A DNA stretch of 43,652 bases, from assembly GCA_023664105.1 (NCBI GenBank), contig JAMPGF010000002.1, positions 1 to 43,652 of the forward strand, read 5' to 3'. This DNA is from Butyricicoccus sp. (GTDB taxonomy: Bacteria; Bacillota; Clostridia; Oscillospirales; Oscillospiraceae). The position numbers and the translations under genes are program-made. Positions 1 through 43,652 of the stretch are shown here, piece by piece. How positions within the stretch are numbered: position 1 is the stretch's first letter; each line of letters opens with the position of its first letter. The notes beneath the pieces were generated by a model. The model saw nothing but the letters and a program-made list of their open reading frames with translations, ran no database searches and was not told the DNA's origin.

Positions 1-271
1 CCTCGGTCATCTGCTGGACAATGAGCAGATAGCGCTCCTGCGCCTGTTCGTTGAGGTCAGCGAGGTAGCTGTGCAGTTCGCCCGTCAATGTCAGGTGGTT
101 CAGCAGAAGCGGGTTCGTTTCCTTCAGATATGCCCGGTGCATCCGTCCCCACTTCCCAATGGGGCGGTCATCGTCCTCCGGCAGTTCGATAGCCGGGATG
201 TAGTAATCCCCGACAAGGATATAGTCAAGGCCGGTCTGCTCGTCATGAATTCTCAGTTTCAATTCGTTCAT
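1..271 (-). CDS. TnpV family transposon-encoded protein (partial, runs off the window)
   Basis: The minus strand reads open from an ATG at 271 to the window edge, giving 90 codons without a stop. A good ribosome binding site (GGAGGTAG, complement of about 277-284) lies just upstream of the ATG. The translation contains PIGKWGRMHRAYLKE followed by an ELHSYLADLNEQAQER stretch. That is the conserved core of the small TnpV proteins carried by clostridial transposons and conjugative elements. Their molecular role is not established, and they normally accompany mobile DNA. The C-terminus is missing only because the window ends. The neighbouring truncated helicase gene suggests that mobile-element activity broke this locus. 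The family call rests on motif recognition by eye. Confidence 0.72.
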   Translation of the reverse strand, partial: MNELKLRIHDEQTGLDYILVGDYYIPAIELPEDDDRPIGKWGRMHRAYLKETNPLLLNHLTLTGELHSYLADLNEQAQERYLLIVQQMTE

Positions 272-303
272 GGCGTCTACCTCCAAATATGATAGTCAGT
301 TTT

Positions 304-330
304 GATTTTCGGTAGCGGCTACCGAAAATC
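304..330. repeat. Perfect 13-bp inverted repeat around one base
   Basis: Arms 304-316 (GATTTTCGGTAGC) and 318-330 are exact reverse complements around base 317. The palindrome lies between the TnpV start and the truncated end of the helicase gene. It could be an operator for tnpV, a transcription stop for the helicase mRNA (it lacks a long T tract), or part of a mobile-element end. Nothing else in the 272-388 gap is recognisable. Confidence 0.6.
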
Positions 331-388
331 ATGGTCACCATTTCGCCGGAGGTAATCGACCGCCACGGCACTGCTTTGATACCAACCT

Positions 389-1144
389 TTATGCAAAGTT
401 TTCATGATAGCCGCACAGCACCTCCATCAACTCATATTGCAGGCTGTCAATATCCTGAAATTCGTCAATCATGATGTATTCCAGGCGCTTTTGCCATTTC
501 AGCCGGATATCTTTATTCCGGGCAAAAAGGTACAGAGTGAATATGATCAGGTCATTGTAGTCCAGGCCAAAGCATTTCTTTTCCTGATACAGATATCCAT
601 AGAAGATGATGTCATCCGTTCCTGTTGCACTGAGATATTTTTCGTGCAGGGCGTCCAGGGACATACCAATCAGGTCGAGGTAGTAATCGGGTTTTTTGAA
701 CAGTTTCTGGATTTCAATCATATTCCGGGCATCGGAAAAGGTTTTGTCCCGCAGGGTAAGACCCCGCTCCTCGTAGATGATGCGTAGCATGGCGTCAATG
801 TCGCTGTTGTCCAGGACAAGAAAACTCTTGGGATACTGCACAGCATGGCTGTCTTCTTGCAGCACGGATACGCAAAAGCCGTGGAAGGTATTAATATAGC
901 CGGTGTCGCTGTCGCCCGCCAGGTTGTGGACGCGCTGCCGCATTTCATTTGCTGCTTTGTTTGTGAAGGTCACGCACAGAATGTTTTCAGGCAGAATCCC
1001 AAGCTCATTCACTAAAAAAGCAAAGCGGTATGTAAGCGCCCGTGTTTTTCCGGAACCGGCTCCTGCAATCACGCGTACAAATCCCTCTGTCGTTGTCACT
1101 GCCGCGCGCTGTTCTTCGTTTAATTTCTGTTCCATATACTTCAT
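389..1144 (-). pseudogene. UvrD/PcrA-type helicase, N-terminal fragment (251 aa)
   Basis: The product carries the start of a superfamily 1 helicase: a Q-motif-like N-terminus (LNEEQRAAV), Walker A (AGAGSGKTRAL), motif Ia (FTNKAANEM) with the following NTFHGFC segment, and Walker B/motif II (IDEFQD) near residue 228. UvrD and PcrA proteins are usually 650-750 residues. This one stops at residue 251, just after motif II, where a conserved GDPDQ-type motif III should follow. Motifs III-VI are not found downstream in any frame. The ATG overlaps the stop of the upstream UvrA-like gene (ATGA), which implies translational coupling; an in-frame ATG three codons on (1135) is an alternative start. A rearrangement next to the TnpV gene probably cut the gene. 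ATPase and helicase activity are unlikely. Confidence 0.8.
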
Positions 1145-2625
1145 TCTGCCTGACCACCTGTCATATACCGTTTCAAATAAATTCCCGTCCGGCTTTCAGC
1201 GGCTCCGCAAATGTCCTCCGGCGTTCCTGCCGCCACGATCCGTCCTCCACGGACACCGCCGCCGGGACCCATATCAATGATATAATCCGCGCTGCGAATT
1301 ACGTCCAGGTCATGCTCGATCACAATGACCGTGGCCCCGTTGTCGATCAGCCGCCGGAACACCAGCAGCAACGTCTGCACATCCAGCGGGTGCAGGCCGA
1401 TGGACGGCTCGTCCAGGACATACATCACGCCGGTGGTGCGGTTGCGCACTGCCCTGGCCAGCTGCATCCGCTGCCGTTCCCCTGTGGAGAGTGTGGATAC
1501 AGCCCGGTCCAGAGTCAGATAGCTCAGGCCCAGCTCCATCAGCCGCTTGGCGGCACTTTGGAAGGATTCGCAGATACGCTCGGCCATAGGCCGCATTTCC
1601 TCCGGCAAAGATGCCGGGACACCCGCCACCCAATCTACAAGATCGCCCAGCGTCATGGTACACGCCTGGGCCAGGGAGATTCCACGCAGCAGCGGGGCGC
1701 GGGCGGAGCCGCTAAGCCGTGTGCCGCCGCAGTCGGGGCAGACATCCTCCTTTAAGAACTTGGCCACCCGCTTCATTCCCTTTTCATCCTTCACCCTGGA
1801 CAGAGCGTTTTCCACGGTGTAGGTGGCATTGAAGTAGGTAAAATCCATATCCCCCGCCGCTCCGCTGGTTCTGTTCTGATAGATAATGTTTTTCTTGACG
1901 GCGGGGCCATGAAATACGGTATCCCGCTCCTGCTCCGTCAGTTCGCGGAAGGGCACATCGGTGCGCACGCCCATCTCGCGCGCAATATCTTTCATCAGTG
2001 ACCACATAAGCGTCTGCCACGGCGCTACCGCGCCCTCGTCGATGCTCAGAGACTCATCCGGCACCAGCGTGGATTCATCCACAGTCCGGATGATCCCGGT
2101 ACCGTCGCACCGCCTGCAAGCGCCCTGGCTGTTGAAAGCCAACTCCTCCGCACCGGGCGCAAAGAAGCGTTCGCCACAGACAGGGCAGACAAGCTCCTGC
2201 CCCGCGGCCACGCGCAAAGAGGGCTCCAGATAATGCCCGTTTGGGCAGCGGTGGCTGGCCAAGCGGGAGAACATCAGCCGCAGGCTGTTCAGGAGCTCCG
2301 TCCCTGTGCCGAAGGTACTGCGGATGCCCGGAACACCGGGCCGCTGCCGCAGGGCCAGCGCGGCGGGGACATACAACACCTCATCTACCTGCGCCCGTTC
2401 GGTCTGAGTCAGGCGACGTCTTGTATATGTGGACAAGGATTCCAAATAGCGCCGTGAACCTTCGGCATACACGACTCCCAGCGCCAGCGAGGACTTCCCG
2501 GAACCGGAGACACCGGCGATGCCTACAATTCTGTTGAGGGGAATATCCACATCAATGTTTTTCAGATTATGTACCTGTGCGCCCCGCACCTCGATATGCG
2601 CGGGTGTCCGGTTTTTTTGTTCCAT
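1141..2625 (-). CDS. UvrA-like ABC ATPase, single-module (half-length) form
   Basis: This 494-residue protein matches the first half of UvrA. It has Walker A (GVSGSGKSSLAL), the YLESLSTYTRR segment, zinc-type cysteine pairs (CPNGH...CPVC, CRRCDGTG, CPDCGGTRL), an ABC signature altered to LSTGER instead of LSGGE, and Walker B (VLDEPSIGLHP). Full UvrA is about 940 residues and drug-resistance UvrA paralogues about 750, both with two ABC modules. Here the reading frame stops exactly where module 1 normally ends. The ATG at 2625 sits 9-10 bases after a GGAGG; the ATG at 2634 is too close to it. The stop overlaps the start of the helicase fragment. A homodimer could rebuild two ATP sites, but this could equally be a truncated paralogue. 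Its 5' side abuts hairpin repeat copy A. Confidence 0.75.
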   Translation of the reverse strand: MEQKNRTPAHIEVRGAQVHNLKNIDVDIPLNRIVGIAGVSGSGKSSLALGVVYAEGSRRYLESLSTYTRRRLTQTERAQVDEVLYVPAALALRQRPGVPGIRSTFGTGTELLNSLRLMFSRLASHRCPNGHYLEPSLRVAAGQELVCPVCGERFFAPGAEELAFNSQGACRRCDGTGIIRTVDESTLVPDESLSIDEGAVAPWQTLMWSLMKDIAREMGVRTDVPFRELTEQERDTVFHGPAVKKNIIYQNRTSGAAGDMDFTYFNATYTVENALSRVKDEKGMKRVAKFLKEDVCPDCGGTRLSGSARAPLLRGISLAQACTMTLGDLVDWVAGVPASLPEEMRPMAERICESFQSAAKRLMELGLSYLTLDRAVSTLSTGERQRMQLARAVRNRTTGVMYVLDEPSIGLHPLDVQTLLLVFRRLIDNGATVIVIEHDLDVIRSADYIIDMGPGGGVRGGRIVAAGTPEDICGAAESRTGIYLKRYMTGGQAE

Positions 2626-2654
2626 TTTTATCATTCCTCCGCTGAAAGTTACTC

Positions 2655-2735
2655 ATACTAATTCTCGATTGAAAGTTCAATCGAGAATTCCGCGTGCTTC
2701 GCACGCTCGCGCCGCGCAAAGCGCGCCGCGGCGGT
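2655..2735 (+). repeat. Hairpin repeat, copy A
   Basis: Bases 2660-2689 form a perfect 14-bp hairpin (AATTCTCGATTGAA / TTCAATCGAGAATT, AG loop), preceded by ATACT and followed by CCGC. Two further short hairpins follow: GCGTGC-TTC-GCACGC (2692-2706) and CGCGC-AAA-GCGCG (2713-2725). Bases 2655-2693 recur as an inverted copy at 3139-3177 with one mismatch. A divergent copy lies at 43602-43652. The element forms the broken 3' end of the TSUP gene and sits directly upstream of the UvrA-like gene. No transposase is nearby. Confidence 0.8.
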
Positions 2736-2915
2736 CACCGCAGACCCAAGGATGTCTGAAGCCAAAGCAATGGCTGCAGCCTGGTATGCCCCTGTCTCCT
2801 CCGCAAATGAAGGACACAGCACAATGAGGATGGGCACCATCACCGTAGCCGCCGACAGCCCCGTGCCCACCCCAGCCAGCGCCGAAGCCAGAATATACCA
2901 AAACCACTCCATCAT
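2658..2915 (-). pseudogene. TSUP (TauE/SafE) family permease, N-terminal fragment
   Basis: The 85-residue frame begins MMEWFWYILASALAGVGTGL and continues as two hydrophobic segments ending ASDILGSAVTAAAR. This is typical of the first third of TauE/SafE anion exporters, which normally have about 250 residues and 7-8 membrane helices. The last roughly 20 residues (RRERAKHAEFSIELSIEN) are encoded by the hairpin repeat rather than by transporter sequence, so the gene was cut by, or recombined at, the repeat. A functional transporter is unlikely. Between its start and 3096 I see no convincing gene. Confidence 0.65.
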
Positions 2916-3096
2916 CCAGCCTGCACTCCCTGCACTTGTGTTTCTCCTATGCTATCATGAAGTAAATGGAATGTCCAGAACGGAGTGGGTCGCCATGAAG
3001 AAAAAGTGCCGCCCCGCGCTGGCGGCGGGCGCGGCAACAGACGCATTGGGTATCCGCAGAAACCGGAACTGCGGCCCGTTGCATAAACAAATGCTC

Positions 3097-3125
3097 TTTA
3101 CTTCTATCCCTCACTATATTATAAT
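3097..3125 (+). promoter_or_regulatory. Candidate promoter for the pyrophosphatase gene
   Basis: TTTACT (3097-3102), 17 bases, then a perfect TATAAT (3120-3125). Hairpin repeat copy B falls in the resulting 5' leader. A second candidate lies inside copy B: TTGAAC at 3153-3158, 17 bases, then TATTAA at the repeat edge. Confidence 0.5.
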
Positions 3126-3138
3126 GGGAGAAAACCAA

Positions 3139-3177
3139 GCGGAATTCTCAATTGAACTTTCAATCGAGAATTAGTAT
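3139..3177 (-). repeat. Hairpin repeat, copy B (inverted relative to copy A)
   Basis: This is the reverse complement of 2655-2693 with 38 of 39 bases identical. The single difference lies in one hairpin arm. With copy A it bounds a 523-bp segment as terminal inverted repeats. It occupies the leader of the downstream pyrophosphatase gene, about 20 bases before the start codon. Confidence 0.85.
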
Positions 3178-3198
3178 TAAAACGTGAGGTGATCGTTT

Positions 3199-4860
3199 AT
3201 GATTAACAGCCATTCCATCAAGGTCATCGGGCACCGCAACCCGGACACTGATTCCGTCTGCGCGGCTATCGCATACAGCCGCCTGAAGAATCTGATTGAT
3301 CCGGAACACCCATGCAAGCCCTGCCGCGCCGGCGCGCTGAATCGGGAGACGGAGTTTGTCCTGGGGCATTTCCATATCCCCGTTCCCCAGCTCTACGCCA
3401 GTGTCAGTCCTCAGATCCGGGACATCGATATCCGACAGGTGCCGGGAGTGGACGGGGAGATGAGCCTGCGCCGGGCCTGGACGACTATGCGGGATCAGAA
3501 GATCGATACTCTATGCATCGTGGACGGCGATAGGCTACAGGGTTTGCTCACGGTAAAAGATGTGGCTACGGCCAATATGGACAGGCTGGACACACATATC
3601 CTGGTCGAGGCAGAAACCAGCTACAAAAATATCGTTGAGACCCTTAACGCCGAGGTAATCGTGGGCAACATTGAGGGCAAAATGGCAGAGGGTAATGTGG
3701 TCATTGGCGCCAGCAGCTCTGAGATGTTGGAGAAATCGCTCTCCAAAGGAGACATCGTTATCCTGGGCAACCGTACCGAGGGACAGCTTACCGCCATTGA
3801 AAACGATGCAGGCTGTATCGTTGTCTGCATGGGTGCCAAGGTCTCCCGGGCCATCTGCTTGTTGGCGGAGGAAAAAGGTTGTATCGTCTTGCGTACGGAC
3901 TACAATACCTATGTCGCCGGCCAGATGATCCCGCAGGCCGCCCCCATCCGGCATTTCATGAAATCCGAGGGGCTGCTCACCTTTACGCTGGACAGCCTGG
4001 TGGAGGATGCCACCAAGATCATGGCGTCTGTACGTCACCGCTATTTTCCCGTGCTGGACGACGACGGAAAATACCTGGGCGTCATCTCCCGCCGAAACCT
4101 GATGAACCTGCACAAAAAGCAGCTCATCCTCGTTGACCACAACGAGAAGTCCCAGGCCGCTGAGGGCCTGGAGGCCGCGGAGGTACTGGAAATTATCGAT
4201 CACCACCGCATTAACGCTCTGGAGACGGACAGTCCCGTCTTTTTCCGCAACGTCCCTCTGGGCTGCACCTGCACCATCATCTACCAGATGTATCAGGAGA
4301 GCGGCATGGAGATCGATTCCGCCACCGCCGGGTTGATGCTCTCCGCCATCCTGTCTGACACGCTGATGTTCCGCAGCCCCACCAGCACTCCTACGGACCG
4401 TCGTGCCGCTCAGGCTCTGGCTGGGATTGCGGGCATAGACCTGGAGGAATATGCCAACGCTATGTTTGAAGCGGGAGGAGATGTCTCCGGCAAAACCGCC
4501 GAGGAGATCTTCAACGGCGATTATAAAATTTTCAGCTCTGGTGAAGTGCGCTTCGGCGTGGGCCAGGGGAACTACATGTCCGACAAAAACCGCAAGGCCA
4601 GTGAGGCTCTTGTAGGCCCATATTTGGAGACCGCCCTCAGCAAGCAGAGACTGGACTATGTCTTCTACATGTTCACCGATGTGCGCAGTTCTTCTACAGA
4701 GCTTCTTATGGCCGGAGAAGAGGCTGAAAAGGTGGTTGCCCGGGCCTTTGGGATAGAAATAAAAGACGGCATCGCCCAGCTCCCCGGTGTTGTCAGCCGG
4801 AAAAAGCAGATGATTCCGGCTCTCATGAGCGCCATTAAGCAGCTTACTGACGAGAGATAG
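3199..4860 (+). CDS. ppaC: Manganese-dependent inorganic pyrophosphatase with CBS and DRTGG regulatory domains
   Basis: This DHH-superfamily (family II) pyrophosphatase hydrolyses PPi to phosphate in the cytoplasm and pulls PPi-releasing reactions forward. The 553-residue length fits the regulated subtype, which inserts CBS-DRTGG-CBS domains into the catalytic core. Metal-ligand motifs are visible: GHRNPDTDS (H12, D16, D18), the DHH signature IIDHHRI near residue 333, and SDTLMFRSPTSTPTD. The insert spans about residues 75-300, and in known members it binds adenine nucleotides. The start has GAGGTGA six bases upstream. The gene appears monocistronic, ending at a strong bidirectional terminator. 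In this locus it would remove PPi made by CoA-ligase chemistry such as the enzyme at 36.9 kb, but that link is only inferred. Confidence 0.93.
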   Translation: MINSHSIKVIGHRNPDTDSVCAAIAYSRLKNLIDPEHPCKPCRAGALNRETEFVLGHFHIPVPQLYASVSPQIRDIDIRQVPGVDGEMSLRRAWTTMRDQKIDTLCIVDGDRLQGLLTVKDVATANMDRLDTHILVEAETSYKNIVETLNAEVIVGNIEGKMAEGNVVIGASSSEMLEKSLSKGDIVILGNRTEGQLTAIENDAGCIVVCMGAKVSRAICLLAEEKGCIVLRTDYNTYVAGQMIPQAAPIRHFMKSEGLLTFTLDSLVEDATKIMASVRHRYFPVLDDDGKYLGVISRRNLMNLHKKQLILVDHNEKSQAAEGLEAAEVLEIIDHHRINALETDSPVFFRNVPLGCTCTIIYQMYQESGMEIDSATAGLMLSAILSDTLMFRSPTSTPTDRRAAQALAGIAGIDLEEYANAMFEAGGDVSGKTAEEIFNGDYKIFSSGEVRFGVGQGNYMSDKNRKASEALVGPYLETALSKQRLDYVFYMFTDVRSSSTELLMAGEEAEKVVARAFGIEIKDGIAQLPGVVSRKKQMIPALMSAIKQLTDER

Positions 4861-4870
4861 CTTTACATAT

Positions 4871-4911
4871 AAAAACCGTTAAAAAGCATTTTAAGCTTTT
4901 TAACGGTTTTT
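4871..4911. terminator. Bidirectional rho-independent terminator
   Basis: Arms 4871-4887 (AAAAACCGTTAAAAAGC) and 4895-4911 pair perfectly around a 7-base loop and end in T tracts on both strands. It ends ppaC on the plus strand and the long acs operon on the minus strand. Confidence 0.93.
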
Positions 4912-4927
4912 AGTATAGACATGTCCC

Positions 4928-5539
4928 CTATCGGCCGCGCAGCAGCGGTATGAGCACGCCGCCCACAGAGTTTCCGAGAGTCATGACAAGCACATAGCCG
5001 AGCGTTTTCAAGCTCCACGCGCCCGCCATCGAAAAATAGTACATGTTGGCAACACAGTGCTCAAAGCCGCTCATGATGAATACCGTAACGCCGAAAAACA
5101 GCGCGAGGTACTTGCCCAGCTCATGGGGATTTTTGTTGTAGCCGTCCACGGCGATAAAGATGAGAATGTTGCAAAGCATCGCCAGAATGAAAATGCTCAA
5201 AAGGCTGTCATTCAGCTTCACCTGGCACAGCGTCTGGGCCTTCTCCGCCAGGGCCGGGCCCGACCTTGTCATGCTCTCCACAAATGCAGTCAGCCATGTT
5301 CCGCAAAGGTTGCCCAGCCAGATTATAGGCAGGTCAATGGCATAGTCCCTGTCCCGCTCGAAAACGTAGCAGACCTTGCCTGTGAACAGGTTGAAGCCAA
5401 AGGTACAAACCGTGAACAGCCCGACGGTGAACAGCAGCGCGCCGAGCGCCTTGTTTTCTACCGAGAGGAATACCGTCCCGCCGATGGCGATGCTGATACC
5501 GGCCAGGATGCCGTAGACAAAGGTTTTGAGTTGTTTCAA
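4928..5539 (-). CDS. Formate/nitrite transporter (FNT) family channel
   Basis: This hydrophobic 203-residue protein has about six membrane helices. It carries FNT hallmarks: FNLFTGKVCYVF in the first half and GFEHCVANMYYF in the second. The second motif holds the conserved channel histidine of FocA-type proteins. FNT channels move small monovalent anions such as formate, nitrite or hydrosulfide as pentamers. FocA proteins are usually 250-285 residues, so this is a compact member. The start is TTG at 5539, set by GGAGGG seven bases upstream. It is the last gene of the acs operon, just before the terminator. The location suggests formate import or export matched to the methyl branch, but substrate cannot be read from sequence. 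Confidence 0.85.
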   Translation of the reverse strand: MKQLKTFVYGILAGISIAIGGTVFLSVENKALGALLFTVGLFTVCTFGFNLFTGKVCYVFERDRDYAIDLPIIWLGNLCGTWLTAFVESMTRSGPALAEKAQTLCQVKLNDSLLSIFILAMLCNILIFIAVDGYNKNPHELGKYLALFFGVTVFIMSGFEHCVANMYYFSMAGAWSLKTLGYVLVMTLGNSVGGVLIPLLRGR

Positions 5540-5619
5540 ATTGCCACCCTCCTTTTATATTTTCGTTCTGAACTTCTGTTATGAAAAAGCAGCAGAAGCT
5601 TGCTCAATTACATAGACTG

Positions 5620-6237
5620 TCACTTCATGGCCGCGCTGACCGCTCCGATCAGGAGCTCCGCCGCCACCACGCTCTCCTCGGCCAGAAAGCCTACCGCGAA
5701 ATTGTCGGAAAACTGGATCTGGGCACTGGGCGCGAACTCCTCGGCCGCCTCCCAGACGCTGAGCCGGATCCGGTAGTCCTGCACTACGGTGAACTCAAAG
5801 CCCTCGTCGCCCTGACTGATCTCCACCCCGCCCAGCTTACGGCTCGCTTCGGCAAATTTTTTCAGGTCCCGGCCGAAGGTGAACGCGCTGCGCCGGATGC
5901 ATCTGCCGTTAAAGGGCTGTATGTACACCTCGCCCCAGGGGAGCTGCCGGAAGGTTTTCCAGCGAGCTGTCGCCGGCAGGTGCTTTCCCGCCAGCAGATA
6001 ACGCAGAAGGAAGGTCTGCGCCGGGAGCTTGCCAAGCGCGAACGCGTCGGGACTGTCGCCGGAGATCGTGTAGTCCGGCCAGGTAATAGCATAGGTTTGA
6101 TTTAGAAAGCGAACGGTAAACGCATTCCCGTCAAAAGGCAGCTCCAGGCGTCTGACCACATCTTCCGGGTCCATCTGCTGAAAGCTTTGCAGATAGTGCT
6201 CGAAAGGGACCTCTTCTTTATTGTTTTTTATCTCCAT
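5620..6237 (-). CDS. DUF3786 domain protein linked to corrinoid activation
   Basis: This 205-residue soluble protein resembles the DUF3786 family, which I recall lying beside acsV-type corrinoid activators in acetogens; its function is unknown to me. Visible landmarks are FEHYLQSFQQMDPEDVVRR near the N-terminus, YAITWPDYTISG and a central LLRYLLAG segment. The frame could extend to 6276, but the ATG at 6237 has CAGGAG seven bases upstream and lies four bases after the acsV stop, so I chose it. There is no signal peptide or membrane segment. Its position between acsV and the FNT gene suggests a role in CoFeSP maintenance or activation (inference). Confidence 0.72.
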   Translation of the reverse strand: MEIKNNKEEVPFEHYLQSFQQMDPEDVVRRLELPFDGNAFTVRFLNQTYAITWPDYTISGDSPDAFALGKLPAQTFLLRYLLAGKHLPATARWKTFRQLPWGEVYIQPFNGRCIRRSAFTFGRDLKKFAEASRKLGGVEISQGDEGFEFTVVQDYRIRLSVWEAAEEFAPSAQIQFSDNFAVGFLAEESVVAAELLIGAVSAAMK

Positions 6238-6241
6238 AGCG

Positions 6242-8164
6242 TTACTCCTGAAAGCTGGACGGGAAACGCCCGGCATCCGTGTGCGGCAGGAAGCAGGATG
6301 CCACGAACCGGTCCATGTACCCCGGATGGGTGGAAAGCTCCATATATGTCATGTTGCCCGCGATCTCGGCGACCTTCCGCCGGGCCTCATCGGACAGCAC
6401 CATGGCGTAGGCGCCGGACAGCGAGGAATTGCCGATATAGGAGTATTTCTCCAAGTCCACATCCGGGAACATACCGATCCGCACGGCGTTTTTCATATTG
6501 ATCCCGCTGCCGATACCGCCCGCCACATAGACGTGCTCGATCATATCCGTGTCAAAGTCCAGCGAGGCCAGCATCGTGTCTATAGCGGAGAAGATCGCGC
6601 CCTTGGCCCGGATGAACGACTCAATGTCCACCTCGGTGATGGCGATCTCCCGCCCGGTCTCGGACTCGGGCACAAAGGCCAGAATATACCGCCCCATGCC
6701 GTGTTTGTCACGGGCAATACGCTTGCCCTCCCGGATGAATTTGCCGTTGGCGCCCAGAATGGATGTCCGATAGAGCTCGGCGATAACATCAATGATACCG
6801 CTGCCGCACAGCCCCACCGGCTTTTGTTTTCCCACAACAGTGAGCACAGGCTCCATGGTCTCTCTGTCAATGGTGACGGCCTCGATGGCCCCGTCGGTGG
6901 CGCGCATGCCGCAGGAGATATCGCCGCCCTCAAAGGCGGGGCCGGCGCTGCATGCACAGCACATCAAAAATTCGCTGTTGCCGAAGACGATCTCGCCGTT
7001 GGTGCCCAAGTCGATGAACAGCGAGAACTCCTCTTTGTTCCAGATCAGGCTGGCAAAGGTGCCGGCCGTGATATCGCCGCCCACATAGGAGCCCACATTT
7101 GGCGCAAGGCACACCCCGGCCCAGGGATGGACGGGCAGGGACAGGTCGGCTGCACGCAGGTCGTTGTAGTGGAAGAAGCTGGGGATGTACGGCTCCATAC
7201 GCACGGGATCTGCATCCACCGCCAGCAGGAGATGGTTCATCGTGGTGTTTGACGCAATACACATCCGCACCACATGGTCGGGCGCGACTTTGGCCGTTTT
7301 ACACAGGAGCCGGATCAGCGGGAACAATGTCTCGTCCAGGATCGCCTTTTGCAGGCGCCCGCGTCCGCCTGTCTTCGTCTGCTCCACGATGCGGTTGATG
7401 ACGTCCGCGCCATAGCGGATCTGGCCGTTCCCGGCCGAGGCTTTGGAAAGCAGCGCACCCGTTTCCAGATCGGTCAGGACAGCGGAAACGGTAGTCGTGC
7501 CGATGTCGATGGCGATGGCGCACGGCGGCGTCCGATCCGCAGCCGGTGAAACAGCATAAATCAGGAAGCCGTCTTCCTTCCGCTCGCCGATAACGCGGAC
7601 ATGGAACGCGCTGTCCCTCAGCGCCGCGGCAAGGTTTCGCATTGCCGGAAGGCTGATCTCGCAGCGGCTGACGCCGGTCTTCTTTATCAGCTCCCGTTCC
7701 AGGCGCTCGTTGTCGGGCATGGTGTCGTCCAGGGTGGGTTCATCAAGCTGGATGTCCACGCTGACAAACCCGTTGGAAAAGGCTATACCGGCGTCCCGGA
7801 TCTGGGCCTGAAGCGCTTCAAAAATTGCCAGCTCTTCGCCCGTGGACAGGTCCGCCGTTTTCATCCTCTGCTGATAGGCCAGAGCAATATCCGGCACCAG
7901 CACCGTCGCGTCGCCCGCCACCCTGCTGCAGCAGCTCAGCCGCCAGCCGGCATCATAGTCCTCTTTGGATATATGGGCCGTCTGAAGCGAATCCAGCTCG
8001 CCCTCCAGCAGCTTCACCCGGCATTTCCCGCAGGAACCGTTTCCCGAACACGGCGCGTCGATCGCCACGTTGGAGCTTCTGGCAGCTTCCAGCAGATTGT
8101 CCCCCTCATTGGCGGAAACAACGACCGGTTCCCCGTTTTCTATTTGAAATGTGATCTCGAACAC
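6242..8164 (-). CDS. acsV: AcsV (RACo-type): reductive activator of the corrinoid iron-sulfur protein
   Basis: The protein uses ATP to drive one-electron reduction of inactive Co(II) CoFeSP back to Co(I). The N-terminal ~100 residues form a plant-type [2Fe-2S] ferredoxin with ligands C39, C45, C48 and C78 (C-x5-C-x2-C-x29-C). A middle linker follows, then a large C-terminal ASKHA-fold ATPase (DUF4445) with phosphate-binding loops AIDIGTTTVSAVLTD and FIDLGTNGEIV. The length of 640 residues matches RACo (about 630-640). An N-terminal [2Fe-2S] domain separates it from RamA-type activators, which carry C-terminal [4Fe-4S] clusters. The start is GTG, with GAGG upstream. It lies downstream of acsB in the operon, after two GC-rich intercistronic hairpins. 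Confidence 0.92.
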   Translation of the reverse strand: MFEITFQIENGEPVVVSANEGDNLLEAARSSNVAIDAPCSGNGSCGKCRVKLLEGELDSLQTAHISKEDYDAGWRLSCCSRVAGDATVLVPDIALAYQQRMKTADLSTGEELAIFEALQAQIRDAGIAFSNGFVSVDIQLDEPTLDDTMPDNERLERELIKKTGVSRCEISLPAMRNLAAALRDSAFHVRVIGERKEDGFLIYAVSPAADRTPPCAIAIDIGTTTVSAVLTDLETGALLSKASAGNGQIRYGADVINRIVEQTKTGGRGRLQKAILDETLFPLIRLLCKTAKVAPDHVVRMCIASNTTMNHLLLAVDADPVRMEPYIPSFFHYNDLRAADLSLPVHPWAGVCLAPNVGSYVGGDITAGTFASLIWNKEEFSLFIDLGTNGEIVFGNSEFLMCCACSAGPAFEGGDISCGMRATDGAIEAVTIDRETMEPVLTVVGKQKPVGLCGSGIIDVIAELYRTSILGANGKFIREGKRIARDKHGMGRYILAFVPESETGREIAITEVDIESFIRAKGAIFSAIDTMLASLDFDTDMIEHVYVAGGIGSGINMKNAVRIGMFPDVDLEKYSYIGNSSLSGAYAMVLSDEARRKVAEIAGNMTYMELSTHPGYMDRFVASCFLPHTDAGRFPSSFQE

Positions 8165-8201
8165 TTATTTTTTCCTCGCTCTTATATTGTGGCTTCAGTT
8201 C

Positions 8202-8286
8202 CCCCGCCAGTTGGGCGGGGAAGGATTGCCATTTTTTAACTGCGTCGGGTATAATTTCCGGGGGAGGGGATGCTCCCCTCCCCCGG
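8202..8286 (-). other. Two GC-rich stem-loops between acsB and acsV
   Basis: Hairpin 1 is a perfect 13-bp inverted repeat, 8258-8270 with 8274-8286 (CCGGGGGAGGGGA, loop of 3). Hairpin 2 is a 7-bp stem, 8202-8208 with 8214-8220. Neither is followed by a T tract on the minus strand, so a simple terminator is unlikely. They may stabilise or process the mRNA, setting acsB above acsV levels (inference). They occupy the 137-bp gap. Confidence 0.7.
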
Positions 8287-8301
8287 ATTGCTTGGTTCTT
8301 C

Positions 8302-10431
8302 TTACATCAGCGGATCCATGGCCAGAACCGGGTGGTTCTTCTCGGTCAGGAATTCCATCAGCTGATCGCATTCGGTGCAGATGGTCTCGTCGGCAATGTA
8401 ATCGGTGAAGTTGTCTATGCCATACAGCTCCTTCGCGGTCTTGTTGAGCTTTTCCGCGACGTCATCCTTCAGCTCCTTCGGCATCCAGACGATACGCTCA
8501 ATGCCGCCCTCGGCAAAGATGAACTTCTTCGAGGAAATGAAGTGACGGCCGTGGCCCATATAGCCCGGGGTCTGAACGCCGCCGCCGGTGCAGGAGGCCA
8601 GCTCGCCGAAGGTCATGCCGGCGGGCGTCATGCCGGCATACTCGCGGTTGACAACGATAAAGCCGTTGGACGCGGGCTCAATGCCGCAAATGCACTCAAA
8701 GCAGCCGCAGGAGGTCATGGGATCCTCCAGGATGGAATACAGCGTGACGGAATCCACCGCGCCGTGGGTCGCTTCATGCACCATCTTGTCGACGGTCTCA
8801 TAGCGGCCGGTGCGCTCATCGTTGCAACCTTCCTTCACGATCGGCTGGCAGGGGCCGTTCTGGTTGAGCTCATAGGTCGCCTTGGCGTCGAGCCAGGACA
8901 CGGCGCCGCACAGGCCCAGGCGCTCCGGGGTCACCACGCAGCAGTGGGCCGGGGCGAAGGACTGGCAGAGGATGCACGTATAGAAGCGGTCCACCGCCTC
9001 GTCAGTCATGGAGTCAAGACGCTGGTCGCGCTGGTTGTAGCGCGGCATTGCTTCCTTCTCCAGGATCTCCTGCACCTTTGCCTTGTCAGTGACCAGAGTG
9101 ACCTGGCACTTATCCACGACGGCGTCAAATTCGTCCATAATCATATGGTAGAGGACTTCCGCAAAATGGGTCAGGCGCAGTCCCTTGTCATATGCGTCGT
9201 TGGAAATGCGGATGCGGATCTGGTTTCTCTGGCCGGTGTGCATGACACCTTCCATATAGTTGAACCATGCGTGGATCTTGCGCTCGATGACGGACTCGAA
9301 GTCGGGCTGCATCTTCTTCCCGGCCACTTCCACGTATGTAGCCAGAGCGAACTGCTGCTCTCCGGAGTCGATGTCGTCGCCGACGATGGTGATCTTGTGA
9401 TCCTCCACCCCAGCCATGTCGCGCATGGAAACCAGCTCGCAGGTCGGGTTCTTGGCTGACCAGAACTCGCACTTCATATCGCTCTTGCGGATGATCTCGC
9501 CCTCGAACGCGGCGGCAAACGCCACGGGAATCGGCAGCTCCTTGACCTTGATTTTGATGTTGCGCAGCTCCAGAGACTTCTTGACTGTCTCGGCGTGGTC
9601 GCACACGGACTCCAACGCGCCGGGGACCTGATTCTCTCCCAGGTCGACATCGACGATCACAGGGAAGCCCAGCGCGATGGCCCCCGCTCCGGCGGATACG
9701 ACCACCGGGTCGATCGCTCCGAAGGTGTTGACAAACGCGGGAACGCGGTTCTTGGTGTAGTCCAGCAGGCCGGGCAGATCGCCGCCCTTGAGGCTGCCGA
9801 AAATCAGCGCCGCGCGGACCGCGATGGTGACGACATGGATAACGCTCGTCACGTCATGGCCCAGGGGCACCACGCGGAAGTCCAAGCCCATCTTCACGCC
9901 GCACTCGGCGCACTGCTCGATCACGTCGCCCACCATACATGTCAGAAGGCCCTTGGACTGGTAATCCTTGACGATGGCCGCGACGTCGGCGGCATTGTCC
10001 GCCTTGCCCAGCACGACGGCCACGCCGGGGATATCTCCGGTGACCAGGGGAACGCCCAGGGAGCGGATGATGGGATCGGGGACAAAGCCGATGCCTGACT
10101 CGTCGGCGTAGGGGTCAGCCCCGTCGACATACTTCAGGCCCTCAAGGATCTCCGCGCCGACCGCCGTGGCAAGGCCCGCGTTGAGCGCCTGGCCCAAGTC
10201 CTCCTGGTTTGTGATCAAGCTCTTAAGTACGCCCACACAGGCGGGCAGGTCGCCCAGGGTCTTGACCTTCACGCCGGTAGCGGCGTAAATTGTCGGGAAG
10301 AAATACGCGGTATCGGGGAAAGCAATCTCTTTGTCAGCGCCGTACTTGGCAATGGCATCATTTACCGCGCCCTCAGTCAGGCCGGCAACCGCGTTGGAAC
10401 CGCCGTAGATAAGATCAGTCAAAACGCTCAT
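8302..10431 (-). CDS. acsB: Acetyl-CoA synthase catalytic subunit (ACS, CODH/ACS beta/alpha)
   Basis: ACS condenses a methyl group from the corrinoid protein, CO and CoA into acetyl-CoA at the Ni-Ni-[4Fe-4S] A-cluster. All cluster ligands are present: C486, C489, C498 and C508 for the cubane, and the C575-G-C577 motif for the distal nickel. These sit exactly 20 positions below the Moorella numbering as I recall it (C506/509/518/528, C595/597), with identical spacing. At 709 residues it is a full bacterial-type ACS including the N-terminal CODH-contacting region, but about 20 residues shorter at the extreme N-terminus. The ATG is preceded by TAGGAGG. It lies between the acsC-acsE fusion and acsV. 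The usual partner gene, acsA/cooS, is absent from the window. Confidence 0.96.
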   Translation of the reverse strand: MSVLTDLIYGGSNAVAGLTEGAVNDAIAKYGADKEIAFPDTAYFFPTIYAATGVKVKTLGDLPACVGVLKSLITNQEDLGQALNAGLATAVGAEILEGLKYVDGADPYADESGIGFVPDPIIRSLGVPLVTGDIPGVAVVLGKADNAADVAAIVKDYQSKGLLTCMVGDVIEQCAECGVKMGLDFRVVPLGHDVTSVIHVVTIAVRAALIFGSLKGGDLPGLLDYTKNRVPAFVNTFGAIDPVVVSAGAGAIALGFPVIVDVDLGENQVPGALESVCDHAETVKKSLELRNIKIKVKELPIPVAFAAAFEGEIIRKSDMKCEFWSAKNPTCELVSMRDMAGVEDHKITIVGDDIDSGEQQFALATYVEVAGKKMQPDFESVIERKIHAWFNYMEGVMHTGQRNQIRIRISNDAYDKGLRLTHFAEVLYHMIMDEFDAVVDKCQVTLVTDKAKVQEILEKEAMPRYNQRDQRLDSMTDEAVDRFYTCILCQSFAPAHCCVVTPERLGLCGAVSWLDAKATYELNQNGPCQPIVKEGCNDERTGRYETVDKMVHEATHGAVDSVTLYSILEDPMTSCGCFECICGIEPASNGFIVVNREYAGMTPAGMTFGELASCTGGGVQTPGYMGHGRHFISSKKFIFAEGGIERIVWMPKELKDDVAEKLNKTAKELYGIDNFTDYIADETICTECDQLMEFLTEKNHPVLAMDPLM

Positions 10432-10490
10432 TACAATTCCTCCTATGACTTATTATTTTGAATCATTTTTTCATACCATACTGTTCCCCG

Positions 10491-10519
10491 ATTAAAAGCG
10501 CGGCAGCGCTGCCGTGCGC
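10491..10519 (-). terminator. Hairpin with short T tract between acsC-E and acsB (weak or attenuating terminator)
   Basis: Bases 10498-10519 form a GC-rich near-palindrome centred on GGCAGC/GCTGCC. On the minus strand it is followed by TTTTAAT. The T run is short, so partial termination or mRNA processing ahead of acsB is more likely than a full stop. Confidence 0.5.
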
Positions 10520-10542
10520 AAATCCCGGATTTTCAAGCGAGA

Positions 10543-12807
10543 TTAAAACTCCAGATACGAATCGGAGTACAGCTCGTTGTTCTTGAAGATATCGCAGGAC
10601 TTGATGGTCTCCATCAGGCGGCGGTCATTGGGGTTGACAATAGCGGAGGTCAGGCCCTGCATCATTGCCATGGCCACAAGGGCGGAGTCCATAATGGGGC
10701 GGAGCGCCTTCGGCGCGCCGTTGGAGTTGTTGGACAGGCCGCCGGTGGAGTTCAGGCCCTCGTCGGCGAACATGCGGATGGCGCCCAGAACATCCATCTG
10801 CTTGTCCTGCATGCCCTTGACCACCAGGAACAGCGGGTCGAACCACATGTCCTTGGCGTCCATGCCCAGGCTCAGGCCGTGCTCAAGCATGTTGTGGCAG
10901 TGCATCATGCGCTCCTCATTGTCCTTGGCGATGCCGTCAGCCGAGCACAGGGCAACGACGATGGCGTCATTGGCCGCGGCCAGGTCGATGTAGCTCAGGC
11001 GGGAGCCGGCGTCTGCGGAGTTGACGATAGGCTTGCCGTTGGTGCGGTTGTAAACTCGTATGCCCGCCTCGATGGCCCGCTTGTTGGCGGTGTCCAGCGC
11101 CAAGGGCACGTTGTTGAAGTTCTCCTGGAGCAGCTTGACCGCCCAGGTCATCAGCTCGGGTCCGTTGGATTCCGCGGGCCCGATGTTCACGTCCAGATAG
11201 GTCGCGCCGGCGCGGATCTGCTCGGCCGCGCGCTTGAGGATGGGTTCGGGGTCCATCTTGTCCATTGCCTCGCGGATCACCGGGGAGATGCAGTGGATGC
11301 GCTCGCCGATGACAACGAACTTCTTCGACTCCGGATCGCGCTGGCGGTATGTAACTCCCATGTCCATGACCTTGATCTCGGGAATGACGAGCTTGTCGAA
11401 ATCAATGGGAGCGTCCGGGGAGACCTCGGGCTTTTTCGCCTCGACGGGCTTCTTGGACGCGGCGACGGCGGCGGCGGCCTTCTCATGCTCGCCGTCCTTG
11501 AGGAAGCGGACGATCTCAACCGCCTCGCGGGTGCCCACGACCACATTCCAGTCAGGCAGCTTTTCCTGTATCTCGCCCTTCATCACGGCCACCTTGCCGG
11601 GGATCACCAGGGTGCGGGAGTTGATTTTCTCCGCGATCTTGTACTCGTCAAAGAACTTCTTGACCGAGCCGGCGGAGAATTTTCCCGCGGCCCACGCCGT
11701 CAGGACAGACATGCCGGAGGCGTCGGTTATCAGCAGGTTTACGGGGACCTTGGAGCGCTCGGCCTCGCCGGAGACGAGGAAGTAGGTCAGCGCGAAGTCC
11801 ACCGTGAGCAGGCACGCGTCGTCCGGCGTCGCGCCGTTGAGCGGGTAAATGCCCGGCTCAACCTTCATGGGCTTCTGCGGGTCGGTGTAGATGTTCTGGC
11901 GCAGGCCGTGCAGCGGCAGGGACTCCGCGTAGCCCAGCTTCTCCATCACCAGTATGGAGCCGTACTTGACCGTGAACAGGGCCGCCAGCGCCGTCTGGAG
12001 GTGCGTGTCTCCCCCGGCCAGCCTGGTCAGGTCCACCAGGGACGGATAGCCCAGCGTGCGCACGCTGTCCTTGATGGCCGAGCGGCGGGAAATGACCGCG
12101 TTTGCGAAGGTCTCCTTTATCGAGCCAGCCGTAACGTCGATGATGAGGTTCTTGTTTCCGGCCTTTTCCAGCTTCTCCACCGTGTCATATATCTCCTGAA
12201 TGCTGGCGCCGCCAACGCCCAGGATGGCCTTATCTCCAACAGCCGCGTTCATCTGCTCCCAGTTGGAGGCGTCCGCGCCGTTGATGATCAGATCCTTGCC
12301 GACATCAAGAGCTGCCTTTGCCGCCTCGGGGTCCTTGGTATCCACGATCACGCCGCGGCCGGTGGTGGAGGCCTTCTTCACCGCGCCCGCCAGCTTGCCG
12401 GCGCCCTTGCCCTCGTCCCGGACATACACAAACTCCACATATTCCCGCTCGCCAATGCGCTCATAGTCCACCTTCTGAATATCGGCCAGCTTCGCGTCCA
12501 GCTCGCCGTCGTCCATGGCGGTGCCGACGCTGACGGCGTAGAGGTTGCGGGAAACAAACGTCTTATCATGACGGAACAGAACCGTCTCGCCGCCCAGCTT
12601 GTGCCCGGCGACCTCAAGGGACTTCATCGGAGGCGCCGTCGCGTCGGACAGCAGGGCAATGGCCTCATCAGACATGTACGGGCACTTTGTTATAGGGAGA
12701 GCGCCCTGTGCGACCTTCATGCAGAACGCCATGCAGGTGGGTACGCCGCACTCCTTGCAGTTCTTCTTCGGAGACAGCTTGAAAATATCCAGACCTTTTA
12801 CTGCCAT
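10543..12807 (-). CDS. acsC/acsE: Fusion of CoFeSP large subunit (AcsC) with methyl-THF:CoFeSP methyltransferase (AcsE)
   Basis: One 754-residue frame joins two normally separate Wood-Ljungdahl proteins. Residues 1 to about 440 are AcsC: an N-terminal [4Fe-4S] motif C17-x2-C20-x4-C25-x16-C42, a TIM-barrel body and a B12-binding C-terminal part (LLITDASGMSVLTAW). Residues about 445-496 form an Ala/Lys/Pro-rich linker. Residues 497-754 are AcsE, a DHPS-like pterin-binding barrel. Its conserved segments are FVVIGERIH, TYLDVNIGP, LALDTANK, WFDPLFLVVKG and GLSNNSNGAP; its 258 residues compare with about 262 in Moorella. There is no frameshift or internal stop. The ATG at 12807 has AAGGAGG upstream; the longer frame to 12966 overlaps acsD and lacks support. 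The fusion places methyl donor enzyme and corrinoid acceptor on one chain. Confidence 0.93.
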   Translation of the reverse strand: MAVKGLDIFKLSPKKNCKECGVPTCMAFCMKVAQGALPITKCPYMSDEAIALLSDATAPPMKSLEVAGHKLGGETVLFRHDKTFVSRNLYAVSVGTAMDDGELDAKLADIQKVDYERIGEREYVEFVYVRDEGKGAGKLAGAVKKASTTGRGVIVDTKDPEAAKAALDVGKDLIINGADASNWEQMNAAVGDKAILGVGGASIQEIYDTVEKLEKAGNKNLIIDVTAGSIKETFANAVISRRSAIKDSVRTLGYPSLVDLTRLAGGDTHLQTALAALFTVKYGSILVMEKLGYAESLPLHGLRQNIYTDPQKPMKVEPGIYPLNGATPDDACLLTVDFALTYFLVSGEAERSKVPVNLLITDASGMSVLTAWAAGKFSAGSVKKFFDEYKIAEKINSRTLVIPGKVAVMKGEIQEKLPDWNVVVGTREAVEIVRFLKDGEHEKAAAAVAASKKPVEAKKPEVSPDAPIDFDKLVIPEIKVMDMGVTYRQRDPESKKFVVIGERIHCISPVIREAMDKMDPEPILKRAAEQIRAGATYLDVNIGPAESNGPELMTWAVKLLQENFNNVPLALDTANKRAIEAGIRVYNRTNGKPIVNSADAGSRLSYIDLAAANDAIVVALCSADGIAKDNEERMMHCHNMLEHGLSLGMDAKDMWFDPLFLVVKGMQDKQMDVLGAIRMFADEGLNSTGGLSNNSNGAPKALRPIMDSALVAMAMMQGLTSAIVNPNDRRLMETIKSCDIFKNNELYSDSYLEF

Positions 12808-12824
12808 TGTGTGTTCCTCCTTAC

Positions 12825-13769
12825 TCAGACCAGTTCGTCGATCATCCGGGCAATCGCCCCAATGGCGTCCGGATGGCGCATGATGACAGCGTCGGAGCCA
12901 CCGGCCAGGCATGCCGCGGCCGTTGCGATTTCCATCTCGATGCCGCGCTCTTCCGCGTCGCCCCACTCGGGCATTTCCGCTTCCGGCATGATCGATTCCT
13001 TCACGCCCCAGGTCTCCGGCGAGACCGGCGTCATAATCGGCATCTGGAGCTGCGCGTCGCCCTGTCCCAGGGCGGCCAGCTTGATGCGCTCAAGCGTGGA
13101 AGCGAGGTACTCAAAGCCGTAACCCGCCGCGGCGGAGCCCGCCTGCATCACGATGGATTCGGGATTGACGCCCAGCTGGGTCATCACGGTGTTGAGCTGC
13201 TTGGCGAGGTTGATGTCCACCGCGGATTCAGCGCCGACCTTCTGGCCGTAGGCCAAGGCCGCCGAAGCGCCCACAGTCTTGTAGTTTTCCTCCCTGGCCG
13301 AGAGCACGAGTATGTTCTTTCCGCTCAGCTTTTCGGAGATCTTCGTAAACAGCTCCGCGTCCTTCTCGATATCCTTGCAGCCCATAATAACGAGCGGCAG
13401 CTCGATCTTCGCGGCGACTGCCTCGGCCAGAGCCGCGCACTCCTCCACGGATTTGTTCGCGCCGTTCGGATCGGCGCCGTCAAGGTGCAGCACGATAAAC
13501 GACACGCCCGGGATGCTCTGAGCCCGAACGGCCATCTCCTCAACGCTGCCGCAGCCGTCATAAAAAGCCTTCAGCTTCGGCTGCGCGTACACCTCCAGCG
13601 CCCCGTCGGTGATCTCCGCGCCGATCTTCGGCGCGTTTTCGATGGGCGCGTCGAAGCTGTAAAACGGCAGCACGTTGTTTCCGCCGATCCGGACCGCCTT
13701 GTCCCCGGTTCCGAGAACGACTGTGTTGGTTTTGGCGTTGAACGCCTGTGTCTTCGGTGCAAATGGCAT
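12825..13769 (-). CDS. acsD: Corrinoid iron-sulfur protein small subunit (AcsD)
   Basis: AcsD pairs with AcsC as the heterodimeric CoFeSP that carries the methyl group from AcsE to ACS. It forms a TIM barrel supporting the cobamide. The 314-residue length matches the family (about 310-325). Recognisable segments are LGTGDKAVRIGG near the N-terminus, SFIVLHLDGADPN, PLVIMGCKDIEKD, SIVMQAGSAAAGYGFEY and the C-terminal DAVIMRHPDAIGAI. A strong GGGGGG ribosome binding site precedes the ATG. The gene lies 17 bases before the acsC-acsE start and downstream of cooC, so stoichiometric expression with AcsC is likely. Confidence 0.95.
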   Translation of the reverse strand: MPFAPKTQAFNAKTNTVVLGTGDKAVRIGGNNVLPFYSFDAPIENAPKIGAEITDGALEVYAQPKLKAFYDGCGSVEEMAVRAQSIPGVSFIVLHLDGADPNGANKSVEECAALAEAVAAKIELPLVIMGCKDIEKDAELFTKISEKLSGKNILVLSAREENYKTVGASAALAYGQKVGAESAVDINLAKQLNTVMTQLGVNPESIVMQAGSAAAGYGFEYLASTLERIKLAALGQGDAQLQMPIMTPVSPETWGVKESIMPEAEMPEWGDAEERGIEMEIATAAACLAGGSDAVIMRHPDAIGAIARMIDELV

Positions 13770-13795
13770 TTGCGTTTCCCCCCTAAAAAGTTTGA

Positions 13796-14563
13796 TTACA
13801 ATTCTAGTTCTTTTATAATACCGGCCAGCGCCTTCTTTATAGGCGCGGAATCCGGAACATGGGCGCTTGGTTTTCCTTCGCAGTCAGCCTCATACACCGC
13901 CTGGTCCTGGGGCAGCACCCCGGCAAGCTCCAAGCCGTGCTTTTCGATCTCCTCCGCAACGCCGGAACTGAGCTTTCCCTCCGGCGCGCGGTTGACGATC
14001 AGCTTCATCCGTCCGGGGTTAAGGCCCAGGTCTCTGGCCATTTCCGCTATCCGTCCCACCGCCTGAATGCCGCGGCGTGAACAGTCGGAGACCAGCAGCA
14101 GCGTGTCAATGTGCGGAAGCGTGCCACGGGCGATATACTCCATGCCGGCCTCGTTGTCGATGACCATATAGCGGTAATTCCCCGCGTACTTTTCCAGCTG
14201 AGTCTGGAGGATACCGTTGACGAAGCAGTAACAGCCCTTTCCCTGGGTGCGGCCCATCACCAGCATGTCGAAGTCGTCCTCCTCGATCAGCGCCGAGCCG
14301 AAGCGGAATTCGGCATAGTCCGCCTTTGTCATGCCGGCGGGGACCGTGTCGCCGCGCTTTTCCGCCTGCGCCATCTCCTCGCGTACATCGCCCAGAGTCG
14401 TTTCCACCTCAACGCCCAGGACCTCGTTCAGATTGGAATTGGCGTCGGCATCGACCACAAGTATCGGCGCTTTCCCGCTCCGGCACAGATAGTCCACAAG
14501 CATGCCGCATGTGGTGGTTTTCCCGACGCCGCCTTTTCCGGCGATCGCAATGGTATGGGTCAC
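13796..14563 (-). CDS. cooC: CooC-type nickel-insertion ATPase for CODH/ACS maturation
   Basis: This MinD/SIMIBI-class ATPase delivers nickel during maturation of carbon monoxide dehydrogenase or acetyl-CoA synthase. It shows a deviant Walker A (GKGGVGKTT, residues 9-17), a VVDADANSN switch and the family-defining C111-x-C113 metal-binding pair in GKGCYCFVNG. These cysteines bind Ni or Zn at the dimer interface in characterised CooC. At 255 residues the length is typical. The start is GTG at 14563, positioned by GGAGG seven bases upstream. It sits between the small nickel-associated genes and acsD. Because no CODH subunit is encoded here, its client in this operon may be AcsB (AcsF-like role); that assignment is inferred. 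Confidence 0.92.
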   Translation of the reverse strand: MTHTIAIAGKGGVGKTTTCGMLVDYLCRSGKAPILVVDADANSNLNEVLGVEVETTLGDVREEMAQAEKRGDTVPAGMTKADYAEFRFGSALIEEDDFDMLVMGRTQGKGCYCFVNGILQTQLEKYAGNYRYMVIDNEAGMEYIARGTLPHIDTLLLVSDCSRRGIQAVGRIAEMARDLGLNPGRMKLIVNRAPEGKLSSGVAEEIEKHGLELAGVLPQDQAVYEADCEGKPSAHVPDSAPIKKALAGIIKELEL

Positions 14564-14596
14564 TTTGATTCCTCCAATGTCTTATTTTAAAAAGTA

Positions 14597-14830
14597 TCAG
14601 CCGTCAATCAGCGTGAACAGAAATTTTTGATAAATGTCGCCGGTTTTGACGAAAATCGTCGCGTCCCCGTTTTCCCGGCGCTGTACATCAAGCTCGCACT
14701 GCTGGCCGGAAAACAGCCCGCGGACGTATTGCTCGGGATCATCGCAGGATATCTCGTCAAAAAACACGTCGCGCATCTGGTTGTTTTTGCAGGAATTGGG
14801 TATCTCCCGCACCACTTCATACGCTTTCAT
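14597..14830 (-). CDS. Unknown 77-aa protein between cooT and cooC
   Basis: I do not recognise a family. The product (MKAYEVVREIPNSCKNNQMR...) is small, soluble and acidic, with three cysteines (C14, C29, C45) and no membrane segment. Its ATG overlaps the cooT stop (ATGA), so the two are translationally coupled, and cooC follows after 33 bases. Position among nickel-maturation genes suggests a metal-handling or CODH/ACS assembly accessory role. That is inference from context only. Codon use looks like its neighbours. Confidence 0.7.
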   Translation of the reverse strand: MKAYEVVREIPNSCKNNQMRDVFFDEISCDDPEQYVRGLFSGQQCELDVQRRENGDATIFVKTGDIYQKFLFTLIDG

Positions 14831-15024
14831 TGCACAGCCTTCTCGCGTACCACGGCCACGCCCTCCACCAGGTTTGCCATGACCAGCTCGCCCTCGAAAG
14901 ACAGCTGCCGCTCCATCAGATCCGTCAGCACGATATTACCGTCCCGGTACTCAATCGTCGCGACGTTCTTCATGAGCATATTGTCCTGCTCAACGCTGCC
15001 GCGATAAACTGTAGAAAGACACAT
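14827..15024 (-). CDS. cooT: CooT family nickel-binding protein
   Basis: This 65-residue protein begins MCLSTVY. It matches the CooT family, where Cys2 immediately after the initiator is the key nickel ligand of the homodimer. CooT is an accessory nickel chaperone for carbon monoxide dehydrogenase in Rhodospirillum rubrum. The length is typical of the family (about 60-70). GGAGGGG lies just upstream of the ATG. It is coupled to the 77-aa gene by a 4-base overlap and follows the His-rich protein gene, making a compact nickel-handling front end to the operon. Confidence 0.85.
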   Translation of the reverse strand: MCLSTVYRGSVEQDNMLMKNVATIEYRDGNIVLTDLMERQLSFEGELVMANLVEGVAVVREKAVQ

Positions 15025-15038
15025 CAGTCTCCCCTCCC

Positions 15039-15353
15039 TTACTCCAGCTTTTCCAGAACGCCCTGCAGCCGCGCGTTCGCCTGCTGATATTCCTTCACCG
15101 CCTGCATCACCTGCTCATACTGCCCGTGCCCGCCGTGGGTGTCCAGCTGTTCGGCAAGCTCCGCCAGCTCCCTGATGTGGGCGGCATTGTGTCCGACCAT
15201 ATAGCGGAGCATAGCCACCAGCTCCTCCATAGGGGTGGCGCCGGACTCGTGATCATGGTGGTGGTGTTCATGGTCGTGATCGTGTCCATGTTCGTGATCG
15301 TGTCCATGTTCGTGATCGTGTCCATGTTCGTGATCGTGTCCATGTTCGTGCAT
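15039..15353 (-). CDS. Histidine-rich metal-binding protein, probable nickel chaperone/store (CooJ-like)
   Basis: The first ~36 of 104 residues contain about 19 histidines arranged as HEHGHD hexapeptides, followed by HHHH. The remainder is a predicted helical/coiled-coil segment (MEELVAMLRYMVGHNAAHIREL ... ARLQGVLEKLE, split by HGGHG). CooJ of R. rubrum also couples a helical part with a His-rich tail for nickel, though there the tail is C-terminal, so homology is not claimed. Start: ATG with GAGGTG upstream. It is the promoter-proximal gene of the acs operon, ahead of cooT and cooC. A nickel-buffering role is inferred from composition and context. Confidence 0.78.
   Translation of the reverse strand: MHEHGHDHEHGHDHEHGHDHEHGHDHDHEHHHHDHESGATPMEELVAMLRYMVGHNAAHIRELAELAEQLDTHGGHGQYEQVMQAVKEYQQANARLQGVLEKLE
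15276..15347. repeat. Four perfect tandem copies of an 18-bp unit in the His-rich gene
   Basis: Units 15276-15293, 15294-15311, 15312-15329 and 15330-15347 are identical (plus-strand unit GTGATCGTGTCCATGTTC). Each encodes one HEHGHD hexapeptide on the minus strand. Copy-number change would keep frame and alter metal capacity. Confidence 0.92.
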
Positions 15354-15393
15354 GAAATTTCACCTCGCTTTTCCGCTTACATTATTGCTACTT

Positions 15394-15423
15394 ATTATCT
15401 CACTTTTATGGTGCTCCTGTCAA
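15394..15423 (-). promoter_or_regulatory. Candidate promoter of the acs carbonyl-branch operon
   Basis: On the minus strand a perfect TTGACA (15423-15418) is followed after 18 bases by GATAAT (15399-15394), about 40 bases before the His-rich gene start. It faces away from the fhs promoter in a shared divergent region. Confidence 0.65.
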
Positions 15424-15474
15424 TAGCCGTAATCCACACTTTGAAATTTTTTTAACAAATAATTCATTCTGCCC

Positions 15475-15503
15475 TTGCCTCAGCCTGCCGGACATGCTAT
15501 AAT
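15475..15503 (+). promoter_or_regulatory. Candidate promoter of the fhs methyl-branch operon
   Basis: TTGCCT (15475-15480), 17 bases, then a perfect TATAAT (15498-15503), about 77 bases before the fhs start. The -35 boxes of this and the acs promoter lie about 50 bases apart, leaving room for a common regulator. The intervening AT-rich stretch shows no clear palindrome. Confidence 0.68.
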
Positions 15504-15579
15504 AGGCGCAAGCGGCTGTTTTTGGCAAAAAATTCACTGTGAAGCAAAATATTTTATAAACTACAAGGAGGCAACACAA

Positions 15580-17256
15580 ATGGCAGTCAAATCCGATATT
15601 GAAATAGCACAGGAATGCACCCCGAAGCATATCCGCGAGATCGCGGCTGTGGCCGGCGTGGATGAAAAGTACCTGGAGCAGTACGGAAACTACAAGGCCA
15701 AGGTAGATTACCGTATGCTCAAGGACCTGGCTGACAAACCGGACGGCAAGCTGATCCTGGTCACCGCCATCACCCCCACCCCTGCCGGGGAGGGCAAGAC
15801 CACGACCTCCGTCGGTCTGGCGGACGGCCTGAAGAAAATCGGCAAAAATGTCATCGTCGCCCTGCGCGAGCCCTCTCTGGGCCCTGTGTTCGGCGTCAAG
15901 GGCGGCGCCGCCGGCGGCGGCTATGCCCAGGTGGTCCCCATGGAGGACATCAACCTGCACTTCACCGGCGACTTCCATGCCATCGGTGCGGCAAACAACC
16001 TGCTTGCCGCGATGCTGGACAACCACATCCAGCAGGGCAACGCGCTTGGCATTGACGTCAAGCAGATCACCTGGAAGCGCTGCGTGGACATGAACGACCG
16101 CCAGCTCCGCAATGTCGTTGACGGCCTTGGCGGACGTATGCAGGGCGTGCCGAGAGAGGACGGCTTTGACATCACTGTCGCCTCCGAGATCATGGCGGTA
16201 CTGTGCCTTGCCTCCGACATTCCCGACCTGAAGGCCCGTCTGGGCCGCATCATTGTCGGCTACACCTATGACGGCAAGCCCGTCACCGCCCACGACCTGA
16301 AGGCCGAGGGCGCCATGGCGGCGCTGCTGAAGGACGCGCTCAAGCCCAACCTGGTCCAGACGCTGGAGGGCACCCCCTCCTTCATCCACGGCGGCCCCTT
16401 CGCCAACATCGCCCATGGCTGCAACTCTGTCACCGCTACCCGCATGGCAATGAAGCTGGGCGACTACGCCGTCACTGAGGCCGGCTTCGCCGCCGACCTG
16501 GGCGCGGAGAAGTTCCTGGACATCAAATGCCGTATGGCGGGTCTGACCCCGTCGGCGGTAGTGGTCGTGGCAACGGTACGCGCGCTGAAGTATCACGGCG
16601 GCGTGGCAAAGGCCGACCTCAACCATGAAAACCTCGAGGCGCTTGAAAAGGGCCTGCCGAACCTGCTGCAGCATGTGGATAACATAATAAATGTGTTCGG
16701 CCTGCCCTGCGTGGTGGCCATCAACGCCTTCCCCACCGACACGAAGGCGGAGCTGGATCTGGTCGAGGCCAAGTGCAAGGAGCTGGGCGTGAACGTGGCT
16801 CTGAGCGAGGTCTGGGCCAAGGGCGGCGAAGGCGGCATCGCGCTCGCCGAGGAAGTGGTCCGCCTGTGCGAGCAGCCGGGCAGCTTCCACCAGTCCTATG
16901 AGCTGGAAAGCTCCATTGAGGAGAAGCTGGAGGCCATCTGCAAGCGCATTTACCACGCCGACGGCGTACAGCTGACCGACAACGCAAAAAAGCAGGCTCA
17001 GAAGCTGACGGAGCTCGGCTTTGCCGGTATGCCCATCTGCATGGCGAAGACCCAGTACTCCTTCTCCGACGACCCCGCCCTGCTGGGCGCGCCCAAGGGC
17101 TTCACCGTCACGGTGCGCAACCTGAAGGTCTCCGCCGGCGCGGGCTTCATCGTGGCGCTGACCGGCGATATCATGACCATGCCCGGCCTGCCCAGGGTCC
17201 CCGCCGCCGAGAAGATCGACGTGGACGAAGACGGCAGGATCTCCGGCCTGTTCTAA
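15580..17256 (+). CDS. fhs: Formate-tetrahydrofolate ligase (formyl-THF synthetase)
   Basis: Fhs activates formate with ATP and THF to 10-formyl-THF, the first committed step of the methyl branch. The 558-residue product is full length. The P-loop [11 protein letters not shown] lies at about residues 65-75. Other family stretches are [37 protein letters not shown] and the C-terminal [17 protein letters not shown]. The ATG at 15580 has AAGGAGG eight bases upstream; extension back to 15475 would place the promoter inside the gene. It leads a plus-strand operon with fchA (10 bases downstream) and folD. Confidence 0.97.
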
Positions 17257-17266
17257 GAGGTATCGT

Positions 17267-17887
17267 ATGGATTACACCACAAAATCCTGCCGCGAATTTG
17301 TAAGCGTTCTGGCCTCCGATGCCCCCGCCCCCGGCGGGGGCGGGGCCTCGGCTCTGGCGGCGGCCTTGGGAACCGCGCTTGGCAACATGGTTGGCGCGCT
17401 GACCGTCGGCAAGAAAAAATATGCCGATGTTGAGGATGAGATAAAGTCCCTTATGGCCCGCTGCGACAGCTTGCAGCAGCAGCTTTTGGATCAGGTACCC
17501 GCTGACGCTGAGGGTTTCCTGCCGCTGGCGAAAGCCTATGGCATACCCAAGGACGACCCCACCCGCGCGGCTGTTCTTGAAGAAGCAACGGTGACGGCTT
17601 GCGCGGTACCCATGCACATTATGGAGCTGTGCTGTGAGAGCCTGGACGTGATCTCCGTCATGGCGGAAAAGGGCTCCCGGCTGGCGGTTTCCGATGCAGG
17701 ATGTGCCGCCGCGCTGGTGAAAGCCGCCTTGCAGGCCGCGTCACTGAACGTGTTCATCAATACGAAAACCTTGAAAAACCGGGAGCTGGCGGAGGAAATG
17801 AACGCCAAATGTCTGGGAATGCTCCAAAAACACGGCGAAATAGCCGACCAAATCTTTGAATCCGTCAAGAGCGGTTTCTTTCAGTGA
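17267..17887 (+). CDS. fchA: Methenyl-THF cyclohydrolase (FchA, cyclodeaminase/cyclohydrolase family)
   Basis: This all-helical protein of 206 residues belongs to the formimino-THF cyclodeaminase/cyclohydrolase family. It begins with a CREFVSVLASDAPAPGGGGA segment, the typical glycine-rich folate-binding region, and has a QAASLNVFIN core near residue 160. In acetogens FchA interconverts 10-formyl-THF and methenyl-THF. Its placement between fhs and folD supports cyclohydrolase over cyclodeaminase activity. AGAGG precedes the ATG; folD begins nine bases after the stop. FolD can also have cyclohydrolase activity, so the step may be doubly covered. Confidence 0.92.
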   Translation: MDYTTKSCREFVSVLASDAPAPGGGGASALAAALGTALGNMVGALTVGKKKYADVEDEIKSLMARCDSLQQQLLDQVPADAEGFLPLAKAYGIPKDDPTRAAVLEEATVTACAVPMHIMELCCESLDVISVMAEKGSRLAVSDAGCAAALVKAALQAASLNVFINTKTLKNRELAEEMNAKCLGMLQKHGEIADQIFESVKSGFFQ

Positions 17888-17896
17888 GGTGACACC

Positions 17897-18748
17897 ATGG
17901 CAGAGATTTTAAAAGGCGCGCCTGTCGCCGCCGCGCTCAGCGAGGAGCTGATCGCAAGAGCTGAAAAGCTCAGGCAGGCCGGAACCGTCCCCACGCTGGC
18001 GATCCTGCGCGTGGGCGAGCGCCCGGATGACATATCCTATGAGACCGGCGCCATGAAGCGCTGCGACAAGATCGGTATCGCCGTAAAGCACTTCCTGCTC
18101 CCCGAGGACTGCACGAAGGAACAGCTCCTTGATACCATCCGCGAGATAAACAGCGACAGCTCCATCCACGGCTGCCTGATGTTCCGCCCCCTGCCGGACA
18201 AGGCTATGGAGGACGCGGCCTGCGCCCTTCTGGCCCCGGAAAAGGATGTTGATTGCATGACATCCGGCTCCCTGGCCAGCGTGTTCACCGGAAAGGGCGC
18301 GGGCTACCCGCCCTGCACGGCCCAGGCCTGCATAGAGCTGCTTGACCACTACGGCGTCCAGCTCACGGGCAAGCGCGCCACCGTCATAGGCCGCAGCCTC
18401 GTCATCGGAAAGCCCGTGTCCATGATGCTCCAGCAGAGAAACGCCACCGTCACCATGTGCCACACACGCACCGTGGATATGCCCGGCGCGTGCAGAGGCG
18501 CGGAGGTCGTCATCGCCGCCGCGGGCAAAGCCGGCGTTGTGAACAAGGACTTTGCCGCCACGGGACAGGTTGTGGTGGATGTGGGCATCAACGTCGACGA
18601 AAACGGCAAGCTCTGCGGCGATGTGAAATTTGACGAGGTCGAGCCCGTCGTCGCGGCCATTACCCCGGTGCCCGGCGGCGTGGGCGCTGTCACCACCGCC
18701 GTTTTGGCAAAGCATGTGATCGAAGCGGCTGAAAAGGCGCAGAAATAA
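17897..18748 (+). CDS. folD: Bifunctional methylene-THF dehydrogenase / methenyl-THF cyclohydrolase
   Basis: FolD interconverts methenyl-THF and methylene-THF with NAD(P)H and usually also hydrolyses methenyl-THF. The 283-residue length is typical. The active-site Tyr and Lys appear in ISYETGAMKRCDKIGI. The dinucleotide-binding loop is GRSLVIGKPVSMML, and the C-terminal motif reads TPVPGGVGAVTTAVLAKH, where PGGVGPMT is more usual. PCTAQACIELL replaces the common PCTPxG. These substitutions are compatible with function and resemble other clostridial FolDs. GAGGTGA lies just upstream of the ATG. It ends the first part of the operon before the riboswitch-controlled folT segment. Confidence 0.95.
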   Translation: MAEILKGAPVAAALSEELIARAEKLRQAGTVPTLAILRVGERPDDISYETGAMKRCDKIGIAVKHFLLPEDCTKEQLLDTIREINSDSSIHGCLMFRPLPDKAMEDAACALLAPEKDVDCMTSGSLASVFTGKGAGYPPCTAQACIELLDHYGVQLTGKRATVIGRSLVIGKPVSMMLQQRNATVTMCHTRTVDMPGACRGAEVVIAAAGKAGVVNKDFAATGQVVVDVGINVDENGKLCGDVKFDEVEPVVAAITPVPGGVGAVTTAVLAKHVIEAAEKAQK

Positions 18749-18775
18749 GCAAAAAAACGAAAAAAGTCTGATGTC

Positions 18776-18860
18776 AGAGTAGGGACGGCGCGTTAAGTGT
18801 TACAGGATGGGAGGTCGCCTGTAAACGAAGGAGTCATCCGCGGTGCCGTACCCGCTTCCG
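18776..18860 (+). promoter_or_regulatory. Tetrahydrofolate (THF) riboswitch, folT class I
   Basis: The folD-folT gap contains the conserved THF riboswitch pieces in order: a P1 strand GGGACGGC, CGCGTTAAGTG, hairpin arms TTACAGG / CCTGTAA closing the GGGAGGTCG-type loop, ACGAAGGAG, CATCCGCGGTG, and the closing GCCGTACCC strand. GGATG and CATCC can form the pseudoknot. It is followed by a terminator and folT, the usual target of this riboswitch class. Boundaries are approximate. Confidence 0.88.
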
Positions 18861-18879
18861 CTGCCACCCAAGGATTCCA

Positions 18880-18921
18880 ACGTTCCTTTCGTGGCAACGC
18901 TGCGAAAGGAACGTATTTTTT
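18880..18921 (+). terminator. Riboswitch expression platform: terminator overlapping the folT ribosome binding site
   Basis: Arms 18880-18891 (ACGTTCCTTTCG) and 18903-18914 (CGAAAGGAACGT) pair perfectly. A T run (18916-18921) leads straight into the folT ATG. The only Shine-Dalgarno-like AAAGGA lies in the 3' arm, so the hairpin could both stop transcription and hide the ribosome binding site. Confidence 0.82.
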
Positions 18922-19434
18922 ATGAAAAAAATAAGCACAAAGCAAGTTGTCATCATCGGGCTTCTGACTGCCATGCAGGTTGTTCTGTCCCGGTTCCTGT
19001 CCATCAACGCATGGAATATCAAGATCGGCTTTTCCTTCGTACCGGTTTTTATCGCGGCCTGGGCCCTCGGCCCGGTACAGGGGGCGCTGGTGGCAGGCTT
19101 GGGAGACTTTCTGGGCGCGATCCTGTTCCCTATCGGGCCGTATTTTCCCGGCTTTACCCTGTCCTGCGCGCTGCAGGGGCTGATTTTCGGTCTTCTGCTG
19201 CATAAGGAGCAGACCTTCCCCCGCATTTTGGCGGCCGCGGTACTAAATCAGTTCGGGGTGAGCCTGTTTTTGACGACGTTGTGGATCTCCATTCTCTACA
19301 GCTCGCCCTACGGCGTGCTTCTGGTGACCCGCGTGGTTCAGGCGGCGCTGCTTTGCGCGGTGGAGTTTACCACTGTAACCGCCCTCACACGCGGCACGTC
19401 GGTCATAAGGCGCCAGCTTTCTGCCGCAAGATAA
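18922..19434 (+). CDS. folT: Folate ECF transporter substrate-binding membrane protein (FolT)
   Basis: This 170-residue integral membrane S-component has about five or six hydrophobic segments. It carries the typical N-terminus KQVVIIGLLTAMQVVLSRF, the loop NIKIGFSFVPVFIAAWALGP and GLGDFLGAILFP. It captures folate outside and works with shared ECF ATPase and T subunits, which are not encoded in the window. Substrate assignment is supported by the THF riboswitch directly upstream and by the adjacent folate genes. The ATG lies directly after the terminator T run. The next gene starts 24 bases downstream and is probably co-transcribed. Confidence 0.9.
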   Translation: MKKISTKQVVIIGLLTAMQVVLSRFLSINAWNIKIGFSFVPVFIAAWALGPVQGALVAGLGDFLGAILFPIGPYFPGFTLSCALQGLIFGLLLHKEQTFPRILAAAVLNQFGVSLFLTTLWISILYSSPYGVLLVTRVVQAALLCAVEFTTVTALTRGTSVIRRQLSAAR

Positions 19435-19458
19435 ACGGCGCGATGAGAGGGAAACGAC

Positions 19459-21288
19459 ATGACACAACAGGAAGCCATAGACTACATCGAAAGCTATACC
19501 TGGAGCACTACCCGGCTTGGCTTGGAGCGCACGCGGGAGCTGCTCCGTAAGCTGGGCGATCCCCAGAAAGAATTGAAATTTATCCATGTGGCCGGCAGCA
19601 ACGGCAAGGGCAGCACCTGCGCCATGCTCGACGCAATCCTCCGCCGGGCGGGGTACCGGGCGGGGCTGTACACCTCCCCTTACATTCAGGACTTTTGCGA
19701 GCGGATGCAGGTTGACGGAGAGAATATCCCCGGCCATACCCTTGCCGACATCACGGAGCGTGTCCGTCTCGCGGCCGACGCTATGGAGGACCACCCCAGC
19801 CAGTTTGAGCTGGTGACCGCAATCGCCATGGAATATTTCCGCGAGCAGCGATGTGACATCGTCGTGCTGGAGGTAGGAATGGGCGGCTCGCTCGACAGCA
19901 CCAATGTTATCGACGCGCCTGAGGTCGCCGTCATCACCAACATCGGCCTGGAACACACGGAATATCTCGGAGACACGCTTGAAAAGATAGCGGCCACCAA
20001 GGCCGGTATCATCAAGCCCGGCTGCTCCTGCGTCTGCTATGACGGCGCGCCGGAGGTCATCTCCGTCATACGCTCGGTCTGCGAGCAGAACAGTGTTCCC
20101 CTTACCTGCGCGGGGAACGCTCCGGCAAAAGCGGTCAGTCAGGATCTTAACGGACAGGTTTTTTCCTGGCGGGGCGCGGAATACCGGCTCTCCCTGCTTG
20201 GATCACATCAAATCGGCAATGCCTCGGTGGTTCTGGAGACAGTGGAAGCCCTTCGGGGACGGGGCTGGAATATTCCGAAGGAGGCCGTCAGAGACGGTCT
20301 GCGGGAGGTAAAGTGGCCTGCCCGTCTTGAGATACTCAACCGGAAGCCGCTGTTTATTCTCGACGGCGGACACAACCCCCAGTGCGCCGAGGCACTGGTC
20401 AGCAGCATCAGCCAGCTTCTCCCAGGCAAGCGGGTCGTATTTCTCACCGGCGTTCTGGCCGACAAGGATTATCCTCAAATTATGGAGCTGATGATGCCGT
20501 GCGCGCAGGAATTTGTGTGCCTGACGCCCGTCAGCGACCGGGCCCTGAGCGCGGACGCGCTGGCGGACTGCCTGACGAAACACGGCGCGAAAGCGAGCGC
20601 CTGTACCGACATTCCCGACGGCATACGCATGGCCCTTACCGCCGCCGGAGAGGACGGCGCGGTTATCGCCTTCGGCTCGCTTTATCTTGCCGGGGCGGTG
20701 CGGACGGCTTTCGCGCCCGCCCTCCGCCAGTGGCTTCGCAAAGAAAAAATCCAGGCGCGGGACAGCCTGTCGCCCGAGGCCCGGGTGGAGAAATCGGGGC
20801 AGATTGTACAAAGGATCATTCACTCGCGCGAATTTCAAAACTCCAAAACGGTCATGCTATACCGCGCCGCGCGCGCCGAGGTGAGCCTCAATGGGCTCGA
20901 AAAGTCTCCGGAGGCGCTGGAAAAGCGCCTCGTCTATCCCCGGTGCGTAAGCAAAACAGAAATGGCGGCCTTACTGCCCCGCGGAGAGGCTTCCTGGGAA
21001 ACCGGCTATGCCAGCATAGAAGAGCCGATCCCGGAAAAATCCGAGGCGATCGCACCGGAAGAAATCGATCTGGTGCTGTGCCCCTGCACAGTCTTTGACG
21101 AGGGCTGCAACCGTATGGGCATGGGCGCGGGCTTTTATGACCGTTTTCTGGAACGCTGTCCAAATGCGCGAATAATAGCGGTCGCCTTCGAGGCGCAAAA
21201 GACGGACACTGTTCCGTCGGAGCCGTGGGACAGGCCCATGGACGCGGTTTTTACCGAGGACGCGGCATACCGGCGGGAAGAAAAATGA
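19459..21288 (+). CDS. folC: Fusion of folylpolyglutamate/dihydrofolate synthase (FolC) with 5-formyl-THF cyclo-ligase
   Basis: A single 609-residue frame holds two folate enzymes. Residues 1 to about 420 are FolC: P-loop GSNGKGST at 46-53, LYTSPYIQDFCERM, EVGMGGSLDSTNV, NIGLEHTEYLG, and LDGGHNPQCAEAL in the C-terminal domain. It adds glutamates to THF. Residues about 425-609 are a 5-formyltetrahydrofolate cyclo-ligase: a basic ARDSLSPEARVEKS start, LVYPRC, and the MGMGAGFYDRFLE signature with CPCTVFDEGCNRMG before it. This half recycles the dead-end 5-formyl-THF to methenyl-THF with ATP. GAGAGGG precedes the ATG. No internal ribosome site or stop is evident. It is the last gene of the folate operon and may inherit riboswitch control via folT. 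Confidence 0.92.
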   Translation: MTQQEAIDYIESYTWSTTRLGLERTRELLRKLGDPQKELKFIHVAGSNGKGSTCAMLDAILRRAGYRAGLYTSPYIQDFCERMQVDGENIPGHTLADITERVRLAADAMEDHPSQFELVTAIAMEYFREQRCDIVVLEVGMGGSLDSTNVIDAPEVAVITNIGLEHTEYLGDTLEKIAATKAGIIKPGCSCVCYDGAPEVISVIRSVCEQNSVPLTCAGNAPAKAVSQDLNGQVFSWRGAEYRLSLLGSHQIGNASVVLETVEALRGRGWNIPKEAVRDGLREVKWPARLEILNRKPLFILDGGHNPQCAEALVSSISQLLPGKRVVFLTGVLADKDYPQIMELMMPCAQEFVCLTPVSDRALSADALADCLTKHGAKASACTDIPDGIRMALTAAGEDGAVIAFGSLYLAGAVRTAFAPALRQWLRKEKIQARDSLSPEARVEKSGQIVQRIIHSREFQNSKTVMLYRAARAEVSLNGLEKSPEALEKRLVYPRCVSKTEMAALLPRGEASWETGYASIEEPIPEKSEAIAPEEIDLVLCPCTVFDEGCNRMGMGAGFYDRFLERCPNARIIAVAFEAQKTDTVPSEPWDRPMDAVFTEDAAYRREEK

Positions 21289-21309
21289 GAAGCCAAGTGT
21301 GTTGGCTAT

Positions 21310-21346
21310 AAAAAGGCGGGGAGTTGTCCGTAACGGATAACTCCCC
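21310..21346 (-). terminator. Terminator of the metV-rnfC2/metV/metF operon
   Basis: Arms 21318-21331 and 21333-21346 (GGGGAGTT core, one G-T wobble) form a strong hairpin. On the minus strand it is followed by GCC and TTTTT. On the plus strand it lacks a T tract, so for folC it is at best a weak stop. Confidence 0.8.
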
Positions 21347-21359
21347 GATAAACTGGAAG

Positions 21360-21545
21360 CTATTTGTCACCTTTTCCCTTGAAGCACAAAATCAGCCCAA
21401 TAATACTAACAACAACTGAAGCTATAGGAATCAGGATCCTTCCCGCATCTCCTCCGAGTATCGGCAGCCACGGGTCTAATATAGCGAAGATTGCCAGCTG
21501 TATCCCAGTTAAAATCAGCGCAATCCCTTGTAATTGCCTTTTCAT
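21360..21545 (-). CDS. Small two-helix membrane protein of unknown function
   Basis: The 61-residue product (MKRQLQGIALILTGIQLAIF...) contains two hydrophobic stretches, about residues 7-30 and 37-55, separated by a GGDAGR turn and ending in basic FKGKGDK. I recognise no family. The ATG is preceded by an AGGG-type site. It is the last gene before the operon terminator, 29 bases after metF. A much longer overlapping frame (to 22154) is an out-of-frame shadow of metF. A link to the methylene-THF reductase complex is possible from position only. Confidence 0.6.
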   Translation of the reverse strand: MKRQLQGIALILTGIQLAIFAILDPWLPILGGDAGRILIPIASVVVSIIGLILCFKGKGDK

Positions 21546-21574
21546 CTTTAACCCTTCAAATCCCGATTTGTCTA

Positions 21575-22456
21575 TTATCCAATCCCGGCCTGCTCCAGCA
21601 GCGCGGGGACTTTGGCCTCCCAGCCCAATGCCATAATATGCACGCCCTGGCAGTAGGGCCGACACTCCCGGATGACCCGGGCGGCGATCTCCACGCCGGT
21701 GATACCCGCCTTGGCGCGCTCCTTGTCGGCTGCCAGCTCGTTGAGCATTTCGTCGGGCACATGGACGCCGGCGACGTTGTTGTTCATGTACCGGCACATG
21801 GCCGCGCCCTTCGGAATGATGACGCCCAGCTGCACCGGCTTTCCGAACTGCTTTGCCCGCTCCATAAAGGCGATGAACTTCTCCGGCTCGAACACGGCCT
21901 GGGTCTGGAAGTAGTCGCATCCGGCCTTCACCTTCCGCTCCATTTTCGCCAGCTGCGCGTCTACGGAGTCGCTGCACGGGGACACCACCGCGCCCTTGGC
22001 AAACTTCGGCGGCTCGCCCACCAGCTCCTTCCCGCCCAAGTCCACGCCGGACTCCAGCTGGCACACGGTGTGCAGCAGGGAGACGGAGTCCAGGTCGAAC
22101 ACGGGCTTGGCGCCGGGATGGTCGCCCAGGCTGGTATGGTCGCCCGTGAGGCACAGGATATTTTCAATGCCGAACATGGCCGCGCTCAGAAGGTCGGACT
22201 GGAGCGCGATCCTGTTCCGGTCCCGGCAGGTCGTCTGATAGATCGGCGTCAGGCCAGAGTCCAGCAGCGCCTTGCAGGTCGCCAGGCTGCCCAGACGCAT
22301 GACGGAGGACTGGTTATCAGTGACATTGACCGCCGTGATGCCGCTGAGATATTCTTTGGCCTCTTCTATCAGGCCGTCGATATGTATGCCCTTGGGAGGA
22401 CCGACCTCCGCTGTTACCACGAATTCGCCACGATCGAATAATTCCGTAATCTTCAC
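21575..22456 (-). CDS. metF: Methylenetetrahydrofolate reductase catalytic subunit
   Basis: MetF is a FAD-dependent TIM-barrel enzyme reducing methylene-THF to methyl-THF, the last reduction of the methyl branch. The 293 residues begin with FVVTAEVGPPKGIH, carrying the conserved catalytic glutamate. AVNVTDNQSSVMR and LCLTGDHTSLGDHPGAKPVF follow, then VKAGCDYFQTQAVFEPEKF, all family hallmarks. The start is GTG, with GAGGTGA seven bases upstream. It follows metV and the MetV-RnfC2 fusion in one minus-strand operon, so it probably takes electrons through those Fe-S proteins instead of acting alone with NADH. Confidence 0.95.
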   Translation of the reverse strand: MKITELFDRGEFVVTAEVGPPKGIHIDGLIEEAKEYLSGITAVNVTDNQSSVMRLGSLATCKALLDSGLTPIYQTTCRDRNRIALQSDLLSAAMFGIENILCLTGDHTSLGDHPGAKPVFDLDSVSLLHTVCQLESGVDLGGKELVGEPPKFAKGAVVSPCSDSVDAQLAKMERKVKAGCDYFQTQAVFEPEKFIAFMERAKQFGKPVQLGVIIPKGAAMCRYMNNNVAGVHVPDEMLNELAADKERAKAGITGVEIAARVIRECRPYCQGVHIMALGWEAKVPALLEQAGIG

Positions 22457-22485
22457 TGTCTTTTCACCTCATCATCCAGATTTTC

Positions 22486-23106
22486 TCAGTGGGATTTGTT
22501 CGCGTCGACCGCGAAATTGCGCAGCTGCGTCGGGCACCTGAGCGCGTCAAGACGTCCAACGGCCTCCAGCCGGCGGTATATGCGCTCCCAGCCGCATTCC
22601 ATATTCTGATCTACCTCACATCTGCCGTTCCTGGCTCCGCCGCACTGGCCGTTGACCAGGCTTTTGGAGCAGGCGGTGATCGGACAGATGCCGCCGGTGA
22701 GGCTCAGGTAGCACTCGCCGCACTGGCCGCAGTCGTACTCCAGCGGCGTCACGCCCTGAAATCCGGGCAGCCGGACGGTGTCGCAGCCGGCATAGACGGC
22801 CTTGCCGTCCAGCATGTCGGATACCGTCTGCACGCCCACGCCACAGGAGAGCACCAGAACAGCGTCGGCCTCGTCGATCATGGCGCGGCGCCTTTCCAGG
22901 CGCAGCGGCAGGTTTTCCGTGTTGCATATATAATCCGTCGTGAGCACGCCGGTGACCCGGTCCGCGTCCAGAAGCTCGCGCGTCAGTTCATCTGCCTCCG
23001 CCTCGGGGAACGAAATCTCTTTGCACCCGTGACACTGTATGACAAAAACCTTTTCAGGCAGCATGGACAGGATATCTTCCCTGGCTTTCAGCTTCGTTAT
23101 AAGCAT
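22486..23106 (-). CDS. metV: MetV, zinc/iron-sulfur partner of MetF
   Basis: This 206-residue protein is the MetV-type (MTHFR C-terminal domain) partner required by acetogen MetF enzymes. It is cysteine rich: CHGCKEI near the N-terminus, VLSCGVGVQTVSDML, CGQCGECYLSLTGGICPITACSKSLVNGQCGG and CEVDQNMECGWERI. These are arranged as in known MetV, which carries [4Fe-4S] clusters or zinc. It starts one base after the stop of the MetV-RnfC2 fusion and shares its SD (AAGGGGG) with that gene's end. A second MetV domain lies in the fusion, with matching motifs in the same order, so this locus has a MetV duplication. Confidence 0.92.
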   Translation of the reverse strand: MLITKLKAREDILSMLPEKVFVIQCHGCKEISFPEAEADELTRELLDADRVTGVLTTDYICNTENLPLRLERRRAMIDEADAVLVLSCGVGVQTVSDMLDGKAVYAGCDTVRLPGFQGVTPLEYDCGQCGECYLSLTGGICPITACSKSLVNGQCGGARNGRCEVDQNMECGWERIYRRLEAVGRLDALRCPTQLRNFAVDANKSH

Positions 23107-23107
23107 G

Positions 23108-25072
23108 TCACTTCATCCCCCTTACAGCCGCTTTTCCTTCTTTGATCTTTGTGACCAGCGGGATCTTGGACGAGCAGATATACTCGCAGCAGCGGCACTC
23201 CATGCAGTCCATGATGTTCTGTTCCTTGAGGCCCTGGATGTTCCCCGCCTCCACGTACTTGGCGAAGTACAGCGGGAACAGCTCCATGGGACACACGTCC
23301 GCGCAGCGGCCGCATTTGATGCATTCCACCTCGGCGGTGTGGTCGGTCTCATAGGCGATAATGCCGTTGGTGGCCTTGATGACGGGGACATCCAGCTCAG
23401 TCTGGGGAGTACCCATCATAGGCCCGCCAAGCTTGACGGTCACGTCGTCGCCCTCGATGCCGCCGCAATAGTCCAGAATCTCCTTAACAGAGGTTCCGAT
23501 TTTGACTATGTAGTTGCCGGGGTTCCGTACACGCTCGCCGGTGACGCACACCACCCGCTCTATCAGCGGCATGCCTGTCCGGATCGCGTCCGCGATGGCC
23601 TTTGAAGAGCTGACGTTACTCACCACGGCACCGGCATCCGCCGGCAGTCCGCCGCTGGGCACCGAACGGCCCAGCGCCTTCTTGATGAGCATTTTTTCAG
23701 CGCCCTGGGGATACTTTGTGCGGGCGGCCAGAACCTCTATGTTCTCATAGGCCGCCGTCTTTTCCTGCAGCAGAGCTACGGCGTCGGGCTTGTTGTCTTC
23801 AGTGACGATCACGCCCCGTGGCGCGCCCACGGCCTTCATAATGGCGCGCAGTCCGTATATCACATCGTCGGCGAAGCCCAGCAGCAGCTTGTGGTCGGCG
23901 GTGAGCATGGGTTCGCACTCGCAGCCGTTTAACAGCACCGCGTCGATAGGCTTGCCGGGCTGCAGCTTCACATATGCGGGGAAGCCGGCGCCTCCCATGC
24001 CCACGATGCCCTTGTCCTTTACGATCTCAACGATTTCCTCCGGGGAGAGCTCTTCGATATCGCCATAAGGGTGAACCGACTCGTCCACTGTACCCAGTTT
24101 GTCGTTCTGTATGACGACCGAGAGTGCGCCGCTTCCCAGCACTGGGTGCCGGCGCTCCTCCACCGCCAGGACCGTGCCGCTGACGCTGGAATGGACCGGC
24201 GCACTGATGAAACCGGCCTGCTCCCCTATCTTCTGTCCGACCCGGACGCGGTCCCCTGCCTTCACCAATGGCTCGGCAGGCTTGCCGGAGTGCATGGACA
24301 GCGGAATGACCACCACATCGCTCTCCGGGAAACGGACGAGATCCACATGCTCGCTCATTTCCTTGCGCTCGGCGGGATGGACGCCGCCGTAATACCCGTC
24401 AAAGCGCTTTTCCCGGATTGTGCGCACGTAGTCGTTTATGAGCTTGAAATTGACCTTGGAGTAGTCCCTGAGCTGAACAGGCTGCTCCTTGAACTCCTCA
24501 AGCCTGCCAAGCTTGTCCAGCCGCTGCTGGATCTTCTCCCAGGCGCAGTCCTTCGCGGGGTCGGCCTCGCACCTGCCATCCTTCGCACCGCCGCATTGAC
24601 CGTTCAGCAGACTCTTGGAGCAGTCAACGACAGGGCATATGCCGCCCGTGACGTTCAGGTAGCACTGGGCGCAGGCATCGCAGGCCTTCGGGGTCAGCGC
24701 CATGCCGTGATGGCCCCGGCAGGGAATGGAGTCGCTGGCGGCAAATACCGGAAGCTGTACCATGTCGGCCACAGTCTGGATACCCAGACCGCAGGAGATG
24801 ACAAACACGCTTTCGGTCCCCGCCGGAACAGCATCCCGGAGAGCGCGGAGAGTCTGGGTCTTGTTACACAGGAAATCGACCCGAATCGCGCCGGTAACGT
24901 TCTTGCCCTCGGCCTGGGCAAGTGAAACAAACTCGCCGCATTCAGGCTCATCCACGGACGTAAATTCCTTAAAGCACTTGTTACAGGCGACGACAAAGAT
25001 ACGATCCGTGCCGGCCATTGTCTGGATAAGCTCCTCAGACGATTTGAGCCTGTACTTCGTATAATTTTCCAA
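23108..25072 (-). CDS. Fusion of a MetV domain with RnfC2, electron-transfer subunit of methylene-THF reductase
   Basis: The 654-residue product joins two modules. Residues about 10-205 form a MetV domain (CNKCFKEF, VISCGLGIQTVADM, CDACAQCYLNVTGGIC, CSKSLLNGQCGG, CAWEKI). Residues about 224-654 are RnfC-like: FDGYYGGVHPAERKEM, a barrel-sandwich segment, the nucleotide/FMN-binding VGMGGAGFPAYVKL, and two C-terminal [4Fe-4S] motifs, CIKCGRCADVCP from 584 and CMECRCCEYIC from 623. In Acetobacterium woodii, MetF, MetV and RnfC2 are separate subunits of an NADH-dependent reductase. Here RnfC2 carries its own MetV. The TTG at 25072 is chosen because GGAGGG sits seven bases before it; the frame extends upstream to another TTG at 25114, but that would place the SD inside the gene. 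Confidence 0.9.
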   Translation of the reverse strand: MENYTKYRLKSSEELIQTMAGTDRIFVVACNKCFKEFTSVDEPECGEFVSLAQAEGKNVTGAIRVDFLCNKTQTLRALRDAVPAGTESVFVISCGLGIQTVADMVQLPVFAASDSIPCRGHHGMALTPKACDACAQCYLNVTGGICPVVDCSKSLLNGQCGGAKDGRCEADPAKDCAWEKIQQRLDKLGRLEEFKEQPVQLRDYSKVNFKLINDYVRTIREKRFDGYYGGVHPAERKEMSEHVDLVRFPESDVVVIPLSMHSGKPAEPLVKAGDRVRVGQKIGEQAGFISAPVHSSVSGTVLAVEERRHPVLGSGALSVVIQNDKLGTVDESVHPYGDIEELSPEEIVEIVKDKGIVGMGGAGFPAYVKLQPGKPIDAVLLNGCECEPMLTADHKLLLGFADDVIYGLRAIMKAVGAPRGVIVTEDNKPDAVALLQEKTAAYENIEVLAARTKYPQGAEKMLIKKALGRSVPSGGLPADAGAVVSNVSSSKAIADAIRTGMPLIERVVCVTGERVRNPGNYIVKIGTSVKEILDYCGGIEGDDVTVKLGGPMMGTPQTELDVPVIKATNGIIAYETDHTAEVECIKCGRCADVCPMELFPLYFAKYVEAGNIQGLKEQNIMDCMECRCCEYICSSKIPLVTKIKEGKAAVRGMK

Positions 25073-25118
25073 AGCCTCACCCTCCTTTATAATGAGCCGT
25101 TTTTGATTATACAAAACA

Positions 25119-25147
25119 ATTTTACTTCACTTGCCCTCCGATGTCAA
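25119..25147 (-). promoter_or_regulatory. Candidate promoter of the metV-rnfC2/metV/metF operon
   Basis: Minus strand: perfect TTGACA (25147-25142), 17 bases, TAAAAT (25124-25119). A further TATAAT lies about 15 bases downstream without a clear -35. The start codon is about 47 bases away. Confidence 0.65.
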
Positions 25148-25214
25148 TACCGAATAGCCAGCAGAAATTTAGCGACATATTTCGATGAGAAATTTGTCGG
25201 CTTATGTTTTTTAG

Positions 25215-25243
25215 TTGCCACAGCTGCCGCGGCATAGTATAAT
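25215..25243 (+). promoter_or_regulatory. Candidate promoter of the GH2-GPH-GH36 operon
   Basis: TTGCCA (25215-25220), 17 bases, then perfect TATAAT (25238-25243), 54 bases before the GH2 start. The spacer contains CAGCTGCCGCGG, which could be an operator. Confidence 0.65.
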
Positions 25244-25296
25244 AAAGGAAAAAATACGCTTTTTTTACATTATAAACGGAATCAGGAGGAGAAACG

Positions 25297-27645
25297 ATGA
25301 AAACCGGCTTCTGTGACGGCTGGGAGTTTACGCCCCAGTGGAGCGAAGAATTTTTGGCGGGACTCGGCGGGGCCCAGAGCGTCCGCCTGCCCCACACCTG
25401 CAAGGAACTGCCCCTGCACTGCATCGACACGGAGGATTATCAAATGCTGTGCGGCTACCGCCGCGCTCTGGACATTCCGGCGGAGTGGAGCGGCAAGCGG
25501 CTGTTCCTGCAATTTGACGGCGCGGCCCACATTGCCACGGTGTACGTCAACGGCGTTGAGGCGGCAACCCACCGCTGCGGCTACACCGCTTTCCGGGTGG
25601 AGCTCACCGGATTGGCCGAGCCGGGCAAGGCCAATCTGCTGTGTGTGAAGCTGGACACAAGCGAGAACTCCGCCATCCCGCCCTTCGGTTTTGTGGTGGA
25701 TTACCTGACCTACGGCGGCCTGTACCGGGAAGCGTGGCTGGACGTGCGTGAGAGCGGGTATATTTCCGACATTTACGTCACGACCCCGACGCTGTCCACG
25801 GCAAGCATCAGGGTGACAACCGACAACGCGCCCGGCGCGAAGCTGACGGCCTCCATTCTGGACACGGACGGAAATGAGGTGTGGACCGGCGTGCCCGGCA
25901 CGGCACGCGTACCGGACGCCAAGCCATGGGACACGGAGCAGCCCATTCTCTACCGCTGCGTTGTCCGCCTGCTCTCCCCGGACGGCACAGAGCTGGACCG
26001 GCAGGAGACCTCCTTCGGCTTCCGCTCCGCGCATTTCAGGGCTGACGGCTTCTATCTCAACGGAAAAAAGACCTTCCTGCGCGGCCTCAACCGCCACCAG
26101 AGCTGGCCCTATATCGGCTACGCCGCCCCAGAGTCCCTACAGCGGGAGGATGCCCGGATTTTGAAGGAGGAGCTGGGCTGCAACGCCGTGCGCACAAGCC
26201 ACTATCCCCAAAGCCAGCACTTCATCGACGAATGCGACCGCCTTGGGCTGCTGGCGTTCACCGAGCTCCCCGGCTGGCAGCACATCGGCGGCGGCGCCTG
26301 GAAGGAGCAGGCCTGTGAAAACCTGCGGGAGCTGATTTTGCAGTACCGCAATCACCCCTCCATTGTGCTGTGGGGTGTACGCATAAACGAAAGCCAGGAC
26401 GATGACGAATTCTACGCCCGCACAAACGCCATCGCCCGCGAGCTGGACCCCAGCCGCCAGACCTCCGGGGTGCGGTATCTGGAAAAGAGCCATCTTCTGG
26501 AGGACGTGTACGCGTACAACGATTTCTCCCACGACGGCAAGGCCCCCGGCGCCAAGCCCAAAAAGGCGGTCACGCCCGACACGGAAAAGGCCCTGCTGAT
26601 CTCCGAGTGCAACGGCCATATGTACCCCACCAAGCCCTTCGACACCTGGGACAGGCGGCAGGAGCAGGCCCTGCGCCACATCCGCGTGCAAAACGCCGCT
26701 CTGGCGGAGCACGCCGGCTGCTTCGGCTGGTGCATGTTCGACTACCCCACACACAAGGACTTCGGCTCCGGGGACCGTATCTGCTACCACGGCGTAATGG
26801 ACGCCTTCCGCAATCCAAAGCTGGCTGCCGCCGCCTATGTCAGCCAGGGAGAGGATGCCCCCATGCTTGTGGTGGGCTCTTCTATGGACATCGGGGACTA
26901 CCCCGCCGGTCATCTGGGGGAGGTCTATGTGTTCTCCAACGCCGACCGGGTAGACCTCTATAAAAACGGGGTGTTCGTCACCAACCTGCGCCGGAGCCAA
27001 TGGTCCTCCCTCCCCCATCCTCCCTTTGTGGTGGACGACACCATCGGGGAGCTGCTGGAAAGCCAGGAGGGCTTCCCGCCGGAGAAGGCAAAGCTTCTGC
27101 GTGACTGCCTGCTTGCGGCGGGAAAATACGGTCTGGCAGGCCTGCCCGCGTCCTACAAGGCGAAAATGGCCTGGTGCATGGCCCGGTACGGCCTGAAATT
27201 CCAGGACGGCGTTGAACTCTACGGCAAATATGTGGCCAACTGGGGCGGCGAGGCCACCGTCTGGCGCTTTGACGGCATCAAAAACGGCGAAACCGTGATC
27301 AGCGTCACCTGCCGTCCCTCCGCCAGACTGCATCTGGATGTGAGAGCCAGCCATACCGCCCTCACTGAGGGTAGCAGCTATGACATGGCGGCCGTCCGGG
27401 TGCGCATACTGGACGAAAACGGCAATCCCGCCCCCTATGCCCAACTCCCGGTGAGCTTTACCCTGTCCGGGGACCTGGAGCTGGCCGGCCCGACCACAGC
27501 CACAGCCGAAGGCGGCATGTGCGGAACCTATGTGCGCACCCTGGGCAAAACCGGCGCCGCCTCCCTCACCGTCCATACGGAGCAGACGGAGGATGTGACC
27601 ATTCAGTTCAGCATAAAAATTGAGGAGGAAGAGAAATGGATCTGA
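25297..27645 (+). CDS. Glycoside hydrolase family 2 enzyme (beta-galactosidase/glucuronidase type)
   Basis: This cytoplasmic 782-residue GH2 enzyme has no signal peptide. Order of domains: N-terminal jelly-roll sugar-binding domain (about 10-155), immunoglobulin-like domain (about 160-240), catalytic TIM barrel (about 250-530) and C-terminal beta domains. The acid/base is E365 in WGVRINESQDD, and the nucleophile is likely E437 in LLISECNGHMYPTKPFD. The barrel opens with the conserved LRGLNRHQSWP. Substrate within GH2 cannot be fixed from motifs; the neighbouring GH36 alpha-galactosidase and GPH symporter favour galactosides. The ATG has AGGAGGAG upstream. The stop overlaps the start of the transporter gene by ten bases, indicating coupled translation. 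Confidence 0.9.
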   Translation: MKTGFCDGWEFTPQWSEEFLAGLGGAQSVRLPHTCKELPLHCIDTEDYQMLCGYRRALDIPAEWSGKRLFLQFDGAAHIATVYVNGVEAATHRCGYTAFRVELTGLAEPGKANLLCVKLDTSENSAIPPFGFVVDYLTYGGLYREAWLDVRESGYISDIYVTTPTLSTASIRVTTDNAPGAKLTASILDTDGNEVWTGVPGTARVPDAKPWDTEQPILYRCVVRLLSPDGTELDRQETSFGFRSAHFRADGFYLNGKKTFLRGLNRHQSWPYIGYAAPESLQREDARILKEELGCNAVRTSHYPQSQHFIDECDRLGLLAFTELPGWQHIGGGAWKEQACENLRELILQYRNHPSIVLWGVRINESQDDDEFYARTNAIARELDPSRQTSGVRYLEKSHLLEDVYAYNDFSHDGKAPGAKPKKAVTPDTEKALLISECNGHMYPTKPFDTWDRRQEQALRHIRVQNAALAEHAGCFGWCMFDYPTHKDFGSGDRICYHGVMDAFRNPKLAAAAYVSQGEDAPMLVVGSSMDIGDYPAGHLGEVYVFSNADRVDLYKNGVFVTNLRRSQWSSLPHPPFVVDDTIGELLESQEGFPPEKAKLLRDCLLAAGKYGLAGLPASYKAKMAWCMARYGLKFQDGVELYGKYVANWGGEATVWRFDGIKNGETVISVTCRPSARLHLDVRASHTALTEGSSYDMAAVRVRILDENGNPAPYAQLPVSFTLSGDLELAGPTTATAEGGMCGTYVRTLGKTGAASLTVHTEQTEDVTIQFSIKIEEEEKWI

Positions 27646-29021
27646 CCCTGAAGCAGAAGACCGCCTTCGGCATCGGTGCCGTGGGTAAGGACATGGTGTA
27701 TGCCCTGTCCGCATCCTATGTCATGTACTTTTATCAGGACGTGCTGGGCCTGAGCGCCACCTTTGTGGGGCTGATCCTCATGATCGCCCGCATCTTCGAC
27801 GCTGTCAACGACCCCTTCATGGGGGTACTCGTAGCCAGGACAAAAACCCGCTGGGGCCGCTTCCGCCCCTGGCTGCTGAGCGGCACCGTGCTCAACGCCG
27901 TGGTGCTCTATGCCCTATTCGCCGCGCCGCGCCTGGAGCAGGCGGGGCTGATGGTGTATTTCGCCGTGGTCTACATCCTCTGGGGCGTGACCTACACAAT
28001 GATGGACATCCCCTACTGGTCCATGATCCCCGCCGTTACCGGGACCCCGGCGGACCGGGAAAACCTGTCCGTGGTAGGCCGTACCTGCGCCGGCGTGGGC
28101 AGCGCAATTATCGCCATGTTCACCGTCCTGCTGGTGGGCGTGCTGGGCGGCGAGAGCGAGCGTGCCGGCTTCGGCCGCTTCGCCTTCATCGTGTCGGTTA
28201 TCTTCGTGGCTGCGGAGGTACTGTGCTGCATCTTTTTCCGCGAGAACTCCCAAACCGGGATGGAGACCGCCGGAGTGAAGGAGATGTTCTCCGCCCTCTT
28301 CCGCAACGACCAGGCCATGGTCGTTGTGGCCTGCATCGTGCTGATCAACTCGGCGCTGTACCTGACCTCCAACTTCATCATCTACTTTTTCAAGTACGAC
28401 TTCGGCGGAGCGGGCTGGAAGGGAAGCTACACCCTGTTCTCCACGGTTGGCGGAGCGGCCCAGATTTTGGGCATGATGGTGCTGTATCCCCTGCTGCGCA
28501 AAAAGCTGTCCAGTACCCGGGTCTTTTCCGTCAGCGTGATCTCCGCGTTCTTCGCCTATGTCATTCTGCTTGCCATCTGCCTGACGGGCTTTTCGGAGAG
28601 CCTTCCCCTCCTGCTGATCCCCGGTGTGATCGTCTTCGCCTGCAACGGGATGCTGTCGGTGCTCACCACCCTGTTTTTGTCCAACAGCGTGGACTACGGC
28701 CAGCTGAAAACCGGGCGGCGGGAGGAGAGCGTCATCTTCTCCATGCAGACCTTCGTGGTAAAAGCGGCCTCCGGCGTGGCGGTTTTCCTCACCGGCATAG
28801 GGCTGGACCTCATCGGGCTTCAGGGAAATACGGACGAGACCGGGCCGGTGGCTGTCCAGTCTGCCGGGACCCTGCTGGGCCTGCGTCTGATGATGACCGT
28901 ACTGCCCATGATCGTGCTGGCCGTGGTGCTGGTGTTATTCCGGAAAAAATTTGTCCTCACCGACCAGCGTGCGGAGGAGATAGGCCGGGAGCTTCGCGGC
29001 AAGGTGAATGGCAATGGCTGA
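27636..29021 (+). CDS. GPH-family sugar:cation symporter (MelB-like)
   Basis: This 461-residue, 12-helix major facilitator transporter belongs to the glycoside-pentoside-hexuronide:cation family. Signatures include FGIGAVGKDMVYALSASYVM, ARIFDAVNDPFMGVL with the conserved cation-site aspartates, TRWGRFRPWLL and the C-half RREESVIFSMQTF. It would import galactosides or related glycosides with Na+ or H+. It overlaps the upstream GH2 gene and the downstream GH36 gene, so transport and two hydrolases form one tightly coupled unit. Melibiose- or raffinose-type sugars are plausible substrates, but this is inference. Confidence 0.92.
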   Translation: MDLTLKQKTAFGIGAVGKDMVYALSASYVMYFYQDVLGLSATFVGLILMIARIFDAVNDPFMGVLVARTKTRWGRFRPWLLSGTVLNAVVLYALFAAPRLEQAGLMVYFAVVYILWGVTYTMMDIPYWSMIPAVTGTPADRENLSVVGRTCAGVGSAIIAMFTVLLVGVLGGESERAGFGRFAFIVSVIFVAAEVLCCIFFRENSQTGMETAGVKEMFSALFRNDQAMVVVACIVLINSALYLTSNFIIYFFKYDFGGAGWKGSYTLFSTVGGAAQILGMMVLYPLLRKKLSSTRVFSVSVISAFFAYVILLAICLTGFSESLPLLLIPGVIVFACNGMLSVLTTLFLSNSVDYGQLKTGRREESVIFSMQTFVVKAASGVAVFLTGIGLDLIGLQGNTDETGPVAVQSAGTLLGLRLMMTVLPMIVLAVVLVLFRKKFVLTDQRAEEIGRELRGKVNGNG

Positions 29022-30591
29022 GCTTCGCTGGACGGCGGAGGTTGGCGGTCTGACGTTCACCGGGGCGGCGGACGCGGACGGAGCCGTCCGCATCCGTCTG
29101 GAGATCCCCGCCGGAATCATCCAAAAAATAACCGCCATCCTCCCCTGGGAAATGGCGGAGGACGAGCGGCTGTTTATCAGCGGCTACCAGACCTGGACTT
29201 ACTGCCCTGAGTACGGAAAGCAGGCCAAAATTCGCGGTCTGGCCCACGTTCCCAAGCTCCTCCTGGACAAATACGCCTTTGACCGCTACGGGGATTACCA
29301 TTTTGTGGATTACCCCAATAAGCGGGGGCGTTTCCACGGATTTTCCTGGTGCTACCTCCGCCGCGGGGAGCGCTTCCGCCTCATTGCCTCCCTGGACGAG
29401 CGCCCCGGATACACCGTCTTTCGCTATGACAGCGGCGCGGGCAAGCTCAGCATCGAGCGCGACTGCGCCGGGGTGAGGCATCCCGGCGGAACGCTCCGCG
29501 CCTTTGACCTCTACTTTGCCGAGGGAACGGAGGCGGAGGTATTTGACGGCTGGTTTTCCGCCATGGGCGTCAAGCCCCGGACCGGCCGTCGACTGGCCGG
29601 GTACTCCAGCTGGTACAACCGTTACCAGGGCATCTCCCAGGCGGCCATTCACTCCGACCTGGCGGGATGCCGAACTCTGCTGCTCCCCGGCGACCTGTTC
29701 CAGGTGGACGACGGCTGGGAGCCCCATGTGGGAGACTGGCTGGAGCCGGACGGCGGCAAGTTTCCCGGCGGCATGAAGGCCGTGGCGGATGAGATACATG
29801 GCGCGGGCTTTCTTTCCGGGCTGTGGCTGGCCCCCTTCGTCTGTGAGATGAACTCCGCCCTGTACCGGGAGCATCCGGACTGGCTGCTGAAGGTCGACGG
29901 CAGGCCCTGGAAATGCGGCGGCAACTGGAGCGGTTTTTACGCCCTGGACATCGACGTTCCCGAGGTACAGGACTATCTTCAGCGGGTCTTTGACCGGGTG
30001 CTGGACCAATGGGGCTTCGACCTTGTAAAGCTGGACTTTCTCTATGGCGCGGCCCCCTTCGGCACCGGTGCCGAGAGCCGGGCGGGCCGGATGATCCGTG
30101 CCATGGAGCTGCTGCGCCGCTGGTGCGGCGATAAGCTGATCCTGGGCTGCGGCGTACCGGTTATGCCCGCCTTCGGGCTTGTGGACTACTGCCGGGTGGG
30201 CTGCGATGTAGGCCCGGATTGGGACGACGTGTGGTATATGCGCCTGTTCCACCGGGAGCGCGTATCCACCAGACAGTCCATAGGCAATACGGTGTTCCGC
30301 CGCCAGCTCAACGGCAGAGCCTGGCTCAGCGACCCGGACGTGTTTTTCCTGCGGGACGAGAACACAAAGCTTACCGCGCAGCAGAAGGACAGGCTCTCGC
30401 GGGTAAATGTCCTGCTGGGCGGGGTGCTGCTCACCTCCGACGATCCGGCCCGGTACAGCCCCGCGGCCCGGGAGCAATACCGCACCCTGCGGGAGCTGAG
30501 CCGCGCTGAAAATGTCCGGGTAAGCACCGCCCACGGACTGGCCATTTGTTATAACCTGGATGGAAAAGAGTTTAAAATCGATCTGACATAA
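29014..30591 (+). CDS. Alpha-galactosidase, glycoside hydrolase family 36-like
   Basis: The 525-residue protein shows GH36/GH27 clan features: FQVDDGWEPHVGDW, KFPGGMKAVADEIHGAGFL, GLWLAPFVCE, the nucleophile D341 in LVKLDFLYG, and acid/base D398 in CRVGCDVGPDW. Typical GH36 enzymes are about 700 residues with an N-terminal beta-supersandwich; here that part is shorter, as in compact clostridial members. It lacks a signal peptide, so it acts on imported substrate. Two ATGs are possible (29008 and 29014); the second is better spaced from AAGGTGA. It overlaps the transporter stop. There is no dedicated regulator in the operon within this window. Confidence 0.85.
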   Translation: MAELRWTAEVGGLTFTGAADADGAVRIRLEIPAGIIQKITAILPWEMAEDERLFISGYQTWTYCPEYGKQAKIRGLAHVPKLLLDKYAFDRYGDYHFVDYPNKRGRFHGFSWCYLRRGERFRLIASLDERPGYTVFRYDSGAGKLSIERDCAGVRHPGGTLRAFDLYFAEGTEAEVFDGWFSAMGVKPRTGRRLAGYSSWYNRYQGISQAAIHSDLAGCRTLLLPGDLFQVDDGWEPHVGDWLEPDGGKFPGGMKAVADEIHGAGFLSGLWLAPFVCEMNSALYREHPDWLLKVDGRPWKCGGNWSGFYALDIDVPEVQDYLQRVFDRVLDQWGFDLVKLDFLYGAAPFGTGAESRAGRMIRAMELLRRWCGDKLILGCGVPVMPAFGLVDYCRVGCDVGPDWDDVWYMRLFHRERVSTRQSIGNTVFRRQLNGRAWLSDPDVFFLRDENTKLTAQQKDRLSRVNVLLGGVLLTSDDPARYSPAAREQYRTLRELSRAENVRVSTAHGLAICYNLDGKEFKIDLT

Positions 30592-30609
30592 GAAAAAGGA
30601 GAGACAGAT

Positions 30610-31146
30610 ATGTCAAGATTCATTGCGTTTGATGTTGAAACGCCAAACCGCCTGAACCACCGCATGAGCGCGATCGGCATAACGGTCATAGACGGCGGGG
30701 TGATCACGAAGGATTTTTATACCCTCGTCGATCCCGAAACCCATTTTGACTGGTTCAACACTCAGCTGACGGGAATAGACGCCGAGCTCGTCAGGGACGC
30801 CCCCAGCTTTCCGGAGCTGTGGCCGGAAATTGAGCCGCTCATGTCCGGCGGCATTCTGCTCGCGCATAACGCGGTATTCGACCTTGGCGTGCTGAAAAAA
30901 TGCCTGGATGGCTACGGCATTTCCTGGAAGCGGAGCGCAAAATATCTCTGCACAGTCCAGATGGGCAGGCAGCTTCTGCCCGGAATGAGCCACAAGCTCA
31001 ACGCGCTCTGCAACTATTACGGCATTTCCCTCAACCACCATAACGCCGGAAGCGACAGCCAGGCCTGCGCGCGGATACTGATGCGGTACATAGAGGACGG
31101 CGCGGATGTAAACCGGTATATCAGGACGTATTTATTCGGCGGGTAA
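30610..31146 (+). CDS. DnaQ-like DEDDh 3'-5' exonuclease
   Basis: This 178-residue stand-alone exonuclease domain shows the first DEDDh motif FDVET (D8, E10), the second HNAVFDLGVL and the third HHNAGSDSQACA with the general-base histidine and final aspartate. It hydrolyses 3' ends of DNA or RNA with two metal ions, as in the epsilon proofreading subunit or RNase T. AAAAGGAGAG precedes the ATG, 18 bases after GH36, so it may be transcribed with the sugar operon though functionally unrelated. Downstream it converges on the Y-family polymerase gene with only 26 bases between. Confidence 0.87.
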   Translation: MSRFIAFDVETPNRLNHRMSAIGITVIDGGVITKDFYTLVDPETHFDWFNTQLTGIDAELVRDAPSFPELWPEIEPLMSGGILLAHNAVFDLGVLKKCLDGYGISWKRSAKYLCTVQMGRQLLPGMSHKLNALCNYYGISLNHHNAGSDSQACARILMRYIEDGADVNRYIRTYLFGG

Positions 31147-31172
31147 GTCCCGGAGCGTTTCGCGCCGCTTCC

Positions 31173-32699
31173 TCAGGCCCTGTGCCCGCCGATCTGCCCG
31201 TTCCGCTCCATAGCCGTCGCGCCGTCCTGCATGTTCAATCCCTTAAAAATGGCGTTTTTGCCGTATCTGTCCCTTATGCCGATAAGCGCCCTCTGCCGTC
31301 TCAGCTCCCGCTCCAGCCCGGCCTTCTCGGCCTGCCGCTGCCTGTCCAGCGCCTCGTAATCGGTGAACAAATCAAGCTGCTCGGCCACCGGCGCGGCCGC
31401 TCCGGCCTCGCTCTCCGGCAGCAAATGCATGACGGCAACGGTAAACCTCCGCACAGTCAGCCCTCTGTCAACGATCTCGTCGTAGATTTCCGTGACAGCC
31501 TGCATGATCCTGCTTGTCGACGAGGTCCGCAGCCCCAGATTCCTCGACCCGTGCACCGGCTTGGGAACCCGCCGCCCGTAGTAGTCCGTCACGACCTCTC
31601 CCCTGTACTTTTCCGCCCGCGCGCGGTCGCTGAGATTCTCCACGTCATAGCCCACATTAAGCACGACCTGGTCCGTAACCAGCCCATCTCTCACCAGGTC
31701 AATAGAAATAACATCGGCCATTTCCCTGACGACGACCCGCCCCTCGTCGAAGCTGTAGGGCCGGGTCAGGACCTGCCCCTGGCTCAGGCTTTTGGTCTCC
31801 GGCTTGTACGCCTTGCAGTCGGCAATTTCAACGCACTCCCAGCCCCAGGCGTGGTCAATGAGCAGCTCCGCGTTCACGCCGAACAGCTTGTACAGCAAAT
31901 CCTCATTGTGAAAATCGCAGAGCTTCCCCACGGAGCAGCGGGCAATGTCGCCCATGGTGTAAATACCGTGCTGCTCAAGCTTTCGCGCAATACCCCGGCC
32001 CACCCGCCAGAAATCCGTGAGCGGCCTGTGCGTCCACAGCTTTTCCCGATAGCTCATCTCGTCCAGCTCGGCGATCCTCACCCCGTTCCTGTCGGCGGGA
32101 ATGTGCTTGGCCTCGATGTCCATGGCGATTTTCGCCAGGTACATGTTCGTGCCAATGCCCGCCGTGGCGGTAATCCTCGTTTCCCGCAGCACATCCTGAA
32201 TCAGCATCATGGCAAATTCCCGCGCTGTCATGCCGTGCGCGGCGAGATAAGCCGTAGCGTCAATAAACACCTCGTCAATTGAGTACGGCAGGATGTCGTC
32301 CATTGAAACATAGCGCATATAAATCTCAATAATGCTCCTGCTGTAATCCATATAGTACGCCATCCGCGGCCGCGCGACCACAAAATCAAGCTCCAGCGAG
32401 GGGTCTGCGGCAAGCCCGGAGGCGAAGATGGATTTTCCCCGGAACTCACGTCCCGGGGCTTTTCTTTTCCTCTGGCTGTTTACGTCCCTTACCCGCTGCT
32501 TTACCTCGAACAGCCTCGCGCGCCCGGGAATGCCGTGAGCCTTCAGCGCCGGCGACACGGCCAGGCAGATCGTCTTGTCCGTGCGCCCCTCGTCGGCGAC
32601 GACAAGATTTGCGTCCAGCGGGTCAAGCCCCCGCTCGGCGCACTCCACGGAGGCATAGAAGCTTTTCAGGTCGATCGCAATATAAGCCTTACCCGCCAT
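31173..32699 (-). CDS. Y-family (translesion) DNA polymerase, UvrX/ImpB type
   Basis: The 508-residue protein is a Y-family polymerase of the long UvrX/UmuC-like clostridial type. It copies damaged DNA with low fidelity. Catalytic motifs are IAIDLKSFYASVE (D10) and YSIDEVFID. A helix-hairpin-helix DFWRVGRGIARKLEQHGI and a little-finger domain follow, and EQLDLF near residue 438 is a consensus beta-clamp binding motif. The arginine-rich C-terminal tail (LERELRRQRALIGIRDRYG) resembles those of UvrX proteins. GGGGTGAGG precedes the ATG. It is transcribed divergently from a small gene, with paired palindromes over its promoter, consistent with damage-inducible control. Confidence 0.92.
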   Translation of the reverse strand: MAGKAYIAIDLKSFYASVECAERGLDPLDANLVVADEGRTDKTICLAVSPALKAHGIPGRARLFEVKQRVRDVNSQRKRKAPGREFRGKSIFASGLAADPSLELDFVVARPRMAYYMDYSRSIIEIYMRYVSMDDILPYSIDEVFIDATAYLAAHGMTAREFAMMLIQDVLRETRITATAGIGTNMYLAKIAMDIEAKHIPADRNGVRIAELDEMSYREKLWTHRPLTDFWRVGRGIARKLEQHGIYTMGDIARCSVGKLCDFHNEDLLYKLFGVNAELLIDHAWGWECVEIADCKAYKPETKSLSQGQVLTRPYSFDEGRVVVREMADVISIDLVRDGLVTDQVVLNVGYDVENLSDRARAEKYRGEVVTDYYGRRVPKPVHGSRNLGLRTSSTSRIMQAVTEIYDEIVDRGLTVRRFTVAVMHLLPESEAGAAAPVAEQLDLFTDYEALDRQRQAEKAGLERELRRQRALIGIRDRYGKNAIFKGLNMQDGATAMERNGQIGGHRA

Positions 32700-32783
32700 A
32701 TCCTCACCCCGCTTAGCGTACCCGGCGAACGGTTTCAGTCAAAAATTTCTCCCGAACACGAACTTAATATTCCTGCAGCTGTA

Positions 32784-32812
32784 TTGACACGAACTGAATT
32801 GCGTGCTATAAT
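32784..32812 (+). promoter_or_regulatory. Consensus promoter for the 84-aa gene
   Basis: Perfect TTGACA (32784-32789), 17 bases, perfect TATAAT (32807-32812). The spacer holds CGAACTGAATTGCG, a degenerate version of the downstream palindromes. An ideal sigma-A promoter this strong usually needs a repressor. Confidence 0.75.
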
Positions 32813-32825
32813 CGCCCCAGTCAAG

Positions 32826-32871
32826 CGAATTATAATTCGTGATTTCATTATATTCCGCGAATTGTAATTCG
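32826..32871. promoter_or_regulatory. Paired palindromic operators in the divergent polymerase/84-aa gene region
   Basis: CGAATTATAATTCG (32826-32839, perfect palindrome) and CGAATTGTAATTCG (32858-32871, one central mismatch) have 32-bp centre spacing. Weaker relatives begin at 32759 (CGAACTTAATATTCC) and 32790. They have the 14-bp CGAA-N6-TTCG frame of the Bacillus-type LexA box (CGAAC-N4-GTTCG) with C/G changed to T/A. LexA-like or another repressor binding is inferred. Confidence 0.7.
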
Positions 32872-32875
32872 TCAA
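32847..32875 (-). promoter_or_regulatory. Promoter of the Y-family polymerase gene
   Basis: Minus strand TTGACG (32875-32870), 17 bases, perfect TATAAT (32852-32847). The second palindromic operator covers the -35 end and spacer, and the first lies just downstream of the -10, an arrangement suited to repression. Confidence 0.7.
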
Positions 32876-32918
32876 GCCCTTTGCGAAAAAATCTCAGAAA
32901 ACCGGGGTGAGAGCAGTG

Positions 32919-33173
32919 ATGGAAAACGAAGCAAGAAGAAAGGTCTATGTAACCGTGAACGCCGAGCACAAGCCGGACGGCACATGCACTCCGAAAAGCA
33001 TCAGAATATGCGATGAGCGCGAATACGAGATAGACAAAATCCTCCGGGTCTGCAACGCCGCGTCGATGGTCGGAGGCCGCGGGACCCGCTACACCGTGCG
33101 CATCGGCAGAAGCCGGACAAATCTCTTCGATGAACGAAACGGCCGCTGGTTTGTCGAGGCAAAGCTCCAATAA
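32919..33173 (+). CDS. Small basic protein of unknown function, divergent from the Y-family polymerase
   Basis: I do not recognise the family. The 84-residue product (MENEARRKVYVTVNAEHKPDG...) is soluble and basic, with two cysteines in the middle (CTPKSIRIC) and a C-terminal TRYTVRIGRSRTNLFDERNGRWFVEAK that looks like a small beta-sheet fold. GGGGTGA lies eight bases before the ATG at 32919; a GTG at 32907 is a poorer alternative. Shared operators suggest co-regulation with the polymerase, as small partner genes often accompany Y-family polymerases, but homology to YolD is not visible. The gene ends at a strong terminator. Confidence 0.72.
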   Translation: MENEARRKVYVTVNAEHKPDGTCTPKSIRICDEREYEIDKILRVCNAASMVGGRGTRYTVRIGRSRTNLFDERNGRWFVEAKLQ

Positions 33174-33187
33174 CCGCCACCGCCGTC

Positions 33188-33228
33188 AAAAACACCTCAG
33201 GAAGCAAAAGCCTCCTGAGGTGTTTTTT
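33188..33228. terminator. Bidirectional rho-independent terminator
   Basis: AAAACACCTCAGGA pairs with TCCTGAGGTGTTTT and is flanked by A and T tracts. It ends the 84-aa gene on plus and pfkA on minus. Confidence 0.93.
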
Positions 33229-33247
33229 GTAAGCTGATACGTCGCTC

Positions 33248-34333
33248 TCAGTCGTCGCCGAAGCTGATGCCCACCAGGCGGGCCTCGGTGATGATGTCGG
33301 ACTTCGGGTCGATGGTCTTGAGCTTGCCCGCGACTTCCTTAAGCGGCACGGAGGTTATGACATGGTTCTGAATAGCGACCATGCTGCCGAACTCGCCCTT
33401 GGAGATCATCAGGGCGGCGGTGGTGCCCAGGCGGGTGGAGAGGACACGGTCGTAGGCACAGGGGTTGCCGCCGCGCTGCATGTGTCCGGGAACAGTGACG
33501 CGCACTTCCTTGCCGGTCTTCTTCAGGATCTTGTCTGCGATGGCATAGGACACGGAGGGGTACTTCTCCAGCAGCTCGGCAAGATGCTGCTTGTACTCCT
33601 TCTTGGACATGGCTGCTTCCTTCTTGGACATGGCGCCCTCCGCCACAGCCAGGATGGTGAAGCCGTTGCCCGAGGCGGCGCGCTGGTTGATCTTGGCAAC
33701 TACGGACTCGATGTCATAGGGGATCTCGGGGATAAGGATGATGTCCGCGCCGCCGGCGATACCCGCGTTCAGGGTGAGCCAGCCGGCCTTGTGGCCCATA
33801 ATTTCCACCATGAACACACGGTTGTGGGAAGCGGCGGTGGTGTGGATGCAGTCGATGACATCTGTGGCCAGGGATATGGCGGACTGGAAGCCGAAGGTGG
33901 TGTCGGTGCCCCACAGGTCGTTGTCGATGGTCTTGGGCAGGCCGATGACGTTCAGGCCCTCCTCGCTGAGGAGGTTGGCGGTCTTCTGGCTGCCGTTGCC
34001 GCCGAGCACCACCAGGCAGTCCAGGCGCAGGCGGCGGTAGGTGTATTTCATGGCCTCTACCTTGTCCAGACCGTTGGCGTCAGGCTCCCGCATCAGCTTG
34101 AAGGGCTGGCGGCTCGAGCCCAGGATGGTGCCGCCCCGGGTAAGCAGTCCGGTGAAATCGATGGGGGTGAGCTTTTTGTAATCCTCATACATCAGGCCCT
34201 TGTAGCCGTCGATAAAGCCAATTATCTCCACCGCGTTTCCGTAGATGTTGTACAGGCCCTTGGCCACGCCGCGCATGGTGGCGTTAAGCGCCTGGCAGTC
34301 GCCTCCGCTGGTGAGTATTCCAATCCGTTTCAT
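33248..34333 (-). CDS. pfkA: 6-phosphofructokinase (group III, probably ATP-dependent)
   Basis: The enzyme phosphorylates fructose 6-phosphate to fructose 1,6-bisphosphate in glycolysis. The 361 residues include ILTSGGDCQALNA, VVLGGNGSQKTANLL and LPKTIDNDLWGTDTTFG, with PGHMQRGGNPCAYDR near the C-terminus. Glycine, not aspartate, at the phosphate-donor position (GGNG rather than GGDD) argues for ATP. The lysine in PKTIDND is typical of group III enzymes, which include PPi-dependent members, so donor choice is not certain. An AMSKKEA/AMSKKEY repeat comes from a 21-bp-period duplication. GGGAG precedes the ATG. It lies 53 bases after ppk1 and is probably co-transcribed. Confidence 0.93.
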   Translation of the reverse strand: MKRIGILTSGGDCQALNATMRGVAKGLYNIYGNAVEIIGFIDGYKGLMYEDYKKLTPIDFTGLLTRGGTILGSSRQPFKLMREPDANGLDKVEAMKYTYRRLRLDCLVVLGGNGSQKTANLLSEEGLNVIGLPKTIDNDLWGTDTTFGFQSAISLATDVIDCIHTTAASHNRVFMVEIMGHKAGWLTLNAGIAGGADIILIPEIPYDIESVVAKINQRAASGNGFTILAVAEGAMSKKEAAMSKKEYKQHLAELLEKYPSVSYAIADKILKKTGKEVRVTVPGHMQRGGNPCAYDRVLSTRLGTTAALMISKGEFGSMVAIQNHVITSVPLKEVAGKLKTIDPKSDIITEARLVGISFGDD

Positions 34334-34386
34334 TGAGATTAGCTCCCTTCAATTTTTTCAGGCCTTTCGGCTCTGTATTTTTTCAT

Positions 34387-36654
34387 TCATTTCCGCCCGC
34401 GAAAGCGCCCCAGCACTCCGGAGAGCACCCCGCGCTTCTCCGACGTGCCTGTTTCCGCGGCAGACTCAGGCTTTGCCGCCGGGGCCGGACGCTTTTCCGC
34501 GGCGGGAACCTCTTTTGCCGCCGGTTTGAGCGAGGCGCGGGGCTTTTTCGTCTCCTGCGGCCTGGCCAGCGCCCACGCGCCGCTGTACGCCTGGTCGCAG
34601 AAATACTCCTGCGCGTTGAAGCTCTCGCCCTCGCGCCGGACATACTCGCCGTCCGGCCTCTGGACCCGCCCTTTGGCGGTGTCCCGGAGCTGGTCGCGGA
34701 ACATCCGCTCGAGCTGCCGCCGCAGATCCGGATCGCGCACGGGCACGGCGGCCTCCACCCGGCGGGTGGTGTTGCGCGTCATAAAGTCAGCCGAGGAGAT
34801 ATACACCTGTTTCCGCTCCCCCTCGCCGAAAATATAAATCCGCGCGTGCTCCAGGTAGCGGCCCACGATGCTGGACACGCTGATATTCTCCGTCAGGCCC
34901 GGAACTCCTCCGATGAGGCAGCAGATACCCCTCACCACCAGGTCTATTTTAACCCCGGCCTGGGACGCCTCGATGAGCTTGTCGATAATGGGCTTGTCGG
35001 TGAGCCCGTTGAGCTTAAAGCCCAGATAGGCGCTCTCCCCCGCCCCGGCGCGCTCGATTTCCCGGTCAATGAGCGCGATGATCCTCGTGCGCAGGCAGGC
35101 GGGCGCGACCATCAGCTGCCCGCTCTCCTCCACCACCTCGCCCATGGAGATGGCGTTGAAAATCTGGGCGGCATCCGCGCCGATCGACTGCGAGGCGGTC
35201 ATAAGCGCAAAATCCGTATACAGGCGCACCGTGTCCTCGTTGTAGTTTCCGGTGCCCACCTGGGTAATATACTCAACCCGGTCGTCATGTATCCGCGTAA
35301 TAAGCAGCAGCTTGGAGTGGACCTTCAGCCCGTCCAGACCGTAAATGACCCGGCACCCGGCCTGCTCCAGCACGCGCGACCAGCCGATGTTGTTCTCCTC
35401 GTCGAAGCGGGCGCGCAGCTCCACCAGGGCCACGACCTCCTTGCCGTTTTCCGCGGCATCCACCAGCGCCTCGACGATTTTGCTGTTGTGAGCCACCCTG
35501 TAGAGCGTCATTTTTATTGACACCACTTCGGGATCCTGCCCCGCCTCATGCAAAAGCCTCAGCAGCGGACGCACGCTCTCATATGGATAGCTCAGCATCA
35601 GGTCCCGCCGCCGTATCTGCTCCGCCATTGGAACAGCGGGGTCCACATTAGGCGAATTCTGCGGCACCCGGCGCGGGTAGAACAGCTCGCTCCTGTCACG
35701 GAGCATATCCCGGACCGTGCCGGCGAAGGACAGGTCCAGCGGGATATCGCAGGAAAAGAAATGCTTTTTGGGCAAAAGCAAATACTCGCACAGTCCGTCG
35801 CGTATGCCGTCGGAGAACTTGCCCCGGTATTCCAGCTTCACGCTCTGAAGCTGCCTGCGCCGCCGGAGCATTTTCTCCATGCTCTTGCGGTACTCCTCGG
35901 CCTGAACCTCGTCATGCTCCGAGGATGCCTCGTCCATATCGATATCCGCGCTGCGCACCAGGCGGATGAGCGCCGTGCCCTCCACCTTGTAGTGCGCGAA
36001 GATCTTAGGCAGGAAGGCCGCGATCAGCTCCTCCGAGAGCACGAAGCGGTTCCCCTCCCCGGAAACGGGGATCAGCCGCTGAAGCGCGCCCTCCCCGCAG
36101 GGCACAATGCCCATGCGCTCGCCGCCATTCTTGGTCCTGAGCAGGGCCACGGCGTATATTTCCTTATTGCGCAGGAAGGGAAACGGCTGCTTGCGCCCGA
36201 TAATCTGGGGCGAGAGCAGCGGGAGCACCCGGCTTGCCGCGTACTTCTCCATGAAGGACTGGGTCTTATCGCTCAAAGCCTCAAAGCGGCACAGCTCCAC
36301 TCCCTGCCCCGCCAGCTCTCCGAGCAGGCCGCGGCAGATACGGTTGCGCTCAGCCAGCAGAGTCCTGGTCTTTTCCAGCACGGCGGCAAGCTGCTGCGCC
36401 GGGGTCTGGCCGGTCTTATTGTCGGTCACAGCCATGTCGAGCGTATCCATGAGCATCCCGACGCGCACCATATAGAACTCATCGAGGTTGCTCTGGAAAA
36501 TCGAAACAAAATTCAGCCGCTCGCACAGCGGATTGGCGCTATCCTCCGCCTCCTCGAGCACGCGCTTGTTGAACTGGAGCCAGGACAGCTCGCGGTTGAC
36601 GCAGCACGAAAGCGCGGCAGCTTCATTCTGTTGGTTTTTCACGGTCAGCCACAT
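34387..36654 (-). CDS. ppk1: Polyphosphate kinase 1
   Basis: Ppk1 reversibly polymerises ATP gamma-phosphate into polyphosphate, often at the membrane. The 755-residue protein contains the N-terminal helix bundle (NRELSWLQFNKRVLEEA), SNLDEFYMVRVGM, the autophosphorylated histidine in GLKVHSKLLLI (about residue 444), VGTGNYNEDTVRLYTDF, and the second phosphohistidine-region motif HARIYIFGEGERKQVYISSA. The final ~65 residues are an Ala/Lys/Pro-rich tail ending RFRGRK, beyond the usual ~690-residue family length. It is probably disordered. The ATG at 36654 sits directly on GAGGGG; the GTG at 36642 (MKNQQNEA) is an alternative. It is followed by pfkA on the same strand. Confidence 0.93.
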   Translation of the reverse strand: MWLTVKNQQNEAAALSCCVNRELSWLQFNKRVLEEAEDSANPLCERLNFVSIFQSNLDEFYMVRVGMLMDTLDMAVTDNKTGQTPAQQLAAVLEKTRTLLAERNRICRGLLGELAGQGVELCRFEALSDKTQSFMEKYAASRVLPLLSPQIIGRKQPFPFLRNKEIYAVALLRTKNGGERMGIVPCGEGALQRLIPVSGEGNRFVLSEELIAAFLPKIFAHYKVEGTALIRLVRSADIDMDEASSEHDEVQAEEYRKSMEKMLRRRRQLQSVKLEYRGKFSDGIRDGLCEYLLLPKKHFFSCDIPLDLSFAGTVRDMLRDRSELFYPRRVPQNSPNVDPAVPMAEQIRRRDLMLSYPYESVRPLLRLLHEAGQDPEVVSIKMTLYRVAHNSKIVEALVDAAENGKEVVALVELRARFDEENNIGWSRVLEQAGCRVIYGLDGLKVHSKLLLITRIHDDRVEYITQVGTGNYNEDTVRLYTDFALMTASQSIGADAAQIFNAISMGEVVEESGQLMVAPACLRTRIIALIDREIERAGAGESAYLGFKLNGLTDKPIIDKLIEASQAGVKIDLVVRGICCLIGGVPGLTENISVSSIVGRYLEHARIYIFGEGERKQVYISSADFMTRNTTRRVEAAVPVRDPDLRRQLERMFRDQLRDTAKGRVQRPDGEYVRREGESFNAQEYFCDQAYSGAWALARPQETKKPRASLKPAAKEVPAAEKRPAPAAKPESAAETGTSEKRGVLSGVLGRFRGRK

Positions 36655-36721
36655 CCCCTCGGACCGGCGCCGGGAGCCGCCCTTGCCCTCCCGACGCGCC
36701 TTTTAACTATATTCAGTTATA

Positions 36722-36750
36722 AATGTAACATTCTTTCCCCATACTTTCAA
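36722..36750 (-). promoter_or_regulatory. Candidate ppk1-pfkA promoter
   Basis: Minus strand TTGAAA (36750-36745), 17 bases, TACATT (36727-36722), about 70 bases before ppk1. Moderate match only. Confidence 0.4.
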
Positions 36751-36819
36751 GTCCTTTCTTCGACTTTTTCCGCCCACCGCTCCTCTGCGGAAAAATTTGA
36801 CGGAACCTGCGCTTTCCTG

Positions 36820-36848
36820 TTGACTTTAGCGGCAAAAAGTGATAAAGT
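36820..36848 (+). promoter_or_regulatory. Candidate promoter of the CoA ligase-SSS-iorAB operon
   Basis: TTGACT (36820-36825), 17 bases, TAAAGT (36843-36848). The expected transcript start, near 36855, lies just before a terminator-like hairpin. Confidence 0.5.
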
Positions 36849-36865
36849 GCACTTGCGCGTAAAAA

Positions 36866-36901
36866 GCCCGCCCGCAGCGAACCCGCGCGGGCCGGATTTT
36901 T
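36866..36901 (+). terminator. Leader hairpin with T tract (possible attenuator)
   Basis: GCCCGC (36866-36871) can pair with GCGGGC (36887-36892); an alternative inner palindrome CCCGCGCGGG lies at 36882-36891. Five T residues (36897-36901) follow. It lies between the candidate promoter and the CoA ligase gene, so read-through would be regulated or partial. Confidence 0.5.
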
Positions 36902-36943
36902 ATGGATTTTGTATCAATCTATGCATCTTGGAGGAAAAACTGC

Positions 36944-38581
36944 ATGGTAATCACCGAATTTTTAGAGCGCAACGCCCGGCTCTACGGGGCGGAAACGGCG
37001 CTCGTGGAGCTGAGCCCATCGGAGGAGCGCGACCGCGCCGTCACCTGGCGCGAGGCCAGCCTGATCGAGAGCGCCCAGCACGACGCCCCCTACCGCCGCG
37101 CCATCACCTGGCGTGACTTTGACCGCCAGGCCAACCGCTTCGCCAACCTGCTTCTCAGCCGCAATACCCGTCGCGGAACCAAGGTCGGCATTCTTATGAT
37201 AAACTGCCTGGAGTGGCTGCCCGTCTATTTCGGCATCCTCAAGGCCGGCTGCATCGCCGTGCCCCTGAACTTCCGCTACTCCAGCGACGAGATAAAGTAC
37301 TGCCTCGAGCTTGCGGACGTTGAGGTGCTGGTGTTCGGCCCGGAGTTTGTCGAGCGCATGGACGCCATCGCCGGCAAGCTCACCCAGCTTCGCATGATGT
37401 TCTTCGTGGGCCGGGACAAGCCCGCCTACACCGAGGACTGCGGCCGTCTCATGGGCTTTTGCTCGTCGAGCCCCCCGCCCGTGGCCCTGACCGGGGAAGA
37501 CCACGCCGCGATCTACTTCTCCTCCGGCACCACCGGCTTCCCCAAAGCCATACTCCACAACCACCTCTCCCTGCTCTCGGCCTGTGAAACCGAGCAGAAC
37601 CACCACGGCCAGACCCGGGACGACGTGTTCCTGTGCATCCCCCCGCTCTACCACACGGGCGCGAAGATGCACTGGTTCGGAAGCCTCATCTCCGGAAGCC
37701 GCGCGGTGCTGCTTCGCGGCGTAAAGCCGGAGTGGATACTCCGTGCCGTGACCGAGGAAAAATGCACCATCGTCTGGCTGCTGGTACCCTGGGCGCAGGA
37801 CCTGCTCGACGCCATCGACTCCGGCAAGGTGAACCTGGGCAATTACCTGCTCGACCAGTGGCGGCTCATGCACATCGGCGCGCAGCCCGTGCCGCCAAGC
37901 CTCATCCGCCGCTGGAAGCAGGTTTTCCCCCACCACCAATACGACACCAACTACGGCCTGAGCGAATCCATCGGCCCCGGCTGCGTCCATCTCGGCGTGG
38001 AAAATATCCACAAGGTCGGCGCCATCGGCGTCCCCGGCTACCGCTGGGAAGCGCGCATAGTCGACGAGCAGGGCAGCGACGTCCCCCAGGGCGAGATCGG
38101 CGAGCTGGCCGTCAAGGGCCGCGGCGTGATGCTCTGCTACTATAAGAACCAGGAAGCCACCGACGACATCCTCAGGGACGGCTGGCTCTTCACCGGCGAC
38201 ATGGCGCGCATGGATGAAGACGGCTTCATCTTCCTCGTCGACCGCAAGAAGGACGTGGTCATCTCCGGCGGCGAGAACCTCTACCCCGTGCAGATCGAGG
38301 ACTTCCTCCGCGCCTTTGACAAGATAAAGGACGTGGCCGTCATCGGCCTGCCGGACAAGCGCCTGGGCGAGATCGCCGCCGCCATCATCGAGCTCAAGGA
38401 AGGCGTGGAATGCACCGAGGAGGAGATCCAAACCTTCTGCAAGGGCCTGCCCCGCTACAAGCGCCCGCGCAAGATAATCTTCGCCCCCGTCCCCCGCAAC
38501 CCCACCGGCAAGATAGAAAAACCCGCCCTTCGCGAAAAATACTGCCACGGCCGCCTGGTCGAGGCGCAAATAAGCAATTAA
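36944..38581 (+). CDS. AMP-forming acyl/aryl-CoA ligase (ANL superfamily)
   Basis: This 545-residue adenylate-forming ligase converts a carboxylic acid, ATP and CoA to acyl-CoA, AMP and PPi. Core motifs are the phosphate loop YFSSGTTGFPKAI (about residue 192), YGLSES, the hinge GWLFTGDMARMDEDGF, DRKKDVVISGGENLYPVQIE and the C-terminal catalytic lysine in PRNPTGKIEKP (about 521). The ATG at 36944 has GGAGG nine bases upstream; the frame extends further to 36902 without support. Substrate is not evident from motifs. Co-transcription with an SSS symporter and indolepyruvate:ferredoxin oxidoreductase points to arylacetates or branched acids (inference). The nearest PPi-consuming partner is the pyrophosphatase at 3.2 kb. 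Confidence 0.88.
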   Translation: MVITEFLERNARLYGAETALVELSPSEERDRAVTWREASLIESAQHDAPYRRAITWRDFDRQANRFANLLLSRNTRRGTKVGILMINCLEWLPVYFGILKAGCIAVPLNFRYSSDEIKYCLELADVEVLVFGPEFVERMDAIAGKLTQLRMMFFVGRDKPAYTEDCGRLMGFCSSSPPPVALTGEDHAAIYFSSGTTGFPKAILHNHLSLLSACETEQNHHGQTRDDVFLCIPPLYHTGAKMHWFGSLISGSRAVLLRGVKPEWILRAVTEEKCTIVWLLVPWAQDLLDAIDSGKVNLGNYLLDQWRLMHIGAQPVPPSLIRRWKQVFPHHQYDTNYGLSESIGPGCVHLGVENIHKVGAIGVPGYRWEARIVDEQGSDVPQGEIGELAVKGRGVMLCYYKNQEATDDILRDGWLFTGDMARMDEDGFIFLVDRKKDVVISGGENLYPVQIEDFLRAFDKIKDVAVIGLPDKRLGEIAAAIIELKEGVECTEEEIQTFCKGLPRYKRPRKIIFAPVPRNPTGKIEKPALREKYCHGRLVEAQISN

Positions 38582-38593
38582 GGAGAAACTAAA

Positions 38594-40147
38594 ATGGACT
38601 TGATGATCAAACTGATACTTCTCATCGCCTTCTTCGGCGTCATGGTAGCCATAGGCCTGTACTGCCGCCGCAACGCGACCGACGTCAACGGCTTCGTCCT
38701 CGGCGGGCGCAGCGTCGGCCCCTGGCTGACCGCTTTTGCCTACGGCACAAGCTACTTCTCCGCCGTCGTCTTCGTCGGCTATGCCGGCCAGTTCGGCTGG
38801 AAATACGGCATTGCCGCCACCTGGGCGGGCCTTGGCAACGCCTTCATCGGCTCCCTGCTGGCCTGGGCGGTGCTGGGCCGCCGCACCCGCGTCATGACCC
38901 AGCATCTGGGCAGCGCCACCATGCCCGAGTTCTTCGGCAGGCGCTTTGACAGCAAGCCTCTCAAGCTTCTGGCCTCGGCGATAATCTTCATCTTCCTCAT
39001 CCCCTACACCGCCAGCCTCTACAACGGCCTGTCCCGCCTTTTCGGCATGGCCTTTGACATTGACTACTCCGTGTGCGTGATCGTCATGGCGGTGCTCACC
39101 GGCATCTACGTCATCGCCGGCGGCTACATGGCCACCGCAATAAATGACTTCATCCAGGGCATCATCATGATTTTCGGCATCATCGCCGTGATCCTCGCCG
39201 TGCTCAAGAGCCAGGGCGGCTTCATGGCGGCGCTGGACGGCCTTGGCCGCGTAAGCGACCCGGCCACCTCCGCCACCCCCGGCGTGTTCGCCTCCTTCTT
39301 CGGCCCGGACCCCATCAACCTGCTCGGCGTGGTCATCCTGACCTCCCTGGGCACCTGGGGCCTGCCGCAGATGGTGCAGAAGTTCTACGCCATCAAGAGC
39401 GAGTCCGCCATCAACAAGGGCATGATAATCTCCACCTTCTTCGCGGTCATTGTCTCCGGCGGCTGCTACTTCCTCGGCGGCTTCGGGCGCCTGTTCTCCG
39501 ACAAAATTGACATCGCCGCCAACGGCTACGACTCCGTGATTCCCACCATGCTCTCCGGCCTGCCCACGGTCCTCATCGCCGTGGTGGTCATCCTGGTGCT
39601 CTCCGCGTCCATGTCGACCCTGTCCTCCCTTGTTTTGGCCTCCAGCTCGACCTTGACACTGGACTTCATTAAGGGTACTATAATAAAAGAAGACGAAATG
39701 GACGAAAAGCGCCAGGTGCTCATGATGCGCGCGCTGGTCGTGGTGTTCATCGCCATCTCCGTGGTTCTGGCTCTGATACAGTACAAATCCAGCGTCACCT
39801 TCATCGCCCAGCTCATGGGCGTATCCTGGGGCGCGCTCGCCGGAGCGTTCCTGGCCCCCTTCCTGTACGGCCTGTACTGGAAGCGCGCCACCAAGGCCGC
39901 CTGCTGGGTCAGCTTCCTGTTCTCCACTGTTGTGATGCTGGCAAACATCTTCGTGCGCTCCAGCTTCCCCGCGCTGCTTCAGTCCCCCATCAACGCCGGC
40001 GCGTTCTGCATGCTCGCCGGGCTGGTGATCGTCCCCATAGTCAGCCTCTTCACCGCCGCCCCCACGAAATCGCAGCTGGATGACATCTTCTCCTGCTACG
40101 AGCGCACGGTGACAGTCTCGGTGAAGGACTCCATCGGCGATAATTAA
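38594..40147 (+). CDS. Sodium:solute symporter (SSS family)
   Basis: This 517-residue protein has about 13 membrane helices. It carries SSS traits: NGFVLGGRSVGPWLTAFAYG near the N-terminus, the SATMPEFFGRRF loop, VIAGGYMATAINDFIQG, and the sodium-site helix LSASMSTLSSLVLASSS. SSS members take up proline, pantothenate, acetate, sugars or aromatic acids with Na+. Here the operon context suggests an organic acid that is then activated by the adjacent CoA ligase. The gene starts 12 bases after the ligase stop with AAGGAG, and iorA follows by 19 bases. Confidence 0.9.
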   Translation: MDLMIKLILLIAFFGVMVAIGLYCRRNATDVNGFVLGGRSVGPWLTAFAYGTSYFSAVVFVGYAGQFGWKYGIAATWAGLGNAFIGSLLAWAVLGRRTRVMTQHLGSATMPEFFGRRFDSKPLKLLASAIIFIFLIPYTASLYNGLSRLFGMAFDIDYSVCVIVMAVLTGIYVIAGGYMATAINDFIQGIIMIFGIIAVILAVLKSQGGFMAALDGLGRVSDPATSATPGVFASFFGPDPINLLGVVILTSLGTWGLPQMVQKFYAIKSESAINKGMIISTFFAVIVSGGCYFLGGFGRLFSDKIDIAANGYDSVIPTMLSGLPTVLIAVVVILVLSASMSTLSSLVLASSSTLTLDFIKGTIIKEDEMDEKRQVLMMRALVVVFIAISVVLALIQYKSSVTFIAQLMGVSWGALAGAFLAPFLYGLYWKRATKAACWVSFLFSTVVMLANIFVRSSFPALLQSPINAGAFCMLAGLVIVPIVSLFTAAPTKSQLDDIFSCYERTVTVSVKDSIGDN

Positions 40148-40166
40148 CTACAGGAGGAATCTGCCC

Positions 40167-41909
40167 ATGAAAAAGCTTATGCTGGGCAACGAGGCCGTCG
40201 CCCGCGGCCTGTACGAGGCCGGCTGCGCCTTTGTCTCCAGCTATCCCGGCACCCCCAGCACGGAAATAACCGAGTACGCGGCAAAGTACCCGGAGATCTA
40301 CGCCGAGTGGGCCCCCAACGAAAAGGTCGCGCTGGAAGCCGCCTACGGCGCGTCGCTGGCCGGACGCCGCAGCTTCTGCGCCATGAAGCACGTCGGATTG
40401 AACGTCGCCGCCGACCCGCTTTTCACCCTCTCATACACGGGCGTGAGCGGCGGTCTGGTCATCGCCGTGGCCGACGACCCGGGAATGCACTCGTCCCAGA
40501 ACGAGCAGGACTCCCGCCACTACGCAAAGGCCGCTAAGCTGCCCATGCTTGAGCCGAGTGACAGCGCCGAGGCCCTGGCCTTCGCCAGGCTTGCCTACGA
40601 GCTGTCCGAGCGCTTTGATACCCCGGTATTTCTGAAAATGTGCACCCGCATCGCCCACTCTCAAAGCGTGGTGGAGACCGGCGAGCGCTTTGAGCCGGCG
40701 CAGATCCCCTATGTCAAGGACGCGGCCAAGCGCCTGATGACCCCCGCCAACGCCAAGCGCCGCCACATCGCCGTGGAGCAGCGCCAGCGCGCGCTGTGTG
40801 AGTGGGCGGAGACGGCGGAGATAAACCGCGTCGAGCCGGGCCGCGACCATAAGATGGGCATCATCACCTCCTCGACAAGCTACCAGTACGTCAAGGAGGC
40901 CTGCGGCGATACATACCCCGTGCTCAAGCTGGGCATGGTCTGGCCCCTGCCGGAGAAGAAAATCATCGACTTCGCCAAGAGCGTCAGCCTGCTGGTCGTG
41001 GTCGAGGAGCTTGATGGCTTCATTGAAGACCACTGCCGCAGTCTCGGCCTTGCCTGCGCGGGCAAGTCAAATTTCTCCTGCCTGGACGAGCTCAGCCAGA
41101 ACCATGTCGCCGAACAGCTCACCCATGTAAAGCGTTCCGGCGTAACGCTGGACGAGCCTCTCCCGGCCCGCCCCCCGGTGCTGTGCGCGGGCTGCCCCCA
41201 CCGCGGGCTGTTCTACACTCTGGCGAAAAACAAGCTAACCGTAATGGGCGACATCGGCTGCTATACCCTCGGCGCGGCTCCCCCGCTCGGCGCGATGGAC
41301 GGCAACCTGTGCATGGGCGCGTCCGTCTCCGGCCTCCACGGCTTCAATAAGGCAGGCGGCGGCGAAGGCAGCAGCAAATCCGTCGCGGTAATCGGCGACT
41401 CCACCTTCATCCACTCCGGCGTCACGGGCCTTATCAACGTGGCCTATAACGGATCCGGCTCTACCGTGATAATCTTGGACAACTCCATCACCGGTATGAC
41501 CGGGCACCAGCACAACCCCACCACCGGCTATAACCTCAAGGGCGACCCCGCCGCTAAAATCGACCTCGAAGCCCTCTGCCGCGCCGTGGGCATACAGCGT
41601 GTGCGCGTGGTCGACCCCTACGACCTCGCCGAGTGCGAGCGCGCGGTAAAGGAAGAGCTCGCCGCGCCGGAGGCCTCGGTGATAATCGCCCGCCGCCCCT
41701 GCGCCCTGCTGAAATACGTCAGGCACCCCGGCCCGATAAGCGTCGACGCGGACAAATGCGTCGGCTGTAAGTCCTGCATGAAAATCGGCTGTCCAGCCAT
41801 CAGCGTCGCGGGCGGCAGGGCCAAAATTGACAGCACCCTCTGCGTCGGCTGCGGCGTGTGCGCGCAGCTGTGCAAGTTCGGCGCGCTCGACGGGAAAAAG
41901 GAGGCGTAA
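40167..41909 (+). CDS. iorA: Indolepyruvate:ferredoxin oxidoreductase, alpha subunit
   Basis: IorA is the TPP- and Fe-S-containing subunit that interconverts aryl-2-oxoacids (indolepyruvate, phenylpyruvate) and arylacetyl-CoA, with ferredoxin as electron carrier. The 580 residues start LMLGNEAVARGLYEAGCAF and SSYPGTPSTEI. The TPP-binding part is GDIGCYTLGAAPPLGAMDG and VIGDSTFIHSG through DNSITGMTGHQHNP. C-terminal ferredoxin motifs CVGCKSCMKIGCP (about 531) and CVGCGVCAQLCKFG follow; the first has the wider C-x4-C spacing often seen in IorA. CAGCPHRGLFY is also present. AGGAGG precedes the ATG. It is paired with iorB two bases downstream. Confidence 0.95.
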   Translation: MKKLMLGNEAVARGLYEAGCAFVSSYPGTPSTEITEYAAKYPEIYAEWAPNEKVALEAAYGASLAGRRSFCAMKHVGLNVAADPLFTLSYTGVSGGLVIAVADDPGMHSSQNEQDSRHYAKAAKLPMLEPSDSAEALAFARLAYELSERFDTPVFLKMCTRIAHSQSVVETGERFEPAQIPYVKDAAKRLMTPANAKRRHIAVEQRQRALCEWAETAEINRVEPGRDHKMGIITSSTSYQYVKEACGDTYPVLKLGMVWPLPEKKIIDFAKSVSLLVVVEELDGFIEDHCRSLGLACAGKSNFSCLDELSQNHVAEQLTHVKRSGVTLDEPLPARPPVLCAGCPHRGLFYTLAKNKLTVMGDIGCYTLGAAPPLGAMDGNLCMGASVSGLHGFNKAGGGEGSSKSVAVIGDSTFIHSGVTGLINVAYNGSGSTVIILDNSITGMTGHQHNPTTGYNLKGDPAAKIDLEALCRAVGIQRVRVVDPYDLAECERAVKEELAAPEASVIIARRPCALLKYVRHPGPISVDADKCVGCKSCMKIGCPAISVAGGRAKIDSTLCVGCGVCAQLCKFGALDGKKEA

Positions 41910-41911
41910 GC

Positions 41912-42484
41912 ATGGAGACAAAAAACATCATGATAGTCGGCATCGGCGGCCAGGGCACGCTCCTTGCCAGCAAGCTTCTCGGCGGAATACTCCTCTCCCG
42001 GGGCTATGATGTCAAGGTCAGCGAGGTCCACGGCATGAGCCAGCGCGGCGGCAGCGTGGTCACCTATGTGCGCTACGGCGAGCGGGTCTACTCCCCCGTG
42101 ATCGACAGGGGCCAGGCCGACCTCATAGTCTCCTTCGAGCTGCTCGAGGCCGCCCGCTGGATCGAGTATTTAAATCCCGGCGGACGCGTCATCACCAACA
42201 CCCAGCAGGTCGATCCCATGCCGGTAATCACCGGCGCGGCGGCGTACCCGGAAAATCTCGTCGAAAAAGTCCGCGCCCTCGGCATCGACCTGGACGCCGT
42301 CGACGCGCTGAGCCTCGCCGAACGCTCGGGCAGCAGCAAGGCGGTCAACATCGTCCTCATGGGCCGCGTCTCGAAATGGTTCGACTTCTCCGAGCAGGAC
42401 TGGCTCGACGCCATAAAGCAGAGCGTCCCCCCGAAATTCCTGGACATGAACCTCCGCGCCTTCACCCTCGGCAGAAACGCCTGA
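41912..42484 (+). CDS. iorB: Indolepyruvate:ferredoxin oxidoreductase, beta subunit
   Basis: This 190-residue gamma-domain subunit pairs with IorA to complete the oxidoreductase. It shows IMIVGIGGQGTLLASKLLG at the N-terminus and VSEVHGMSQRGGSVVTYVRYG, both diagnostic of the family, then ADLIVSFELLEAARW. The ATG at 41912 follows AAGGAGG; the frame extends back into iorA without support. It is the last gene of the operon, ending at a clear terminator. Confidence 0.95.
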   Translation: METKNIMIVGIGGQGTLLASKLLGGILLSRGYDVKVSEVHGMSQRGGSVVTYVRYGERVYSPVIDRGQADLIVSFELLEAARWIEYLNPGGRVITNTQQVDPMPVITGAAAYPENLVEKVRALGIDLDAVDALSLAERSGSSKAVNIVLMGRVSKWFDFSEQDWLDAIKQSVPPKFLDMNLRAFTLGRNA

Positions 42485-42492
42485 AAAAACCG

Positions 42493-42537
42493 CAGCCCCG
42501 TGAATTACCTAAAAAATTTCACGGGGCTGTTCTTTGT
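42493..42537 (+). terminator. Rho-independent terminator after iorB
   Basis: CAGCCCCGTGAA (42493-42504) pairs with TTCACGGGGCTG (42518-42529), followed by TTCTTTGTT. It ends the CoA ligase-SSS-iorAB operon. Confidence 0.9.
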
Positions 42538-42605
42538 TCAAAACCCCAAATTTCCCAGGCAAAAATGTAAAAATCAGAGAAAATTCAGCATTCCGCAAAA
42601 AAATA

Positions 42606-42634
42606 TTGACTTCATGCACAAAATCAAGTACCAT
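42606..42634 (+). promoter_or_regulatory. Candidate promoter of the DapA/NanA-family gene
   Basis: TTGACT (42606-42611), 17 bases, TACCAT (42629-42634), 50 bases before the start codon. The rest of the 42538-42684 gap is AT-rich with no other feature seen. Confidence 0.5.
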
Positions 42635-42684
42635 ATCCAATGGCAGTTTATAGCACATTACCCAAATTCAAGGAGGATGAAAAT

Positions 42685-43602
42685 ATGAGAAATCTTGACA
42701 AATACAAGGGCGTAATTCCCGCGTTCTACGCCTGCTACGACGAAGCGGGCGAGATCAGCCCCGCCGGAGTGCGCGCGCTGACGCGCTATTTCATCGAAAA
42801 GGGCGTCAAGGGCGTGTACGTCAACGGCTCATCCGGCGAGTGCATCTACCAGAGCGTAGCCGACCGCAAGCTCGTGCTTGAAAACGTCATGGAGGAAGCC
42901 CGCGGCAAGCTGACCGTCATCGCCCACGTCGCCTGCAACAACACCCGCGACAGCGCCGAGCTCGCCCGCCACGCCGAGAGCCTTGGCGTAGACGCCATCG
43001 CCGCCATCCCGCCGATTTACTTCCGCCTGCCCCCCTACGCCATCGCCAAATACTGGAACGACATCAGCGCCGCCGCCCCCAACACGGATTTTGTGATTTA
43101 CAACATCCCTCAGCTCGCCGGCGTGGCTCTGACTCTTCCGCTGTTTGAGGAAATGCGCAAGAACCCCCGCGTCATCGGCGTGAAAAACTCCTCCATGCCC
43201 GTGCAGGACATCCAGATGTTCAGGCAGGAGGCCGGCGGGGATTATATAATCTTCAACGGCCCCGACGAGCAGTTCATCAGCGGCCGCGTGATCGGCGCCG
43301 ACGGCGGCATCGGCGGCACCTACGGCGCAATGCCGGAGCTGTTCCTGAAGATGGACGAATACGTCCGCGCCGGGCAGCTTGATAAAGCCATGGAAATCCA
43401 GTACGACGTCGACGCCATCATCTACAAAATGTGCTCGACCCACGGCAACATGTACGCTGTAATCAAGGCCATTCTCAAGCAGAACGAGGGTCTCGACCTC
43501 GGCGGCGTGCGCGACCCCCTCCCCGCCCTCATCGACAGCGACCGGCCCATAATAGACGAAGCCGCCGCGATGATCCGCGCCGCGAAAGCGAAATATCTCT
43601 AA
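42685..43602 (+). CDS. Dihydrodipicolinate synthase / N-acetylneuraminate lyase family aldolase
   Basis: This class I aldolase of 305 residues makes a Schiff base with pyruvate-type substrates. It shows YVNGSSGECIYQS (the GSxGE carboxylate loop), VIYNIPQLAGVAL with the catalytic tyrosine, the Schiff-base lysine in VIGVKNSSMPVQDI, and DGGIGGTYGAMPEL. The YNIP...GV and GGIGxTY motifs resemble N-acetylneuraminate lyase more than DapA. There are no sialic acid genes nearby, so substrate stays open. The ATG at 42685 has AGGAGGATG upstream; the frame extends earlier to 42640 without support. It appears monocistronic, with a hairpin repeat beginning within its stop codon. Confidence 0.85.
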   Translation: MRNLDKYKGVIPAFYACYDEAGEISPAGVRALTRYFIEKGVKGVYVNGSSGECIYQSVADRKLVLENVMEEARGKLTVIAHVACNNTRDSAELARHAESLGVDAIAAIPPIYFRLPPYAIAKYWNDISAAAPNTDFVIYNIPQLAGVALTLPLFEEMRKNPRVIGVKNSSMPVQDIQMFRQEAGGDYIIFNGPDEQFISGRVIGADGGIGGTYGAMPELFLKMDEYVRAGQLDKAMEIQYDVDAIIYKMCSTHGNMYAVIKAILKQNEGLDLGGVRDPLPALIDSDRPIIDEAAAMIRAAKAKYL

Positions 43603-43652
43603 TACTAATTTCAAATTAAATTCTTTAATTTGAAATTCCGCGTGCTGCGCAC
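43602..43652 (+). repeat. Hairpin repeat, copy C (truncated by the window end)
   Basis: It shares ATACTAATT and AATTCCGCGTGCT-CGCAC with copy A. The 14-bp hairpin arms (43607-43620 AATTTCAAATTAAA; 43624-43637) differ from those of copies A and B yet still pair perfectly around TTC. It starts on the last base of the aldolase stop codon. It may act as that gene's transcript end, although there is no T tract. Confidence 0.8.

Follow-up and report, generated by a model that had tools for sequence, protein, structure and literature searches.

A gene fusion joins AcsC and AcsE in one chain in a lineage of gut Oscillospiraceae

The window analysed here (the whole stretch of 43,652 nucleotides, contig JAMPGF010000002.1 of the Butyricicoccus sp. 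assembly GCA_023664105.1) carries on its minus strand, in gene order, cooC, acsD, acsCE, acsB, acsV and a small conserved open reading frame (ORF). The acsCE frame runs uninterrupted from an ATG at 12807 to a stop codon at 10543-10545 and encodes a product of 754 residues (81.6 kDa). The initial annotation had given the coordinates 10543-12807 rightly and left out the strand; the gene lies on the minus strand, and the plus-strand reading of the same interval is an unrelated frame. The features of the locus are as follows (all on the minus strand):

13796..14563, minus: cooC-like ATPase (CbiA/ParA-type NTPase; conserved position in the order cooC-acsD-acsCE)
12825..13769, minus: acsD, small CoFeSP subunit, 17 bases upstream of acsCE (NF040759, 465 bits, cut-off 430)
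12816..12823, minus: Shine-Dalgarno taaggagg, 5' of acsCE (from the sequence)
10543..12807, minus: acsCE fusion gene (open frame with ATG and ribosome site; same frame in ~97 loci)
11491..12807, minus: AcsC (CoFeSP large subunit) part, ending in a cobalamin-binding Rossmann domain (NF003195; fold match 9fzy_F)
12676..12771, minus: [4Fe-4S] domain motif, residues 13-44, with Cys17, Cys20, Cys25 and Cys42 (PF04060)
11326..11490, minus: linker, residues 440-494 (pLDDT pattern of the model, linker alignment, third-position substitution bias)
11490-11455, minus: linker part 1, predicted helix, residues 440-451 (model)
11454-11401, minus: linker part 2, probably flexible Ala/Glu/Lys/Pro stretch, residues 452-469 (model)
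11400-11326, minus: linker part 3, conserved strap, confidently modelled, residues 470-494 (model)
10546..11325, minus: AcsE (methyl-THF:CoFeSP methyltransferase) part, residues 495-754 (NF040758; 2yci fold match)
8302..10431, minus: acsB, acetyl-CoA synthase (NF040764, 999 bits, cut-off 800)
6242..8164, minus: acsV, corrinoid activation protein (NF040756, 928 bits, cut-off 800)
5620..6276, minus: small conserved ORF after acsV, 218 aa, without an NCBIfam match (neighbour kept in fused and split loci)

Both parts of the chain are nearly full length and score above their family cut-offs, in support of the initial annotation, which had described a complete AcsC and a complete AcsE on one polypeptide. 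The AcsC part (residues 1-439; NF003195, 465 bits against a cut-off of 306) combines a CdhD-type barrel with a C-terminal cobalamin Rossmann domain, and the AcsE part (residues 495-754; NF040758, 463 bits against 370) is a pterin-binding TIM barrel; the Pfam domains are FeS at 13-44, CdhD at 70-435 and Pterin_bind at 518-725. In fold comparisons of the structure model, the AcsC part matched 9fzy_F (Z 36.3, 432 residues, rmsd 6.0) and 4djd_C (Z 34.0, 433 residues, rmsd 5.8), while the AcsE part matched 2yci (Z 33.8, rmsd 1.8, 255 residues) and, likewise over nearly its full length, 1f6y. The usual form of AcsE is a stand-alone chain of ~262 residues, which is an arrangement rather than a defining activity; here it lies within a chain of 754 residues. 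The PDB sequence matches of AcsCE are CoFeSP and MeTr chains, which are separate there. Across 27 fused proteins, the four cysteines of the N-terminal CX2CX4CX16C [4Fe-4S] motif in the AcsC part are invariant, as are Thr370, which we take to be the likely cap-helix Thr, and Asp572, Asn596, Asp657 and Asn693 of the AcsE part, presumably the expected catalytic residues judging from Moorella MeTr. Conservation along the chain is highest in AcsE, which differs at 12 of 260 residues from locus L161, as against 57 of 437 for AcsC.

The structure model was built from a 137-row alignment in which split proteins were included (mean pLDDT 89, pTM 0.55) and supersedes an earlier, poor model from 27 sequences (pLDDT 71); at a pTM of 0.55 the relative placement of its domains is unreliable. 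Model confidence is lower at about residues 451-470 and high again at 471-500, and the freely moving part of the linker is likely to be about 18 residues long. Counted from the last AcsC motif to the AcsE motif FVxIGER, the linker measures 58.7 +/- 3.4 residues over 70 distinct linkers, with 65 of the 70 at 57-62 residues and four shorter ones at 41-55. Its start is variable and rich in Ala/Glu/Lys, while the last ~24 residues are conserved, the strap beside AcsE retaining Tyr at -10 in 99% and Val at -12 in 96% of the distinct linkers. Changes among near relatives of the window fall mostly at the third codon position (6/2/22 at positions 1/2/3 between the window and L161), and the linker is therefore coding. 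A stop codon or frameshift in the linker, against which the initial annotation had staked its claim, was looked for and none was found, the frame being open over all 754 residues. The acsCE fusion is confirmed as real and as a single chain in sequence.

Apart from the acs cluster, the window carries fhs, fchA, folD and folC on its plus strand; beyond them, on the minus strand, come an RnfC2-like gene, metV and metF. The order cooC-acsD-acsCE is kept across loci, usually with acsB-acsV next. The absence of a separate acsE, which had been pointed out for the window, extends to the assembly (2.02 Mb, 90% complete), in which the fusion alone passes the AcsE family cut-off; the other pterin-binding matches are MetH on contig C88 and, on contig C121, a corrinoid methyltransferase of 30% identity. 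As for formate from CO2, two molybdopterin oxidoreductases are present in the genome, both below the Fdh cut-off. The CODH gene is cut across two contig ends (G000:C49 and G000:C132; L033, L034), and its linkage to the acs cluster is not visible.

The same chain was found in ~97 loci with 70 distinct linkers, all within one GTDB family; the loci represent fewer species, and some loci of the two collections are from the same genome. In the family sample of 400 genomes, 112 had a match at 1e-40 and 37, belonging to 12 genera by table count, had the full-length fusion, while in further genomes of the family the fusion spans the junction and is cut by contig ends. None of the 37 full-length fused genomes had a second AcsE at E 1e-40, and the other acsC/acsE carriers checked in the family have separate genes, usually adjacent. 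Sampling at the level of the phylum (398 genomes), order (245) and class (391) brought no further fused lineage; outside the family, the AcsE matches above the cut-off lie in frames of 262-282 residues. In a scan of named genomes, the fusion was present in Candidatus Faecousia, Ca. Avoscillospira, Ca. Limimonas, Pseudoflavonifractor sp. MSJ-30 (a RefSeq genome) and many Oscillospiraceae MAGs, including all five loci named Candidatus Faecousia or Faecousia sp., whereas Blautia, Fusicatenibacter and other Lachnospiraceae have split genes. The label Lachnospiraceae on three MAGs may be wrong, as these carry the fusion and cluster with the lineage of the window. Most fused genomes are MAGs. The fusion is no one-off; it is fixed in a lineage that spans about a dozen genera of gut Oscillospiraceae.

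Certain apparent additions to this set were rejected. Open frames of 700-1000 residues reported for split genomes proved on direct ORF check to be acsC and acsE separated by stop codons, nearly all of these pairs having an acsE with its own ATG and ribosome site; similarly, four class-level loci (L245-L248) with one match over residues 1-753 contain in-frame stops and a separate acsE start, and are not fused. Individual loci also depart from the common pattern. In L102 (G181), a fused acsCE has its frame broken near residue 346, by assembly error or decay, and in L081 (G008; ~2460-3320) a split pair has ~830 bases between acsC and acsE with no clear gene there. The sample includes two more genomes from the genus of the window, G001 (87% complete) and G002 (71% complete); neither gave an AcsC match, and the pathway may be patchy even inside this genus.

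With regard to origin, the AcsE tree (99 rows) separates all 43 fused rows from the others at a branch with support of 100. In the AcsC tree, the split gene of L087 (G096) groups with three fused rows, which requires two changes; nevertheless, an AcsC tree with the fused rows held together is not rejected (AU p 0.079), nor is an AcsE tree with L087 beside those three fused rows (p 0.112). Fission in L087 fits the AcsC tree, but not the best AcsE tree. A single fusion is the simplest reading, given the one origin on the AcsE tree and the conserved strap shared by all linkers, while a later split, recombination of AcsC or a second fusion is possible. The fusion would have arisen once, in an ancestor within one family of gut Oscillospiraceae, from adjacent acsC and acsE genes through loss of the acsC stop codon, loss of the acsE start codon and gain of the linker.

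The reading that we prefer, with a probability of roughly 0.8, is that both halves of AcsCE work, one as CoFeSP large subunit and the other as methyltetrahydrofolate:CoFeSP methyltransferase, the latter tethered to the mobile cobalamin domain. Since the cobalamin domain ends AcsC, AcsE would be tied to the moving carrier itself. A CoFeSP large subunit is expected to hold base-off corrinoid and to pair with AcsD, and AcsE to methylate Co(I) from methyl-THF. The AcsE barrel would bind methyl-THF; the methyl group would pass, as methyl-cobalt, to the C-terminal cobalamin domain on which AcsE is directly tethered, and this domain, partnered by AcsD, would then swing to acetyl-CoA synthase (AcsB). 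The tether would consist of perhaps 18 flexible residues between the C-terminal helix of AcsC and the strap ahead of the AcsE barrel, a length at which donor and acceptor could stay in reach while the cobalamin domain would still be free to leave. Judging from the sequence, both activities are probably intact; AcsE would presumably still dimerise, and tethering may speed or couple methyl transfer. A kinetic benefit through a raised local concentration and a 1:1 ratio, as the initial annotation had suggested, is conceivable. A more ambitious proposal, which we put forward tentatively, is that AcsCE parallels MetH as its natural counterpart of CFeSP type, with donor and carrier permanently assembled by a helix-flexible-strap tether, so that transfer would occur in the chain or in an (AcsCE-AcsD)2 dimer instead of by transient docking, and that gut Oscillospiraceae fixed it in adapting to low methyl-THF flux in the Wood-Ljungdahl pathway.

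It is possible, albeit somewhat doubtful, that the fusion is neutral or acts at the level of expression: the chain would work and the tether would have no kinetic role, fixing instead a 1:1 ratio and co-translation, with linker length kept by descent. This alternative shares the catalytic part of the preferred explanation, and the confidences in the two overlap. A single fusion needs little, as in most split relatives the two genes already lie side by side in the same direction; all fused rows come from one event on the AcsE tree, and linker length is not absolute, as the four short linkers demonstrate. However, length is held at 57-62 residues in most linkers while the middle drifts, the Tyr and Val of the strap are kept at 96-99%, and no clear reversal of the fusion is seen despite the many genera.

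Production of two polypeptides, by an internal translation start or by proteolysis of the linker, is unlikely. The linker centre is of low complexity and lower model confidence and could be protease-sensitive, and ATG codons occur in the window 14 and 12 residues ahead of AcsE; nevertheless, both of these ATGs are without a ribosome site, an ATG with a ribosome site precedes AcsE in only 9 of the 97 fused loci as against 71 of the 77 split loci, and the third-position bias extends across the linker. The start codon and ribosome site of acsE itself are lost in fused loci, and the chain is expected from its sequence to stay uncleaved. Still less probable is that the AcsE part is an inactive structural leftover while another methyltransferase performs the transfer: the genome does encode the 30%-identical corrinoid methyltransferase (G000:C121), but no part of the chain is better conserved than AcsE, and its expected catalytic residues are all invariant. 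An artefact of assembly or sequencing that joined two genes has a negligible probability, since, even though the draft assembly behind the window is fragmented (187 contigs), the same unbroken frame occurs in the ~97 loci, which derive from independent assemblies and hosts and include one in a RefSeq genome without a MAG label; this excludes chance and misassembly.

To our knowledge, AcsC and AcsE are separate proteins in all studied acetogens. AcsCE has in common with the acetogen proteins (4DJD, CFeSP-MeTr; 2YCL/2YCI of C. hydrogenoformans; 9FZY, CoFeSP with CODH/ACS) the families, folds and, as judged from sequence, ligand and catalytic residues, and the genes have in common the acsD, acsB and acsV neighbours; the acetogen pair forms two chains, while AcsCE is one chain with a linker of ~55 residues. 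Both halves belong to known families by profile, fold and residues and the joining alone is new, AcsCE being a lineage-specific form of a known pair. Among other systems, CmuA of chloromethane degraders also unites a methyltransferase and a corrinoid-binding domain in one natural chain, but these belong to other methyltransferase and corrinoid families and the substrate is another. MetH resembles AcsCE in combining, within a single flexible chain, a folate barrel with a cobalamin Rossmann domain and in the same first half-reaction, and the Foldseek matches of AcsCE to MetH span both barrels. Nevertheless, AcsCE is ruled out as a MetH: it scores 82.5 bits on the full-length profile TIGR02082 (cut-off 1010.85), the DxHxxG His-on cobalamin motif is absent from all 754 residues, no match to the homocysteine-barrel family was found in the chain, the domain order (cobalamin-linker-folate) is the reverse of that of MetH, and the cobalamin domain is CFeSP-type, which differs in fold from that of MetH (reviewed in PMC13331322). 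The engineered MT-CP of Desulfitobacterium hafniense (PMC9930637) likewise places a cobalamin methyltransferase and a corrinoid protein on one active chain, but is artificial, of the O-demethylase type, built with glycine linkers and from other protein families. Such engineered fusions were comparable to the separate proteins and better in some aspects, with the shortest linker performing best (PMC9930637); their activity shows that tethering is compatible with methyl transfer.

The arrangement had been put forward as undescribed, and no description of an AcsC-AcsE fusion was found in the open-access literature, which was the scope of the search (subscription journals were mostly outside it). 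In a 2024 eggNOG-based survey with 667 CODH/ACS genomes, acsE was undetected in 78% of those human-gut genomes that belong to the Oscillospirales, among which Faecousia is the largest genus, and acsCDE were absent from the cooS context in seven of eight Oscillospirales genera (PMC11338639). The AcsC and AcsE profiles score almost equally on AcsCE, with AcsC first (465 against 463 bits); as the AcsC model scores just above that of AcsE, a best-hit annotator would probably report AcsC only, and the fusion plausibly accounts for the acsE gap in that survey. In a further study, acsE was among six required genes by which 449 acsB-bearing rumen genomes were reduced to 69 (PMC12449052). Surveys that require acsE as a gene of its own may therefore miss acetogens. 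Furthermore, AcsCE provides a natural system in which a tethered and an untethered methyl-transfer pair can be compared directly, including close relatives with two genes.

Apart from acsCE, the window holds a second one-carbon fusion on the plus strand (19459-21288), in which FolC (residues 22-416) and 5-formyltetrahydrofolate cyclo-ligase (424-600) form a protein of 609 residues. On the minus strand (21575-25114), metF and metV accompany the gene for an RnfC2-like protein of 668 aa, the N-terminal part of which matches the MetF C-terminal domain family DUF5981; this protein is probably the usual RnfC2 that belongs to the methylene-THF reductase of acetogens.
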